DNA of 56,414 nt. Origin: a virus. The DNA lies in IMG/VR virus record IMGVR_UViG_3300024180_000007, positions 1 to 56,414 of that record; one strand, 5' to 3'. How positions within the stretch are numbered: the stretch's first letter is position 1; every line of letters begins with the position of its first letter. Shown here one piece after another: positions 1-56,414 of this stretch. The notes under the pieces were generated by a model. That model was not told the DNA's origin, ran no database searches, and worked only from the letters and a program-made list of their open reading frames with translations. The translations under genes were made by a program, and so were the position numbers.

Positions 1-790
1 AACAGGAGCAAATTCATCTAATGGTATAAAAACAATAAATGATTATGAAAGTGTTTTGTTTAATGGAAGAGGTGCTGCTGGATTTGCGGTTATTGGAAAT
101 GCTGAGATTAGATTAGGTTTTGGTACAGCTTACACAGCTGCTCAATCAGACTTAATAATAACCCATACGAGTGGGCTTGTTGGAATCGGGGGAAATACTC
201 CATCATATTTATTTGATGTTAGAAAGAATACTGTAAGTGGTGCAATTGCAAGATTTTCTGCTATTAATCCTCACGTTATAATTGAATCAAGTACAGCAGG
301 TAATAGTGTTTTACATTTTAAACCAAATTTAACAAGTAGTAAATCTGGTCAATTCAAGGTAACAGCTGGAAATGGTTATAATTTTAAATGGACTAATGAT
401 GCTGCTGGTACAGGTGAAACTATTTATATGGACTTAGATACAAGTACCACAGGAGGTGGAGACTTGACAGTGAAAGGAGATATAATAGCTTATGGTGCGC
501 CTTCTGATAAAAAGTATAAAGAAAATATTAAGCCAATTGAAAGTGCTTTAGATAAAGCAATGCAACTTCAAGGTGTTACATTCGACTGGAAAGAAAGTGA
601 TAGTATATTAGATATAAAAGAAGATATAGGTTTTATAGCTCAAGATGTTGAAAAAGTTTTACCAGAACTTGTTAGAGATAATGGTAAAGGAAATTTATCT
701 TTAAGATACCAAGGTGTTACACCTATACTTTTAGAAGCTATAAAAGAATTAAAAGCGGAAATAGAAGAATTAAAAAAACAAATTAAATAA
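1..790 (+). CDS. Tail fibre C-terminal part with S74-type intramolecular chaperone (5' partial at window edge)
   Basis: The reading frame is open from base 2, so the gene enters from outside the window; a TTG at 56 is not a credible start. The upstream part is a beta-rich fibre. The last ~95 residues form a typical peptidase S74 / intramolecular chaperone domain: the S-D-x-x-Y-K-E-N-I motif begins at the serine codon 503-505, followed by the GFIAQDVEKVLPELV and LLEAIKELKAEIEELKKQ patterns, ending in a coiled coil. In this family the domain drives fibre trimerisation and then cleaves itself off at the conserved serine. The frame is continuous with the open gene at 55441-56414 if the window is circular, giving a 587-residue protein. 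The stop overlaps the next ATG by one base. Confidence 0.88.
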   Translation, partial: TGANSSNGIKTINDYESVLFNGRGAAGFAVIGNAEIRLGFGTAYTAAQSDLIITHTSGLVGIGGNTPSYLFDVRKNTVSGAIARFSAINPHVIIESSTAGNSVLHFKPNLTSSKSGQFKVTAGNGYNFKWTNDAAGTGETIYMDLDTSTTGGGDLTVKGDIIAYGAPSDKKYKENIKPIESALDKAMQLQGVTFDWKESDSILDIKEDIGFIAQDVEKVLPELVRDNGKGNLSLRYQGVTPILLEAIKELKAEIEELKKQIK

Positions 791-1254
791 TGGCAGTACC
801 AACATCAGGAGCATTATCTATGGAATCTATAGCGCAAGAAGCGTTATATGGCACTTGGGGTTCAGGAACTATAACTGGACCAATTTCTATGTATGATATG
901 ATAAATGGTGGAAACGCACACGGATCTGGTAATTCTTATCCTACAGTAAATGATGACTGTACGCCTAATCCAGTTGATAGATCTTACTACCAAATTACTC
1001 TAACAGAAGCTACTTATCCTTCTACCCCAAATGTTACTGTTTACACAACAAGAAACCCTATTACAGGTTTAACAACAAATGATGTTTTATATGATTATGT
1101 AAATGGATCATATACAGCCTGGACAGGTGCTTCACAAACTAATGATTATTGGATATGGAGTCAAGGAACGTTTTTTAATAATTGTACAGACTGTCCAATT
1201 ATTACAGTTAATTCATCTGGGGTAATAACTTCTACTGGTTGTTCTTGTCCTTAA
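790..1254 (+). CDS. Virion adhesin-like protein, N-terminal PTSGALSM type
   Basis: 154 residues. It opens with MAVPTSGALSMESIAQEA and reaches SMYDMINGGNAHGSGNSYPT near residue 45, a pattern I recall from N-termini of marine phage tail-associated adhesins. The second half is a beta-rich, cysteine-bounded segment (NDVLYDY...GVITSTGCSCP) resembling one copy of the repeat found in the next gene. In remembered relatives the GNSYPT segment leads directly into a PYRFSDWYGYD segment; here that segment starts the separate gene at 1265, which suggests a split or reshuffled adhesin. Start ATG follows the fibre stop with a one-base overlap. Function in receptor binding is inferred. Confidence 0.7.
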   Translation: MAVPTSGALSMESIAQEALYGTWGSGTITGPISMYDMINGGNAHGSGNSYPTVNDDCTPNPVDRSYYQITLTEATYPSTPNVTVYTTRNPITGLTTNDVLYDYVNGSYTAWTGASQTNDYWIWSQGTFFNNCTDCPIITVNSSGVITSTGCSCP

Positions 1255-1264
1255 AATTTAAATT

Positions 1265-2119
1265 ATGCCTATAGCTTACCCATATAGATTTTCAGACTGG
1301 TACGGTTACGATAAAGACTGTACGCCAGTTGGACCTGCTTTTTATATGACTACTACTTCTGTAACTGGTTCTACCGCAGCATATGCGTGTAACTATATAT
1401 TTGATGGGAGTTATTATGCTACACTTTATTACCACGATGGCACAGGAGCTACACCTGTAGTGGGAGACGTTGTTTATACAGATGCGGCTGGTAATAACGA
1501 ATATAATCCTTCAAGCGATAGATGGGTTGGTAATGCAACTGGGAGTACTTCAGGAGGCACAGGTTTATATAGGTTTGATAGCGGAGGTGGACAAGTAGAA
1601 CAATTGTACACTTGTGGTTTAAGCTCATTTAGTAGTTCTGTTGACAGCAATCCAAGTAGTGTTTGTAGTGCAACTATGAATCAAACTTACTACCATAATG
1701 GTAGTGGAACAATACCTATATCTGGTGACACTACTTATTCTTCAAACAGTGGCACATATCCTTATTTGTCAGCTGGAAATTATAAAATATCGTCAACTCA
1801 ATATATTACAGTTGGATCAAATGGTTTAGTTTCAAGTATAAATACTTGTATAACAACAACATCATTTAGTTCTGGCTCAGGGCAGGCAGATACTAAGTTC
1901 ATATGTACTCAATCTGTGAATACAACAAAATATCACGATGGTAGTGGTAACAACCCGACAACAGGAGATACTGTTTATGAGAATTCTGCTGGAACATCAT
2001 TTACTGCAAATGGTTATTACACAATACAAAACGGAGCATCGCCTCCTGCAACAATTGGTTATTATAGAATAACTGGTGGAAGTGGAGTAGTAGCCTCATT
2101 GGGATTATGCTTTCCATAA
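1265..2119 (+). CDS. Repeat-containing virion adhesin
   Basis: 284 residues, Tyr/Gly/Ser/Thr-rich and presumably all beta. After the MPIAYPYRFSDWYGYDKDC start, three copies of an ~80-residue unit are visible. They begin near residues 55 (YYHDGTGATPVVGDVVY), 141 (YYHNGSGTIPISGDTTY) and 221 (KYHDGSGNNPTTGDTVY). Each ends in a GLxSS/GVVAS strand and a cysteine. The same unit ends the 1595-residue tail protein (15516-20303). Virion surface location and receptor role are inferred from composition and neighbourhood. It ends the rightward structural run from the fibre; the next gene has its own promoter. Confidence 0.65.
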   Translation: MPIAYPYRFSDWYGYDKDCTPVGPAFYMTTTSVTGSTAAYACNYIFDGSYYATLYYHDGTGATPVVGDVVYTDAAGNNEYNPSSDRWVGNATGSTSGGTGLYRFDSGGGQVEQLYTCGLSSFSSSVDSNPSSVCSATMNQTYYHNGSGTIPISGDTTYSSNSGTYPYLSAGNYKISSTQYITVGSNGLVSSINTCITTTSFSSGSGQADTKFICTQSVNTTKYHDGSGNNPTTGDTVYENSAGTSFTANGYYTIQNGASPPATIGYYRITGGSGVVASLGLCFP

Positions 2120-2136
2120 CATAAACTTAAAATTTG

Positions 2137-2144
2137 TATATTTG
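2137..2144 (+). promoter_or_regulatory. Bacteroidetes-type promoter, -7 box TATATTTG
   Basis: TATATTTG matches the TAnnTTTG -7 element used by the primary sigma factor of Bacteroidetes. It lies 30 bp before the start of the gene at 2174 in an otherwise gene-free gap. Confidence 0.7.
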
Positions 2145-2173
2145 TACAAATAAATTAATTTAAAAAACAAACA

Positions 2174-2590
2174 ATGGTAGTTACTTATAAATGGAATATT
2201 AATCAAATGGATGCTCACATTCAATCAGAGGGTGAAAGCAATGTTATTTATACTGTTCATTATACATATACAGGATCTACTATAGCTGAAAATGGAGAAA
2301 CATTTTATGCACAAAGTATTGGTGCTGAAACTTACACATATGTAGCTGGAGAACCTTTTACTCCATACGAAAATACTGAAGCTTTTGAGAGTGTAGTTAT
2401 TGGATGGCTTGAAGGGTCTTGTGATATACCTTCAATGCAAGCTAATATAATAGCTGGCTTAGAAGCTCAAATTGCTCCAATAAACGAAGCCTTGTATTTT
2501 TCTTGGCAAGATCCTGAACCAACACCACCTCCAGTTATAGAACCTGAAGAACCAATTGAGGAAGAAGAAGAAGTTGTTGATGGAGAGTAA
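2174..2590 (+). CDS. Conserved phage protein with acidic proline tail (DUF7936-like)
   Basis: 138 residues. The body (VTYKWNINQMDAHIQSEGESNVIYTVHYTYTG, then FTPYENTEAFESVVIGWLEG and ANIIAGLEAQI) matches a family I recall from cyanophages and other marine phages as DUF7936; that name is from memory. The last ~30 residues are a flexible Pro/Glu tail ending EEEEEVVDGE. It has its own TATATTTG promoter and sits among fibre genes, so a virion or assembly role is plausible but not shown. Confidence 0.6.
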   Translation: MVVTYKWNINQMDAHIQSEGESNVIYTVHYTYTGSTIAENGETFYAQSIGAETYTYVAGEPFTPYENTEAFESVVIGWLEGSCDIPSMQANIIAGLEAQIAPINEALYFSWQDPEPTPPPVIEPEEPIEEEEEVVDGE

Positions 2591-2601
2591 ATAATATTTA
2601 T

Positions 2602-2609
2602 TATATTTG
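2602..2609 (+). promoter_or_regulatory. Bacteroidetes-type promoter, -7 box TATATTTG
   Basis: TATATTTG 30 bp before the ATG at 2639, followed by a short tandem aatctaaaat repeat that forms the 5' leader. Confidence 0.65.
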
Positions 2610-2638
2610 TATATAAATTTAATCTAAAATAATCTAAA

Positions 2639-2896
2639 ATGTCAAAAAATTTAACACCAGAAGAGTTACAGAATTTACAAGCTCTTAATCAGGAATTTAC
2701 TCAAGTAAAACTAAAGTTAGCTGATTCAGTTTATCAACAAGTTTTATTTACTAAAGACCTGGACACAATAAGAGAAAAGTTTTCGTCTGTTGAAAAAGAG
2801 TTGTCAGAAAAGTATGGAGCTAATTCTATTATTGATTTAGCAACTGGAGAAGTAAAAGAAAATCAACCAGCTGAAACAGCAGAGGTTATAGAATAA
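2639..2896 (+). CDS. Small coiled-coil phage protein
   Basis: 85 residues. It opens LTPEELQNLQALNQEF and continues as a long predicted amphipathic helix to residue ~60 (KFSSVEKELSEKYG), then the tail ANSIIDLATGEV. This layout is common in small phage proteins of marine T4-like and podo-like phages that I recall only as hypothetical coiled coils. The acidic tail ends AETAEVIE. The next gene follows after 6 bp. Confidence 0.6.
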   Translation: MSKNLTPEELQNLQALNQEFTQVKLKLADSVYQQVLFTKDLDTIREKFSSVEKELSEKYGANSIIDLATGEVKENQPAETAEVIE

Positions 2897-2902
2897 AAAA
2901 AC

Positions 2903-3133
2903 ATGGCAAAAATTAGCAACACATCAGCGTACCCAAATATTACAGTTATTGACTCAAATGATTATTTAATTCTTACTGATGCAGAAAATGATCTAATGAC
3001 TAAGTCTTGTAAAATTTCAACGCTTTCTAATTTTATAATAGATGGTGGTGTTGTTAAATTAATTGCGCCAGATAATAGCGTTTGGAGACTTCTTGTTAGT
3101 AATACAGGAGTTCTTTCAACTGAGGCTGTTTAG
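2903..3133 (+). CDS. Short fibre-like protein
   Basis: 76 residues. The start MAKISNTSAYPNITVIDSNDYLILTD, followed by KSCKISTLSNFI, parallels the N-terminal segment of the fibre gene at 54730 (MARISTYKKTVPVVAADKWIGSD...TRNFTAQDVADFIN), so it looks like a stand-alone virion-attachment module of a tail fibre. The end (WRLLVSNTGVLSTEAV) resembles short fibre C-termini. No further domains are visible. Confidence 0.55.
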   Translation: MAKISNTSAYPNITVIDSNDYLILTDAENDLMTKSCKISTLSNFIIDGGVVKLIAPDNSVWRLLVSNTGVLSTEAV

Positions 3134-3144
3134 CCAAATTAAAA

Positions 3145-3369
3145 ATGGACATAAGAAAAATTTCAATTGGAGCAGACTATAAGTCTGGTGCTATGCATTA
3201 CATAGTAGGTCAGGATGTTTTAGGCGGCAGTTATGGAATACATCTTATACAGCATGATGTTTCAGCAGATTCATATAAGATATGGATTATGAAAAAAGAT
3301 GAAATTTTACTTTGGAAGGAATTTAAATGCACTCTACCTATATCTTTAGAATATAATATAAACTTTTAA
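3145..3369 (+). CDS. Small conserved phage protein, unknown function
   Basis: 74 residues, MDIRKISIGADYKSGAMHY...KKDEILLWKEFKC...ISLEYNINF. The whole chain looks like one compact alpha/beta domain; I recall near-identical hypothetical proteins in other marine phages but no function. Its stop overlaps the next ATG by one base, so it is co-translated with the GroES-like gene. Confidence 0.55.
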   Translation: MDIRKISIGADYKSGAMHYIVGQDVLGGSYGIHLIQHDVSADSYKIWIMKKDEILLWKEFKCTLPISLEYNINF

Positions 3370-3938
3370 TGAAATCTCCTTACTCATTTATTGTTAAACC
3401 TTATAACAATAGAAGGTATGACAACATCAAAAACTACGGTGATGTAGAATTCATCACAAGCACTTCAGAAGAAGACCATAAAGCTTCTAATCGTTTTGCG
3501 ATTGTAGTCTCTACTCCTATACATTATAAAGGCCCTATAAAAGAGGGTGACATACTTTTAGTGCATCATAACGTGTTTAAGTTTTACAACGACATGTATG
3601 GTCGTAGAAAAAGTGGTAAAAGTTTTTTTAAAGACAATTTGTTTTTTGTAGATCCAGATCAATTTTATCTTTATAAAAGTAAAGAAGAATCTAATTGGAT
3701 GGGTTATAGCAAGTATTGTTTTGTAAAACCATTAAAAGCAAAAAAATCTTATCTTGATAAAAATTCTAAAAATGAACCATTAAGAGGTATTGTAAAATAC
3801 ATTAATAATGAGTTAATTGAAAAAGGAGTTAAAGTAGGTGATGAGGTTTTATATGAGCCTAACTCTGAATACGAATTTGTAGTAGATGATGAAAAATTAT
3901 ATAGGATGTTTACAAGAAATATAACAGTGGTGTTATGA
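3369..3938 (+). CDS. Tandem GroES-like (Cpn10-fold) protein, putative co-chaperonin
   Basis: 189 residues that fall into two similar halves. Half 1 (about residues 6-103) runs from FIVKPYNNRR through a charged loop and FAIVVSTPIHYKGPIKEGDILLVHHNVFKF to a final strand. Half 2 (about 116-189) has YCFVKPLKAKKS...GIVKYINNELIEKGVKVGDEVLYEPNSEYEFVV...NITVVL. Each half follows the Cpn10 order: KPL strand, mobile-loop region, G-x-V strand, V-x-x-GDxVLY, closing strand. The GroES-like assignment is pattern-based and carries moderate confidence. A canonical GroES exists elsewhere (49897). The gene overlaps its neighbours by 1 and 4 bp. Confidence 0.5.
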   Translation: MKSPYSFIVKPYNNRRYDNIKNYGDVEFITSTSEEDHKASNRFAIVVSTPIHYKGPIKEGDILLVHHNVFKFYNDMYGRRKSGKSFFKDNLFFVDPDQFYLYKSKEESNWMGYSKYCFVKPLKAKKSYLDKNSKNEPLRGIVKYINNELIEKGVKVGDEVLYEPNSEYEFVVDDEKLYRMFTRNITVVL

Positions 3939-4408
3939 TAAAATTTTATCAAAACGTAATTTCTAATCCTGATTTTTATGTAGAAGAAATATTAAAAAAA
4001 GGTTTTTATGATTTGCCAGATGGAGAAAATTTATTTAAAAATGTTTGTCAAAAACATCAAGATGAATTTTATCAATTTCTTTTAAATAACGTGCCTAATT
4101 ATAAAGTTGTTTTAAATTTTGTTCGTCAATCACCATTAGGTCAAAAAGAACCTAACTACATTCACACAGATGATATGATGGGTGATTTGACTGCTGTTTT
4201 GTATTTAAACAAAAAACATCCTAATGAATATGGAACAACACTATATGATGATGATGATAACAAGATATTAGTTTCCAAAGCAAAATACAATTCTGTTTTT
4301 ATATTTCCTTCAAGTGTTAAGCATTCGAGAAATACATTAGATAACTTTGGTAAAAAAAACGAATCAAGATTAGTTCAAGTAGCGTTTTTAAATAAAAAAA
4401 ATGAATGA
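3935..4408 (+). CDS. 2OG-Fe(II) oxygenase family protein
   Basis: 157 residues with the double-stranded beta-helix signature of 2-oxoglutarate/iron-dependent dioxygenases. Iron ligands H77-T-D79 lie in NYIHTDDMMGDLTAVLYLN, the distal ligand H130 lies in FPSSVKHSRN, and the 2OG-binding arginine R145 lies in ESRLVQVAFL. It resembles the DUF6445-like subgroup common in marine phages (from memory). The substrate is unknown; protein hydroxylation or demethylation are options. It overlaps the GroES-like gene by 4 bp and the SET gene by 8 bp, so the three are one translational unit. Confidence 0.8.
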   Translation: MIKFYQNVISNPDFYVEEILKKGFYDLPDGENLFKNVCQKHQDEFYQFLLNNVPNYKVVLNFVRQSPLGQKEPNYIHTDDMMGDLTAVLYLNKKHPNEYGTTLYDDDDNKILVSKAKYNSVFIFPSSVKHSRNTLDNFGKKNESRLVQVAFLNKKNE

Positions 4409-4793
4409 TTTTAAGGAAATGCTAAATGAATTAAATATTAACCTTGAAGAGTTAAATATTTACATAGAGTCAGATAAATTTAAAAAAGAAGCTGGACCTG
4501 TTGTTGATGATAATAATAAAAATTATAAAGTGTTACCTTCAAAAATAGAAGGAAAAGGAATATTTGCTTGTAAAGATTTTAATAAAGGAGATTTCATAGG
4601 CTATGGTAAGTTAAATAATACAAGAACTTTAGCAGGAAGATATACAAATCACTCTAATTTAAACAATGCTAAATTTTATTATATTAAAAAAAACAGTAAT
4701 TTAGTTTTAATAGCTGAAAAAGATATTATTTCTGAAGATGAAATATTAGTTAATTACAGACACCACACCTATAATAAAGAATATTATGAGTAG
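4401..4793 (+). CDS. SET-domain protein (putative protein lysine methyltransferase)
   Basis: 130 residues. After an acidic N-terminal helix, a minimal SET domain follows. It comprises SKIEGKGIFACKDFNKGDFIG (47-67, SET-N), RYTNHSNLNNAKF (80-92, the NHS SAM-binding motif) and AEKDIISEDEILVNYR (105-120) with catalytic Y119. SET enzymes transfer methyl groups from SAM to protein lysines; in a phage the target might be a virion, chaperonin or host protein, which the sequence does not show. No pre-SET zinc cluster is present. It overlaps the oxygenase upstream and the small ORF at 4786 downstream. Confidence 0.8.
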   Translation: MNDFKEMLNELNINLEELNIYIESDKFKKEAGPVVDDNNKNYKVLPSKIEGKGIFACKDFNKGDFIGYGKLNNTRTLAGRYTNHSNLNNAKFYYIKKNSNLVLIAEKDIISEDEILVNYRHHTYNKEYYE

Positions 4794-4953
4794 AGAATGG
4801 GATTGGATGGATGATTTAGGTGAAGAAGTTTATCCAATAAAAAAAGTAAAGCGTATTAAAAATGAATACAAACGAAACAAAATTAAAAATAATAGAAGCA
4901 GGACACGAGGCGGTCAGACAACTGATCAAAGTGGCGAAGGAAGACATTATTAA
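4786..4953 (+). CDS. Small overlapping ORF, 55 aa
   Basis: ATG at 4786 lies inside the end of the SET gene and the ORF runs to TAA at 4951-4953, overlapping the next gene (4862) by 92 bp in another frame. The N-terminus MSREWDWMDDLGEEVYPIKKVKRIKN looks protein-like. The second half is Arg/Asn/Gly-rich and falls wholly in the overlap. It may be a real short protein or a translational coupler. Confidence 0.4.
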   Translation: MSREWDWMDDLGEEVYPIKKVKRIKNEYKRNKIKNNRSRTRGGQTTDQSGEGRHY

Positions 4954-5137
4954 ATATGGTACAGATGATGAGTTAGCTGCAGATAGATTAAAAAATGCAG
5001 CTGCCACAAAAAAACTTTGTATTATGGATGCTTTTGAAATTTTAAAAAAAATACAAGAGGAAAAAGATTTATTAGAAGGAGTTGATACTAAAGTAAATAA
5101 CACACCAAAAGGATTTGCAGAATCAAGATCAAAATAA
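4862..5137 (+). CDS. Conserved protein next to terminase, small-terminase candidate
   Basis: 91 residues, mainly helical: KIIEAGHEAVRQLIKVAKEDI, then DELAADRLKNAAATKKLCIMDAFEILKKIQEEKD. I recall this family as an uncharacterised protein directly before the large terminase in marine Bacteroidetes phages. Its size, helical content and position fit a small terminase (DNA recognition for packaging), but no helix-turn-helix is obvious. It overlaps the large terminase start by 23 bp. Confidence 0.55.
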   Translation: MNTNETKLKIIEAGHEAVRQLIKVAKEDIIKYGTDDELAADRLKNAAATKKLCIMDAFEILKKIQEEKDLLEGVDTKVNNTPKGFAESRSK

Positions 5138-7364
5138 AATATATATAGAACTAAAAAATATAGTTCCTAAAAATGTTTTGACTACAAAAAACAAAGCAAG
5201 AACCTGGACCTACGGTTATAATGAAAAATACAATTTTGTTGTAGTGTCTAAAACAGGTCAAATTGATCAGATAATAAATATTAGTGGTTTAAATGTTGCG
5301 CTTCCCAAAGCTCCTAAAGACATTTTTAAAAGATCTAAAAAAAAAGAAGACCAATACTGGGAGGCTAAAATATTACCAAAACAATTAACAAGAATTAAAT
5401 CTATATTTCAATGGCATGATACTCCTTCGAGTTTTAAAAACGAGTGGGTAGATTATATTGAAAATGAATTTAATTTTAGAGAAGAAGGATTTTGGTTTAT
5501 AAATAAAGGAGTTCCTACTTACATCACTGGAACGCATTACATGTATTTACAGTGGACTAAGATTGATGTTGGATTTCCAGACTTTAGAGAAGCTAACAGA
5601 ATATTTTATATTTTTTGGGAAGCCTGTAAGGCAGACAAAAGAAGTTTTGGAATGGATTACTTAAAAATAAGACGTTCTGGCTTTTCATTTATGGCCTCAT
5701 GCGAGGGAGTTAATATGGGTACAATAACTAAAGATGCTCGTATAGGTATACTTTCTAAAACTGGATCTGATGCAAAAAAAATGTTTACAGATAAAATTGT
5801 TCCTATATCTAATAATTATCCATTCTTTTTTAAACCTATACAAGATGGTATGGATAAGCCAAAAACTGAATTAGCTTATAGAGTTCCTGCTGCAAAAATT
5901 ACTAAAAAAAATATGTATTTAAATGAAGAGCAAGAGCTTGAAGGTTTAGATACTACTATTGATTGGAAAAATACTGGAGACAACAGTTATGATGGTGAGA
6001 AGCTTCGACTACTACTACACGATGAAAGTGGTAAATGGGAGCGTCCTGATAATATTTTAAATAACTGGAGGGTTACAAAAACTTGTTTACGTTTAGGTAG
6101 TAAAATAGTCGGTAAGTGTATGATGGGTTCTACATCTAATGCATTAGAGAAAGGTGGTGGTAATTTTAAAAAATTATATAACGATTCTAATGTGGGATCA
6201 CGAAACTCTAATGGTCAAACTAAAAGTGGGTTATATTCACTTTTTATCCCAATGGAGTGGAATATGGAAGGGTTTATAGATAGGTATGGAATGCCTGTAT
6301 TTAATAATCCATCAAGTCCAGTATTAGGAATTGACGGTGAAATGATACATCAAGGAGCTATAGATTACTGGCAGAACGAGGTTGATTCATTATCTAATGA
6401 CCCTGATGCTTTAAATGAATTTTATAGACAGTTTCCGAGAACTGAGTCTCACGCATTTAGAGATGAAAGTAAACAGTCTTTATTTAATTTAACTAAAATA
6501 TATCAACAAATTGATTATAATGACTCATTAATTATGGGTCAAAATATAACTCAAGGATCGTTTTCTTGGCATAACGGAGTTAAAGATACCAGGGTAATTT
6601 GGACTCCAGATAAAAGAGGAAGATTTTTTGTATCTTGGTTACCAGAAATGTCGTTACAAAATAAAGTAACAATAAAAAATGGGAGGAAATATCCAGGGAA
6701 CGAACACATTGGATCGTTTGGTTGTGACTCTTATGATATTTCTGGAGTTGTTGTAGGGAAGGGATCTAATGGTTCTTTGCATGGTATGACAAAGTTTAAT
6801 ATGGATAACGCTCCAAGTAATGAGTTTTTTTTAGAATATATAGCACGTCCTCAGACTGCAGAAATATTTTTTGAAGAAGTATTAATGGCTTGTGTGTTTT
6901 ATGGGATGCCAATATTGTGTGAAAACAATAAACCTCGATTACTCTATCATTTTAAAAATAGAGGTTATAGAGGGTTTAGTACAAATAGGCCTGACAAAAC
7001 ATTTAATAAATTATCCAAAACAGAAAAAGAATTAGGTGGTATACCAAATTCAAGTGAGGATGTAAAACAATCTCACGCTTCTGCAATAGAATCTTACATA
7101 GAAAAGCATGTAGGTTTAGATTTAGTTCAAAATTATAGAGATAGTGATGAGATGGGTGTAATGTATTTTCAAAGAACATTAGAGGATTGGGCAAAGTTTG
7201 ATATTAACAATAGAACTAAGTTTGATGCTTCTATAAGTTCAGGGTTAGCAATCATGGCTAATCAAAAACACTTGTATACCCCAGCTAAAGAAAAATCGAA
7301 AATAAGCATTAACTTTGCAAGATATAATAATAAGAATTCAGTTAGTCAATTACTTAATAAATGA
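5115..7364 (+). CDS. terL: Terminase large subunit
   Basis: 749 residues, ATPase plus nuclease that packages DNA into the procapsid. A degenerate Walker A-like loop (KIRRSGFS, 184-191) precedes the Walker B LLLHDESGKWE with D303-E304. A C-terminal RNase H-like nuclease starts at FGCDSYDISG (D538). Conserved terminase blocks such as GTHYMYLQWTKID and FYRQFPRTESHAFRDE are present. No ATG exists near the N-terminus: the frame opens at 5097 and TTG at 5115 is the likely start, reading MQNQDQNKIYIELKNIVP. The gene overlaps the portal gene by 4 bp (ATGA). Confidence 0.9.
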   Translation: MQNQDQNKIYIELKNIVPKNVLTTKNKARTWTYGYNEKYNFVVVSKTGQIDQIINISGLNVALPKAPKDIFKRSKKKEDQYWEAKILPKQLTRIKSIFQWHDTPSSFKNEWVDYIENEFNFREEGFWFINKGVPTYITGTHYMYLQWTKIDVGFPDFREANRIFYIFWEACKADKRSFGMDYLKIRRSGFSFMASCEGVNMGTITKDARIGILSKTGSDAKKMFTDKIVPISNNYPFFFKPIQDGMDKPKTELAYRVPAAKITKKNMYLNEEQELEGLDTTIDWKNTGDNSYDGEKLRLLLHDESGKWERPDNILNNWRVTKTCLRLGSKIVGKCMMGSTSNALEKGGGNFKKLYNDSNVGSRNSNGQTKSGLYSLFIPMEWNMEGFIDRYGMPVFNNPSSPVLGIDGEMIHQGAIDYWQNEVDSLSNDPDALNEFYRQFPRTESHAFRDESKQSLFNLTKIYQQIDYNDSLIMGQNITQGSFSWHNGVKDTRVIWTPDKRGRFFVSWLPEMSLQNKVTIKNGRKYPGNEHIGSFGCDSYDISGVVVGKGSNGSLHGMTKFNMDNAPSNEFFLEYIARPQTAEIFFEEVLMACVFYGMPILCENNKPRLLYHFKNRGYRGFSTNRPDKTFNKLSKTEKELGGIPNSSEDVKQSHASAIESYIEKHVGLDLVQNYRDSDEMGVMYFQRTLEDWAKFDINNRTKFDASISSGLAIMANQKHLYTPAKEKSKISINFARYNNKNSVSQLLNK

Positions 7365-9796
7365 AAGACGTAAAGATACAAGTAAATGCCTCTGCATTTC
7401 CAGACCAATTTGTTTCAGATTCTGTTAAAGACACAATGGAGTTTGGACTACAGGTTGGGCAAGCAATACAATACGAATGGTTTAGGAGAGATAGTGGTTC
7501 TTGTAGGTTTTACTCACAATGGGGTGATTTTAACAGACTAAGACTTTATGCTCGTGGAGAACAATCAGTTTCTAAATATAAAAATGAATTAGCAGTAGAT
7601 GGTGATTTATCTTATTTAAATTTAGATTGGACTCCAGTACCTATAATACCAAAATTTGTAGACATTGTAGTTAACGGAATGAACGATAGGCTTTTTAAAG
7701 TAAAAGCTGTTGCTCAAGATGCATTGTCAGCAGAAAAAAGAAATGAATATCAAGAAATGGTTGAAGGTGATATGCTTGCTAAACCATTACTTCAACAAAT
7801 TGAATCTGATTTTGGTATTGATGCTTTTCAAACAAAAGAAGAAGATTTACCAGAAAATGATGCAGAGTTAGAGCTTTTCATGCAAATGAATTACAAGCCA
7901 GCTATTGAGATTGCAACAGAAGAAGCTATAGATACTTTATTTCAAGAGAGTCATTATAGTGACACTCGAAAGAGAGTTGATATGGATATTACTACTTTAG
8001 GTATTGGTATGGCAAAGCATCTTTTTATGCCAGGTGAAGGTGTTAAAGTTGAGTATGTTGATCCTGCAAATGTGGTTTATAGCTATACTGAAGATCCTTA
8101 TTTTAAAGACACATTTTATTGGGGCGAAATAAAAACAGTTCCAATAACTGAATTAATAAAAATAGATCCTTCTTTAACTAACGAAGATTTAAAAGAAATT
8201 TCCAAGTACAGTCAATCTTGGTATGATTATTATAATTCACAGCAGTTTTATGAAAACAGTATGTTTCATAGAGATACAGCTACCCTATTATATTTTAATT
8301 ATAAGACCACACACACTTTTGTTTACAAAAAGAAAAGTATGTCTGATGGTACATTTAAAACTGTTGAGAAGGATGATCAATTCAATCCTCCACAAGAAAT
8401 GATGGATGAAGGAGGTTTTGAAAAAGTAACTAAAACTATTGACGTATGGTATGATGGTGTTATGGTTATGGGAACTAATATAATGCTCCAGTGGAAGCTT
8501 GGAGAAAATATGGTAAGACCAAAATCATCAAGTCAGTATGCAATGCCTAATTATGTTGCATGCGCTCCAAAAATGTACAAAGGTCAGTTAGAATCTTTAG
8601 TTAAAAGAATGATTCCTTTTGCTGATTTAATTCAGATTAGTCATTTAAAAATACAACAAGTAGTTTCAAGAGTAGTTCCAGACGGTGTTTTTATTGATGC
8701 CGATGGATTGAATGAAGTTGACTTAGGAACAGGAAACGCATATAATCCAGAAGATGCTTTAAGACTTTATTTCCAGACAGGTAGTGTTATTGGTAGAAGT
8801 TATACTCAAGATGGAGAATATAATAATGCACGAGTTCCAATTACTCAATTAACGGCTAATAGTGGCGCAAGCAAGATGCAAATGCTTATTGGCAACTACA
8901 ATCATTACTTAGATATGATTAGGTCTGTGACAGGATTAAATGAAGCTCGTGATGGTTCAAGTCCAGACCCTAACTCTTTGGTTGGCGTTCAAAAATTAGC
9001 TGCATTGAATTCAAATGTAGCAACAAGACATATATTAAATGCAAGTTTATATATAACAAAAACTTTAGCTGAATGTTTATCAATAAGAACAGCAGATGTT
9101 TTAGAGTATGCTGATTTCAAAGATGAGTTTGCTATGCAAATTGGTAAATATAATTTATCAATATTAGAAGATATTAAAAGTTTGTATTTACATGACTTTG
9201 GAATATTTATAGAGCTGATGCCTGATGAAGAACAGAAGGCTATGTTAGAACAAAATATACAAATGGCTTTATCTAAAGAAAATATAAGTTTAGAAGACGC
9301 TATAGATATTAGAGAAATTTCTAATATAAAAATGGCTAATCAATTACTTAAAGTAAAAAGAAAAGCTAAACAAGATAGGGAGCAGCAGCAGCAAATGCAA
9401 CAACAGCAAATGCAGGCACAAATGCAAATGCAAGCACAACAGGCTCAAGCTCAATTAGCAATGCAGACACAGCAGGCTGAAACACAATCTAAAATGGCTT
9501 TAAAAGAAGCAGAGGTTGGTTTTGATATACAAAAATTGCAAAGAGAAGCAGAATTAAAACAACAGTTAATGCAAGTAGAATTCCAAATGCAAATGCAGTT
9601 AAAAGGAATGGAAAGCGAAAATTTAAAGTCAAGAGAAAACGAAAGAGAAAAAGCAAAAGACAAAAGAATAAGTCAGCAGTCTACTCAAACGTCTAAAATG
9701 ATAGAACAAAAAAAGAGAGACTTACCAGCAATAAACTTTGAATCTAACGAAGACAGTTTAGATGGTTTTGATTTAGCTGAATTTAACCCAAGATAA
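7361..9796 (+). CDS. Portal protein
   Basis: 811 residues. The N-terminal ~670 residues show the layout of a portal/head-tail connector: QYEWFRRDSGSCRFYSQWGDFNRLRLYARGEQ, then VPIIPKFVDIVVNGMNDRLFKV, and a long clip/stem region with SLVGVQKLAALNSNVATRHIL. From residue ~670 the chain is a Gln/Met-rich, then Lys/Glu-rich coiled coil (QQQMQQQQMQAQMQMQAQQA and onward), expected for the barrel or C-terminal extension. It sits directly after terL with a 4-bp overlap and before scaffold and capsid, the normal portal position. Longer than typical portals because of the Q-rich tail. Confidence 0.85.
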   Translation: MKDVKIQVNASAFPDQFVSDSVKDTMEFGLQVGQAIQYEWFRRDSGSCRFYSQWGDFNRLRLYARGEQSVSKYKNELAVDGDLSYLNLDWTPVPIIPKFVDIVVNGMNDRLFKVKAVAQDALSAEKRNEYQEMVEGDMLAKPLLQQIESDFGIDAFQTKEEDLPENDAELELFMQMNYKPAIEIATEEAIDTLFQESHYSDTRKRVDMDITTLGIGMAKHLFMPGEGVKVEYVDPANVVYSYTEDPYFKDTFYWGEIKTVPITELIKIDPSLTNEDLKEISKYSQSWYDYYNSQQFYENSMFHRDTATLLYFNYKTTHTFVYKKKSMSDGTFKTVEKDDQFNPPQEMMDEGGFEKVTKTIDVWYDGVMVMGTNIMLQWKLGENMVRPKSSSQYAMPNYVACAPKMYKGQLESLVKRMIPFADLIQISHLKIQQVVSRVVPDGVFIDADGLNEVDLGTGNAYNPEDALRLYFQTGSVIGRSYTQDGEYNNARVPITQLTANSGASKMQMLIGNYNHYLDMIRSVTGLNEARDGSSPDPNSLVGVQKLAALNSNVATRHILNASLYITKTLAECLSIRTADVLEYADFKDEFAMQIGKYNLSILEDIKSLYLHDFGIFIELMPDEEQKAMLEQNIQMALSKENISLEDAIDIREISNIKMANQLLKVKRKAKQDREQQQQMQQQQMQAQMQMQAQQAQAQLAMQTQQAETQSKMALKEAEVGFDIQKLQREAELKQQLMQVEFQMQMQLKGMESENLKSRENEREKAKDKRISQQSTQTSKMIEQKKRDLPAINFESNEDSLDGFDLAEFNPR

Positions 9797-9805
9797 ATAT
9801 AAGTA

Positions 9806-9940
9806 ATGATAGAAAAGTCAGCAGGCCCACAATTAAATCAAGTAAGAGATGATTTTAATAAAAGGGTAGGTAAAAAAAGTATGCTTGGTAGAACCAAAAA
9901 AGTACAATGGGAAGCAAGGAGGCGTTTCTCGAATATTTAA
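9806..9940 (+). CDS. Small basic ORF, 44 aa (possibly frame-disrupted)
   Basis: ATG 9806 to TAA 9938-9940, MIEKSAGPQLNQVRDDFNKRVGKKS..., rich in Lys/Arg. In the neighbouring frame the 3' part reads EPKKYNGKQGGVSRIFKIAKN, which looks at least as protein-like, so this could be a small gene interrupted by a frameshift. It lies in the 198-bp gap between portal and scaffold genes. Confidence 0.35.
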   Translation: MIEKSAGPQLNQVRDDFNKRVGKKSMLGRTKKVQWEARRRFSNI

Positions 9941-9970
9941 AATAGCTAAAAATTTAATTAAAATAAATAT

Positions 9971-9978
9971 TAACTTTG
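9971..9978 (+). promoter_or_regulatory. Bacteroidetes-type promoter, -7 box TAACTTTG
   Basis: TAACTTTG lies 17 bp before the scaffold-candidate ATG at 9995 and would drive the scaffold and capsid genes as a separate high-level transcript ending at the terminator at 12644. Confidence 0.65.
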
Positions 9979-9994
9979 TTAAAAATATAATCAA

Positions 9995-11146
9995 ATGGAA
10001 TTTAAAGTAAAAGCAGTAGACGCAAACGTTGAAGAAAAATCAAGGGCGCAAGTTGAAGAAGCATTATTAAAAGAACATGCAGAACAATTTGAAAACCAAC
10101 AGGATAATTCTCAGCAAGCAGAAAAAGTAGACTTAAGTCAAAATGAAAATTCAACTACCGAAGAAACATCGGTTGATGAAACTAAAATCGAAGAAGCGTC
10201 CACGCCAGAGTTTGGCGATGATGATGTTCTTTCGTATATAAAGAAAAGATACAATAAGGATATAAATTCTATTGATGATTTGTTTGAGGAAAAAAAATCA
10301 AACGAGGAATTACCAGAAGATGTATCTGCGTATTTGAAGTACAAGCAGGAAACTGGTCGTGGAATTAATGACTTTTATAAATTACAAAAAGACATTGATG
10401 CGATGGATGACAATGCTGTACTTGCTAATTATTATGAATCTACTGAAGATGGTTTAGATTCTGATGATATTCAAGACATTATTAATGACAAGTTTTCATA
10501 TGATGAAGACTTAGATGATGAGAAAGATATTAGAAAAATAAAATTAGCGAAAAAAAGAGAACTTTCTAAGGCAAAGAAATTTCTTAATGAACAGAAAGAC
10601 AAATATAAAATTCCTCTTGAGTCAAGTGGGGGTGGGTTGTCAGAAGATCAGGAAGAAAGCATCGAAGCTTATAAAAAGTATATGGAGGAATCTAAAAGTA
10701 TTGAAGATTTAAACAAAAAGAGGTACAGTTATTTCTTAGATAAAACCGAGTCGGTTTTTAACAACGAGTTCAAAGGTTTTGAATTTTCAGTTGGTGAAAA
10801 AAATATTTCTTTTAAACCAGGAGATGCACAAGAATTAAAAAATGTTCAGTCTGATGTTAATAATTTCATTAACAAATTTATGGACAAAGATGGTTTAATT
10901 GCTGATCCTGTTGGATATCATAAGGCCTTTTCGGTAGCTATGAATCCTGATAAATTTGCAAAGCACTTTTACGAACAGGGAGTTGCAGCAACCGTTGATA
11001 ATGTTTCAAGGAAATCAAAAAACATTAACATGGATGTTAGACAACAATCTCAATCGGTTTCCAAAAATGGAATTACGATTAGACCTATGGGTGTAAGCAA
11101 CGATAGTGGAAGAGGACTCAAAATTAAAAGTAGAAAAAATAATTAA
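9995..11146 (+). CDS. Scaffold / capsid assembly protein candidate
   Basis: 383 residues, highly charged and acidic in the first 200 (EETSVDETKIEEASTPEFGDDDV, DDIQDIINDKFSYDEDLDDE) with long predicted helices and a basic C-terminus (GRGLKIKSRKNN). These properties and the position between portal and major capsid protein fit an internal scaffold that guides procapsid assembly. No protease motif is visible. It begins just after a TAACTTTG promoter and is followed by the capsid gene after 20 bp. Confidence 0.65.
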   Translation: MEFKVKAVDANVEEKSRAQVEEALLKEHAEQFENQQDNSQQAEKVDLSQNENSTTEETSVDETKIEEASTPEFGDDDVLSYIKKRYNKDINSIDDLFEEKKSNEELPEDVSAYLKYKQETGRGINDFYKLQKDIDAMDDNAVLANYYESTEDGLDSDDIQDIINDKFSYDEDLDDEKDIRKIKLAKKRELSKAKKFLNEQKDKYKIPLESSGGGLSEDQEESIEAYKKYMEESKSIEDLNKKRYSYFLDKTESVFNNEFKGFEFSVGEKNISFKPGDAQELKNVQSDVNNFINKFMDKDGLIADPVGYHKAFSVAMNPDKFAKHFYEQGVAATVDNVSRKSKNINMDVRQQSQSVSKNGITIRPMGVSNDSGRGLKIKSRKNN

Positions 11147-11166
11147 AAAATTAAAAATTAAAAATT

Positions 11167-12627
11167 ATGGCAGTAAATGTAACACCAGGATTTGACTTGC
11201 AGCCAAGTGCGCAGCAAACTCCTTTATCAACAAACTACATAACTAACTTTGATTTCTTGAACCAATATCTTCCAGATGTTCATGAAAAGGAATTTGAGCG
11301 TTATGGAAACAGATCAGTAGCATCATTCTTAAGAATGGTAGGTGCTGAAATGCCTTCTAATTCTGACCTTATTAAATGGGCAGAACAAGGAAGATTACAC
11401 ACTAAATATCAAGCTTGTACATCAGCTGCGGCTGTTGGAGCTGATGATGGTGTTTGGACTATTCCAAATAACATTACTAACTTCAATCCAGCTTTAGGTG
11501 GAACAGCAAGTCAAGCAGCTTTAAGAGCTGGGCAAACTGTAATGATCTCTGATAACACACCAGGTTCAACTTTACAAAACAAAGGTATTATATCTGTAGC
11601 TCCAACAGCTGCTAATCCAAACAAGGTAACTATTGCTTACTACGAAGGTGGTGGACAAACAATGGCTCTTGGAACTTCATGTGATATATTTGTATATGGT
11701 TCTGAATTTGCAAAAGGAGTAAACGGAATGCAAGGTTCTTTAGAATCTGATGATTTCTTTTTCCAAAACAAACCAATCATTATCAAAGACAAGTATTCTG
11801 TTTCTGGTTCTGACATGGCTCAAATTGGATGGGTAGAAGTAACAAGTGAAGGCGGAGCAAATGGATACTTATGGTATTTAAAATCTGAACACGATACAAG
11901 ATTGCGTTTTGAAGATTACTTAGAAACAGCAATGATTGAAGCAGTACCAGCAGCAGCAGCATCTGGTGCAGGAGACTACTTACAAGGTACAGCAGCAGGA
12001 GCTTCTGTAGCAGGAGAGTCTGGATCTGAAGGAATTTTCTATGTAGTAGGAAACAGAGGTAACGTATTCGGTGGTGGAAACCCAACGACTTTAGCTCAAT
12101 TTGACACTATAATTCAAAGACTTGATAAGCAAGGAGCTATTGAAGAAAATGTTATTTTCGTAGATAGAGATTTTTCTTTTGATATTGACGATATGTTAGC
12201 TGCTCAAAATGCAGGATATGCAGGTGGTACTTCATATGGTTTATTTGATAATGATAAAGATATGGCGTTAAACTTAGGGTTTACAGGATTCCGAAGAGGA
12301 TATGACTTCTACAAGTCTGACTGGAAATACTTAAACGATCCTACAATGAGAGGTGGTATCAATGCAGGTAAAGTCAATGGACTTTTAGTACCAGCTGGAT
12401 CTACAACTGTGTATGATCAAGTATTAGGTAAAAACGCTAAGAGACCATTCTTACACGTTAGATATAGAGCTTCAGAAACTGAAGACAGACGTTACAAGTC
12501 TTGGATCACTGGTTCAGCTGGTGGAGCAAGAACAAGTGACTTAGATGCTATGGAAGTAAATTTCTTGAGTGAGAGAGCTGTATGTACTTTAGGTGCAAAC
12601 AACTTCTTCTTATTCCAAGATGCATAG
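11167..12627 (+). CDS. Major capsid protein
   Basis: 486 residues. Position after portal and scaffold, an A-rich leader (repeated aaaaatt) and codon choice richer in C-ending codons than neighbours suggest the most highly expressed structural gene. The chain has the mixed alpha/beta make-up of HK97-fold capsid proteins: N-terminal arm (FLNQYLPDVHEKEFERYGNRSVASFLRMVGAEMP), central domain with an Ala/Gly-rich stretch near 260-285, and VDRDFSFDIDDMLAAQN...GLFDNDKDMALNLGFTGFRRGYDFY toward the end. It is followed by a strong terminator. Confidence 0.85.
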   Translation: MAVNVTPGFDLQPSAQQTPLSTNYITNFDFLNQYLPDVHEKEFERYGNRSVASFLRMVGAEMPSNSDLIKWAEQGRLHTKYQACTSAAAVGADDGVWTIPNNITNFNPALGGTASQAALRAGQTVMISDNTPGSTLQNKGIISVAPTAANPNKVTIAYYEGGGQTMALGTSCDIFVYGSEFAKGVNGMQGSLESDDFFFQNKPIIIKDKYSVSGSDMAQIGWVEVTSEGGANGYLWYLKSEHDTRLRFEDYLETAMIEAVPAAAASGAGDYLQGTAAGASVAGESGSEGIFYVVGNRGNVFGGGNPTTLAQFDTIIQRLDKQGAIEENVIFVDRDFSFDIDDMLAAQNAGYAGGTSYGLFDNDKDMALNLGFTGFRRGYDFYKSDWKYLNDPTMRGGINAGKVNGLLVPAGSTTVYDQVLGKNAKRPFLHVRYRASETEDRRYKSWITGSAGGARTSDLDAMEVNFLSERAVCTLGANNFFLFQDA

Positions 12628-12643
12628 TAGACAGTAGTAATAT

Positions 12644-12683
12644 TTACCCTCGTTATAAAAACGGGGGTAATTATTTTTTTTAA
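12644..12683 (+). terminator. Intrinsic terminator after the capsid gene
   Basis: An 11-bp stem with one G-T pair (TTACCCTCGTT, 12644-12654, with AACGGGGGTAA, 12660-12670), 5-nt loop, then a T-rich tract. It ends the scaffold-capsid transcript. Confidence 0.85.
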
Positions 12684-12704
12684 ATCAAATTAAATTATAT
12701 TATA

Positions 12705-13460
12705 ATGAAAGCAAAAAAAGAACAGTACAAAGCAAAGTCGTATAGACTAAAAGGAGACCAAGCGCCTCTATCATACATGTTATCTTCACGACATTCACAA
12801 AGATCACCCTTATTATATTTTGACGAAAAAACAGGAGTCAATGAACCATTACGTTATGCACGTAATCAAAAGTCACCTTTTGAAAACCAACAAGATGGAA
12901 ATGCTATTTTAGAACCTATTGTGTTTGAAGATGGTATGTTGTCAGTTTCAAAAGAAAATCAAGTGTTGCAGAAATTTTTAGAACTACATCCAAGTAATGG
13001 GTATGTATTTGAAGAAATAAACAAAGAGCGTGATGCTGCTTCAGAATTAGAGCAAGTAGAGTTTGAATTAGAAGCTCAATTAGAAGCTAAAAAAGTAACT
13101 ACAGATCTTTCTAAGTTAACACAAGTATGTAGAGTGTTAATGGGTAATGCTGTAGAAAATATGACAACAGCAGAGCTAAAAAGAGACATATTAGTTTATG
13201 CTAAAAATTATCCAGATGATTTTTTAGACACTATTAATGATCCAATGTTAGAGTTAATGGACGATGTTTATCAGTTTTTTAATTTATCGTTATTAACAAT
13301 AAGAAACAATGGTAAAGATGTTTATTACAATTTATCTAATAATAAAAAGAAAATGCTTACTATTCCATTTGGGGAAGACCCTAATTTTATTGTAGCTTCA
13401 TTTATGAGAAGTGACGATGGTTTAGAAGTATATAAGCTTTTAAAAAACAAAATAAAGTAA
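12705..13460 (+). CDS. Conserved virion-region protein, unknown
   Basis: 251 residues. I do not recognise a named domain. The N-terminus is basic (MKAKKEQYKAKSYRLKGDQAP), with SRHSQRSPLLYFDEKTGVNEPLRYARNQKSPFENQQ, then an acidic helical centre (EINKERDAASELEQVEFELEAQLEAKK) and an alpha/beta C-terminus (GEDPNFIVASFMRSDDGLEVYKLLKNKIK). This layout occurs in proteins directly after capsid genes in related phages, so a head-completion or decoration role is possible. Flanked by terminators on both sides, it appears to be a monocistronic unit. Confidence 0.55.
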   Translation: MKAKKEQYKAKSYRLKGDQAPLSYMLSSRHSQRSPLLYFDEKTGVNEPLRYARNQKSPFENQQDGNAILEPIVFEDGMLSVSKENQVLQKFLELHPSNGYVFEEINKERDAASELEQVEFELEAQLEAKKVTTDLSKLTQVCRVLMGNAVENMTTAELKRDILVYAKNYPDDFLDTINDPMLELMDDVYQFFNLSLLTIRNNGKDVYYNLSNNKKKMLTIPFGEDPNFIVASFMRSDDGLEVYKLLKNKIK

Positions 13461-13484
13461 CACAAGTACAACTAACTGGAAATT

Positions 13485-13513
13485 AGCTACCTCAAAAGGG
13501 TAGCTTTTTTTTT
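13485..13513 (+). terminator. Intrinsic terminator, first of two in tandem
   Basis: Stem AGCTACC (13485-13491) / GGTAGCT (13499-13505) with a 9-T run at 13505-13513. It ends the transcript of the gene at 12705. The T run leads directly into GCTATCTTT, a promoter-like box. Confidence 0.85.
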
Positions 13514-13515
13514 GC

Positions 13516-13523
13516 TATCTTTA
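13516..13523 (+). promoter_or_regulatory. Promoter-like box TATCTTTA inside the tandem terminator-promoter unit
   Basis: TATCTTTA differs from TAnnTTTG only in the last base and follows the T run of the preceding terminator. It belongs to a 19-bp sequence repeated exactly 74 bp downstream. Transcripts from here would meet the second terminator at once, so it may be a decayed copy. Confidence 0.4.
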
Positions 13524-13550
13524 AGCCTGACTGTTTTGATTGAATAATTA

Positions 13551-13587
13551 AAGAGAAGCTCTAAAAAAATAGGGCCTCTTTTTTTTT
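13551..13587 (+). terminator. Intrinsic terminator, second of two in tandem
   Basis: Two-part stem: AAGAG (13551-13555) with CTCTT (13576-13580), and GCTCTA (13558-13563) with TAGGGC (13570-13575), separated by a bulge on one side. A 9-T run follows at 13579-13587. Confidence 0.7.
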
Positions 13588-13589
13588 GC

Positions 13590-13597
13590 TATCTTTG
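13590..13597 (+). promoter_or_regulatory. Bacteroidetes-type promoter, -7 box TATCTTTG
   Basis: TATCTTTG starts three bases after the T run of the second terminator and 16 bp before the ATG at 13613, so transcripts would have a very short leader. It would drive the neck/tail operon (13613-22410). Confidence 0.75.
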
Positions 13598-13612
13598 TAA
13601 AAAGAATTAATT

Positions 13613-14590
13613 ATGCCAATAAATGAAGTAAGAAATACCGTATTAGCAATAGCTAATAAAAATAATTACGGATACATATCTCCACAAGATTTTAATCTTT
13701 ATGCTTCTCAAGCACAAATGGATATGTTTGAAGATTACTTTTATCAATACAACAATCAGTTAGTAAAAGAAAACCAAAGAACTTCAGGGACTGGATACGC
13801 AGATATAACAAAAGGTTTAGTGGAAGTTATTGATACTTTTTACGTAGACACTCCTTTATTAAACTCTGCAACAACGCAGTTGGGAGATATACAGACTAAT
13901 TTATACACACTGCCTTCTGATTATTATTTAATTAATAAGATGATGGTATACACAAAAGAATTAGCTTCAGGGGTTACCACTTCGACCAACGGCGGTTCTA
14001 TAGCGGTGAACGACACTTCTGCAGACTTTATTGCAGCAGGAGTATCGGTAGGAGATATAGTATCTACTATTACAGGAGGAGTGGTTTATAATACTGTAAT
14101 TTCACAAGTAGTTAGTGCAACTAATCTTTTAGTTTTTGCAACAACAGGCGCACAAGTCTGGAATGCTGTAGGAAAAACATACAACATATATTCAGCTAAT
14201 AATGTTATGGATGCTGAACGTGTTTCACAAGCTAAAATAACTATGCTAAATAATTCTATTTTAACAAAACCAACTTTAGGGTATCCTGCTTATACTCAGG
14301 ATGCTTTAGTTGCTCAGGCTTTTCCTATTACAATAAATAAAATAGGACAGCTTACATCGCAGTATGTTAGATATCCATTTACACCAAACTGGACTTATGC
14401 TACATTATTGGCTGGTGAACCTTTGTTTGACCCAACCGCAGCAGATTATCAAGACTTTGAATTACCTTTATCGGATGAACCTGCATTGATTGCAAAAATA
14501 TGTCAGTATGTAGGTATAGAAATAAGAGAGGCTGATGTTTATAATTTTGGTACTCAAGAATTACAACAAGAACAAATAACACAAGGATAG
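13613..14590 (+). CDS. Neck/head-tail connector candidate with inserted beta domain
   Basis: 325 residues. N- and C-terminal parts (YISPQDFNLYASQAQMDMFEDYFYQYNN near the start; DFELPLSDEPALIAKICQYVGIEIREADVYNFGTQELQQE at the end) are mainly helical and form a family I recall from the neck region of marine podovirus-like phages. Residues ~120-195 form an inserted beta-rich, Ser/Thr/Val-rich module (VSVGDIVSTITGGVVYNTVISQVVSATNLLVF) resembling modules in 21595 and 51693. First gene of the tail operon; the next ATG directly follows its stop. Confidence 0.6.
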   Translation: MPINEVRNTVLAIANKNNYGYISPQDFNLYASQAQMDMFEDYFYQYNNQLVKENQRTSGTGYADITKGLVEVIDTFYVDTPLLNSATTQLGDIQTNLYTLPSDYYLINKMMVYTKELASGVTTSTNGGSIAVNDTSADFIAAGVSVGDIVSTITGGVVYNTVISQVVSATNLLVFATTGAQVWNAVGKTYNIYSANNVMDAERVSQAKITMLNNSILTKPTLGYPAYTQDALVAQAFPITINKIGQLTSQYVRYPFTPNWTYATLLAGEPLFDPTAADYQDFELPLSDEPALIAKICQYVGIEIREADVYNFGTQELQQEQITQG

Positions 14591-15514
14591 ATGGCATATA
14601 TAAACGACTACGCGTATTACACGAACTCAGGAGCAACTCCAACTAATTCAAACTGGGGATCATATCAGTATGTTTCATTAGCGGATATAGTTAACAACTT
14701 TATGTTAATGTATCAAGGTAATCATGAATTAATAAATAATATTGAAAGATATCAGATATTATTTCACGCCAAAAGAGGGATACAGGAATTAAATTATGAT
14801 GCAATGAAGGAGATTAAAATTCTTCAATTAGACATCACACAACAATTAAGATTTGTATTACCACAAGATTATGTTAATTGGGTTAGAATATCTCAATTTA
14901 AAAATGGTGGTTTATATCCTTTATCAGAAAATATACAAACAAACTGGTCTTCTTCTTATTTACAAGATAATCAGTCTAATGTTTTGTTTGATCAAAATGG
15001 AAACGTTTTAAGACCACAAGATTCACAACTTGATTTATCTACTATTTTAAGAGGAAACAAAAGTATTTACTTAAATCAAAACAGTCAATACAATGGAGCT
15101 GAAGGATATAACTATGAAGGCGATTGGTATTTTGATTATCCTATAGGGTCACGATTTGGTTTAAATACTGAGACTGCAAATGCAAATCCTACATTCACTA
15201 TTGACAAACAATCTGGTGTAATTAATTTTAGTAATATATCAGGAGCTGCATCGGTTGTTTTAGAGTATGTTTCTGACGGAATGAAGAATGGAGTAGATAG
15301 CGAAGTACAATTAAATAAGTTATTTGAAGAATATATATATGCTTATATTAGATATTCTATTTTAAATGGTAGATTAGGAGTTCAGGAGTATGTTGTTAAT
15401 AGAGCGAGAAAAGACAAATCTTCTTTATTAAGAAATGCAAAAATACGATTAAGTAATATACATCCTGGAAGACTTTTAATGAATTTAAGAGGTCAAAATA
15501 AAATTATAAAATAA
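14591..15514 (+). CDS. Tail/neck protein (tail tubular A-like candidate)
   Basis: 307 residues. The helical N-terminal half (YVSLADIVNNFMLMYQGNHELINNIERYQILFHAKRGIQELNYDAMKEIKILQL) leads into beta segments (PQDYVNWVRISQF) and a helical end (KLFEEYIYAYIRYSILNGRLGVQEYVVNRARKDKSSLLRNAKIRLSNIHP). It directly precedes the huge tail protein at 15516, matching the T7 order of gatekeeper then nozzle. No direct residue-level match to T7 gp11 is claimed; the assignment is from order and fold-like pattern. Confidence 0.6.
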   Translation: MAYINDYAYYTNSGATPTNSNWGSYQYVSLADIVNNFMLMYQGNHELINNIERYQILFHAKRGIQELNYDAMKEIKILQLDITQQLRFVLPQDYVNWVRISQFKNGGLYPLSENIQTNWSSSYLQDNQSNVLFDQNGNVLRPQDSQLDLSTILRGNKSIYLNQNSQYNGAEGYNYEGDWYFDYPIGSRFGLNTETANANPTFTIDKQSGVINFSNISGAASVVLEYVSDGMKNGVDSEVQLNKLFEEYIYAYIRYSILNGRLGVQEYVVNRARKDKSSLLRNAKIRLSNIHPGRLLMNLRGQNKIIK

Positions 15515-15515
15515 T

Positions 15516-18500
15516 ATGCCAATAGTTACAACAAATTTTATTGCAGGTAGAATGAATAAATCTGTGGATGAAAGACTTCTTCCGCCAGGTGAATACATTG
15601 ACGCTATGAATGTTCGTTTAGGTTCTACTGAATCTACTGAAATAGGAGCTGTAGAGAACTCAAAAGGAAATGAGCAACTAACTACAATACAGTACAATGG
15701 AGTTCCTCTAAGCTCTTCTGCTGTCTGTATAGGAGCATATGAAGATGGTGTTAGAGAAAATATTTATTGGTTTATTCATGATGGTTCAAACACTCAAAAT
15801 CCTAAAGGGGTAGTTGATTTAGTAGTTTCTTATAACACTACAAATGAGATAGTTAATTACCACGTAGTAACAGTAGATTTATTAAATTTTGATCCTAAAT
15901 TTTTAATTACAGGTGTTGATTTAATTGAAGACCTTTTGTTTTGGACTGACGATAAAAATCCTCCAAGAACAATAAATATAAATAGGAGTTATCCAGAGCC
16001 TATTTCAAACGTAGATCAAATTGTAGAAGAAGATATATCAGTGGTTGTAAAACCACCTGGTTTTGAAAGTGCTGTAGGGACACATGTTCCATTACCAGCA
16101 CCAACAATAAGTTTTTTAAATATTGCAGGAAATCAAAACTATATTGAAAACAGATTTTTATGTTTTGCTTATAGATATAGATATGATGATGGTCAATACA
16201 GTGCAACATCTTTATTTACCAATCCAGCATTTGTACCTAAGCCTTTTGCTTTTAGTACAAAAAATTATTGTAATGATGGGATGCTAAATCTTTACAATGG
16301 TGTAGAGATTAAATTTTCTACAGGAAGCTCAAGAGTAAAAGAAGTAGATTTATTATTTAAAGATACAAACTCTACTACTTTAAATGTAATTGAAAGATTT
16401 AAAAAAGAAGATTATGGTTGGTCAAATAATACAAATAAAAGCTACACATTTACTAATAACAAAATATATACAGTATTAGGTAATGATGAATTACTAAGAC
16501 AGTATGACAATGTTCCAAGGTTAGCAAAAGCTCAAACCATACAGGGAAACAGATTAATGTATGGTAATTATGTAGACGGATACAATATAACAAGACCAGA
16601 TGCAGATGGAAATAACATTGCTATTAACTATAATACAAGTTTGGTTAATACGCTTTTAGGTTTTTCTGAATTACCTTTTGGCTTACTAAATACTGGTGAA
16701 ACATATACAATAGATCCTAATCCAGGACAGAGCGAAAACATAGAGAACTCTAAGGTTACAATAGACTTAACAGCAATAGCTGATAAATTAAATGCTAATT
16801 CTTTAATAGGACTAACATTTGATTTTCATAGTGACAAAAGAGTTTTTTTTCCGTCTAACACTACTGCAGCTACAGAAAATATTGATTTTGAAAATCAACC
16901 ATTTACTCTTAATGTAAATATAACTTTAGATCAAGACTATGCAAGTCCGTATGATTTCTTTAACAGTCCTTTGTTTGCAGAACGTATTGGAACTATTCTT
17001 AATACAAACTTTCAACCTCTTGCTACAGCAGATCAAGGAAACTCATTGACAGATTTTTTTAATAATGAACTTTCTTCTCCAGCCATAGGAACATATCCTT
17101 TTGTTAAACACAATAGTAGTATTACAGACGCGACTAATCAGCAAGGTTTTACACTTTCTAATTTTGCTCCAGGATCAAATACGTGTGACATTCAAGTAAT
17201 TGCTATGGCTTTTCAGAGTACGGATTTAACTAATCCCTCTACTCCAGTAATAACTACGCTATATGAATACTTTAGGTTTGTTAGCGTTCAAGGATCATTT
17301 AATACAGATTTAGATACAGGTAGCTTACATAGTGATCGTGACTTTGAAACAGGTATTGTTTATAGCGATGAGTATGGAAGATCATCTACAGTTTTAGTTT
17401 CTGAATATAACACTGTATATGTAGAACCTGGTAATAGTGTTACAGCAAATAGTATACAAGTAGCGGTATCGTCAAGAGCGCCTTATTGGGCAGAACGATA
17501 TAAGTTTGTAGTGAAGCCAAGTAAAGGGGGTTATGAAACTATTTTTTCTAATTTTTATTATGTTAGACCAAGTGATAATATGGTATTTTTTAGGCTTGAA
17601 GGTGACAACGCAAATAAAGTTCAAAAAGGACAAACTCTTGTGGTTAAGGCTGATGTTAGTGGACCTTTAACAAGAGTAGAAAAATGTGAGATTTTAGAAA
17701 TAAGTGCAGAGCCTACTAATTTTTTAAATGACGTAAATGAATATGGTGAAGACTCTTTTCAACTTAAAGGTCTTTACATGTTAATTAAAAATCAAAATTT
17801 TGACATTGTTATTCCAGATGATTCTATTATTGAGTTTGGAATGGAGAGAAAAAGGAGTGCTGTAAGAGGATGTACAAATGCCAGAAAAATTGGGTATAAA
17901 TGTTTTACTACTGATCCTGATACAAATGTTACTACAAACTATGAAGTTCCAGGAGGTTCAGTTATTAAAATAAAAGTAAGAATGTTTCGTAATGATACAT
18001 TTAATGGAAATAGCTGTGAAGAAAGAGAGTGGTTATGGGAGCAAGAATATGTTGCAAGTAGAGATTATATTGATATGAGAAGATGGTGGATTGGAGATAA
18101 CATAAACCCAGCTCTTGGTTTGCCTGGAAATATTTCAGAAGAAACAGATATAATAAATGATACTACTTTAGCAACTCCATACTTTAGTGGTAATAGTGTT
18201 GCAAACAATATGTCGTGTACAACTTGGGCTGTAACATTTCAATGGATACAAAATAGTAGTCAAGGTATTAATGACCCACTGTACTTAGGTGTTTCGTCTG
18301 GAGTAAAAGGGTGTAATAGACCTTTTAATCCTGACAGAACTTCTGATTTAGAAGTTGAACTTATAGTTTTTAGAGCAAACACATTAATGGTATTTGAGAC
18401 AGAACCAAATGATGCAAATGCTGAATTATATTATGACGCATCTCAGTCTTTTCCTATATCTCAGCCTGATGGATTTCATATGTCGGGAGTTAATTCAGAT

Positions 18501-20303
18501 TTAGGAGACCAAAATCAAACTGCTTCACAAGACGCTGTAATAAATTTAAATTTTATAGATTGTTACACTTTTGGAAATGGTGTTGAAAGTTTTAAAATAA
18601 AAGATCAGTTAGCTGGAAGACCTTTTCAATTAGGTCAAAGAACATTAGCTGTATCTAATCAAGACTATAAAGAAGCTGATAGATTTGAAGGTATAACATA
18701 CAGTGGAATCTTTAGTAGTAATAGTGGTGTTAACAACTTAAATGAATTTAATTTAGGTTTAGTAAACTTTAAAGATTGTGAAACATCTTTTGGTCCAATA
18801 CAAAAAATGCATCCAAGAGAGACTGATATATTAGTTTTACAAGAAGATAGAATCACTTATGTTTTATCAAGTAAAAATTTAATAAGCGACAGTACAGGCG
18901 GAGGTGTTATAGCATCTATTCCTGAAATATTAGGAACTCAAATTGCACGTATTGAAGAATATGGTATTAGTTATAATCCAGAAAGTTTTGTTTCTCATGG
19001 TTATGATATGTTTTTTACTGATGTAAAAAGAAGTGCCGTAATAAAATTAAGAGGAACAAGCAGAAACAATGATTCTTTGGAAGTAATCTCTGATATGGGA
19101 ATGAGATCGTGGTTTAGAGATGAGTTTCATAAATCAATACAAACTCAAAAATTAGGAGGATATGATCCTTACATGGATGAATATGTTTTAGGAATGAATT
19201 GTAATGAAGTTCCTTTGCCACCAGAAATTTTTCAATGTGGATATAAATTACAAAGAAATAATTTAGCTGTTGGGGCGTCTAATGCAATTGTTAGCGAGAT
19301 AAGTTATGGTTCATTAATTGGCACAGCAGGATTTAGTTATAACGTTACTGCTGGTTCAATAATTATTTCTGTATTATGGAATGGAACAACAACAACAAGT
19401 TCAACACTAACAGGTTCTGGAACATTTACATTTGACAAAACTTTAAACAGTCCTGCTAATGCAGAAGTAACAATTACAGCTGTATCAACAGCATCATTTG
19501 TTGTAACAGCTAACTGTGTTGAATCAGAGTCTATAACGGTAGTAAAAGTAGTTATGAACTCTCCAAATGAAAGTGGAGAATTTATTCATGCTGAATACTT
19601 TTGGGAGGACAGTATAAATATTAGTCCAGTAGATTCAGATTTAGCAGAGTTTGGCAATAATAATTTAACAGCATCATACTATGACAGTCAAGTTGGGGTA
19701 AGATCATTGGGAGTTTTTCCATATGATGGTATAGATTTAACTATTAGATCTAATAAGATTAATTTTGATACATATGACTGGAACTATCCTAACGATAATT
19801 TTAAATATTTATCAAGCAATACTTTATACTCTAATAATCAAGCTGATATAGCTTCGTTGTTAGCAGCTGCAACTACAGTGCCAGACAGTTCGGTAACCAA
19901 TCCATCTGCAGGTCTGTATGAAACAACTATTAGTAGTTTGTCATTACCTACTGCAAATCAATATTTGTATTTAATATATGATTACAGATTAGTTAGCTGT
20001 CAAGAGTTTTGTTATGACGCAAGTTCAGCGGCATCAGCATGCTGTGAATGTGCATTTACATACACTGCTTATCCAAGTAGTACTGTATTTACCGTAGAAG
20101 CAAACGTTTGTAATCAACCTTTAAATGCTACATACTATCATTCAGGTAGCGGAACTTTGCCAGCATATGGAGATTTTGTATATTATGCATCAGATGGTGC
20201 AGTTGGTAGTAATTTAGGAGTAGGACTATATAAGGTAAGCGCAACAGATTATATAACAGTAAATCAATTTGGCTTAGTTACTGCGGTAACTACATGCCCA
20301 TAA
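15516..20303 (+). CDS. Large tail protein, tail-nozzle/stabilisation candidate with C-terminal adhesin repeat
   Basis: 1595 residues. The first ~330 (NFIAGRMNKSVDERLLPPGEYIDAMNVRLGSTESTEIGAVENSKGN...DLIEDLLFWTDDKNPPRTININ) look like the propeller-forming nozzle/stabilisation proteins of short-tailed Bacteroidetes phages (from memory). The mid-region is beta-rich with a cysteine-containing segment at 760-830, and MHPRETDILVLQEDRITYVLS near 1100 again fits a propeller. The end adds an immunoglobulin-like stretch (~1255-1345) and one copy of the YYHSGSGTLPAYGDFVYY repeat shared with 1265. It probably forms the tail tube end plus a surface-binding tip. No tape-measure protein exists nearby. Confidence 0.65.
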   Translation: MPIVTTNFIAGRMNKSVDERLLPPGEYIDAMNVRLGSTESTEIGAVENSKGNEQLTTIQYNGVPLSSSAVCIGAYEDGVRENIYWFIHDGSNTQNPKGVVDLVVSYNTTNEIVNYHVVTVDLLNFDPKFLITGVDLIEDLLFWTDDKNPPRTININRSYPEPISNVDQIVEEDISVVVKPPGFESAVGTHVPLPAPTISFLNIAGNQNYIENRFLCFAYRYRYDDGQYSATSLFTNPAFVPKPFAFSTKNYCNDGMLNLYNGVEIKFSTGSSRVKEVDLLFKDTNSTTLNVIERFKKEDYGWSNNTNKSYTFTNNKIYTVLGNDELLRQYDNVPRLAKAQTIQGNRLMYGNYVDGYNITRPDADGNNIAINYNTSLVNTLLGFSELPFGLLNTGETYTIDPNPGQSENIENSKVTIDLTAIADKLNANSLIGLTFDFHSDKRVFFPSNTTAATENIDFENQPFTLNVNITLDQDYASPYDFFNSPLFAERIGTILNTNFQPLATADQGNSLTDFFNNELSSPAIGTYPFVKHNSSITDATNQQGFTLSNFAPGSNTCDIQVIAMAFQSTDLTNPSTPVITTLYEYFRFVSVQGSFNTDLDTGSLHSDRDFETGIVYSDEYGRSSTVLVSEYNTVYVEPGNSVTANSIQVAVSSRAPYWAERYKFVVKPSKGGYETIFSNFYYVRPSDNMVFFRLEGDNANKVQKGQTLVVKADVSGPLTRVEKCEILEISAEPTNFLNDVNEYGEDSFQLKGLYMLIKNQNFDIVIPDDSIIEFGMERKRSAVRGCTNARKIGYKCFTTDPDTNVTTNYEVPGGSVIKIKVRMFRNDTFNGNSCEEREWLWEQEYVASRDYIDMRRWWIGDNINPALGLPGNISEETDIINDTTLATPYFSGNSVANNMSCTTWAVTFQWIQNSSQGINDPLYLGVSSGVKGCNRPFNPDRTSDLEVELIVFRANTLMVFETEPNDANAELYYDASQSFPISQPDGFHMSGVNSDLGDQNQTASQDAVINLNFIDCYTFGNGVESFKIKDQLAGRPFQLGQRTLAVSNQDYKEADRFEGITYSGIFSSNSGVNNLNEFNLGLVNFKDCETSFGPIQKMHPRETDILVLQEDRITYVLSSKNLISDSTGGGVIASIPEILGTQIARIEEYGISYNPESFVSHGYDMFFTDVKRSAVIKLRGTSRNNDSLEVISDMGMRSWFRDEFHKSIQTQKLGGYDPYMDEYVLGMNCNEVPLPPEIFQCGYKLQRNNLAVGASNAIVSEISYGSLIGTAGFSYNVTAGSIIISVLWNGTTTTSSTLTGSGTFTFDKTLNSPANAEVTITAVSTASFVVTANCVESESITVVKVVMNSPNESGEFIHAEYFWEDSINISPVDSDLAEFGNNNLTASYYDSQVGVRSLGVFPYDGIDLTIRSNKINFDTYDWNYPNDNFKYLSSNTLYSNNQADIASLLAAATTVPDSSVTNPSAGLYETTISSLSLPTANQYLYLIYDYRLVSCQEFCYDASSAASACCECAFTYTAYPSSTVFTVEANVCNQPLNATYYHSGSGTLPAYGDFVYYASDGAVGSNLGVGLYKVSATDYITVNQFGLVTAVTTCP

Positions 20304-20315
20304 ATAAAATAATAA

Positions 20316-21578
20316 ATGGCAGCATTAGGAACATATTGTTTTGATGGATTAAATTTTTCGCAAGCTACGGCTTTGTATACAGATTCAACATTAACAACCC
20401 TATCTCCTGACGGATGGTATTCTCAGGGAAATATTATAAGACAACAATTAAATGGTGTGCTGTTAAATGCACAACCTTGTGGAGAATGCTTAGTTCCTTG
20501 TGGATCAGGTATCAATGCTTCTTTTAGTAGCAATGGATTCTTTAGTGCAGATGTTGACTTAGCAAGTGATACTGGAGCAGTAGTTTTATATTTTTATATG
20601 GGTTCTTCTATACCTGATGGTGTTTTAGCTACATATAACTCTAATACATACAACAGACTTACTTGTCACGGAAACCACAATACTGATACTATCGTTGATG
20701 GAGCTAATAATCAAGTTGATTATGCAGGTGTATTTAATCAAGGTACTGGAAGAATTACTTATGTTGGAAATAGTAATCCATCATTATTAAGTGATTCACC
20801 TTATAATAATACGCCATCTGGTTCTTGTACATCAGGTGATAAGCCTCAAAATTATACATATACTGGATCCGCGTATGTTGCTCAAGGTACTTTTGAAACA
20901 GTAACTGTAGCTTCAAACGAAATTGGAGTTAATCCAGGAACAGCAAGTAAAGTTTTTACAATGGTTGTTCCTAAAACTTCAGCAGCAGTAACTTCAATAA
21001 ACCTTTTAATTGCTGCGCCTATGTGTGGTACATTTTTTAAATGGGAAGTAGATTGCCCAGTGGCTTTACCAAGTTTTTATGGGTCAGCGTCTCAAAGCAC
21101 AACAGCTTGTGCAACATCAACGACAACATACTATTTTGCAAGAAACGCTGTAGGAACGTCTAATGCGTTTGCGGTAGACACAAATATAATTCCAAACGTG
21201 GGTAACTGGGTTTTTACAGATTCAGACGGATCTACATATTTAAATGACACATCTCTTTTACTTTATTATATAGTAGGTGGAACTACTGCAATAGGTGTAC
21301 GAAATGGAGTTGTTGTATCATCAGTGGCTTGTTCAGGAGGTTCTACTGGTTCTAATATAGTTATTGAAGGTTGTGAAACAGGAAATATAGAAAATGCAGT
21401 AAACACATACAACAACGTTCTTGGAGACGTTATAGAAATTCAGACTGGTACTCCAGGAGCAGGAGCAGTGTATTGTGGTACTGTCATTTCAGTAAATCAA
21501 CCAGGACCTGCAACCTCAACTGTTTTAAACGGACAGGCAAGACCAGGATGTAACGATACAATACATTGTTTCCAATAA
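20316..21578 (+). CDS. Cysteine-rich virion adhesin
   Basis: 420 residues, Ser/Thr/Gly/Asn-rich and all beta in appearance. Residues ~1-60 carry a small unit (YCFDGLNFSQATALYTDSTLTTLSPDGWYSQGNI...CGECLVPC). Residues ~65-245 form a domain with VDLASDTGAVVLYFYMGSSIPDGVLATYNSN. Around 265-340 a degenerate copy of the repeat found at 1265 is seen (TTYYFARNAVG...NVGNWVFTDSDGSTYL...GVVVSSVAC). Located in the tail operon, 12 bp after the nozzle candidate. Role in host binding is inferred. Confidence 0.6.
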   Translation: MAALGTYCFDGLNFSQATALYTDSTLTTLSPDGWYSQGNIIRQQLNGVLLNAQPCGECLVPCGSGINASFSSNGFFSADVDLASDTGAVVLYFYMGSSIPDGVLATYNSNTYNRLTCHGNHNTDTIVDGANNQVDYAGVFNQGTGRITYVGNSNPSLLSDSPYNNTPSGSCTSGDKPQNYTYTGSAYVAQGTFETVTVASNEIGVNPGTASKVFTMVVPKTSAAVTSINLLIAAPMCGTFFKWEVDCPVALPSFYGSASQSTTACATSTTTYYFARNAVGTSNAFAVDTNIIPNVGNWVFTDSDGSTYLNDTSLLLYYIVGGTTAIGVRNGVVVSSVACSGGSTGSNIVIEGCETGNIENAVNTYNNVLGDVIEIQTGTPGAGAVYCGTVISVNQPGPATSTVLNGQARPGCNDTIHCFQ

Positions 21579-21594
21579 TAAAAATATATATTAT

Positions 21595-22410
21595 ATGAGT
21601 TTAAATTGCGAGTCATACACATTATCATACAGCGAAACATCTAAAGGGTGGCCATCGTTTTATTCATTTAATCCTGACTTTATGATAGGGATGAATAGTT
21701 ATTTTTATAGTTTTAAAGGAGGGAATATATGGAGACATAACACTGGAGCTAACCGTAATACTTATTATGGTCAATTTAGTAGAGCTACTATAAGGAGTGT
21801 TTTTAATCCTGAGCCAACACTAAGTATAAAATTATTTAAAACATTATCATATGAAGCCACTACAACTGTGGATGATACTAATCAAGCAAGATGGGAATGT
21901 ACATCGTTGTTTACTGATTTAACAGATGGTAACCCAGGATCTATGTTGGACACTTATTTTGAAGAGAAAGAAGGAGAGTGGTTTAGCTATCTTAGAACAA
22001 ATTCTGGAACAGTAAACTGGAAGCAAAGATCTGCTAATGGTGTAGGTGTATGTACTAATGTAAGCGGACCAAACACTGCTGTTGTAGTTACATTTTCAAC
22101 TTCTATTGGATCAATTTTAAATATTGGAGATAATGTTTATGCCGCTACCTTAACGGCTGGAGTTGCAACAACACAGCCTATTTTAGCAGGAGTAGTTACT
22201 GGTAAAACATCTACAACCATAACAATAGATAGTTCGTCAGCATCTGCTACAACGCCAACAATTGGACAGTTTATAATGTTTATAAAAAATGCTGTAGCAG
22301 AGTCTCATGGGGCAAGAGGATATTATTTAGAATTTAAGCTTGAGAATGACTCAACAGACCCAGTAGAACTGTTTTCTGTAGGTAGTAGCGTCATGAAAAG
22401 TTATCCATAG
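21595..22410 (+). CDS. Virion structural protein with inserted beta module
   Basis: 271 residues. LSYSETSKGWPSFYSFNPDFMIGMNSYFYSFKGGNIWRHN and FNPEPTLSIKLFKTLSYEA near the N-terminus, plus DTYFEEKEGEWFSYLRTNSG around residue 120, match a conserved tail-associated family in related phages (recalled, unnamed). Residues ~155-235 are a Thr/Val-rich beta module (IGDNVYAATLTAGV...VVTGKTSTTITI) like those in 13613 and 51693. It ends the tail operon before a new promoter. Confidence 0.55.
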   Translation: MSLNCESYTLSYSETSKGWPSFYSFNPDFMIGMNSYFYSFKGGNIWRHNTGANRNTYYGQFSRATIRSVFNPEPTLSIKLFKTLSYEATTTVDDTNQARWECTSLFTDLTDGNPGSMLDTYFEEKEGEWFSYLRTNSGTVNWKQRSANGVGVCTNVSGPNTAVVVTFSTSIGSILNIGDNVYAATLTAGVATTQPILAGVVTGKTSTTITIDSSSASATTPTIGQFIMFIKNAVAESHGARGYYLEFKLENDSTDPVELFSVGSSVMKSYP

Positions 22411-22418
22411 AAATTTGC

Positions 22419-22426
22419 TATCTTTG
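22419..22426 (+). promoter_or_regulatory. Bacteroidetes-type promoter, -7 box TATCTTTG
   Basis: TTTGCTATCTTTG precedes the GNAT gene ATG (22444) by 18 bp. The same GCTATCTTTG context occurs at 13588. Confidence 0.7.
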
Positions 22427-22443
22427 TTATTAAATTATATTTA

Positions 22444-22851
22444 ATGGAATTTAATATACGAAGGCTTGAAGAAAAGGATTGGGACACATTAGTGTCTTGG
22501 TGGGATGAGTGGCCAGATTGGCAAAATCCTCCAAAAGATTTTTTACCAGACAATGGCACAGGCGGTTTGATGGTAGAGAAAGATAGCATTCCTATTGTTG
22601 CAGGATTTATGTATTTTACAAACTCTAAGGGGGTTTTATTAGAGTGGATTGTTTCTAATCCTTCTTATAGAGATGACGACAGGCAAGATGCTATTGAGTT
22701 TTTAATTTTAACATGTGAAGAATACATAAAGGCTAATGGTAAAAAATATATATTCAGCATTGGTAGAAATAAACATTTAATGGATACTCACAGAAAATTA
22801 GGGTATAACGTAGATACAAAAGTGTCTCATGAAATAATAAAAAAAATATAG
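22444..22851 (+). CDS. GNAT-family N-acetyltransferase
   Basis: 135 residues with the GNAT layout: IRRLEEKDWDTLVSWWDEWPDW (helix 1-2), VAGFMYFTNSKGVLLEWIVSNPSYR (strands 4-5), and an acetyl-CoA loop region around YRDDDRQDAIEFLILTCEEYI followed by LMDTHRKLGYN. The pyrophosphate loop is atypical (DDDRQD rather than QxxGxG/A), as in a phage-specific GNAT group I recall from marine phages. The substrate is unknown. It heads the ejection-protein operon; the next gene starts 2 bp after its stop. Confidence 0.75.
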   Translation: MEFNIRRLEEKDWDTLVSWWDEWPDWQNPPKDFLPDNGTGGLMVEKDSIPIVAGFMYFTNSKGVLLEWIVSNPSYRDDDRQDAIEFLILTCEEYIKANGKKYIFSIGRNKHLMDTHRKLGYNVDTKVSHEIIKKI

Positions 22852-22852
22852 T

Positions 22853-23716
22853 ATGGCAGCAGCAACAGCAATAGCAGCAACAGGGGTTTTAATTAGTGCC
22901 ACTTCAGCTGGTATGAGTTTTTCCCAAGCGGCAAAAGCAAGAAAACAAGGAGAAAAAGCAACTGAAGCAAGCAAGAAGTTAATGAAAGAAGCAGAGCGTA
23001 AAGCTGAGGTGGAATTTATGCAAAAACTAAACGTACCTTTAGATGCTTATGGAAGAGAAGAGCGTCAAATTATACAAGGTCAACAACAAACCATACAAGC
23101 ACTTCAAGAAGGTGATAATCGCAATTTAGCAGCTGGTGTAGGGATTGTTGGTGCTGGTGCTACCGAGGCAGCTGAAGGGTCACGAATTGCTTTTGGTAAA
23201 GAGTTATTCGATTTACAAAAAACGCAAGTTCAAGAACAGTCTGATATTAATCAAGACTTAAAAGATATGAGTGTTGGTGCAGCAGCAGATCAACAACAAA
23301 TCTCAAGAGATTCTGAAGAAGCTTCAGCAGCAGCAATGCAGCAAGGCGTTGCGTCAGTTGGGCAAGCAGTGCAAGGTGCTGCAGGAGTAATACCTTTATT
23401 TCCTAAAGGTGCAGCAGACAGACAGGCTAATAAAATGGCAGATGGTTTAGATCAGTCTTTATTAAAAACAACAACTGTAAACCAACCAGGGACAACAGCA
23501 GAAGGGATGAAAACTTATGCAGATCTTTCAGATCCAAATAGTAAAAATTACGACATGAACAAAGCAGCGTTATTCGCTCCAACTGTAACTCAACCTTTAG
23601 GAAGAAATCAAGTAATAGCAAGATTACAAGATGGAAGATTTTCACCTGAGCAATTAAAAGGGTATAGAAAAACTGGCGTATATGATCAAGCTTTTTATGA
23701 CATTTTAAACAGATAA
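22853..23716 (+). CDS. Internal virion (ejection) protein candidate A
   Basis: 287 residues, Ala/Gln-rich and helical. A hydrophobic Ala-rich N-terminus (AAATAIAATGVLISATSAGMSFSQ) is followed by KARKQGEKATEASKKLMKEAERKAEVEFMQKLNVPLDAYG and a QQQTIQALQEGDNRNLAAGVGIVGAGATEAAEGSR segment. Small size, one hydrophobic helix and position ahead of two larger internal proteins mirror the T7 gp14-gp15-gp16 order, so a role in the trans-envelope DNA ejection channel is inferred. Confidence 0.6.
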   Translation: MAAATAIAATGVLISATSAGMSFSQAAKARKQGEKATEASKKLMKEAERKAEVEFMQKLNVPLDAYGREERQIIQGQQQTIQALQEGDNRNLAAGVGIVGAGATEAAEGSRIAFGKELFDLQKTQVQEQSDINQDLKDMSVGAAADQQQISRDSEEASAAAMQQGVASVGQAVQGAAGVIPLFPKGAADRQANKMADGLDQSLLKTTTVNQPGTTAEGMKTYADLSDPNSKNYDMNKAALFAPTVTQPLGRNQVIARLQDGRFSPEQLKGYRKTGVYDQAFYDILNR

Positions 23717-23721
23717 AAGAT

Positions 23722-26037
23722 ATGGCGGAAGATACATCAAGACCTTCAGGGGCAAATAAATATTCTATATATGCTCAAAGAAGTGTAGATAGCACTCAAA
23801 TGGACTGGAACGCAGCGTCTAAAGAATTAGTGACTGGGCTGCAAACCATACAGGCCGACAGAAATGCTCGTAAAGCTGCGATTGAAGAATCTACTCAGAA
23901 TGCTATAGAGCAGTTAAGCAAAGTTCCAGAAACTGGAACTCAAGACGCTGCATCTTTACTGATAAACGGTTCAAGTATGTCTGTAAAAGGTATACAAGAA
24001 CAAAACAATTTATTAAAGCGTGGTTTAATTAGCCCTTCAGATTATAAGCTGTATATGCAGCAACAAAAAAATGGTTATTCAAGTTTAAGTACGGCTGTAA
24101 AAGGTTGGGATGACTGGGCTGTTCAAGCAAAAGACAGATTACAAGCTGCAAAAGATGGCGGTGCAACAGCTTCAGAGTTAGAAATATTTTCAAATTTATC
24201 CGTTGAAGCTTTAGGTAATTTGAGAAATAAAAAACTATGGTCTAACCCTACTAACGGTAAAATGCAGTTAGTAACAATGGGTAAGAATACAAAAACTGGT
24301 TTATATGATGTAATGCCTGATTACGAAAAAAGAAAACAAGACTATCAAAATCCTAACCAGATAATGAATTTCATGAAGTTTGAACAGGATAGAATTGATG
24401 TTGATGATATGGCAACTGCTCAAACTGCTCAAATAGCAGACATTATACAAATAACTCTGGAAGGAGATGAGTATAAAAGACTGACAGGTGGTGGAAGACA
24501 GTTAAGCACAGAAGACTTTAGAAACCTTGGAGACTTTGGTACAGATGAAAATGGTAATGCAATAACATATGACATGTGGAAGTCTTCACAGTTAGATGCT
24601 ATGATTGGAGCGCCTGGAGATAAAAATAACATGAATGCGGCACAGGTTTTAACAAACTCTGGAAGATTTTTCTTTGCAGAAACAGAAAGTCAATTTGAGG
24701 AGAAACATCCAGGGATAGATAAAAAATATATGATTAAAGTGGATATGAGTTCAGGACAACCAGTTCCTGAAATGACTGATTCTCAGTACAAAGATGCTCG
24801 TAGACTTGCTGACATTGCAGTTGAATCACAAGTAAGTCATATAGAAAAAGTTGCAGAAGCAGCTAAATCAGCACAAGCACCACCACAACCAAATAGCACT
24901 ACAGTTGCAAAAAACAAACTGGATAGATCAATGGTTGGGTATATGGATGATGCAAATGCTATTGCGTCTGATGACGAATCAATATTTGAGGCTACAGCAC
25001 AAGATCGTATAGTAGCTTTAAATAAAGAAATGCAAAATTCTGGTGGTGATCCGAATAAAATGATTGATAGCATAACTCGTGATGACACATCTATTAAATT
25101 TACTTTAGCCGACGGAACAGTAGAAACAATACCAAGACTTGATGATAACGGTGTTCCAAGAAACGCTGAAGAGGTTGTTAGAGAGGTTTATAGATTGATT
25201 ACACCTCAAACATCTGAATATCAAAACTCATATAAAGACGCTGCAATATTATATAAAAAAGAGCCAGGCGGAGGTTTTAGAGCAACAGATAGAGATATGA
25301 CTGATATTGAGTTAATTGCAGCAGCTAAAGAAAAAAGAGCTGTGGCTAAATTGGATGCTGATGGAATTCCAAAAGAAATAGCTGAAACTAATGACCAAGG
25401 TGTTGCAACTGGTAAAATGATTCAAAATCCAGCATACGAACCAGCTCTTTCACAAGCGATTCTTAATGACACAGATAATATTACTGCTGATGAAAAAAAG
25501 GCTGTAAAGAAAAGAATATTAAAGAATATAACTGGAGAGAAATACAGAGCTTTAGCTCCTCTTCCAGCTCTAAAACAAAACACTGCTATAATTGGCGCTA
25601 AAATGGTAGACGGTGATGCAGTGGGAGCTACTGGTACAGAGCTTATCGAAGAAAAAGTAGGTGATAAATTATCAGGACTTAATGCTGGTTCTATTGGTGA
25701 CGATCCAGTAGAAGTTAATGATGTTTTAAGTCAGGTTATGAATGATTACCTTCCAGACGAAATAAAGGGTGGTGCTAAAGTTATGTTTAAAAAAGACAGA
25801 ATTGATGATAGTAAATGGGTTATTGAAGTTTCTTATTTTGATAGAGCTGGAGTACAGCAATCACTTCCTCCAATATATCCAGAGGTAGGAGCTATGCTGA
25901 ATACGAAAGGAGCAACACCTTCTCAGTTAAACGAAATGATGCATAAAGCAGCACAAGAAGTTTTAAACGAAGAAAACGCAAGACTTACAACAAGAAATCA
26001 AAGAGGTACAGGTAAAAACCGAAAAAAGTTTAATTAA
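23722..26037 (+). CDS. Internal virion (ejection) protein candidate B
   Basis: 771 residues, helical, Gln/Ala/Lys-rich and lacking recognised enzymatic motifs. The N-terminal part contains SVDSTQMDWNAASKELVTGLQTIQADRNARKAAIEE; further on are AAQVLTNSGRFFFAETESQFEEKHPGI and a long acidic C-terminal half. Its place between the small hydrophobic protein and the giant protein fits the T7 gp15-type ejection protein. It shares one base with the ATG of the giant gene. Confidence 0.55.
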   Translation: MAEDTSRPSGANKYSIYAQRSVDSTQMDWNAASKELVTGLQTIQADRNARKAAIEESTQNAIEQLSKVPETGTQDAASLLINGSSMSVKGIQEQNNLLKRGLISPSDYKLYMQQQKNGYSSLSTAVKGWDDWAVQAKDRLQAAKDGGATASELEIFSNLSVEALGNLRNKKLWSNPTNGKMQLVTMGKNTKTGLYDVMPDYEKRKQDYQNPNQIMNFMKFEQDRIDVDDMATAQTAQIADIIQITLEGDEYKRLTGGGRQLSTEDFRNLGDFGTDENGNAITYDMWKSSQLDAMIGAPGDKNNMNAAQVLTNSGRFFFAETESQFEEKHPGIDKKYMIKVDMSSGQPVPEMTDSQYKDARRLADIAVESQVSHIEKVAEAAKSAQAPPQPNSTTVAKNKLDRSMVGYMDDANAIASDDESIFEATAQDRIVALNKEMQNSGGDPNKMIDSITRDDTSIKFTLADGTVETIPRLDDNGVPRNAEEVVREVYRLITPQTSEYQNSYKDAAILYKKEPGGGFRATDRDMTDIELIAAAKEKRAVAKLDADGIPKEIAETNDQGVATGKMIQNPAYEPALSQAILNDTDNITADEKKAVKKRILKNITGEKYRALAPLPALKQNTAIIGAKMVDGDAVGATGTELIEEKVGDKLSGLNAGSIGDDPVEVNDVLSQVMNDYLPDEIKGGAKVMFKKDRIDDSKWVIEVSYFDRAGVQQSLPPIYPEVGAMLNTKGATPSQLNEMMHKAAQEVLNEENARLTTRNQRGTGKNRKKFN

Positions 26038-29000
26038 TGGATAAGTTTACAGAGTTATACAATTACTTGAAGGAAGAAGGATTAACAGATTTATCTGCTG
26101 AAGAATTTAAAGCTGAGTATGCAGCAGGTACTGCTAAAAACACAGAGTTATATTCTTATTTAAAATCTGAAAAATTAACAGATTTAGATGCTGAAAAATT
26201 TAATATAGAGTATTTTCCTGGTGTTGAAAAAAAAAATCCAAACGACATTTCTCCTTCAAACACTCCAGAGGTTATTACGGACTCTACTACCGAAACTCCA
26301 GAGGTCGTGGATACTTCTTTGGATACCTCCACACTTGAAAAACCTTTAGATGAAAATACTGTAGTAGATGTACAGGAAGAAGACACTACAGTTACTGAGT
26401 TCCCTGCATACGATCCGCGTGAGCAGGGTAAGGAAATAAATGCAAATCCAATTACATATAATTCCAGCGACTCTCAATTTGACAAATCATTAGCTTTTGT
26501 AACTAAAGATTTAATAGACAGAGAAGAAAGTGAAGTAGTCAACAGAATGAAATATCATTTTGAAGATTATGGTTTTGACTTTGAACAAGGCGGTGGATTT
26601 ATGAGTGGATTAGATGGTATGAAAGTTACGTCTAAAGATGATCCAACTAAAAGCATAAACATTAATCTTGATCCTGTTTTTGGAGATTTTTTTGGTGGTG
26701 AATCAGGACCTGCAAAAGAACTTAGAAAGTTTTTAAAAGAAAACAGAAGAACTGACCAGAGAATGGAAAGTCTGGATGCTTCTTATGATAAAAACAGAAA
26801 AAAATATTTTAGTGCTGAAGCAACTAAAGAAGACATTCAAGCTGTAAGAAATTCAGCAAAGAATCTAAATTCTAATTATAAAGTTTATCAGGACAGAAAA
26901 GCTATTCATGAAGCAGAAATAGACGCTTTATTAGGACAACCTAAAGAAATACAAAATACTCCTGAGTGGGAGTTAAAATATCAGCAAACTTTATTAGCAG
27001 GAAAAAGATTAAAACAATTTAAGAATCAATTAACAACAAATTATAATAGTTATAAAAAATTTGAAGGTCAAATAAACTCATCTGTTGGTAATTACATTGA
27101 CATGAAAGAAGCGGACGATAGTACGTTTTTTGGTGGTTTAGTAAATGATATTGTTGGGCCTGGTGTCAGTGATGTTCTTGCAGCTGTTTGGGGTGCTGGT
27201 GTTGATGGGTTTTATAAAGCGGCGCAGTTTATTTACGAAGATTTTGGGATGAATGCTGAGGAAAAAAAAGATCGTTACATTGATATTGCAAGAGATCTTG
27301 GGTATCCAGTTCCTGAAAATATAGAAGACGATGCTGTTTATACAAAGTGGTTAGAAAACTTGCAGGATCAAGGGTTTGATGATGATAAAGCAGAAGGTGA
27401 ATTTTCAATTAGTACGTTTTCTAAAGAAACAATGGAACGACTTGAAGCTGATGGTTTTGATTTAAGTAAACCAACTGTAAATGGACAATACTTCAATAAA
27501 AATCAGTCAGGATTAAATAGATTTTTAAATGGACAATACATTGACCTTCCTGACTATGCTTATGATAAAACAAAAGGTGAAAGACTAAAACGATTAGTAT
27601 TAGATCAAGAGGTAAAAGAAAATAAAAATCCACAAAAAGATTTTATAAAAAAATACTGGAACGAAATTGTTTCAGCTGATGACATTTCAGATGAAAAATA
27701 CGCAAAACAATCTAATAGTAACATTGTTTACACTGGACTTTCTGGTCTTGCTAAATCACTTCCATCTGTATTAACTTCTTTTGCGTCCAGAGGAAAAATA
27801 GCTCCAGCTGTTGGATTAGGAGCAGCAAAAAGAAATTTAATTGCAAAAGGATTAGGCTTAACAACAAGAGGTGGCATTGCTCAAACAGTTTCATTTGCTA
27901 TGCTCCAAGCTGAAGCAATGAATGTTGAAATGAACAATGACCCTGATTTTAAGTATGTTACTGAATCAGAAAGAAAGAACATTGTTATACCTACTGCTAT
28001 CACAGTTGGTATATTAGAGCGTTATGGTTTTAGAAATATAGCAGGTAACAAAGCTATAATGACTGGTTTAATGAACAAGGTAACTAATATGTTACCTAAA
28101 AACGCAACTGCAGCAATGTTTAAAAACCAAATGAACAAACTTGTTCAAAGTAATATTGCAAAAGGAATTTTTTCAAACACAGCTGTAAAAACTGCTGCGA
28201 CTTTTACTGGTCGAGTTACTAAAGCTGCTTTAGCAGAAGCAGAAACAGGTGGTCTTCAGCAAATAGCTGAAATGGGATACAAGGATGTATGGAATAACAT
28301 GAATAATAAAGACATGTTTGATCAACCTGAATTATGGACTAAAGAATTTTGGGGAACAGTTGGACATGCTGCAGCTGCTGAGGCTGTTGGTGGTTTTGTA
28401 ATGGGTGTTCCAGGAGCAGTAATTGCAGCGGCTAAAAACAAGACTTCCGATTTACTATCTGATGATCTTGTTGAAATGTTTGACATGATAAGAAATGATG
28501 AAATAACTGTAGAAGCTTATCAAACACAGTTAGACTTAGGCGTTTCTAATGGTAAGATAACATCAGAGCAAGCATCAAAACAGATGTTAGATTTTCAAAC
28601 ATTAAGTGGAGCTGCTAACACTCTTCCAAGTGACTTAGATGTTAACTCAAGAAAAAAAGGATTAGTTTTAATTTTTGAGCAGCAACAATTAGAAGCTGAA
28701 ATGGAAAAAATGAATAAGAATTTAAATTCTTATAAAACCAGAGAAGCCAGAGTTGAACAAATAAAAACCGAAATTGGACAGCTTGGGACTAATCAAGCTC
28801 AAGCAAATACTAATTTAAAAAATGAGACTGAAGGAATTCAAGAATCTGTTTTAGTAACAGAAGAAGATGCCACAAAATCTTTACAAGATAAGGGGGTGCA
28901 AAACCCTACAGTTGAACAAATTAAAACCGAACAAGATGCCCTACAAAAGCAAAGCACAACGAGCCTGGATGCACAAGAATCTTCCAGAAGTGGCGAAACG

Positions 29001-32000
29001 GTGGGACAAAGCGTACCCAACATCCAGTCTACCCAACAGAGCAAAAGCGAAACCGAAACTCAAAACAGGGAGAAGACCCAAGAGGAAGTAAGTCAAGAAG
29101 AGCAAAATGATATAGACGATTTCTTTGGTGATGAAGTTTTAGATGACGTTGAAACCTCTTCAGATAATTTATCTATAAATAGAAAACAAGTAGAGGGAGA
29201 TACAGAAATAGAGAACACAACTTTAGCATCAGCTGTAGTAAATAAAGCTAAAAAAGCTGCACGTGCAATTGCAAAAATAGCACCTGAAGTAAAAATAGTT
29301 TTACACGACACACAAGCAGAATACGAAAAGTATGCAACAAAAGGTAGTCGTGGGTATTACAATCCAAACAGTAAAGTTATACATATTAACTTAACTAAAG
29401 CTAAAGGAAATACAGTGGCACACGAAGTTTTTCATGCGGTGTTTTTAGATAAAATATCAGGTGGAGATGTTCAAGCTCAACAAGCAGCTTTAAAATTAAT
29501 AACTTCTGTAAGAAAAACCTTACCAGCTGAATCTTTATTAGCTAAAAGAATAGATAATTTTGCTAAAAATTATGATGAAAATATTAAAAATGAAGAGAAG
29601 TTAGCAGAATTATTCTCTTTGATGGCCACTGAATATAAAACATTAAAGAAGCCAGGGAAGAACAAAGTTATAGAATTTATAAGATCAATGGCGGCTAAGT
29701 TAGGCGTTACAATACCTGGTGGTTTTGGAAAAACAGACGAGTCAGTTATAGATTTTATGAACGCATTTTCTAAAAAAGTTAGAACTGGTACGGAAATAAC
29801 AGAAGGTGATGTAGATGTTTTAAATAAAATAGATGAAGAGTTAGATGTAGAGCAAGAACAGGGTGAATCTGGGCAAGTTGGTACTTTTACTTTTAAAGGT
29901 AGAGAATCAAAAGCTCCAGACATTAATACAGATACCAGGTCTTATGCAAAAAACATTATTCAAAAAGATTTACAAGATTATAATGGGCAAAACTTTGTGA
30001 CTAACATGTATGATTTTACTAATGCTGGACCAACTGACATTGGAGCTGGTATTGTATTAGACTTGTATGGAGGTAAAAATTATGTTGCTGATATGATGGA
30101 AAAAACAGGAACTAAATTAGGAGAGGTTTCTAATGTTGCTGCTTTTAACACTAAAGGTCAAGCTGAAGGATTTATTAAAAACGCTATAGATGGAAATGCA
30201 AATTTATTTGCTCCACACGTAGGAACTAAAGAAGGTTCTTGGCAGTTTCAACAAAATATATTTGAGCAGTTAACTGAAAAATTATTAGATAATAATATAC
30301 TAACTAATCAAGAGTTAATTGAAAGTTTTAATGATGGTTTAAAAAGTAAAAATGGTCAAAGTGCATTAAATATATTTAATAAAAAATATAAAAAAAACCT
30401 AACTAATTTAAATGAATTTAAAGATAATCCTAAAAGATTAGTAGAGCTTTTAGATATTGATAATAATTATTCGCCAGATTTAAGAAAAATATTAAACGAT
30501 AAAATAGCTTCAAACAAAAAAGTTCAAGCTGCTTTAGGTATTAAAAATAAAATTCAATTTGCTGAGTTATTAGAAGACCCTATGAATGTAGGAAGTCAAA
30601 AATTTGATATCATAGGTCTTGTTGAATTTGATAATACTACTTTTAAAACTCCTTCAAGACCAAAGAAAGGAGATGCTGATTATCATCCTTCTTTTGCATG
30701 GACTGTAAAAGCCAAAATAAAAGCTATTGTTCAACCTACAAATTTTTATCAAAGCACTGAGGTTACCGATTCTTATACAAAATTTAACAAGTCAGGAGCA
30801 GTAGTTTCTACAAGAGAAAATACTAAAGACTTTAAGTCGTCTAATGTATCCAGTAGTGCAGGTTCAGGGCCTAAAGTAGCCACTGTAAAATCTGAAATAA
30901 GACAAGGTAGAGAGCAATCTACTGAACAGCAAGTAAAAGATCAAACTGGAATGCCAGCAAGTGGGTTCTATAGCGCTCAAGCTATGGTGTCAGACATCCA
31001 ACGTCAGTTTAATAGAATTGGTCCAGGATATGTAGCTAAAAGAGCTAAACAAGGAGCTTATGGGGGCGGAGGCGGAGTGTTTGTTGTTGGTCCTAATAAA
31101 CGTATTGTAAAAAATCCTACACGAAAAGGACGTCAGCAGGCAATGGATAATGAAAACGATTTGCTTAGAATTATAATAGCTGGCCGAGAAGAAGGAGGTT
31201 TTGAAGATGCAGCTATAAAAGATTATTTAAAGAGAAGAAAAAGAAAGGTTGATGGTAAAACAGCAAGTGCTTATAGTGCAAAAGAAATTAATGCTGCATT
31301 CAAAGTTTTAGAAAGCGAAGCTTTTGATTCTTACATGTTTAGAGAATACCCTACAAGTTTTAATGACATAAAAGGTGGTTTTCTGGCTGGTCTTAAATTA
31401 ATGAAAGATGTTGATACTTACTATAAAAAATTAGTTGAAAAGAATAATTTAATTAAAGACAGAGTTGCAAAAAACAGAAAGACAAAACAAGTTCCTTTAA
31501 CTGACGAACAAATTAATTTGAAAGTTTTAGATTACTTTATGTCGCTTCCAGGATACAAAAGCGTAGGGGTAAAAGGCAAAAGACAGACATCCCAGCAGCT
31601 TGCTATGGAACGTGATATGTTAAACATACTGCTTCCTGATCCATTAAAGGCTAATCCTAAACGTATTGCAGCAATAAACAGAAGAATAAAAAACATAAAG
31701 TTCACTGAAAGAAACCTTAAAGGTGTTCAGAGAGCTTTAAGAAATTACATAAGAACAGTACTACCAAGGGATTTATATACTAAAAAAGAAATAACTGATT
31801 TAATTGATAAAGTGAATAGAGTAAACGCTACAAACTTTGAATCAGTTAAAGATGAGGTTTTTAAAATAGTTACTACAAAAACAAACAAAAGACTTGAGAG
31901 TGTTTTATTTAAGATGCTTGATAAAGCTTATACCACTATTCAAAGCGGTAGATTTAAAGGTGTTAAAATTGATAATGAAACTCGTAAAAAGTTAAATCGT

Positions 32001-34928
32001 ATCAATAAATTAGTAGTGAACCCTAAGTCAACTGGCGATCAAATAATGGAAGCTAATGAAAAACTTTTGAAGTTATATAACCAAGTTTCTACAGAAGAGA
32101 TAGTAGACGAAAAAGATAAAAAAAGTCGTAAGACTAAATCTACATTTAGTAAAAGTGATTTGCAGCAGATGGCTGAAATTACATTAGCTATGCAGATAAA
32201 CACATCTTTTACTCAAGACATGAATGACTCTAATAAAACTACTCAGTTAAGCTCAGTAATCAATAGCTTAAAACAAATAGAAGAGTCTGGGAAAGCTAAT
32301 TTTGAGTACGAATTACTACAAGACGCTATACAATACAGAGAGAATGAGAGAGCTGTATACAAGGATATGACAGGTATAGATATTGATGCAAAACAATCAC
32401 TTATTGACCAAGGTATACCTGAGAATGAAATTACTGAGTTTATGGTAAACGAAGAGTTTCAAAAAATTAAAAAAGATGTTTCACTTGATGCTAAAGAATC
32501 AGGTGGCTTAAAAGTAGAGGGTGTTATAAAAAGATTCAAAGGTTCACTAAATAGTTTAGCTACTAAAATTGAGCAAGGGTTATTTGGAAGTGCAGAAGAT
32601 ATGACAGGTTTGATAGACAGAATATCTACACAACCAGGAGAAATATTTGAAGGAGCAACTCAAGAACTTACACAGAAAAAAATACGTTCTTCTTCAAGAG
32701 TTTATAAGTCAAGAATGATTGGACAGCAATTAAGTCTTTCTAATAAAATGACAGAATTATTTGGCAACAAATGGGTTAACATAAACAGAAAAAACTCTCA
32801 GATGACTGAATCTATTGTTCGTAGTAAGGTCAAAGATGATTTACTTCAAGGACAATTAAAAGAAGCTCAAGAAAATAAAACTTTAAAGAAAGGAGAACGA
32901 ACAGCTTTAATTAATTCAATACAAAAGGAGATTGATCAAAACACAGTAAACCTAAGTCAAAACCAATTGCTTTATTATTATTCACAGATGCAAGATCCTT
33001 CTTTAGAAGGGAGCATGATAAACACTTTTAATCCTACAAGAAAGGGAAATATAGTGTTTGACAATGAATTTAAGAGTAGAATAGAGCAAGAGATATCAGA
33101 TAAATTAGATGAAAGATTAAAAGACTTATCTGAGTGGATGATAAAAGATTATTACCCATCTTCTTATGACCACTACAACAATACTTACAAGAAAATTTAC
33201 AGGACTGATATGCCTTGGAATCAAAACTATGCTGGTCGTGTGTATCGCCAAAACGAAAACGACATGGAAGCCTTAGATTTATTAGCCGACAGTCAATCAT
33301 GGATTACAAACGTTGGCTCTGCCAGTACTAAAGTAAGAGTTCAAAATACTAATCCAATAGAAAAAGTAGATGGTGTAGACGCATTACTTAATTACACCAA
33401 AGACATGGAGTATTTTGCTGCATATGGTGTTGCTATAAGAGATATAAATAAAATATTTTCATCACCAATGATAAAAGAAACCATTAAAGAAAAATTTGGT
33501 TCTACTATTTACACATACATTGATGATTCTATTAAAAAAATAGCAAACAAGGGAATACAATCACAAAGACAAATACAAGTAATAAATACCTTTAATAATA
33601 CATTTTTATTATCTCGTTTAGGTTTAAACCCAACACTTATACTAAAACAAATGACATCTTTCATCACGTATGGAAATGACATTGGTTATATAAATTGGGT
33701 TAAAAATGCTGCCATGAGTACGACTCAAGCAAAAAAATTAGTAAACGAAGTTTTAGACAACTCAATTGTTCTACAGGACAGGTACGGACAAACAATTAAA
33801 AGAGCTGTAGAGACATATGCTGATGAAAAGTTTGAAAAAATGAATGGTGGTCTTTTAGAGCGTTTTGGATTAACAAACGCAAAGCAAGACAAGATTAGTA
33901 AAATTTTAATGTGGACCACAATGACAGGGGATAAAGGTGCTATACTTGTTGGTGGTGTTCCAAATTACTTATACTATAAAAATGAATTTAAAAAGAAAAA
34001 CCCTGAAGCTTCAGAACAAGAGGTTATTGATCATGCAATAAAAAAGTTTGAAGCTGACACATTAAGAACTCAACAGTCATCTGATTTACAAGATAAAGAT
34101 TACTTTCAAACTAAAGGGGCGCTTATAAGAGCCTTTAATATGTTCTTGACAACTCCAAAACAATATTTCCGTAGAGAAATTATTGCAGCAAGAAACATGT
34201 ATAGAATTGTTAAAAGTGGCGGTAAGCAGGGTAAAGGTGTTATAAAAGATAATGGAGAATTAAATTACTGGAAAAGTTTAGGTAAATCTGCAAGAAGTTT
34301 AGCAGTGTATCATGTGGTGATGCCAGTGGTTTTTCAGTGGGTGTCTGCTGGATTGCCAGGTCTTTTAAGAGGGATGAATGATGAGGATAAAAAAGATTTA
34401 GGAATAGCCGCTCTTTTAGGTAACTTAAATGCTTTGTTTATTATAGGAAAAGTAGCCGAGACCCTTAAAGATGTTGCGTTAGGTAAGCCTTGGGCAAAAA
34501 CTCCATCAACAATTCCAATTTTAGGGCAAACATCACAGTTGGCAGATTTATACATGCGTGCGCAAAAAGCAAAAGGTGTAAAAAAAGAAGAAGCTATGAA
34601 TAAATTCATGGCAGAAGCAATTGCCCTTACAGGTATACCAGCACCACAATTAAGAAAGTTTATGAAAAACTTTTCTGAAATTGGTGACTCAAAATCTATG
34701 GGTGAGTTTATATTAAAACTTTTTAATTTTTCTGAATATCAGCAAAGAGGAGGTAAGAAAGGTAAGGGTCTTAAATTAACAAAAGCTGAACTAAAAAGAT
34801 ATTTTCCAGAACTATATCCAGACGTTCAAGAGGACGGACCATTGGAGGATTTTCTTAAATTACAAAAAGAAGCTAAAGCAGAACAAAAACGTTTAAGAAA
34901 AGAGCTTCTTGATCAAATGTATAAGTAA
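26037..34928 (+). CDS. Giant internal virion protein with HExxH metallopeptidase motif
   Basis: 2963 residues. Two ~32-residue repeats open the chain (ELYNYLKEEGLTDLSAEEFKAEY and ELYSYLKSEKLTDLDAEKFNIEY). Hydrophobic stretches near 575-640 and 780-800 could enter membranes. A low-complexity Gln/Ser/Glu linker spans ~950-1030. A zinc-peptidase-like domain follows, with AHEVFHAVF (HExxH at ~1129-1133) preceded by GYYNPNSKVIHINLTKAKG. A later module (~1300-1600) resembles the large polyvalent-protein modules of marine phages; then comes a long helical C-terminus. Size and position match an ejected protein like T7 gp16, but no lytic transglycosylase motif was seen. Another gene is overprinted at 28936-29091 within the linker. 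Confidence 0.75.
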   Translation: MDKFTELYNYLKEEGLTDLSAEEFKAEYAAGTAKNTELYSYLKSEKLTDLDAEKFNIEYFPGVEKKNPNDISPSNTPEVITDSTTETPEVVDTSLDTSTLEKPLDENTVVDVQEEDTTVTEFPAYDPREQGKEINANPITYNSSDSQFDKSLAFVTKDLIDREESEVVNRMKYHFEDYGFDFEQGGGFMSGLDGMKVTSKDDPTKSININLDPVFGDFFGGESGPAKELRKFLKENRRTDQRMESLDASYDKNRKKYFSAEATKEDIQAVRNSAKNLNSNYKVYQDRKAIHEAEIDALLGQPKEIQNTPEWELKYQQTLLAGKRLKQFKNQLTTNYNSYKKFEGQINSSVGNYIDMKEADDSTFFGGLVNDIVGPGVSDVLAAVWGAGVDGFYKAAQFIYEDFGMNAEEKKDRYIDIARDLGYPVPENIEDDAVYTKWLENLQDQGFDDDKAEGEFSISTFSKETMERLEADGFDLSKPTVNGQYFNKNQSGLNRFLNGQYIDLPDYAYDKTKGERLKRLVLDQEVKENKNPQKDFIKKYWNEIVSADDISDEKYAKQSNSNIVYTGLSGLAKSLPSVLTSFASRGKIAPAVGLGAAKRNLIAKGLGLTTRGGIAQTVSFAMLQAEAMNVEMNNDPDFKYVTESERKNIVIPTAITVGILERYGFRNIAGNKAIMTGLMNKVTNMLPKNATAAMFKNQMNKLVQSNIAKGIFSNTAVKTAATFTGRVTKAALAEAETGGLQQIAEMGYKDVWNNMNNKDMFDQPELWTKEFWGTVGHAAAAEAVGGFVMGVPGAVIAAAKNKTSDLLSDDLVEMFDMIRNDEITVEAYQTQLDLGVSNGKITSEQASKQMLDFQTLSGAANTLPSDLDVNSRKKGLVLIFEQQQLEAEMEKMNKNLNSYKTREARVEQIKTEIGQLGTNQAQANTNLKNETEGIQESVLVTEEDATKSLQDKGVQNPTVEQIKTEQDALQKQSTTSLDAQESSRSGETVGQSVPNIQSTQQSKSETETQNREKTQEEVSQEEQNDIDDFFGDEVLDDVETSSDNLSINRKQVEGDTEIENTTLASAVVNKAKKAARAIAKIAPEVKIVLHDTQAEYEKYATKGSRGYYNPNSKVIHINLTKAKGNTVAHEVFHAVFLDKISGGDVQAQQAALKLITSVRKTLPAESLLAKRIDNFAKNYDENIKNEEKLAELFSLMATEYKTLKKPGKNKVIEFIRSMAAKLGVTIPGGFGKTDESVIDFMNAFSKKVRTGTEITEGDVDVLNKIDEELDVEQEQGESGQVGTFTFKGRESKAPDINTDTRSYAKNIIQKDLQDYNGQNFVTNMYDFTNAGPTDIGAGIVLDLYGGKNYVADMMEKTGTKLGEVSNVAAFNTKGQAEGFIKNAIDGNANLFAPHVGTKEGSWQFQQNIFEQLTEKLLDNNILTNQELIESFNDGLKSKNGQSALNIFNKKYKKNLTNLNEFKDNPKRLVELLDIDNNYSPDLRKILNDKIASNKKVQAALGIKNKIQFAELLEDPMNVGSQKFDIIGLVEFDNTTFKTPSRPKKGDADYHPSFAWTVKAKIKAIVQPTNFYQSTEVTDSYTKFNKSGAVVSTRENTKDFKSSNVSSSAGSGPKVATVKSEIRQGREQSTEQQVKDQTGMPASGFYSAQAMVSDIQRQFNRIGPGYVAKRAKQGAYGGGGGVFVVGPNKRIVKNPTRKGRQQAMDNENDLLRIIIAGREEGGFEDAAIKDYLKRRKRKVDGKTASAYSAKEINAAFKVLESEAFDSYMFREYPTSFNDIKGGFLAGLKLMKDVDTYYKKLVEKNNLIKDRVAKNRKTKQVPLTDEQINLKVLDYFMSLPGYKSVGVKGKRQTSQQLAMERDMLNILLPDPLKANPKRIAAINRRIKNIKFTERNLKGVQRALRNYIRTVLPRDLYTKKEITDLIDKVNRVNATNFESVKDEVFKIVTTKTNKRLESVLFKMLDKAYTTIQSGRFKGVKIDNETRKKLNRINKLVVNPKSTGDQIMEANEKLLKLYNQVSTEEIVDEKDKKSRKTKSTFSKSDLQQMAEITLAMQINTSFTQDMNDSNKTTQLSSVINSLKQIEESGKANFEYELLQDAIQYRENERAVYKDMTGIDIDAKQSLIDQGIPENEITEFMVNEEFQKIKKDVSLDAKESGGLKVEGVIKRFKGSLNSLATKIEQGLFGSAEDMTGLIDRISTQPGEIFEGATQELTQKKIRSSSRVYKSRMIGQQLSLSNKMTELFGNKWVNINRKNSQMTESIVRSKVKDDLLQGQLKEAQENKTLKKGERTALINSIQKEIDQNTVNLSQNQLLYYYSQMQDPSLEGSMINTFNPTRKGNIVFDNEFKSRIEQEISDKLDERLKDLSEWMIKDYYPSSYDHYNNTYKKIYRTDMPWNQNYAGRVYRQNENDMEALDLLADSQSWITNVGSASTKVRVQNTNPIEKVDGVDALLNYTKDMEYFAAYGVAIRDINKIFSSPMIKETIKEKFGSTIYTYIDDSIKKIANKGIQSQRQIQVINTFNNTFLLSRLGLNPTLILKQMTSFITYGNDIGYINWVKNAAMSTTQAKKLVNEVLDNSIVLQDRYGQTIKRAVETYADEKFEKMNGGLLERFGLTNAKQDKISKILMWTTMTGDKGAILVGGVPNYLYYKNEFKKKNPEASEQEVIDHAIKKFEADTLRTQQSSDLQDKDYFQTKGALIRAFNMFLTTPKQYFRREIIAARNMYRIVKSGGKQGKGVIKDNGELNYWKSLGKSARSLAVYHVVMPVVFQWVSAGLPGLLRGMNDEDKKDLGIAALLGNLNALFIIGKVAETLKDVALGKPWAKTPSTIPILGQTSQLADLYMRAQKAKGVKKEEAMNKFMAEAIALTGIPAPQLRKFMKNFSEIGDSKSMGEFILKLFNFSEYQQRGGKKGKGLKLTKAELKRYFPELYPDVQEDGPLEDFLKLQKEAKAEQKRLRKELLDQMYK
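28936..29091 (+). CDS. Overprinted small basic protein (MPYKSKAQRAW family) inside the giant virion gene
   Basis: 51 residues in a different frame from the 2963-residue gene that encloses it. MPYKSKAQRAWMHKNLPEVAKRWDKAY is instantly recognisable as a small protein widespread in tailed phages, normally encoded by its own gene (consensus from memory: MPYKSKxQxxxxxxxxPxxAKxWxxxY). The tail is Lys/Arg-rich (RAKAKPKLKTGRRPKRK). The enclosing frame reads a Gln/Ser/Thr/Glu-rich linker here, and third-position GC looks higher than around it. No obvious promoter; the start context is AAG-ATG. Function unknown. Confidence 0.75.
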   Translation: MPYKSKAQRAWMHKNLPEVAKRWDKAYPTSSLPNRAKAKPKLKTGRRPKRK

Positions 34929-34933
34929 AATGT

Positions 34934-35173
34934 ATGGCGTTTAACGAACACCTTTGTATGCTGCAAAGCTATAGAATTTTAACTGGCAAAGACTCTTTTA
35001 GCACGTTGCTGGAAGAGTTTGATGAAGTTGAATTAGTGTTCGACCCTACACGAGCTGTGGTTGTAATGGATGATGATGTGTATGATTTAGTTAGATATTA
35101 TTTTGAGTCCAAGGAAGACTATGAGAAGTGTGCTGAAATACATTGGGCTAAGTGTAAAGCTAAAAATTCTTAG
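34934..35173 (+). CDS. Small acidic phage protein, unknown
   Basis: 79 residues. YRILTGKDSFSTLLEEFDEVELVFDPTRAVVVMDDDVYDLVRYYFESKEDYEKCAEIHWAKCK, a compact alpha/beta protein with an acidic surface; similar hypothetical proteins are common at this end of related genomes (from memory). It closes the rightward block; its 3' end overlaps the convergent gene at 35160 by 14 bp. Confidence 0.6.
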   Translation: MAFNEHLCMLQSYRILTGKDSFSTLLEEFDEVELVFDPTRAVVVMDDDVYDLVRYYFESKEDYEKCAEIHWAKCKAKNS

Positions 35174-35480
35174 AGAAATTTCTACGCTCCGCTTCCAGTT
35201 TATAATATAAAAACGCTTGGAATCCATTTACGTGAGAATCTGTTGGGAAAAAATATTTCCAGCCTTTTGACCTTCCTTTATTTATGTAGTAGAAAAATGC
35301 AACAGCTACTTTACCTCCTGTTTTTGAAAAATTTACACATGCGCTATGGTCTGAGGTTGGTATAATTTCTTCTACTGTAAAAGATTCATTATTTACATTC
35401 CCTACTCTTGTAACATTAGAGTATCTGTTAGCGATGGTTTCACAAAACTCCTGCAATTCAATTGCTATTCCTTTATTCAT
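35160..35480 (-). CDS. Hypothetical phage protein
   Basis: 106 residues, last gene of the leftward block. IELQEFCETIANRYSN, then beta-like VNNESFTVEEIIPTSDHSACVNFSKTGGKVAVAFFYYINKGRSKGWKYFFPTDSHVNGFQAFLYYK. The second half, with GWKYFFPTDSHVNGF, resembles small phage proteins I recall without function. Start overlaps the stop of the upstream small ORF (ATGA). Confidence 0.55.
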   Translation of the reverse strand: MNKGIAIELQEFCETIANRYSNVTRVGNVNNESFTVEEIIPTSDHSACVNFSKTGGKVAVAFFYYINKGRSKGWKYFFPTDSHVNGFQAFLYYKLEAERRNFSKNF

Positions 35481-35593
35481 AACTTTTGTTGTAGTTTCTG
35501 TATCTTTAATACAATTTTAGAAGACTGAGGTAATTTTTTGAGTCTTAATATTTCTTTTATAACAGAAGGTCTTGTATCTGTTTTAGATTTCAT
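35477..35593 (-). CDS. Small basic helical ORF, 38 aa
   Basis: MKSKTDTRPSVIKEILRLKKLPQSSKIVLKIQKLQQKL, Lys/Leu/Gln-rich amphipathic helix. Its stop overlaps the next ATG in an ATGA, and its start lies inside the end of the gene at 35583, so it fits tightly into the minus-strand operon. Function unknown. Confidence 0.5.
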   Translation of the reverse strand: MKSKTDTRPSVIKEILRLKKLPQSSKIVLKIQKLQQKL

Positions 35594-35777
35594 CTGACAG
35601 AGATTTTATTAGTTCACTCATAGTCTGTATAATATTTTTAGCTTTTTTTTTAGCCGCCTCGTGATCCCTGTCCATTAAGTCTTCGTAAATATTATCAGTT
35701 AATGAATGCAAGTTGTTAGTCACATAGTTAATATGTGTAATAGCTTGAATGTCATCAGCAGAAACAGGGTTTGACAT
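35583..35777 (-). CDS. Small helical phage protein, unknown
   Basis: 64 residues, MSNPVSADDIQAITHINYVTNNLHSLTDNIYEDLMDRDHEAAKKKAKNIIQTMSELIKSLSDEI; almost all predicted helix with heptad-like spacing near the end. It overlaps the neighbour at 35777 by one base. No motif recognised. Confidence 0.55.
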   Translation of the reverse strand: MSNPVSADDIQAITHINYVTNNLHSLTDNIYEDLMDRDHEAAKKKAKNIIQTMSELIKSLSDEI

Positions 35778-36007
35778 TAATCTAAGGAATTAAGTATTTG
35801 TTTTCCTACAGCTGTATCTATTTTGCCAATGGCTCTATAAAGTTTTCTTGACTTGACTTTAGTTGCGTGTCGTTCTGTTTGTGTGGATTCTGTACCCATG
35901 TTTGTGTAAAGACAGCAGTCTATAAATAAAAGGGTATCAATTTTCTTTTTGTCAGACCAAGTTTTAAAATTTAAAATTTTATCTATGTCTTCTACGCTAT
36001 AATCCAT
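35777..36007 (-). CDS. Small phage protein, unknown
   Basis: 76 residues, MDYSVEDIDKILNFKTWSDKKKIDTLLFIDCCLYTNMGTESTQTERHATKVKSRKLYRAIGKIDTAVGKQILNSLD. Mixed helix, basic in the middle. It overlaps the DnaA-like gene upstream by 11 bp, so it is probably co-translated with it. Confidence 0.55.
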   Translation of the reverse strand: MDYSVEDIDKILNFKTWSDKKKIDTLLFIDCCLYTNMGTESTQTERHATKVKSRKLYRAIGKIDTAVGKQILNSLD

Positions 36008-36521
36008 TTAAATATGTATTTATTTTTCGTTCAAAAGCTGAAAAATTGTTTCCTGTTCTATGTTCAATATCAGCGACCAGTTTATAGAACTTTTTATACT
36101 TACCAGTGTAGTGATTAACTTCCTTCCTCAAGTCACTTACCTCCAAATTTAACTTTTTATTTTGATTTACGAGAAATTTTATTCTGTTTTTTAAATCAGA
36201 ATCCAGTATTGGGTCAAAGTTTTCAACATTTTCAAGCCAATTATTGACAATATTATTGTATGAAAGCTGTATGTCAGGATCATATTTTATTATGTAAGGA
36301 AGTTGTTTTAGACTATGCAATACAGTTGCATGGTTTTTGTTGAAAACTTTTGCTATATCAGTTAAGCTCATTCGTAAATGTTTTCGTAAAATATCGTATA
36401 CAACAGCTCTTGCAAATATATACTCACGTTTTCTTGTATTTAACCTTGGGTCCAGTCCCAGTACTTCTTCTACATTTAGGATTATGGCCTCTATTGTTTT
36501 TTCTTTAAGAGATAATTTCAT
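35997..36521 (-). CDS. DnaA domain IV-like DNA-binding protein with coiled-coil tail
   Basis: 174 residues. Residues ~30-75 match the DNA-binding domain IV of DnaA: RKREYIFARAVVYDILRKHLRMSLTDIAKVFNKNHATVLHSLKQL, where NKNHATVLHS corresponds to the GRDHTTVLHA signature that contacts DnaA boxes. The AAA+ ATPase is absent. The C-terminal ~80 residues form a coiled coil (NRIKFLVNQNKKLNLEVSDLRKEVNHY), suggesting dimerisation. A role in origin recognition or transcription control of the phage is inferred. A second DnaA-like protein lies at 43248. Confidence 0.8.
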   Translation of the reverse strand: MKLSLKEKTIEAIILNVEEVLGLDPRLNTRKREYIFARAVVYDILRKHLRMSLTDIAKVFNKNHATVLHSLKQLPYIIKYDPDIQLSYNNIVNNWLENVENFDPILDSDLKNRIKFLVNQNKKLNLEVSDLRKEVNHYTGKYKKFYKLVADIEHRTGNNFSAFERKINTYLNGL

Positions 36522-36835
36522 TTTATATATGATTTTAAATTTATTAAATCTAAGTATTCATCAGATTCTATGATGTGAAAATCAGTTAGTGTAAGAAACT
36601 CCCCAGCAGACCTTAAAATTTCTATTGCAAAATATACTGGTTCATCTCTATGTATTACAACCCCACCAACCACGTATGTTGTAAGTTCATTTATAGGGTA
36701 CTCTTTTAGGTTGTTGTCTATATAGTCAGATATAAGTATTTTAAGAGTTATATCACTTAGTTCAGATAAAGAATCAATAAAATCATCTTCAACCTCATAT
36801 CCTTTATCCTTTATATACTTCGGTTTTAAACCCAT
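36518..36835 (-). CDS. Hypothetical early protein
   Basis: 105 residues, acidic (DDFIDSLSELSDITLKILISDYIDNNLKEYP), beta-rich in the second half (VVGGVVIHRDEPVYFAIEILRSAGEFLTLTDFHIIESDE). No family recognised. It overlaps DnaA-like by 4 bp (ATGA) and the VRR-NUC gene by 32 bp. Confidence 0.55.
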   Translation of the reverse strand: MGLKPKYIKDKGYEVEDDFIDSLSELSDITLKILISDYIDNNLKEYPINELTTYVVGGVVIHRDEPVYFAIEILRSAGEFLTLTDFHIIESDEYLDLINLKSYIK

Positions 36836-37043
36836 GCTTTTCTAATTCTTTTAATCTATATTTTTGTAGCTCTGACAAAACTCCTTTTGGTTTTTTTATT
36901 TCTGAAAAAAGCACGTCACAATTTGGAGGTAAAGCAATTAAATCTGGAATACCATTTTTATTTGTAAGCTTGAGTTTTATAACATAATAACCCTCAGCTT
37001 CGAGTTCTTTTATTCGTTTGTTTTGTATCTGTTGTTCCGTCAT
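36804..37043 (-). CDS. VRR-NUC domain nuclease
   Basis: 79 residues from ATG 37043 (MTEQQIQNKRIKEL). This is the whole PD-(D/E)XK-type VRR-NUC fold: EAEGYYVIKLKLTNKNGIPDLIALPPNCDVLFSEIKKPKGVLSELQKYRLKELEKHGFKTEVYKG. The catalytic set is GIPD (Asp) and E-I-K, followed by the family's Q-x-x-x-L helix. Stand-alone VRR-NUC proteins are frequent in phages beside helicases and are thought to cut branched DNA. A longer frame starting at 37160 runs into the membrane-protein gene and reads unnaturally, so the shorter start is preferred. Confidence 0.85.
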   Translation of the reverse strand: MTEQQIQNKRIKELEAEGYYVIKLKLTNKNGIPDLIALPPNCDVLFSEIKKPKGVLSELQKYRLKELEKHGFKTEVYKG

Positions 37044-37224
37044 GTCCGTTTTGTTTCCAATCAATCCAAAAGCCAACCGCAACCATAACGTGTAAAAATA
37101 TAGACAAAGCGTATTCATATAGGTCATGCCAGGTGGCAAAATGTAAATGTACGTGTCCAATTATCCAAAAAGGTATCGCCATTTGTTGACTGTACCAAAT
37201 TAAAAAAAATTTTATAAACTTCAT
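36994..37224 (-). CDS. Small membrane protein
   Basis: 76 residues. Two hydrophobic stretches (FIKFFLIWYSQQMAIPFWIIGHVHLHF and YALSIFLHVMVAVGFWI) separated by a His-rich segment, then a hydrophilic tail DWKQNGHDGTTDTKQTNKRTRS. Its start overlaps the helicase stop (ATGA) and its 3' end overlaps the nuclease start by 50 bp. Function unknown. Confidence 0.5.
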   Translation of the reverse strand: MKFIKFFLIWYSQQMAIPFWIIGHVHLHFATWHDLYEYALSIFLHVMVAVGFWIDWKQNGHDGTTDTKQTNKRTRS

Positions 37225-38450
37225 AGGGACAATAGATCTCTTTTAAAATGTCTTAGCGTATAATCTTTTTTCTTAGTTACAGCTTTGTAGATATCTTTTT
37301 CAATACCACCTCGTGAAAAAATCCAATAGACATCACTTTCAAGTCTGTCTTTTGTTGTCATTCTATCTCTTGACTGCCAGTAACTGGTTGCGCTAAAATC
37401 AATATTGTAATACACCAAGCAAGCAGCTTTCCTCAAAGATATACCTTCTCTTCCACTTACTATTTGCAAAGCTATGGTTTTATCTGTACTATTAAATTCT
37501 TCAAGCTCTGTGCATAATTGTTTACCATAAACTTCTTTTAGTGCATTCAATTCTTCCTTAAACTTATAGAATATTCCTACTTGTACATCAGCAAAATTGT
37601 CATGGATAAACTGTGCCTTACTTAAATCTAATATCATAGAGTTACCAGACTCAAATTTAACAGTACCAGAATACATTTGATGAAGTTTCATCATGAGCTT
37701 TACTGGTGTGTCAGCCAATATAACATCATTATTACCTTCAATAACTAAATGCTTTTTTAGTTTAGCTGTAAGGTCATAGGTCCTTGAATTCATCTCTACC
37801 TCTAATACATGTTCTTTGGTATTAACTTTGAACCCAGCTTCTTTTTGAGTGTATGAAATTGTATATGGTTTCATTTCGTCTATAATAGTTTGTAGGCCAT
37901 CAGAATAATCGTTTATGTAAAGAGAATTGATTTTTCTTTGCTTAACGTTTACGTATTGTTTAGAAAACTTATAAAAGTTTACATAATCACTAAATGGATG
38001 CCTACGAACTACAGAAACCTGATGGTACATTTGACTAAATGATTCAGGTGTTGGTGTTCCTGACAGGAATATTACAAAAGGGTCGTTTTCCAAGATCAAA
38101 GAACGAACTTGTTTTGACCTTTTGTTTCTTTTTGGAAATGCACCCATGCCATGAGCTTCATCACATATTACCATATCCCAACCTAATTGGTCTATTTTAT
38201 GTAATGACTCGTAATTTATAACTGTAATGCTGTATGATGGATTAAGAAGTTTATAATCACTTTCAATACTGCTTATGGCTTTTTTCTTGGTAATAAACAA
38301 GAGGTTCGATACTGGCAAAAGCGCACTTACACCCAAGCTCGTGAGAGTTTTACCAGTTCGTACCTCCATCGCAAGATAAACAAATTTATGTTTTTGCAAC
38401 AAAGGTTTGGCTTTATTTATTATTGATGTTTGATAGTCTCTAAACTCCAT
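37221..38450 (-). CDS. SF2 DNA helicase (SNF2-like/DEAH)
   Basis: 409 residues from ATG 38450; an upstream TTG at 38462 is less likely. Visible motifs: RDYQ (4-7), Walker A-like EVRTGKT (29-35), motif II DEAH (97-100), motif III SGTPT (130-134), and in the second RecA domain LQIVSGREGISLRKAACLVYYNIDFSATSYWQSRDRM, equivalent to motifs V-VI. This compact form is common in Bacteroidetes phages and probably acts in replication or recombination. The ATG lies one base after the primase stop. Confidence 0.9.
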   Translation of the reverse strand: MEFRDYQTSIINKAKPLLQKHKFVYLAMEVRTGKTLTSLGVSALLPVSNLLFITKKKAISSIESDYKLLNPSYSITVINYESLHKIDQLGWDMVICDEAHGMGAFPKRNKRSKQVRSLILENDPFVIFLSGTPTPESFSQMYHQVSVVRRHPFSDYVNFYKFSKQYVNVKQRKINSLYINDYSDGLQTIIDEMKPYTISYTQKEAGFKVNTKEHVLEVEMNSRTYDLTAKLKKHLVIEGNNDVILADTPVKLMMKLHQMYSGTVKFESGNSMILDLSKAQFIHDNFADVQVGIFYKFKEELNALKEVYGKQLCTELEEFNSTDKTIALQIVSGREGISLRKAACLVYYNIDFSATSYWQSRDRMTTKDRLESDVYWIFSRGGIEKDIYKAVTKKKDYTLRHFKRDLLSL

Positions 38451-38451
38451 A

Positions 38452-40863
38452 TTAAAAATCAAAATTACCGTTAGTTTCTAACTCATGTTTTGTTCTAAAA
38501 CGTAACCATCTACCTACAGAATCTCTATCAGCTTCAGGCTTACAGTCATACTTATACATTGAGTATGCTTCCAACCATTTGTTAAACTTAGTTCTTGATA
38601 CAGTCATTTTAGATTTAGGAGCAAAATCAGGATTGTCTTCTACAAAATCTAAATACAAATCATTTTTATAAACCTTGTAACCTTTTGCTAACTTTTCATT
38701 TATGTTGTTAGTTCCAATCAATCCACACCACTCTAAAAACTCATGACAGGTTGCAGCTGATAGCTGTCTGATTTTTAAGTTTACAAACTTTGATTTAATC
38801 AGTCCATGCATCATGTATTGTTGTAGGCATCCAATCATGTAGTTATCAAACTTACACCACTCTTCATCATCCCACTCTCCAAACATAAGCTTACCAAATT
38901 CTTTTAATGGTGTTAAATCTTTAGTGTAGTATTGTGCTAACTCCAGCTCCCACTTTCTCCTGGCAAAAGATGAACCTTGGCCTTTGATAGCGTAGTTAGT
39001 TGTGATAGCAATTTTAGGAGACTTACTAAATGGTATCTTTATAGCATCTTTGTTCTTTTTCTCCAACACCAATCCCTCTGTTATAACACTAAACAATCTT
39101 TCAAAATCAAAGTGCTTTTTAACATCATCAAAACATAAAACCTGTGTGTCAACGCTAACAGTCTGATAAGCAAAGCTTTTCTCAAAATTAAAAGACTTAC
39201 CATCTATAAACACTAATTTCTTCATGTGGCTCAGTGCATTCATAAACAATCCTTTACCTGTTCCTCCTTCAGGGTTGTCTGATATAACCTCATCGTTTAA
39301 AATGACAGCTGGACAGTAGGAAAGATTCTTCCACTGGTGTAGAAGATAACCTATTGTAGATTTCATAGATTTTATTCTGCTTTCATCCTGACCACATATG
39401 TTAGTAATGAACTGCTGGTAGTCACATCCATCTCCATCACATAGTTGAAAATTTCTGTCAATAACATGATCACTCCAAACGTATCCTCCCAAGTCTAAAT
39501 AATCAATCCTTGTTACAGAGTCATGCTTGACTTTGACAGCTCCGTTTTTATAGTACAAGTATGCAGTATCTTTGTTGTCCTCTATAAAGTACACATCTAT
39601 TGAAGATAGTAAAGTAAGAAACTCCTCTCTAAAATAACGTGTGTGTTCAGCAAAATAATTATAAACTGACAGGTCATCCACCTCCAGCAAATAATTAAGA
39701 ATAAAATCTTTTATTTCTTTTTCTGAAGTATGGTCTATTAAGTTGTTTGTCACTTTTACAAACACGTAATTTTTACTTCCTTCAGGATTAAATTTAAAGA
39801 ATCCATTTTCTTCTAAAAATTGTTTAAAAAGAATGTGTACTATTTTTATAACACCCTTATCGTTTTTAGTCCAAAACTGATTGTTTGCATTTTCTTGGTC
39901 TAATCTTGATATGACATTCTCTATTGTCGTTGGTTCTACATCAGAGTTCTCAAGCTCAACTCTGATATCTTTTTTTGACACACCACGTTTTAGCTTCATT
40001 CTCACATTGTTAACCTTGTCCTCGTCTTCGTAGTACTTAGTTCCGTGATTATGCTTCTGTGAGTATGCACTGTCTATAGTTCTTTTAATCTCTGATATTG
40101 TAAATGTTTTTGTTCTGTAGTTCATTAGCTGTGACTCAGCTAAAGACTGATAAATTCCAAAATCATTGAAAGCTGCAGCCAAAACATAAGCGTTGTTGTT
40201 TCTCTCCCCTTCATTCATAGGAAACTTTTTGGTCCACCACTTTACAAGTATATCTACTATCTTGTTCTCATCTGTCAAAGGGATGGTTGGTATATCTGAG
40301 TGCTTATTTATTTCTACATACTCTTGCTCTTCAATTTTATCCCATAAACTTGATTGTGCATTGATATGAATTAGTGGGTCATAAGACTCATAGCAGACAC
40401 GTGAGACATTTTTACAGGTCTTGTCAAAGTATTCGCTATCAAAGTAATTTTGAAGGCTTAAAAAGTAGCTTTTATGATTGTCTTGAATAGGTGGTATTTT
40501 TACCAGTGCCTTTAATCCATTTCCACTTGGAGAAATAAATACAGAGTACACATATTTATCTTTTGATAGTCTCTCTTTTTCTTGCAGCAAATCTCTGTTT
40601 GATTTGTAACCATCAAAATCTAAGCAGATAAATCCACTGTGTTCCTTTAACGCATTGTCAGCTCTTTTAGAAAACAAGCCACTGAAACAAATTGCTGGTA
40701 ATTTTTGCTTGAGAATGTTTCTATTTTCCTTGTCTTTCTCTGCTCGTATCTTTTTTACTATATCTTTTGAAGCTCCGTCCTGTATTCTTGTAAGTATTAA
40801 ATTTATGTTTCTATAGAAGGGCTGAGATGTCTGTTTTATGTCTTTAAATATTGTAATGTCCAT
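38452..40863 (-). CDS. Primase-helicase: VirE-N/BT4734-like primase fused to SF3-type helicase
   Basis: 803 residues. The N-terminal primase-like region carries ICFSGLFSKRADNALKEHSGFICLDFDGY (about 58-86, with CLDFDG 80-85) and SPSGNGLKALVKI (111-123), the core of BT4734/VirE-N proteins. Residues ~180-330 include a helical PriCT-like part (AAAFNDFGIYQSLAESQLMNY). The C-terminal half holds a helicase ATPase with Walker A EGGTGKG (~532-538) and LCFDDVKKHFD (~573-583). It should open and prime the replication fork; no separate DNA polymerase is encoded, so host polymerase is presumably recruited. The start codon lies within an array of 11-bp-phased TGTC repeats. Confidence 0.85.
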   Translation of the reverse strand: MDITIFKDIKQTSQPFYRNINLILTRIQDGASKDIVKKIRAEKDKENRNILKQKLPAICFSGLFSKRADNALKEHSGFICLDFDGYKSNRDLLQEKERLSKDKYVYSVFISPSGNGLKALVKIPPIQDNHKSYFLSLQNYFDSEYFDKTCKNVSRVCYESYDPLIHINAQSSLWDKIEEQEYVEINKHSDIPTIPLTDENKIVDILVKWWTKKFPMNEGERNNNAYVLAAAFNDFGIYQSLAESQLMNYRTKTFTISEIKRTIDSAYSQKHNHGTKYYEDEDKVNNVRMKLKRGVSKKDIRVELENSDVEPTTIENVISRLDQENANNQFWTKNDKGVIKIVHILFKQFLEENGFFKFNPEGSKNYVFVKVTNNLIDHTSEKEIKDFILNYLLEVDDLSVYNYFAEHTRYFREEFLTLLSSIDVYFIEDNKDTAYLYYKNGAVKVKHDSVTRIDYLDLGGYVWSDHVIDRNFQLCDGDGCDYQQFITNICGQDESRIKSMKSTIGYLLHQWKNLSYCPAVILNDEVISDNPEGGTGKGLFMNALSHMKKLVFIDGKSFNFEKSFAYQTVSVDTQVLCFDDVKKHFDFERLFSVITEGLVLEKKNKDAIKIPFSKSPKIAITTNYAIKGQGSSFARRKWELELAQYYTKDLTPLKEFGKLMFGEWDDEEWCKFDNYMIGCLQQYMMHGLIKSKFVNLKIRQLSAATCHEFLEWCGLIGTNNINEKLAKGYKVYKNDLYLDFVEDNPDFAPKSKMTVSRTKFNKWLEAYSMYKYDCKPEADRDSVGRWLRFRTKHELETNGNFDF

Positions 40864-40887
40864 TTTATGTCGATTTAATGTCGTTTT
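40828..40887. repeat. 11-bp-phased TGTC repeat array over the primase start
   Basis: TGTC occurs at 40828, 40839, 40857, 40868 and 40879: steps of 11, 18, 11 and 11 bp. Units read ATGTCTGTTTT, ATGTCTTTAAA, ATGTCCATTTT, ATGTCGATTTA and ATGTCGTTTTA on the plus strand. The array straddles the primase ATG (40863), so protein binding there would affect its expression. Confidence 0.6.
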
Positions 40888-41045
40888 AATTTTATCTATT
40901 TTACTGATATTTAACTATTTATATTATTTAATGTTGATAATGTTAATAATAATGTTAAAAATATAGATAAGTAATAGTTGATTTAATTTTTTTATTATAG
41001 AGTCCAGTATAACCCCTTAAAAGTGACATTCGTCACAGTTTGAAG
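40888..41045. promoter_or_regulatory. AT-rich spacer upstream of the primase gene
   Basis: Non-coding. It contains TGTTGATAA and TGTTAATAA (40932-40949, 9-bp step), nearly identical to a pair at 48130-48147 upstream of groEL. It also holds the inverted repeat GTGAC-ATTC-GTCAC near 41025. It is a candidate operator or origin segment; a clear -7 box was not identified. Confidence 0.4.
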
Positions 41046-41070
41046 CAAAGAAAAGGGGCAAAAGCCCCTT
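41046..41070 (-). terminator. Intrinsic terminator, minus strand
   Basis: Perfect 7-bp stem AAGGGGC / GCCCCTT (41053-41059, 41064-41070) with a 4-nt loop. On the minus strand it is followed by TTTTCTTTG. It ends the recombination-gene transcript before the primase unit. Confidence 0.8.
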
Positions 41071-41090
41071 CGTCTTATCGCTCCGTAAAT

Positions 41091-41342
41091 TTAAAAAAGG
41101 TCATCGTCTTTAGCTTCAGCTTTTTGTTCTGGCTTAAATGTATCAATGGCCACATAGTGTGTCTTACCATACTGGTCTACCTCTCTCTTTTTTTGTACAA
41201 TAAGTTTAACATATTTCTTGTCATTGTACTCAAAAATAAACTCTTTTGGAAGATCAGATAAACATACCGATACAGCCACTTGGTCTCCATCGAACTTTGA
41301 TTTTCCACTTCCTACGTAAATTTTGTCTTTTTGTTCACTCAT
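41091..41342 (-). CDS. Small acidic-tailed protein, ssDNA-binding candidate
   Basis: 83 residues. Beta-rich body (IYVGSGKSKFDGDQVAVSVCLSDLPKEFIFEYNDKKYVKLIVQKKREVDQYGKTHYVAIDTF) ending in KPEQKAEAKDDDLF. The acidic tip with terminal Phe resembles the C-terminal tip of SSB proteins, and the neighbours are exonuclease and annealing protein, so ssDNA binding is a reasonable but unproven guess. Confidence 0.55.
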   Translation of the reverse strand: MSEQKDKIYVGSGKSKFDGDQVAVSVCLSDLPKEFIFEYNDKKYVKLIVQKKREVDQYGKTHYVAIDTFKPEQKAEAKDDDLF

Positions 41343-41343
41343 T

Positions 41344-41526
41344 TTATTTAATTTTAATTGTTCGCTCCATATGGTTTAATGTAGATAACATAATTTTATT
41401 TTTCTGCTCTACGCTGTCACAGGACATTGGAACTTCTATCCACATAACAGTTTCTTTTGGCGTTAACTTAAACGGACTACAGAGTCTGTCTATGTATGTA
41501 CGCATTGATGTCTTCAGTTGATTCAT
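41344..41526 (-). CDS. Small early protein, unknown
   Basis: 60 residues from ATG 41526 (MNQLKTSMRTYIDRLCSPFKLTPKETVMWIEVPMSCDSVEQKNKIMLSTLNHMERTIKIK). It overlaps the end of the exonuclease gene by 50 bp, and the SSB-like gene ATG follows its stop closely. The earlier in-frame codon is not an ATG with a better context. No family recognised. Confidence 0.5.
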   Translation of the reverse strand: MNQLKTSMRTYIDRLCSPFKLTPKETVMWIEVPMSCDSVEQKNKIMLSTLNHMERTIKIK

Positions 41527-42217
41527 TGCTAAAAAATTTAGTGTAAACTTCAACAGCTCTTTCTACCTTTTCCTGTCCACCACTTAAAAAAGTAGAAGAA
41601 CAATCAAAAATACCGAGTCTTCCAGTTCTCTTGTCAATAACAAAAAATACAAGGGGCTTATTGAATAGTCTCTGATAAATGTAAGCTTGACTGTCATAAT
41701 TATAAGTCTTTGCACTGTACATAAATTTATCAATATCAGAACTTGTTTTAATGTCAATAATTAACTCGCTGCCGTTGTTTATAATATCAGCTTTTCCTTT
41801 CCAATCTAAATTCATTATTTTTTGAATCTCAGGAACTTCAAACTGATTTCCTTCCTCATAGATGAGGTCACACATCTCCATGTTAGATGTCATTTTAGTA
41901 CACAGGAAATCAAGATGCTCTTTCTCTTTTTTAAGTAAAAGCATTTCTCCGACTTCAGCTTCCTTCTCTTTATAACGCACAGTGTTACGTGACGCTACAT
42001 CAACAACCTGAAAGTCATCTAACTTGTGTGGCTCTAAGATTTTAGTATGGAAGTATCTGCCCTCTAACATGGGCTTTGTAAATTCAGAGCTAACTCTAAA
42101 TTGCGTAGGATTCTTGAGCAGCTTACCTATATCAGAGTTGGACAGGTATTGTTGTCCGAACTCTCCATAGTATTTGCTGTCATCCTCAAGAGCCTTGAGT
42201 ATATCTGCTTTAGTCAT
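41477..42217 (-). CDS. PD-(D/E)XK exonuclease (RecE/lambda-exonuclease type)
   Basis: 246 residues. An early LSNSDIGKLLKNPTQFR and GRYFHTKILEP (H57) are followed by the nuclease core WKGKADIINNGSELIIDIKTSSD. D144 and D155-I-K157 provide the metal site, and YDSQAYIYQ (174-182) is the family's QxxxY helix. Such enzymes degrade the 5' strand of dsDNA ends and work with an annealing protein; the adjacent DUF1071-like gene (8-bp overlap) completes a two-component recombination system. Confidence 0.9.
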   Translation of the reverse strand: MTKADILKALEDDSKYYGEFGQQYLSNSDIGKLLKNPTQFRVSSEFTKPMLEGRYFHTKILEPHKLDDFQVVDVASRNTVRYKEKEAEVGEMLLLKKEKEHLDFLCTKMTSNMEMCDLIYEEGNQFEVPEIQKIMNLDWKGKADIINNGSELIIDIKTSSDIDKFMYSAKTYNYDSQAYIYQRLFNKPLVFFVIDKRTGRLGIFDCSSTFLSGGQEKVERAVEVYTKFFSNESTEDINAYIHRQTL

Positions 42218-42836
42218 TCTTTATATTTTTTTTGATTTCAGTCTTAACCTTGGCACTAATCTTATACTTGGTCTCAAGATTCTTTACTATCGTAGCCAAT
42301 CCTAACTCTTTGTTTTTAGAAACATAAGTCAGCACCTTGCTCCAGTTTGTATCTCCAATGTTAAGCTCGTATGTAGTTACAGTTTTTTTATCACTGGCAC
42401 TGGCTTTTACTGGTGCTTTTGCAATATCCTGTCCTGTAGTTTCTAATAGGTCCTCTCCAGCATACAAACTTAATCCAAGTCCATGCATAGCAATTGCTTT
42501 TGCTGTTGCTCTTTGAATAGCTGTGTTAACGTCCATAGATGTAATCTTGTCAACTGTAATAGACTTGTTTCTGAAATCTTTAATTGGAAGATAATCAATA
42601 TGTTCAATACTGTTGACTACTATTCCAACCTTTACATATCCTGTAACGCCATCAGTGAACCAGTTTAATCCAGTCTCAGGAGATTCGTATACATTTCTTT
42701 GTGCATCGGAATGCTCTAATTTTAGGTATGCCCACGCATTTGCCCATGATAGGTAATCGAGGTTACCTTTTTTTTCTACCTTGCTCTTTACATTAACTGC
42801 AACAAGCTTTTCAAAATAACTTTGTTTTGTACTCAT
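42210..42836 (-). CDS. Single-strand annealing protein (DUF1071-like)
   Basis: 208 residues. YFEKLVAVNVKSKVEKKGNLDYLSWANAWAYLKLEHSDAQRNVYES, then GYVKVGIVVNSIEHIDYLPIKDFRNKSI and NTAIQRATAKAIAMHGLGLSLYAGEDL are the hallmarks of DUF1071, a phage annealing-protein family of the Rad52-like group (family placement from memory). The C-terminus is a Lys-rich helical tail. It pairs with the exonuclease downstream for strand-annealing recombination and concatemer formation. Confidence 0.8.
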   Translation of the reverse strand: MSTKQSYFEKLVAVNVKSKVEKKGNLDYLSWANAWAYLKLEHSDAQRNVYESPETGLNWFTDGVTGYVKVGIVVNSIEHIDYLPIKDFRNKSITVDKITSMDVNTAIQRATAKAIAMHGLGLSLYAGEDLLETTGQDIAKAPVKASASDKKTVTTYELNIGDTNWSKVLTYVSKNKELGLATIVKNLETKYKISAKVKTEIKKNIKND

Positions 42837-42847
42837 TTGATTTTAAT

Positions 42848-43246
42848 TTAATTAATAATTGATTTTAATTTTAACTGCAGCTCTGCATACTTATTCAAAG
42901 CTACTTCTCTTCTATTTTTTAAGTTCTTAATATGCTTATCGTTTTTCCGTGTGTTCACTTCATTCTTGATTTTTGTTTCAATAAGGTCCAGCTTGTGCAG
43001 ACAGTTTGATATGCCTAATTTTACACAGCCCACGTTCCAACCATTTTCATAGAAATAAGAATATTCTATTGGTGTACACTCTTTATAATACGAACCTCCT
43101 TTACCAGTATTTAGTATTTCGATTCGGTCACTAAATTTTTGAATCTTCACACCTCTTTTTATAACATTAAAACCTACAGGCTGGTCACTTATAACTGCCT
43201 GATTCTGTTCAGATGCTTGATGTAATATTTCTTTAAGACTGTACAT
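42848..43246 (-). CDS. Hypothetical early protein
   Basis: 132 residues. A beta-rich N-terminal part (FNVIKRGVKIQKFSDRIEILNTGKGGSYYKECTPIEYSYFYENGWNVGCVKLGISN) and a helical Lys-rich C-terminal part (KHIKNLKNRREVALNKYAELQLKLKS). It sits between the DnaA-like gene and the annealing protein. No family recognised. Confidence 0.55.
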   Translation of the reverse strand: MYSLKEILHQASEQNQAVISDQPVGFNVIKRGVKIQKFSDRIEILNTGKGGSYYKECTPIEYSYFYENGWNVGCVKLGISNCLHKLDLIETKIKNEVNTRKNDKHIKNLKNRREVALNKYAELQLKLKSIIN

Positions 43247-43247
43247 T

Positions 43248-43541
43248 TTACTTTTTTAATATTTCTGTTATAAAGTTTTGAAAGTCAGCATCCCCATCAA
43301 TCAACTCTTTAGCTTTCTTGTAGCTGTAAAGAATATTGGAGTGCGTCACGGCATGTCCGTTCTCTTCCATAAATCTTTTTATGTAGGAAACTCTAATAGG
43401 TCTCTCCATACATAAATAATAAAGCAGCTGCCTTGCATCTACAATGTCTCGTCTTCTGTTTTTTGTAAACATATCATCTAATGTGATATGAAATTTTTTA
43501 GCTATTGCTGTAGCATAAACATCAAATATGTCTCTCTTCAT
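43248..43541 (-). CDS. Second DnaA domain IV-like protein
   Basis: 97 residues consisting of little but a DnaA C-terminal DNA-binding domain: IAKKFHITLDDMFTKNRRRDIVDARQLLYYLCMERPIRVSYIKRFMEENGHAVTHSNILYSYKKAKELI. The KNRRRDIVDARQ block equals the SKRRxxxIVxARQ of DnaA, and HAVTHSNILYSYKK stands for RDHTTVLHAxRK. No ATPase or coiled coil. It may bind DnaA-box-like sites in phage or host DNA. It differs markedly from the first DnaA-like protein (35997), so it is not a recent duplicate. Confidence 0.8.
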   Translation of the reverse strand: MKRDIFDVYATAIAKKFHITLDDMFTKNRRRDIVDARQLLYYLCMERPIRVSYIKRFMEENGHAVTHSNILYSYKKAKELIDGDADFQNFITEILKK

Positions 43542-43793
43542 CTATTGGTTTTTTAGTTTGTTTAATTCAAAATTTAAGTGATCTATAGCTTTCTGAATAT
43601 CCTCGTTTGGAGACTCGTGCTTTTTGTATGCTCTCAAGATATAAGTACATGCAGTTCCAAGGTTGTAATTTAAATCAAAATTGGTCACTACGTCTATAGC
43701 TTTGTAATTATTTTTACCATCGTAGTACGATGGCGTTTCAACCTTCCCTTGGTCAGAGCTGGTGGTGGTCCAGTATTTTTTGTTTATATCCAT
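43542..43793 (-). CDS. DUF3310-like protein
   Basis: 83 residues. YKAIDVVTNFDLNYNLGTACTYILRAYKKHESPNEDIQKAIDHLNFEL matches the DUF3310 consensus (YE-x-ID-V...LGN-A-x-KYILRA-x-K...EDL-x-KA-x-x-YL), a very common phage protein of unknown nucleotide-related role. ATG at 43793 is chosen because the alternative at 43826 would place the N-terminus within a terminator stem. Confidence 0.8.
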   Translation of the reverse strand: MDINKKYWTTTSSDQGKVETPSYYDGKNNYKAIDVVTNFDLNYNLGTACTYILRAYKKHESPNEDIQKAIDHLNFELNKLKNQ

Positions 43794-43814
43794 TTTCGTT
43801 ATGTTTTGTACCAC

Positions 43815-43841
43815 AAAAACCCCCATGCGTAAACATGGAGG
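43815..43841 (-). terminator. Intrinsic terminator, minus strand
   Basis: Minus-strand stem CCTCCATG / CATGGGGG with one G-U pair and loop TTTACG, then TTTTTG and GTGGTAC. The G-U pair works only on the minus transcript. The same GTGGTAC follow-on occurs at the terminator at 45656. Confidence 0.75.
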
Positions 43842-43880
43842 CGATTGCTTGAATCAACTACAATTCAGATTAATGGCTAA

Positions 43881-44054
43881 CTATATTCCCAGTGGGTAAT
43901 CATCTTCTACTTCTTCATGCTCAACATCGATTGTGTTTTCTTCGTCATCAACATTGTTTATTATATTGTGACACATAGCCATGTGGATAGCGTTGTTTCT
44001 TGTGATAGGGTCGCTTGGGTCAAACGACTCGAAAAGTTTTTGTAATATGCTCAT
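43881..44054 (-). CDS. Small acidic early protein, 57 aa
   Basis: MSILQKLFESFDPSDPITRN, then NAIHMAMCHNIINNVDDEEN and an acidic end (EHEEVEDDYPLGI). ATG 44054 has an A/T-rich leader (aatcaaatt) like its neighbours. Located between two minus-strand genes, ahead of a terminator. No family recognised. Confidence 0.6.
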   Translation of the reverse strand: MSILQKLFESFDPSDPITRNNAIHMAMCHNIINNVDDEENTIDVEHEEVEDDYPLGI

Positions 44055-44086
44055 AATTTGATTAAATTTTAATTATACTTGGTTTG

Positions 44087-44094
44087 TAAAGGTA
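44087..44094 (-). promoter_or_regulatory. Possible minus-strand promoter, TACCTTTA
   Basis: On the minus strand TACCTTTA (TAnnTTTA) lies 33 bp before the ATG at 44054. Other minus-strand promoter candidates (47451, 50628) also end in A rather than G. Confidence 0.4.
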
Positions 44095-44130
44095 CTATAA
44101 ATATGTTATAACTCCACTATGTTTTTGGAA

Positions 44131-44174
44131 AAAGATATGACACCATACCTAAAAAGATATGATGCCGTACCCAA
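44131..44174. repeat. 22-bp tandem direct repeat
   Basis: Two copies, 44131-44152 and 44153-44174, sharing AAAGATATGA followed by CCRTACCYAA with four mismatches. It lies in the 130-bp gap upstream of the 57-aa gene, just ahead of its promoter candidate, so it could be an operator. Confidence 0.7.
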
Positions 44175-44184
44175 AAAACGCTTG

Positions 44185-44787
44185 TTACGAATTAACAACA
44201 GAATTAGTTTCTAACACCATATCTATGAATTCTTTTATGTGTCTTTCCTCTGCATAATCATGCTCTTTCATAGCGTGTTCTAACTCCTCTCTGTCGGTTT
44301 CATCCTCGAAATTGTATTGCAGATTTTCCATCCAAGAATGAACACAATCATGGTATCTGTACTCATGATAAGTCATTTCTTGATGTTCTACTGTTCCAGT
44401 ATGATTGAATTTAACTGTACCAGCAAAATCCTCTCCACACTCTTCATATTCCATCTCAGCTGTCAAGCTGTAGTGCTTACATATCTCTTCAACTAATGTT
44501 ACTGGTGGACTCCATGCACTGTCTCCAGCAACAGTGAAAGTTTCCTCATCATCACATGGATAATCATCTAAGTCGAAGTCCCACCAGCGTGTTCCGTAGT
44601 GGTAAAAATCTTTATACTTTTTTGCAAGCTCCTCTTGAGTAACTCCAATCTTACCCTTGTCCAGTACGAAGTCTCCAAACTCTACGAAGTAATTGGTTTT
44701 ATCATACTCCTTGAACTTGTTTCTTAGTTTTTTTAATGCAGCAGCGTTTCCATTAAACGTTACGTAATTCCAACAATTGTTTGCCAT
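44185..44787 (-). CDS. Api92-like protein with ferredoxin-like domain (DUF1281/YubB type)
   Basis: 200 residues. MANNCWNYVTFNGNAAALKKLRNKF at the start and AGDSAWSPPVTLVEEICKHYSLTAEMEYEECGEDFAGTVKF in the centre, with YGTRWWDFDLDD between, match the YubB/Api92-type ferredoxin-like domain found on phages and plasmids. The acidic helical C-terminus (HEYRYHDCVHSWMENL) is extra. The biochemical role is unknown. It is preceded on the minus strand by a tRNA-like RNA element. Confidence 0.75.
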   Translation of the reverse strand: MANNCWNYVTFNGNAAALKKLRNKFKEYDKTNYFVEFGDFVLDKGKIGVTQEELAKKYKDFYHYGTRWWDFDLDDYPCDDEETFTVAGDSAWSPPVTLVEEICKHYSLTAEMEYEECGEDFAGTVKFNHTGTVEHQEMTYHEYRYHDCVHSWMENLQYNFEDETDREELEHAMKEHDYAEERHIKEFIDMVLETNSVVNS

Positions 44788-44821
44788 TTTTATTTAATTT
44801 AAGTTATGTGACTTATGTCGT

Positions 44822-44861
44822 GAATAGGGAGGAATCGAACCTCCCAAGCACCATGCTATTC
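44822..44861 (-). ncRNA. tRNA minihelix-like element 1
   Basis: Read on the minus strand, a 6-bp stem (GAATAG 5', CTATTC 3') encloses an 11-nt stretch CATGGTGCTTG and a perfect T-arm: GGAGG, loop TTCGATT, CCTCC, directly stacked on the 3' strand as in a tRNA acceptor/T-arm half. D and anticodon arms are absent. It lies 5 nt after the stop of the gene at 44867 and before the gene at 44787. The architecture is identical to the element at 46376. Confidence 0.65.
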
Positions 44862-44866
44862 TTTAA

Positions 44867-45232
44867 TTATTCTGCTGGTAGCATCACTGTAATATTATTG
44901 TCCTCTACAACAATAGTACCTGTGTCTCCCCACTCTTCTCCTCTCCATTCAATCTCTCCAGTCAGTTTCAATCCCCATCCTTTGAAGATGTACTTGATTA
45001 CGTACTCTAACCACTTTACGTACTCGTAGAATTTTTCTCCACCATCCCATTCTAAGCGATATTCTCCGTTCTGCTCTATAATCTCCCACTGCAGCCATAT
45101 TGATGGCTTTCCGTTTGGCTGGTAGCCATCCTCGTGTCGCTGATTAGCAAACTTTTCGTATGTCTCAACCATGTCCTTTGTTAATGGTTTATCAAAATTT
45201 AAACTGCCTCTAAAATCTGTACTGTATCCCAT
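44867..45232 (-). CDS. Conserved early phage protein, unknown
   Basis: 121 residues. MGYSTDFRGSLNFDKPLTKDMVETYEKFANQRHEDGYQPNGKPSIWLQWEIIEQNGEYRLEWDGGEKFYEYVKWLEYVIKYIFKGWGLKLTGEIEWRGEEWGDTGTIVVEDNNITVML. The GYSTDF start and EWDGGEKFY...WGLxLTGEIEWRGE blocks are a conserved family in large and marine phages (recalled, uncharacterised). Paired with the Api92-like gene, which often accompanies it. Confidence 0.65.
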   Translation of the reverse strand: MGYSTDFRGSLNFDKPLTKDMVETYEKFANQRHEDGYQPNGKPSIWLQWEIIEQNGEYRLEWDGGEKFYEYVKWLEYVIKYIFKGWGLKLTGEIEWRGEEWGDTGTIVVEDNNITVMLPAE

Positions 45233-45242
45233 GTCTATTTAT

Positions 45243-45377
45243 TTAAGTTAATTTGAATATTATTAATGATATTACTACTCCTAAGATTCCAATAAATATT
45301 GCAATCATGCTGTCGCTGTATTTTCTATCAGAACGTCCTTGTCTTGAACGATACTGTCTTGGTTTTTTATCTTTCAT
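45243..45377 (-). CDS. Small single-pass membrane protein, 44 aa
   Basis: A very basic N-terminal half (MKDKKPRQYRSRQGRSDRKY) followed by one hydrophobic helix (MIAIFIGILGVVISLIIF) and a short end. Positive-inside rule places the N-terminus in the cytoplasm. ATG 45377, stop 45243-45245; it fills the gap between 45232 and 45381. Function unknown; an inner-membrane early effector is possible. Confidence 0.6.
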   Translation of the reverse strand: MKDKKPRQYRSRQGRSDRKYSDSMIAIFIGILGVVISLIIFKLT

Positions 45378-45380
45378 AGC

Positions 45381-45614
45381 TTACTTGTTTTTGATTGCAC
45401 TACGATTAATAAAAGTCACTATTTGATTCAGCTCATAAATCTCATCACTACCTATTCTTTGACTCCAGTCCAGTATTCCTTTGACTGCAGCTCTGACTTC
45501 ATTTAAGTCTTTACGTAATGATTTTACTTTCTTTTGAGACTCTAAATAGTCTCCCATTAATTCAGTGATTCTGTTGAAATCTCTGTCTTTTTGTGTTTCT
45601 TGATAACTGCTCAT
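45381..45614 (-). CDS. Small coiled-coil early protein
   Basis: 77 residues: DRDFNRITELMGDYLESQKKVKSLRKDLNEVRAAVKGILDW forms a heptad-like helix, then IYELNQIVTFINRSAIKNK. Leader ATAACTTAAATTTAATACA precedes the ATG, similar to that of the gene at 44787. No family recognised. Confidence 0.55.
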   Translation of the reverse strand: MSSYQETQKDRDFNRITELMGDYLESQKKVKSLRKDLNEVRAAVKGILDWSQRIGSDEIYELNQIVTFINRSAIKNK

Positions 45615-45655
45615 TGTATTAAATTTAAGTTATGGCATTATTGCCTTGTACCACC

Positions 45656-45683
45656 AAAACCCCACTCCGTTTTGGAAGTGAGG
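45656..45683 (-). terminator. Intrinsic terminator-like hairpin, minus strand
   Basis: Minus-strand stem CCTCACTTC / GGAGTGGGG (G-U pairs allowed), then TTTTGGTGGTAC. It is the second hairpin-plus-GGTGGTAC unit besides that at 43815; it lies between genes 45710 and 45381. Confidence 0.6.
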
Positions 45684-45709
45684 TAGGGGTGTTTAGGGAT
45701 CTGTGGATT

Positions 45710-45934
45710 TTACTCTTTGCTCTCTGTTATAGCTTGCTCAATATCATCAATTGTATTTTGTGAAATCATGTCCCATATGCATACTCCACAGTGCGTGATA
45801 GATGTAATACTTATCTCAGCTGGACTACCACAATAGTCGTGAGTCTGAGGTTCAGCGTGTGCATACTCATAGTATACATCAAGCTCTATGTCATCCACTT
45901 TGTAAGTGAATATTTCGTCATTCCAAATGCTCAT
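45710..45934 (-). CDS. Small early protein, unknown
   Basis: 74 residues. FTYKVDDIELDVYYEYAHAEPQTHDYCGSPAEISITSITHCGVCIWDMIS. The DYCGSPAEISI pattern recalls small phage proteins with a DYxGxPAEIEI signature whose function is unknown. Four-base overlap (ATGA) with the upstream gene. Confidence 0.6.
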   Translation of the reverse strand: MSIWNDEIFTYKVDDIELDVYYEYAHAEPQTHDYCGSPAEISITSITHCGVCIWDMISQNTIDDIEQAITESKE

Positions 45935-46182
45935 AAAAGATTGTTTAACTGGTTAATACTATCACTGAAATCTACTCCAGCAATCACATTTGATTTTGGC
46001 TCTTCACATCCTTCCATTTCCATCCACTGGTCATAACTCCTGTAGGTTGTACGCACATAAATAATAGACTCTAATGACTCTATACTTGTGCCATTGATGT
46101 TGCACACTAATCGCATTTCTTCTTCGGTTGCGATGCTCATGACATCTTCCCATACTTGATTGAATTTATCTATCTTCCCCAT
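45931..46182 (-). CDS. Small acidic early protein, unknown
   Basis: 83 residues, MGKIDKFNQVWEDVMSIATEEEMRLVCNINGTSIESLESIIYVRTTYRSYDQWMEMEGCEEPKSNVIAGVDFSDSINQLNNLL. Mixed alpha/beta, no motif recognised. It overlaps the lipoprotein gene by 13 bp and the next gene by 4 bp. Confidence 0.55.
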   Translation of the reverse strand: MGKIDKFNQVWEDVMSIATEEEMRLVCNINGTSIESLESIIYVRTTYRSYDQWMEMEGCEEPKSNVIAGVDFSDSINQLNNLL

Positions 46183-46337
46183 TTTGATTTCTTGTGTTTT
46201 TTGTTAGACTTCCAGTAGTTGTTCTTTGCCCATTTTTTTTTGGCTTTAGAGGTCTTGCATCCTCGTGATGATGCACAGCTCGTTAACGTGGGTGTAGCTA
46301 TAAGCATACACATCACAAACATTAAAATTTTCTTCAT
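46170..46337 (-). CDS. Small phage-encoded lipoprotein
   Basis: 55 residues from ATG 46337. A lipoprotein signal peptide is clear: MKKILMFVMCMLIATPTLTSC with lipobox LTSC (Cys21 lipidated), then ASSRGCKTSKAKKKWAKNNYWKSNKKHKKSKWGR, a strongly basic mature part of ~35 residues. Export and anchoring in the host envelope follow from the signal. In other phages small lipoproteins block receptors against superinfection; that role is a guess here. A tRNA-like element and a 14-bp palindrome sit in its 5' leader. Confidence 0.75.
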   Translation of the reverse strand: MKKILMFVMCMLIATPTLTSCASSRGCKTSKAKKKWAKNNYWKSNKKHKKSKWGR

Positions 46338-46356
46338 AATTGTAGTTTTAAATATC

Positions 46357-46370
46357 TGCCAATATTGGCA
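46357..46370. promoter_or_regulatory. Perfect 14-bp palindrome TGCCAATATTGGCA
   Basis: A symmetric site between the tRNA-like element (46376) and the lipoprotein start, 20 bp upstream of the ATG at 46337. It is typical of a dimeric repressor binding site, or could fold as a hairpin in the leader RNA. Confidence 0.45.
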
Positions 46371-46375
46371 TTGAT

Positions 46376-46415
46376 ACTGGAGAAGGAATCGAACCTTGCT
46401 TACAACCATTCCAGT
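46376..46415 (-). ncRNA. tRNA minihelix-like element 2
   Basis: On the minus strand, stem ACTGGA 5' / TCCAGT 3' (6 bp) encloses ATGGTTGTAAG (11 nt) and the T-arm CAAGG, loop TTCGATT, CCTTC (4 pairs plus one C-C mismatch). It is 40 nt long, with the same spacing in every part as the element at 44822. Both paired regions differ in sequence between the two copies yet keep pairing. It lies between the genes at 46433 and 46170. Confidence 0.65.
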
Positions 46416-46432
46416 TAGTCGAACAGCGTGTG

Positions 46433-46957
46433 CTAAAGCTTATAACTATAGTTCTCTGCTACCCACGTACATAAAGTCTCTCTATTGCCCTCTGACAGCT
46501 CCATGAATAGATTAAATACATTCGCAGTTCCACCATGACCATTTCTCTTGTTGAGGTTCTGCCATTTAGCCTCTATATGATTAGCCAGTGACGTACCCTC
46601 TCCAAAAGCTTTTTGTATCCAGCCTGCTGGAAAGTTATACGCAAAGTACATGAAGTTAGTTATTTGGTCAGCTGCAGCATCTTTCTTCTCTTCTGCTTCG
46701 TCATACTCGTCATACCATTCTGTCCATATGTACAGCTCCTGCTCGTGTGCATCTTCTAAGATAAATTCATCAGAATACCACACTTCTTTGTCATTTTTAA
46801 AATCATAATTAATATACTCTTCTTTGTGGTTTTCCTTTAGCCATAGTAATAGACTTGACTCTTCTTTAATGGTCTCTCCATTGTGAAGAAGGAAACCTTC
46901 ATACATTCCTGCTCCAGTAATAATACACGTTCTTGGTGCTTTGTTTAAATTGCTCAT
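46433..46957 (-). CDS. Hypothetical early protein
   Basis: 174 residues, acidic and aromatic-rich. RTCIITGAGMYEGFLLHNGETIKEESSLLLWLKENHKEEY near the N-terminus, DEFILEDAHEQELYIWTEWYDEYDEAEEKKDAAADQITNFMYFAYNFPAGWIQKAFGEG centrally. No catalytic motif recognised. The leader TTAAAAACTACAATT-ATG matches the pattern of other early genes. Confidence 0.55.
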   Translation of the reverse strand: MSNLNKAPRTCIITGAGMYEGFLLHNGETIKEESSLLLWLKENHKEEYINYDFKNDKEVWYSDEFILEDAHEQELYIWTEWYDEYDEAEEKKDAAADQITNFMYFAYNFPAGWIQKAFGEGTSLANHIEAKWQNLNKRNGHGGTANVFNLFMELSEGNRETLCTWVAENYSYKL

Positions 46958-46976
46958 AATTGTAGTTTTTAATTGA

Positions 46977-47216
46977 TTAATATAATTCTGATTTCTCGAT
47001 TTGTTTTACCTCTCTTGCTGGTAGTTCACTGGTATACTCTTCGTACTTGTCAAATGTCTTCTGACATCTTTTGTCCCAGTACTTGTAGTTCTTTTCGTTA
47101 CCAGCACTGTCAGCAATGTTACGCTGTCTATCTGCCTCGTTATGCTGGATTAACCAGTACACTGCTTTGTTTACTATTGCTTGGTGCTTCTTGTTTAATG
47201 CTATCATATTACTCAT
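46977..47216 (-). CDS. Small early protein, unknown
   Basis: 79 residues, helical and charged: ALNKKHQAIVNKAVYWLIQHNEADRQRNIADSAGNEKNYKYWDKRCQKTFDKYEEYTSELPAREVKQIEKSELY. Its ATG overlaps the stop of the first early gene by one base. No family recognised. Confidence 0.55.
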   Translation of the reverse strand: MSNMIALNKKHQAIVNKAVYWLIQHNEADRQRNIADSAGNEKNYKYWDKRCQKTFDKYEEYTSELPAREVKQIEKSELY

Positions 47217-47359
47217 TATTGAAATGGATTAGATGTTACAAAATAGCTTAGTGCTATTACATTCTTTTTTACTTGGTCTAACTCATACAGCTTTTGTGCT
47301 GTCTTGATTAATGCACAGTCGATACGTACATACTTAATTACTGTTTTTGATTCTTTCAT
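47216..47359 (-). CDS. First gene of the leftward early operon, 47 aa
   Basis: MKESKTVIKYVRIDCALIKTAQKLYELDQVKKNVIALSYFVTSNPFQ, basic with two short helices. ATG 47359 is chosen because its leader AATTCAACTACA resembles those of 46957 and 46337. An in-frame ATG at 47446 would give 76 residues but would sit at the expected transcription start of the promoter at 47451. Confidence 0.5.
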   Translation of the reverse strand: MKESKTVIKYVRIDCALIKTAQKLYELDQVKKNVIALSYFVTSNPFQ

Positions 47360-47450
47360 TGTAGTTGAATTTAAATGATTTGTAGGAGATAACGTGCTGA
47401 CTCTCAGCGTGTTAAGTGATTTCTCTATGATATTTAGCTCTCCCATGCTG

Positions 47451-47458
47451 TAAATATA
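47451..47458 (-). promoter_or_regulatory. Leftward early promoter candidate, TATATTTA
   Basis: TATATTTA on the minus strand, at the head of the 12-kb leftward block. A pair of TGTCARTAA repeats at 47485-47507 lies about 30-50 bp upstream, where an activator or repressor would act. Confidence 0.6.
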
Positions 47459-47484
47459 AGGAATTATACTTTAATATTACTATA

Positions 47485-47507
47485 ACTTGTCAATAACTTG
47501 TCAGTAA
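47485..47507. repeat. TGTC repeat pair 1, 11-bp step
   Basis: TGTCAATAA starts at 47488 and TGTCAGTAA at 47499, both within an ACTTGTCARTA direct repeat. Confidence 0.65.
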
Positions 47508-47639
47508 CTCCTGTTGTCCAGCACTCAACTCTCTTTATATACTTTATACAAACTCTCTAATACTTTTACTTGCGTATTACTAACATGTTAACTGGAAAGC
47601 TTTAACTATGTTTTGTTTGGGGTGTGTGACATCCGTACT

Positions 47640-47800
47640 GGGGTTAAGAGAAGGGTCTCTCCTTCTTCTTTTCTTTCCCCCTGTGGGGGGATGGTAGGCA
47701 GCACTGGAGCAGAGCAGCTAATCAAAGCTGTAATCAACAGCAGTACAGCACAGATACTGCAGCTATTACTGGAGCTGCAGCACTGGAGCTGGAGCTGGTC
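47640..47800. other. GC-rich, hairpin-rich island
   Basis: Bases 47701-47800 are 52% G+C by count, far above the surroundings. Potential hairpins: CCCCC-TGT-GGGGG (47677-47689) and CTGCAGCT / AGCTGCAG (47757-47764, 47773-47780). GGAGCTG units recur. Short ORFs on both strands read as low-complexity peptides and are not believed. A structured RNA or an origin element is possible. Confidence 0.45.
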
Positions 47801-47975
47801 ATAAGGAATCCTGAAACAATCCAACAAAAAAGTTTGAAAAGTTCTGACAAGCTGAGAAAAAAACGACTTTCCTCAGGCCAACCACAACTGTATAAGCTAC
47901 TATAGCCCTAAACTTATAAGTGTCTGAACCCAAAAAAAAATTTAATAATATTTTTTATTTTGATCCCTTAATTTA

Positions 47976-48023
47976 TGTCAGTAAAATGTAAATAACTTAT
48001 TTGTGTCAGTAAAATGTCAGTAA
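47976..48023. repeat. TGTC repeat pairs 2 and 3, 11-bp steps
   Basis: TGTCAGTAA at 47976, TGTAAATAA at 47987, TGTCAGTAA at 48004, TGTCAGTAA at 48015. Each pair is spaced exactly 11 bp; the pairs are 28 bp apart. Confidence 0.7.
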
Positions 48024-48051
48024 CTAATTTTTGTATTTTAAAGCGTGTTTG

Positions 48052-48147
48052 TTATCGACATTCTTATGACAGTTATTGTGTCGACTTTTTTTTGCTAACT
48101 TATTAGTTCTTAGTTCTTTATTCTTTTAATGTCGATAATGTCAATAA
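48052..48147. repeat. Further TGTC-type sites upstream of groEL
   Basis: TTATCGACA at 48052 (TGTCGATAA on the minus strand), TGTCGAC at 48079, and TGTCGATAA-TGTCAATAA at 48130-48147 with a 9-bp step. The last pair is mirrored near the primase at 40932 (TGTTGATAA-TGTTAATAA). Confidence 0.55.
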
Positions 48148-48217
48148 TAAATAGAATAATAATATATAAAAAAAGAAGAAGAATAGAAATATATATAAAG
48201 AGTAAGTGGGGAACTTT

Positions 48218-48232
48218 TGTCGACATTCGACA
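48218..48232. promoter_or_regulatory. Inverted repeat TGTCGA-CAT-TCGACA
   Basis: Perfect 6-bp arms with a 3-bp centre, 35 bp upstream of the groEL -7 box; a candidate operator for a dimeric regulator. Confidence 0.5.
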
Positions 48233-48266
48233 TTGCATTTTTATTTTAGTATAAATATATTTTTAC

Positions 48267-48274
48267 TATATTTG
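48267..48274 (+). promoter_or_regulatory. groEL promoter, -7 box TATATTTG
   Basis: TATATTTG lies 21 bp before the groEL ATG. The region just upstream (48218-48232) holds a TGTCGA inverted repeat. No HrcA-type CIRCE element was seen, so the host heat-shock circuit is probably not used. Confidence 0.75.
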
Positions 48275-48294
48275 CTTAAATTAAATCTAATATA

Positions 48295-49893
48295 ATGAGC
48301 AATTACATTCCAAAGAACCTTGAGTTCGATCAACCTGGTCGAAATAAATTAATCAAAGGGATTACAAAAATTTCTAAAGCAGTTAAGAGTACGTTAGGCC
48401 CACGCGGAAAAACGGTTCTAATAGAATCACCTGAACATATCGGAGGTATGACAATTACAAAAGATGGTGTAACTGTTGCTAACTCTATTTTTTTAGATGA
48501 TCCTGTAGAAAACCTTGCGGTTCAAATGCTAAAAGATGCAGCACGTAGGACTGCTAACTCAGCTGGGGATGGAACTACTACAGCAATTGTATTAACCGAG
48601 GCTATTATAAAAGCTGGAGAAAGAAATTTATCAAAAGAGAATAATATAACTGAGGTTGTGAAATCAATAAACCAATTCAGTAAAATTATTCTTAAAGAAT
48701 TAAAAAAGAACTCACGAAAAATTACTAAAGCAAGACTACTGGATGTTGCAACAATTTCAGCAAACAACGATAAAGTTTTAGGAAAAATAATTGCTGACGC
48801 ATATAGCAAGGTTGGCAAAAATGGAATAGTTACTGTAGAGCGTTCTCAAAACCATGAGACGTATGCAACTGTTACAAACGGAATAAAAGTTGATAGAGGC
48901 TATACTTCAAACTTATTTATCACAAACCAAAAAAATGACGAGTCAGTTTTAGAAGACGTGTTGGTTTTAGTTTGTGACCAGGAGATAAGTAACATTCTAC
49001 AAATAGAAAGTATATTAAAGCCAATCATTCAGCAAAACAAAAAGCTTCTCATCATTGGTCCATGCTCAGTCAATGTTGTGAACACCCTGGCGGCAAACGT
49101 GGTGCGTAACGGACTTAAGTTATGTAATATTATACCTCCACAATTTGGATATAAACAACACGAGCTTATGCAAGACATTGCGTTGTCGGTAGGGGCGAAA
49201 TACTTTTCAGAAAAGACTGGAGATGATTTAAGTCTGTTAAGCATGAAAGATCTTGGTCATGCAGATAAAATTATTTCAGGAAAAAGTCAAACGGTTATTA
49301 TTAAAAATAATCAAATAACTGAAGAGATAGAAAAAAGAATTTCTGATCTTAAAGAACAGCAGGAGAATACAGAGTTAGTTGCAGACAAAGAATTTATAAA
49401 CGAGCGTATTGCAAGTTTGTCTGGATCTATTGGAGCTATTTATGTTGGAGGTAATTCTGATGTAGAGCAAAAAGAAAAGTATGACAGGGTTGAAGATGCC
49501 GTGTGTGCTGTCCGTAGTGCTTTAGAAGAAGGTATTGTAAAAGGTGGAGGAATGGCACTATTAAATTGTCAAAGAAAAATAGAAGAAGTATTTATGACTA
49601 AAGTAAACGATGATGAGAAAACAGCGTTTCTAATTTTGTCAGATGCTATTGAAGCTCCAGCTGTGCAAATTTTAGAGAATGCTGGAAAAAAATATGGAGA
49701 CATTTATCCTCATGAAGATATACAAAAAAATGAGGACTACAATGTAAAGACTGAAAAGTATGGAGACTTTTTTAAGATGGGTGTTATAGATCCATTGAAA
49801 GTAACTAAGACTGCTTTTGAAAATGCAGTAAGTGTAGCTACTACTATTTTAACAACTAATGCAATAATAACACACGCGCGAGCTAAAGAATAA
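48295..49893 (+). CDS. groEL: GroEL-type chaperonin (Cpn60)
   Basis: 532 residues, near the length of cellular group I chaperonin. ATP-site motifs are intact: STLGPRGKT (32-40), TKDGVTVA (55-62), GDGTTTA (91-97), GGGMAL (~417-422) and the catalytic aspartate in RVEDA (D401, equal to D398 of E. coli). The apical domain (DRGYTSNLFITNQKNDESVLEDVLVL, KLLIIGPCSVNVVNTLAANVVRNGLKLCNIIPPQFG) is divergent. The C-terminus ends HARAKE without the GGM tail. Codon use is AT-rich like the rest of the phage. With groES 4 bp downstream it should form a phage chaperonin folding virion or replication proteins in the cytoplasm. Confidence 0.95.
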   Translation: MSNYIPKNLEFDQPGRNKLIKGITKISKAVKSTLGPRGKTVLIESPEHIGGMTITKDGVTVANSIFLDDPVENLAVQMLKDAARRTANSAGDGTTTAIVLTEAIIKAGERNLSKENNITEVVKSINQFSKIILKELKKNSRKITKARLLDVATISANNDKVLGKIIADAYSKVGKNGIVTVERSQNHETYATVTNGIKVDRGYTSNLFITNQKNDESVLEDVLVLVCDQEISNILQIESILKPIIQQNKKLLIIGPCSVNVVNTLAANVVRNGLKLCNIIPPQFGYKQHELMQDIALSVGAKYFSEKTGDDLSLLSMKDLGHADKIISGKSQTVIIKNNQITEEIEKRISDLKEQQENTELVADKEFINERIASLSGSIGAIYVGGNSDVEQKEKYDRVEDAVCAVRSALEEGIVKGGGMALLNCQRKIEEVFMTKVNDDEKTAFLILSDAIEAPAVQILENAGKKYGDIYPHEDIQKNEDYNVKTEKYGDFFKMGVIDPLKVTKTAFENAVSVATTILTTNAIITHARAKE

Positions 49894-49896
49894 ATT

Positions 49897-50154
49897 ATGA
49901 AACCAGTTGGAAAGTACATTGTAATAAAAACCATAGAGGAAGAGATTAAAACCTCTTCAGGTTTATTGTTGTCTGCAACAGACGTTGATGAATTTAGGTA
50001 TAGAAAAGGATCTGTAATCAAGCCAGGGACAGATGTTTCTGTTGTTAAACCAGAAGATATTATTTATTACGATAAGAATTCTGGATTTACTATGTTGATA
50101 GATGAAGAGCCTTACACTATTATCCAGGAGCGAGATGTAGTTATTGTTCTCTAA
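49897..50154 (+). CDS. groES: GroES-type co-chaperonin (Cpn10)
   Basis: 85 residues, slightly shorter than the usual ~95. MKPVGKYIVIKTIEEEIKTSSGLLLS contains the KP start and a mobile loop, including the hydrophobic LLL that docks onto GroEL. The rest (FRYRKGSVIKPGTDVSVVKPEDIIYYDKNSGFTMLIDEEPYTIIQERDVVIVL) follows the Cpn10 fold with GxVxxxG...V...D-x-IxY. The roof beta-hairpin is short. The gene follows groEL after 3 bp; its 3' end overlaps the convergent regulator gene by 14 bp. Confidence 0.92.
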   Translation: MKPVGKYIVIKTIEEEIKTSSGLLLSATDVDEFRYRKGSVIKPGTDVSVVKPEDIIYYDKNSGFTMLIDEEPYTIIQERDVVIVL

Positions 50155-50605
50155 TTTCTTTATTCATTTCTTTAATCATATTTCGATAAACTTTATCCAT
50201 GTATGATGCATCGTTTCTAAACAATGGATTTACAGCAGCACTTTCAGCAATCTCTTCTCCATTAATTTTTTTATAAATAGTATTTATTATTCTTTTAGAC
50301 TTGTATGTAAGCTCATACAGTGTGGCTTCTTTTCCATTACGTTTTCTCCATACGTGAATCCACTCTTCTTTTAATAATTTACCAAAACGATTTACGTCCC
50401 AGGACATTATTTCTTCGTACTCTTTGAATTGGCTTTTATTAAATATTTGTTCGCTATATAAAAACAAAAGCATCTCTAAGTCTGGAGTACCAAGTCCGTA
50501 TTTAGCTTTTACCCAGTACCTTATAACTCTCCAGTATTTTAGAAAGTCATGGTCAGGTAATGTTCGTGTAGTATTTTTTCTTGGATAGACTCCCTTAAAC
50601 TTCAT
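50141..50605 (-). CDS. Winged-helix-like regulator candidate
   Basis: 154 residues. FLKYWRVIRYWVKAKYGLGTPDLEMLLFLYSEQIFNKSQFKEYEEIMSWDVNRFGKLLKEEWIHVWRKRNGKEATLYELTYKSKRIINTIYKKINGEE has the helix-helix-wing order of a MarR-like domain: DLEMLLFLY helix, FGKLLKEEW recognition-type segment, then the wing WRKRNGKEATLYELT. A Lys/Arg-rich, Asn-rich helical tail follows. I recall such proteins beside structural genes in Bacteroidetes phages. It is the only minus-strand gene in this block and shares back-to-back promoters with the rightward genes, as an autoregulator would. Confidence 0.6.
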   Translation of the reverse strand: MKFKGVYPRKNTTRTLPDHDFLKYWRVIRYWVKAKYGLGTPDLEMLLFLYSEQIFNKSQFKEYEEIMSWDVNRFGKLLKEEWIHVWRKRNGKEATLYELTYKSKRIINTIYKKINGEEIAESAAVNPLFRNDASYMDKVYRNMIKEMNKEIREQ

Positions 50606-50619
50606 TAAATTAAATTTTT

Positions 50620-50627
50620 TATATTTG
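50620..50627 (+). promoter_or_regulatory. Rightward promoter, -7 box TATATTTG (back-to-back pair)
   Basis: TATATTTG 33 bp before the ATG at 50661. It abuts the minus-strand box at 50628 with no base between. Confidence 0.7.
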
Positions 50628-50635
50628 TAAAGATA
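50628..50635 (-). promoter_or_regulatory. Leftward promoter, TATCTTTA (back-to-back pair)
   Basis: TATCTTTA on the minus strand, about 22 bp before the regulator ATG (50605); directly adjacent to the rightward box. Confidence 0.5.
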
Positions 50636-50660
50636 AAATAATTAATTAAAATTATAAGTT

Positions 50661-50759
50661 ATGCCACAAGGAATGGGAACATACGGTTCTAAGGTTGGAA
50701 GGCCAAAATCAAAAAAGAAAGTAGTTAAGAAGAAGGTTATTAAGAAAAAAAAGAAATAG
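50661..50759 (+). CDS. Tiny lysine-rich protein, 32 aa
   Basis: MPQGMGTYGSKVGRPKSKKKVV followed by a run of lysines. The GTYGSKVGRPKSKK pattern, with an AT-hook-like GRPK core, is recurrent in tailed phages (from memory, also written MPxGxGTYGSKKGRPPKK). DNA or RNA binding by charge is likely. First gene of the lysine-rich series. Confidence 0.65.
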   Translation: MPQGMGTYGSKVGRPKSKKKVVKKKVIKKKKK

Positions 50760-50761
50760 TT

Positions 50762-50971
50762 ATGCCAGATCCAAAAAGAAAAAGAGTAAGAACTCAAGTT
50801 TGTAAAACAAACAAAAAAGGAGAAAAAAAGTGTAAGTACAAGATGGTTAAAAGAACACCAAAGCAGTTAAAAGCTTATGACGCAATGAAATCGTCAAATA
50901 AAAAACGTAACTCAAGTTTTGGAAAACTAAGTGATCTTGATATTACAAGTCCAGGGCCTATACAAAGATAA
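50762..50971 (+). CDS. Lysine-rich MPDPK protein 1
   Basis: 69 residues, MPDPKRKRVRTQVCKTNKKGEKKCKYKMVKRTPKQLKAYDAMKSSNKKRNSSFGKLSDLDITSPGPIQR. The CKTNKKGEKKCKYK segment resembles the SKCNKKGKCTNRK segment of the gene at 53309, and the MPDPK start is shared with 53309 and 53713. It follows the 32-aa gene after 2 bp. Confidence 0.6.
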   Translation: MPDPKRKRVRTQVCKTNKKGEKKCKYKMVKRTPKQLKAYDAMKSSNKKRNSSFGKLSDLDITSPGPIQR

Positions 50972-50975
50972 GTTC

Positions 50976-51290
50976 ATGGGAAAATGTAGTTATAATTTTA
51001 ATGGAGAGCATGTTACTGGTAATACACCAGAACAGTGTGCTAAGTTAAAAGCGAGATTTCAGAAAGCAAAGGAAAAGATGGAGCGCCAATTTGATAGCGT
51101 TGCTGGTAGGTCACGTAATAATAAAAAAGAAACACCTAAGCCAAATAAAAAGAAAAACTCCCCATCTAAGATAAAGAAAAAAGCAACACAATTAATTACA
51201 AATTTTAAAAACCGCAGAGCGGTTGCCAAAAAAAGAAGAGCTGTACAAAGCAGCAGAAGAAGAGGATTAGATCGTAACACTAAGAACTAA
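50976..51290 (+). CDS. Lysine/arginine-rich protein
   Basis: 104 residues from ATG 50976 (MGKCSYNFNGEHVTGNTPEQCAKLKARFQKAKEKMERQF); an upstream in-frame codon at 50931 lies in the previous gene. Residues 55-104 are Lys/Arg/Asn-rich (KKETPKPNKKKNSPSKIKKKATQLITNFKNRRAVAKKRRAVQSSRRRG), a nucleic-acid-binding composition. The compact first part contains two cysteines. Confidence 0.6.
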   Translation: MGKCSYNFNGEHVTGNTPEQCAKLKARFQKAKEKMERQFDSVAGRSRNNKKETPKPNKKKNSPSKIKKKATQLITNFKNRRAVAKKRRAVQSSRRRGLDRNTKN

Positions 51291-51311
51291 AAAAGTTTTT
51301 ATAAATATTTG

Positions 51312-51319
51312 TATATTTG
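51312..51319 (+). promoter_or_regulatory. Bacteroidetes-type promoter, -7 box TATATTTG
   Basis: TATATTTG 29 bp before the ATG at 51349, in the gap after the Lys/Arg-rich gene. Confidence 0.7.
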
Positions 51320-51348
51320 TAATATACCAAAATTAATAGCTGAATACA

Positions 51349-51489
51349 ATGGGAAGATTATTAGTAAAAGTAGGATTATGGATGCAGGCAGTGTGGTGTA
51401 AATTCCAATGTGCCTGGAACTATGGAGTATCTAAATTATTATTTAGCGTTAATTCATGTCCAAATAAATTATGTACTTGTAAGAAATGA
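51349..51489 (+). CDS. Small cysteine-rich hydrophobic protein, 46 aa
   Basis: MGRLLVKVGLWMQAVWCKFQ, then CAWNYGVSKLLFSVNSCPNK and LCTCKK. Five cysteines, with C-x-C at the end, and an aromatic/hydrophobic first half that could associate with membrane or bind metal. Its stop overlaps the next ATG (ATGA). Function unknown. Confidence 0.55.
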   Translation: MGRLLVKVGLWMQAVWCKFQCAWNYGVSKLLFSVNSCPNKLCTCKK

Positions 51490-51662
51490 AAGATTATACT
51501 CGAATGCAAAAAAATAACAGGTCAAAAGGATTTGGAGATACAGTAGAGAAATTTACTAAAGCAACAGGAATAAAAAAAGTTGTAGACACAGTTACAAAAG
51601 GTGATTGTGGTTGCAACAAACGTAGGGATACATTAAATAGAATGTTTCCTTATAAGAAATAA
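51486..51662 (+). CDS. Small conserved protein with DCGC motif, 58 aa
   Basis: MKDYTRMQKNNRSKGFGDTVEKFTKATGIKKVVDTVTKGDCGCNKRRDTLNRMFPYKK. The ATGIKKxVDxxxxxDCGCxKRRxxLNxMFP pattern is widespread among phages of Bacteroidetes (recalled), always as a tiny protein; the C-x-C may bind metal. Translation is coupled by the 4-base overlap. Confidence 0.65.
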   Translation: MKDYTRMQKNNRSKGFGDTVEKFTKATGIKKVVDTVTKGDCGCNKRRDTLNRMFPYKK

Positions 51663-51692
51663 ACGAGATTTTTAACCCTCAAAAAAAAAGAA

Positions 51693-52226
51693 ATGGCATA
51701 TCCAAAAATTACGGTAAACACTGGAGTAGCATTAGAAATAATAGCCAGTGACACATTACCAATCCCAGCACCAAGCCTTCCAGTACTATCTGGAACAGCA
51801 TCAGCAACATCAACAAATAAATTAGTATCTATTTTCGGAAACTTCAATGACGCATCTGTCGGAGACATTGTATATAATACAGCCGATAAAACATCAGCAT
51901 CAGTAGTTGCTGTAGAAAGCACAACAACATTAGAACTAAGTGCTGATATTTTTACATCTGGAAAAACATATACTATATTTTTAGGAGGACCAAATGGATC
52001 TTCAAGAATAGACTCGTCTGAAGGATGTTTGTTATATGTTGGAAGTAATGATCCTGGAATGAACTTCAATGAATCAATTCAAGATGTTAAAGTAAAAACA
52101 GTAGCTGGAAGTATTGTAACATTTACAAATTTTCCAATAGGACATTATTTACCAGTTCAAGTATTACAATTGTATTCTACTGGTACAGACACACCTGTTC
52201 AAAATAATTGTATAGCAATTTGGTAA
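51693..52226 (+). CDS. Beta-rich structural protein (decoration or spike candidate)
   Basis: 177 residues, Ser/Thr/Val-rich. MAYPKITVNTGVALEIIASDTLPIPAPSLPVLSG is followed by a beta module NKLVSIFGNFNDASVGDIVYNTADKTSASVVAVESTTTLELSADIFTSGKTYTIF, like the modules inserted in 13613 and 21595. The end (CLLYVGSNDPGMNFNESIQDVKVKTVAGSIVTFTNFPIGHYLPVQVLQLYSTGT) is typical of small virion surface proteins. Decoration role is inferred. Confidence 0.6.
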   Translation: MAYPKITVNTGVALEIIASDTLPIPAPSLPVLSGTASATSTNKLVSIFGNFNDASVGDIVYNTADKTSASVVAVESTTTLELSADIFTSGKTYTIFLGGPNGSSRIDSSEGCLLYVGSNDPGMNFNESIQDVKVKTVAGSIVTFTNFPIGHYLPVQVLQLYSTGTDTPVQNNCIAIW

Positions 52227-52227
52227 T

Positions 52228-52404
52228 ATGGAATTTAATATGTCAGATATAAAATTATACGCATTAAACGCAACGTCTTTGGCCCTATCTTTTTCACATC
52301 TTGATATGGTCTTGAAAATTATTTTATTACTTTTAAGTGTGGGGTATACTGCACAAAAGTGGTATTTGTTAGATAAAGATAGAAGAGATAAGAAAAAGAA
52401 ATAA
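52228..52404 (+). CDS. Small membrane protein, lysis-related candidate, 58 aa
   Basis: MEFNMSDIKLYALNATSLAL, then SFSHLDMVLKIILLLLSVGYTAQKWYLLDKDRRDKKKK. One strong TM helix (~28-43), possibly a weaker one before it, and a basic cytoplasmic tail. It lies just upstream of the endolysin gene, but a better holin candidate is at 54284, so it could be an antiholin or another envelope protein. Confidence 0.5.
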   Translation: MEFNMSDIKLYALNATSLALSFSHLDMVLKIILLLLSVGYTAQKWYLLDKDRRDKKKK

Positions 52405-52434
52405 AAAGTTCTAAATCTTAATTAAAAAAATAAG

Positions 52435-52463
52435 AGACACAGAACAACTGTGTCTTTTTTTTT
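52435..52463 (+). terminator. Intrinsic terminator
   Basis: Perfect 8-bp stem AGACACAG (52435-52442) / CTGTGTCT (52448-52455), 5-nt loop, then eight Ts after the stem. It separates the structural gene pair from the endolysin unit. Confidence 0.9.
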
Positions 52464-52474
52464 ACATATACGTT

Positions 52475-52903
52475 ATGAAAAAAGTTGAAAAAATTATCAT
52501 TCATTGCTCTGCTACAAGAGAAGGTGATGACTCTATTAATGCTGAGGTTATAGATCGATGGCATAAAAAAAGAGGTTGGAAAGGTATTGGGTATCATTTT
52601 TTAGTTTTAATAGACGGATCTATTGAGACTGGAAGAATGATAAATAAATGCGGTGCGCATACAAAAGGTTTGAATTGCAGCTCTATATCGATTTGTTATG
52701 TGGGAGGAGTAGAGTCTGAAAAAGATTCAAAAGGAAAGTATCCTGCAAAAGATACAAGAACACCAGAACAAAAAGAAACATTGTTAGAATTATTGCATGT
52801 GTTACGTAAAATGTATCCAGATGCAAAAATTCATTCCCATCGAGACTTTGCTGCTAAAGCATGCCCAAGTTTTGATGCAACAACAGAATATTGTAATATT
52901 TAA
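52475..52903 (+). CDS. N-acetylmuramoyl-L-alanine amidase endolysin (T7 lysozyme type)
   Basis: 142 residues, the whole being an Amidase_2/PGRP domain that cuts the amide between muramic acid and L-alanine. Zinc ligands H10 (IIIHCSAT), H122 (SHRD) and C130 (KACPSF) and catalytic Y40 (GIGYHF) and K128 coincide with the T7 lysozyme set. GRMINKCGAHTKGLNCSSISICYVGG is also conserved. No signal peptide, so a holin is needed to reach the wall. Confidence 0.92.
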   Translation: MKKVEKIIIHCSATREGDDSINAEVIDRWHKKRGWKGIGYHFLVLIDGSIETGRMINKCGAHTKGLNCSSISICYVGGVESEKDSKGKYPAKDTRTPEQKETLLELLHVLRKMYPDAKIHSHRDFAAKACPSFDATTEYCNI

Positions 52904-52914
52904 AATTTATAATT

Positions 52915-53025
52915 ATGGCTAAAAAGAAAATGAAAAACCCATGCTGGAAAGGATTTATAGCATACGGTACTAAAACTAAAAACGGAAAGAAAGTTCCAAA
53001 TTGTGTTCCTAAAAAGAAGAAATAA
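52915..53025 (+). CDS. Tiny conserved phage protein, 36 aa
   Basis: MAKKKMKNPCWKGFIAYGTK, then TKNGKKVPNCVPKKKK. The NPCWKGFxAxGxKxKNGKKVPNCVPK pattern is widespread in marine phages (recalled) with no known role; two cysteines and lysine ends are conserved. It follows the endolysin after 11 bp. Confidence 0.7.
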   Translation: MAKKKMKNPCWKGFIAYGTKTKNGKKVPNCVPKKKK

Positions 53026-53027
53026 TT

Positions 53028-53309
53028 ATGAGTTGTAAAGGATTAAAAGGTAGAAAATATAGAAAGTGTATGAAGGCTTATGTTAAACAGTCTAAAAGAA
53101 CTTTTCCTTCATTTAATAAGGATTTAGATACAGTATCAACTGCAATACAAACCAACAATCGAGGTATGGTAGAAAGAATGCGTAATAATAAAAGAAATTT
53201 TGTAGTTCAAAGGAATTTAAAAGGAGCAGTTAAAGAGCAACTTGTTAAGAGCAATGACCCGAAAGATAAATACCCATTTAAACTTAAAGTTTTAAAAAAG
53301 AAGAAATAA
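53028..53309 (+). CDS. Lysine-rich small protein
   Basis: 93 residues, MSCKGLKGRKYRKCMKAYVKQSKRTFPSFNKDLDTVSTAIQTNNRGMVERMRNNKRNFVVQRNLKGAVKEQLVKSNDPKDKYPFKLKVLKKKK. Helical centre, basic throughout, N-terminal SCKG...RKCMKAY. It overlaps the next ATG by one base. Function unknown. Confidence 0.6.
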   Translation: MSCKGLKGRKYRKCMKAYVKQSKRTFPSFNKDLDTVSTAIQTNNRGMVERMRNNKRNFVVQRNLKGAVKEQLVKSNDPKDKYPFKLKVLKKKK

Positions 53310-53713
53310 TGCCAGATCCAAAAAAGAAAAAAACTATAGTCTATGCTAAGGGAGCAAAAAAAACTAAAGGTGAAAGCAATGTAAAAGTGCCTGGCTCTTT
53401 TAAGGTAACTAAAAGAAGTGAGGTAAAAATGAAGGGTAGAAAGGGAGGTAAAAATACTGAAACTTTTAAAAGCAAATCTTATGTTTCAAACATGGATGAT
53501 ACTAAAATTAGTCGTGTAAAAATGAAGACTAATAAAAAAGGTAAAGGAACTGAATCTTTTAAACAAATTAAAAAAAACAAAGACGGAACTTATGCGTTGT
53601 CTAAGTGTAATAAAAAAGGTAAATGTACAAACAGAAAAGTTTCTAAATTAAGGGGTAAATTTATTACAAGTAGAATGAAAAAAAATAGAGATAAAATGAA
53701 AAAGAAGAAATAA
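53309..53713 (+). CDS. Lysine-rich MPDPK protein 2 (tandem paralogue)
   Basis: 134 residues. From residue ~49 onward it is homologous to the following gene: NTETFKSK...SNMDDTKISRVKMK, then ESFKQIKKNKDGTYALSKCNKKGKCTNRKVSKLRGKFITSRMKKNRDKM. Lysine makes up roughly a third of the chain. The KDGTYxLSKC...GKC hairpin may be a small structured core with metal-capable cysteines. The MPDPK start is shared with 50762 and 53713. Confidence 0.6.
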   Translation: MPDPKKKKTIVYAKGAKKTKGESNVKVPGSFKVTKRSEVKMKGRKGGKNTETFKSKSYVSNMDDTKISRVKMKTNKKGKGTESFKQIKKNKDGTYALSKCNKKGKCTNRKVSKLRGKFITSRMKKNRDKMKKKK

Positions 53714-54033
53714 TGCCAGATCCAAAAAAAATACCAGCATCAAGAATTAAGTCAAAAATTGAGCTTAAAGAAAAAATTAAAAAAAACAGGGCAACTGAAA
53801 GTGCGAAAGAGACTATTTATGATACAAGCATGGATGGTAACCGTATTAGTCGTGTAAAATCAAAGCTTAAAAATAGAAAATCAACTGAAACTTTTAAAGA
53901 AATTAAAAAAAACAAAGATGGTACTTACACATTGTCTAAGTGTAAAAGAGGTAAATGTAAAACCAGCAAAGTTTCTAAATTAAGAGGCAAGTTCATTCAA
54001 AGTAGAATGAAAAAAAAGAGAGATAAGTTATAA
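53713..54033 (+). CDS. Lysine-rich MPDPK protein 3 (tandem paralogue)
   Basis: 106 residues, MPDPKKIPASRIKSKIELKEKIKKNRATESAKETIYDTSMDGNRISRVKSKLKNRKSTETFKEIKKNKDGTYTLSKCKRGKCKTSKVSKLRGKFIQSRMKKKRDKL. The last ~50 residues are nearly identical to those of the preceding gene, a tandem duplication. One-base stop/start overlaps join it to both neighbours. Confidence 0.6.
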   Translation: MPDPKKIPASRIKSKIELKEKIKKNRATESAKETIYDTSMDGNRISRVKSKLKNRKSTETFKEIKKNKDGTYTLSKCKRGKCKTSKVSKLRGKFIQSRMKKKRDKL

Positions 54034-54287
54034 TGGCAAAACCAAGAAAAGGAAAAGCAAAAGTAAAAATAACATCTTCTGGAAAGAAAGTTAGTTATGG
54101 ACAAGCAGGTAGAGCAAGAGGCGGCGGTCCAAGAGTAAAGCCTGGAACGTCTAAAGGTGATTCTTATTGCGCACGTAGTTTTGGAATTAAGAAAAGATTA
54201 TCTAAGAAAAAACAAAGTGATCCTAATACTCCAAACAATTTGTCTCGTAAAAGATGGAAGTGTTCTGGTAAAAAATCAAGAAAATGA
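54033..54287 (+). CDS. Basic conserved phage protein
   Basis: 84 residues. VSYGQAGRARGGGPRVKPGTSKGDSYCARSFGIKKRLSKKKQSDPNTPNNLSRKRWKCSGKKSRK. The KPGTSKGDSYCARS and DPNTPNNLSRKRWKCSGKKS blocks are strongly conserved in marine phages (recalled; possibly the DUF6321 group), often near lysis genes. Basic and possibly nucleic-acid-binding. It overlaps the holin gene by 4 bp. Confidence 0.65.
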   Translation: MAKPRKGKAKVKITSSGKKVSYGQAGRARGGGPRVKPGTSKGDSYCARSFGIKKRLSKKKQSDPNTPNNLSRKRWKCSGKKSRK

Positions 54288-54679
54288 AAAAAATAATAGA
54301 TTGGTTCGGTGGAACTGTTGTTAAGGATTTGTTAGGTGGATTAGATAAATTATTTACTTCTAAAGAAGAAAAAATAAAAGCTGAAAATGTTATAAAGCAA
54401 ATTCTAATACAAAAAGAATTAGAGTTACAAAAAATGCAAACTGAAATTATTTTAGCTGAAGCAAAAGGTAATTGGTTGCAAAGATCATGGAGGCCTATAT
54501 TAATGTTAGCTTTTGGATTTATTGTTATATATGTAAAATTTTTAGCTCCTTTATTTGATTTAAAAATTCCAGAATTAGAAAATGAATTTTGGAACTTATT
54601 ACAATTAGGTATAGGCGGTTATGTTATTGGGCGTAGTGCAGAGAAGATATCTCAAAATATACATATTTCTAAAAAATAA
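54284..54679 (+). CDS. Holin of the 3TM / GTA-holin type
   Basis: 131 residues. An amphipathic N-terminal part (MKKIIDWFGGTVVKDLLGGLDKLFTSKEEKIKAENVIKQILIQKELELQKMQTEII) leads to the conserved GNWLQRSWRPILMLAFGFIVIYVKFLAPLF, then EFWNLLQLGIGGYVIGRSAEKI. This fits the 3TM holin family (PF11351-like), which forms membrane lesions that release the endolysin. It lies 1.4 kb downstream of the amidase with the lysine-rich genes between. Confidence 0.85.
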   Translation: MKKIIDWFGGTVVKDLLGGLDKLFTSKEEKIKAENVIKQILIQKELELQKMQTEIILAEAKGNWLQRSWRPILMLAFGFIVIYVKFLAPLFDLKIPELENEFWNLLQLGIGGYVIGRSAEKISQNIHISKK

Positions 54680-54696
54680 ACTACAAAAAAAAAGAT

Positions 54697-54704
54697 TAAC
54701 TTTG
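54697..54704 (+). promoter_or_regulatory. Bacteroidetes-type promoter, -7 box TAACTTTG
   Basis: TAACTTTG lies 26 bp before the tail-fibre gene at 54730; it probably drives the fibre operon that continues through the genome junction. Confidence 0.7.
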
Positions 54705-54729
54705 TGTTTGTAAAAAATAACTTATATAG

Positions 54730-55434
54730 ATGGCAAGAATAAGTACATACAAGAAAACTGTTCCTGTTGTAGCTGCAGATAAATGGATAGGTTCTGACTC
54801 TCAGAATCAAATGCGTACCAGAAATTTCACAGCTCAAGATGTTGCTGATTTTATTAACAAAAAAGGTGGAGAGGATCAAAACTTACGTTATACTTACAAT
54901 GACACTACAGGTTATGAAACTGGAACATTATCTTTTACAGGTGGTGGACCGTATTCAAAAGCGTTAGATACTATTACAACTTTTAATATAAGTTCTCATG
55001 ACTTAAGAAGTCCTGTATTAGATTTAGGTGACTGGATAACTAAAGCTCTTTTAAATTCAGATGTATTGTTAACACAGTGTGACGATCTAAATAACTGGGC
55101 TATATACTCATGGGATTCAGCTGTTTCGTCTGGTGTTAAAGATGAATATCAGATAGATTTAAGTTTTAGAGCAGGATATGGGAGCTTGACTGCTGGTGAA
55201 GATTATTTCATATCTTTGCTTAGTTACGCAGGGGATGGTGATTTACACTTTACTTATGTACAAGGAGTTCCTTCTACGAGTTGGAGTATACAGCATAATT
55301 TAGGAAAGTTTCCTTCTATAACAGTAATTGATAGTGCAGGAACAGTTGTAACTGGACAATATACATATAACGATATAAACAACGTGACATTAACATTTTC
55401 AGCACCGTTTGCTGGAACAGCATATTTAAATTAA
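54730..55434 (+). CDS. Tail fibre protein
   Basis: 234 residues. The N-terminal attachment segment (MARISTYKKTVPVVAADKWIGSDSQNQMRTRNFTAQDVADFINKKGG) is typical of marine phage fibres. The middle is a beta-rich domain. The C-terminal ~65 residues (LHFTYVQGVPSTSWSIQHNLGKFPSITVIDSAGTVVTGQYTYNDINNVTLTFSAPFAGTAYLN) form the HNLGxxPSVTVxDSxG fibre-tip domain found on many receptor-binding proteins. The next fibre gene follows after 6 bp. Confidence 0.8.
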   Translation: MARISTYKKTVPVVAADKWIGSDSQNQMRTRNFTAQDVADFINKKGGEDQNLRYTYNDTTGYETGTLSFTGGGPYSKALDTITTFNISSHDLRSPVLDLGDWITKALLNSDVLLTQCDDLNNWAIYSWDSAVSSGVKDEYQIDLSFRAGYGSLTAGEDYFISLLSYAGDGDLHFTYVQGVPSTSWSIQHNLGKFPSITVIDSAGTVVTGQYTYNDINNVTLTFSAPFAGTAYLN

Positions 55435-55440
55435 AAAACT

Positions 55441-56414
55441 ATGGCAATACAATATTTAAACACAGTTGATCTTAATCAGAATCAATTAAACCAGGCAGTT
55501 ATACAAAATGTAGGTACTGATCCTGCAACAGGTGTAGTTGGTCAAATTATATTCAACACATCTGCCGACACGTTAAAGCAATATGTTGCTGATACTCAAA
55601 ACCCACCAGTTCCAGCTTCACCAACTCCAGGTTGGATTGAGGTAGGTGCTACAAGTGCGGTTGAGTCTATTAATACTACAAACGGTACATTTATAAATCT
55701 TACGCCAACATCAAAAACAACAGGTAATGTTGTTATAACTGCTGACTTGTCTGCTACAGGAACTGCAAGCAATACAACTTTTTTAAGAGGTGATAATGCT
55801 TGGGCTGTAGTTGATAATTATGTAAGCTGGACATTAACTGGTGATTCTGGAACTCCTGAATCAGTAAGTTCTGGAGAAACAGTAGATATTGCAGGAGGAT
55901 TAAAAATAACTACCGATATAGCTGCTAATAGAACTTTAAATATAGTTCACGACTTACAAGCTCAAACAGATACCACATCAACAGGTTCACCTTCAGCAGG
56001 AGGAACATTCACAACAGTTGATTCTGTTACAAGAGATACAACAGGTCACGTTACAGGAATAAATGTTAAAACCATTACACTTCCAAGAGATGATTATAGT
56101 ATTGTTTCAAAAGCAAATGCTACAGCAGGAGCTGATGTAGATTTAGTAGATTCAGGAGGAGTTATAGATTCAACAGTTAACTTTATAGGAACAGCTGGTG
56201 AAATAGTTGTTGCACAATCAGCAACAGCAAATAAAATAGTTATAAGTCAACCTTCTGATGTTACAATTGGAAATGACTTACAAGTAGATAACGATGCAAC
56301 TGTAGACGGTAGTTTAACTGTTGTAGGTACAGGTGATTTTACAGGGGAGGTAACAGTTCCAACTGCAACAGCAGGAACAAGCGCACCTAACTTAGCTCAA
56401 GTAGAATTACTTGT
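55441..56414 (+). CDS. Tail fibre N-terminal part (3' partial at window edge, continues at base 1)
   Basis: Open from ATG 55441 to the last base, 324 codons plus two bases. It begins MAIQYLNTVDLNQNQLNQAV, with Thr/Ser/Val-rich beta repeats and a distal VTIGNDLQVDNDATVDGSLTVVGTGDFTGEVTVPTATAGTSAPNLAQVELL, the typical stretch leading to fibre tips. Joining the last two bases to base 1 gives a valine codon and continues TGANSSNGIKTINDYES into the S74-chaperone part at 1-790. The complete protein would be 587 residues. Confidence 0.85.
   Translation, partial: MAIQYLNTVDLNQNQLNQAVIQNVGTDPATGVVGQIIFNTSADTLKQYVADTQNPPVPASPTPGWIEVGATSAVESINTTNGTFINLTPTSKTTGNVVITADLSATGTASNTTFLRGDNAWAVVDNYVSWTLTGDSGTPESVSSGETVDIAGGLKITTDIAANRTLNIVHDLQAQTDTTSTGSPSAGGTFTTVDSVTRDTTGHVTGINVKTITLPRDDYSIVSKANATAGADVDLVDSGGVIDSTVNFIGTAGEIVVAQSATANKIVISQPSDVTIGNDLQVDNDATVDGSLTVVGTGDFTGEVTVPTATAGTSAPNLAQVELL

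Follow-up and report, generated by a model that had tools for sequence, protein, structure and literature searches.

The window analysed here is the whole 56,414-nt virus record IMGVR_UViG_3300024180_000007 (positions 1 to 56,414). A gene at 7361–9796 matched portal proteins, and the gene at 11167–12627 matched virion structural proteins; the product of the latter was taken as the major capsid protein from its position and size. Downstream lie g251 and g325, separated by the two transcription joints described below. The g325 homologue in the cultured elemo phages is annotated as a structural protein, and g325, g307, and a 1595-aa protein, all encoded downstream of the joints, matched virion structural families; g325 is a head/neck structural gene. 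A strong hairpin terminator is also found at 12644–12670, past the capsid gene and ahead of g251, and no TAnnTTTG box follows it. The window further contains a 2963-aa ORF at 26037–34928, which had no Pfam match. Among named relatives, the Flavobacterium elemo phages and an uncultured podovirus with a portal annotated as P22-like stand closest, and therefore a Flavobacteriia host is likely for the window virus.

The region between g251 and g325 holds two exact copies of the 19-mer CTTTTTTTTTGCTATCTTT, at 13504–13522 and 13578–13596, as claimed in an earlier note made from the sequence alone. Their starts are 74 bp apart, and the match around them can be extended to 29 bp at 86% identity. A hairpin stands ahead of each copy, and each copy runs into a TATCTTT(A/G) box. 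The base that follows is A after the first copy (13523) and G after the second (13597), consistent with the claim that only the second promoter is intact. At both joints, a G+C-containing hairpin is directly followed by a T-run, which is the form of an intrinsic terminator, and a TAnnTTTG box close to a start codon is present at the second copy only (ATG at 13613). In 200 dinucleotide-preserving shuffles of the window, no 19-mer was repeated within 100 bp, and a run of at least eight T followed after 0–4 nt by TAnnTTTG occurred 0.085 times per shuffle. The second unit is the only run of six or more T in the window that is fused to an intact TAnnTTTG. The same two-joint allele was found in the independent contigs L182 and L197–L201, indicating that the tandem pair is not an assembly artefact.

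Table. Features of the g251–g325 region of the window.
Feature	Position	Strand	Description
g251, left of the slot	12705..13460	+	251 aa, adjoins the capsid gene; PHROG phrog_34748, unknown function; relatives have homologues ahead of joint 1
Joint 1, predicted terminator	13485..13513	+	8-bp hairpin 13485–13505, T9 13505–13513; −11.0 kcal/mol; found by scan
Joint 1, −7 box, truncated	13516..13523	+	TATCTTTA; TATCTTTG or TATATTTG in most relatives
Scar of deleted slot gene	13523..13557	+	Last codon and stop GCC TGA (13525–13530), then 3′ flank
Joint 2, predicted terminator	13553..13587	+	Bulged 9-bp hairpin 13553–13578, T9 13579–13587; −10.6 kcal/mol
Joint 2, −7 box	13590..13597	+	TATCTTTG; matches sigma-A TAnnTTTG; conserved in relatives
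g325, first gene past joint 2	13613..14590	+	Virion structural protein; phrog_14543, head and packaging

Two other short sequences were recorded near gene starts in the window. At 22414–22426, TTTGCTATCTTTG lies ahead of the gene at 22444 and comprises the joint 2 −7 box and neighbouring bases, with neither a hairpin nor a long T-run. An exact repeat at 53295–53325 and 53699–53729 (AAAAAGAAGAAATAATGCCAGATCCAAAAAA) marks the starts of two adjacent ORFs and is a second repeated gene-start sequence in the window genome.

Related phages were searched for the fused unit as the earlier note had proposed, and 80 contigs were fetched with g325; joint 2 was judged in those extending far enough upstream. 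A hairpin, T8–10, about 2 nt, and TATCTTTG were found just upstream of the g325 homologue in nearly all of the related contigs. Among the contigs that reach far enough upstream, the box reads TATCTTTG and only once TATATTTG, and the commonest forms of the joint are T9GC and T10GC. In eight contigs (L062–L067, L069, and L070), the T-run is interrupted (TTTTTATTTTGTTTATCTTTG), with the hairpin and TATCTTTG still visible. In relatives as distant as the elemo phages and a Manatee Spring phage, a single hairpin, T-run, and TATCTTTG are present with a longer gap.

The stems were then compared after anchoring on the T-run, which gave 42 distinct hairpins. The joint 2 stem showed compensatory changes across these hairpins, with three to five pair types at several positions: the fourth pair from the base occurs as G-C, T-A, T-G, C-G, or A-T, and variation is just as wide at pairs 5 to 7. 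The two arms of each contig's own stem pair at 100%, and arms swapped between contigs pair at 71%. The claim of a compact insulator that ends one operon and starts the next thus stands for the second copy, which is conserved in relatives and has a covarying stem, as a prediction about transcription. A conserved stem at message 3′ ends would also fit an mRNA stability element or a processing site, with no termination at the hairpin; however, T8–10 immediately after the stem is the classic form of an intrinsic terminator, and the covarying stems keep their position ahead of the T-run, so that we regard this alternative as extremely improbable.

In most relatives, the interval between g251 and g325 consists of joint 1, an insert of one to three small ORFs, and joint 2. 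Hairpin 1 of the window belongs to the joint 1 class of these relatives (AGCTACC..GGGTAGCT compared with AGCTACC..GGGTGGCT; the shared class is also given as AGCTACC..GGTGGCT), and hairpin 2 belongs to their joint 2 class. Many of the slot proteins are 92–113 aa long, start with M-x-K-F/Y-L, and align as one very divergent family. The slot proteins (L012:1099–1380, L024:1452–2924, L075:2202–3712, and others) are fast-evolving and have a near-invariant Trp. They are predicted to adopt a beta-rich fold with one helix. Searches of the slot proteins gave only weak and unconvincing matches in PHROG and no confident fold match in the PDB, and the closest predicted structures in the viral structure library were viral proteins without assigned function. 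No match was obtained in phage records by tblastn with two members of the family, and a profile search of the window found no member anywhere. Partial forms of joint 1 also occur: in L006–L010 the first promoter is lost and the first terminator (hairpin and T-run) is kept, and in L048 and L050 the first hairpin is lost and the promoter is kept ahead of their slot gene. The terminator and promoter halves of joint 1 are thus separable.

With regard to how the two joints came to adjoin, the bases past the first box diverge from the continuation of joint 1 in relatives (TACTTTATTAACCC). The 52-bp spacer instead matches the end of a slot gene, including the last alanine codon, the stop, and the 3′ flank, where the window reads GCC TGA and the relatives GCA TAA. 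The alignment to the slot-gene ends of L018, L032, L078, and L082 is ungapped over 32 nt (GCCTGACTGTTTTGATTGAATAATTAAAGAGA against GCATAACAGCATTAATTAAACAATTAAAGAGA), its score was reached in 0 of 200 shuffles, and it can be extended to the left as far as TATC(T/G)TTAA. The deletion may have exploited the brief similarity of TATCTTT in the −7 box to TATCGTT near the slot-gene end. The first box reads TATCTTTA because the deletion junction falls there. When an intact source of the spacer was sought, the only matches were to this allele in other contigs. In the g325 tree, the clade of the window is nested among insert-bearing contigs, and L058 represents a separate loss.

The earlier note had called the unit duplicated. 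If one terminator-promoter unit had recently been duplicated in tandem in the window lineage and the first promoter had then decayed, this would account for the 19 identical bases, the 86% match over 29 bp, and the 74-bp spacing. This part of the note was not upheld. The hairpins fall into two separately conserved classes, each orthologous to its own joint in relatives, and the spacer matches the end of a slot gene; tandem duplication was rejected on the orthology of the joints, and we consider it very unlikely. The match to the slot-gene end and the g325 tree indicate that the joints came together by deletion of the gene between them and not by duplication.

Taken together, these comparisons make it highly probable that the window carries two fused joints around an emptied accessory-gene slot, the insert having been deleted in the window lineage. 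Each unit would be a fused joint, in which the T-run of an intrinsic terminator passes straight to a −7 box of the Bacteroidota sigma-A type, and one short sequence would thereby end the upstream message and start the next. The two joints bracket an accessory-gene slot between g251 and g325, and each insert would carry its own promoter and terminator and could therefore be exchanged or lost with its neighbours unaffected. The deletion in the window lineage would have begun at the first −7 box and reached the slot gene's last codon, leaving joint 1 as a terminator alone and joint 2 as the promoter for g325. Hairpin 2 is weakest in the emptied-slot clade, with energies of −10.6 (window allele), −5.7 (L006), and −0.4 kcal/mol (L008), compared with −12.4 to −17.3 kcal/mol outside the clade of the window. 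L058 keeps a strong hairpin 2 (−13.5 kcal/mol) beside a relic of hairpin 1, and decay of hairpin 2 after slot loss is therefore not a rule.

The inserts are replaced between otherwise similar flanks. In the pairs L051/L196, L078/L133, and L155/L158, both flanks are 93–97% identical and the inserts differ, and the flanks of L016/L024 are 95% and 90% identical; the contigs are metagenome assemblies, and strain mixture is a caution for all of these comparisons. In L039/L040 and L052/L053, the insert and the right flank are shared at 100% and the left flanks (the g251 versions) are 76% identical, suggesting exchange of the left flank. The shifts in similarity coincide with the joints or lie no more than a few tens of bases away. 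The joints were also considered as recombination hotspots. The slot flanks were discordant by at least 10 points in 23% of close pairs, compared with 22% at the neighbouring g325/g307 junction, which lacks the motif; recombination may pass through the joints, but a special role for them is therefore unsupported. Exchange at gene borders is general in this phage family.

The TAnnTTTG −7 box is that of Bacteroidota sigma-A promoters (PMC9723704, PMC7366714), and host sigma-A would be expected to use it at the joints. In F. psychrophilum, the sigma-A box lies at −12 to −5 (PMC9723704), and therefore transcription from the joint 2 box is predicted to start near 13602, giving an 11-nt leader. The −33 TTTG element was not seen at joint 2, where that position falls in the 3′ arm of the hairpin. 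This is not decisive, because no −33 element could be found in F. johnsoniae, according to the work cited in PMC7366714. The joints share the −7 box with Bacteroidota promoters; in contrast to these, almost all copies of the box in the window phage family are fused to a terminator.

In three gut Bacteroidota genomes, T7-NN-TAnnTTTG occurred 65 times and the reversed control five times, and the bacterial matches to the fused pattern were mostly from Bacteroidota. A hairpin was present in 24 of 118 bacterial loci with T8 and the box and in 46 of 232 with T8 and no box; the frequencies are alike, and the T-run is therefore an ordinary promoter neighbour in these loci. Both results would suit a reading of the phage T-run as mainly a promoter feature, a T-rich spacer ahead of the −7 box, with hairpins that terminate little and a ‘terminator’ that is incidental. 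L006 and L008, which retain T9 and the box despite their weakened or nearly absent hairpin 2, would fit it as well. However, nearly all of the phage units have a stable stem ahead of them that shows compensatory changes, and L006–L010 keep the hairpin and T-run of a joint 1 that has lost its promoter, which makes this reading unlikely. The regular hairpin, and not the T-run with the box, is what sets the phage joints apart from Bacteroidota genomes.

Starting from fused joints, a further step is conceivable, although we think it rather doubtful: the strict fusion of T8–10, about 2 nt, and TATCTTTG could be a polymerase hand-over device. On this reading, the T-run would release the polymerase about 15 bp short of the next start, the enzyme would bind again at the −7 box alongside, and the hand-over would couple the expression of adjacent virion genes. 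For the E. coli polymerase, recycling after termination is known in vitro (PMC6978380). If the hand-over is true, a dedicated natural element for polymerase recycling would be new. In a phylum whose promoters are unusual, the fused geometry offers a clean natural test both of such recycling and of terminator-promoter insulation. For Bacteroidota phages, a group with sparsely mapped gene regulation, the analysis also defines a conserved transcription joint, and it documents the exchange and emptying of an accessory-gene slot beside capsid genes.

Several known systems resemble these joints in part. The T7 terminator Tphi lies after the capsid gene, is partial, and can set the product ratio between capsid and tail/neck genes. 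The joints likewise place a predicted terminator between capsid and tail/neck genes; unlike them, Tphi is a partial terminator with no attached promoter. The morons of lambdoid phages are extra genes with their own promoter and terminator that are absent from relatives (PMC1524935). Similarly, slot genes with their own promoter and terminator are present in the relatives and absent from the window. In contrast to morons, the slot inserts are largely one fast-evolving family of small proteins, and the flanking signals belong to the backbone. The PeSL-like motif of the haloarchaeal virus HGTV-1, a conserved promoter and inverted repeat ahead of many ORFs, was proposed as an aid to shuffling, but its promoter is of the archaeal TATA type (PMC3950731). 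A further parallel is offered by the PeSLs (promoter early stem-loops; Arbiol 2010, Comeau 2014) of T4-like phages, which, as described in PMC4503421 and PMC3950731, are composite promoter-terminators between small accessory genes and are tied to gene shuffling. As in those accounts, a composite promoter-terminator is repeated in our phages at the borders of exchanged accessory genes. Compared with the PeSLs so described, the joints have a Bacteroidota TAnnTTTG box, the terminator stands before the promoter with contact through the T-run, one slot is involved, which lies among the structural genes of a podovirus-like phage, and there are one or two copies per genome where PeSLs are many. Neither T4-like myovirus membership nor a T4-type early promoter was found, given the P22-like portal in the related podovirus record and the TAnnTTTG box. 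The joints therefore work like PeSLs but are not PeSLs by lineage or promoter type.
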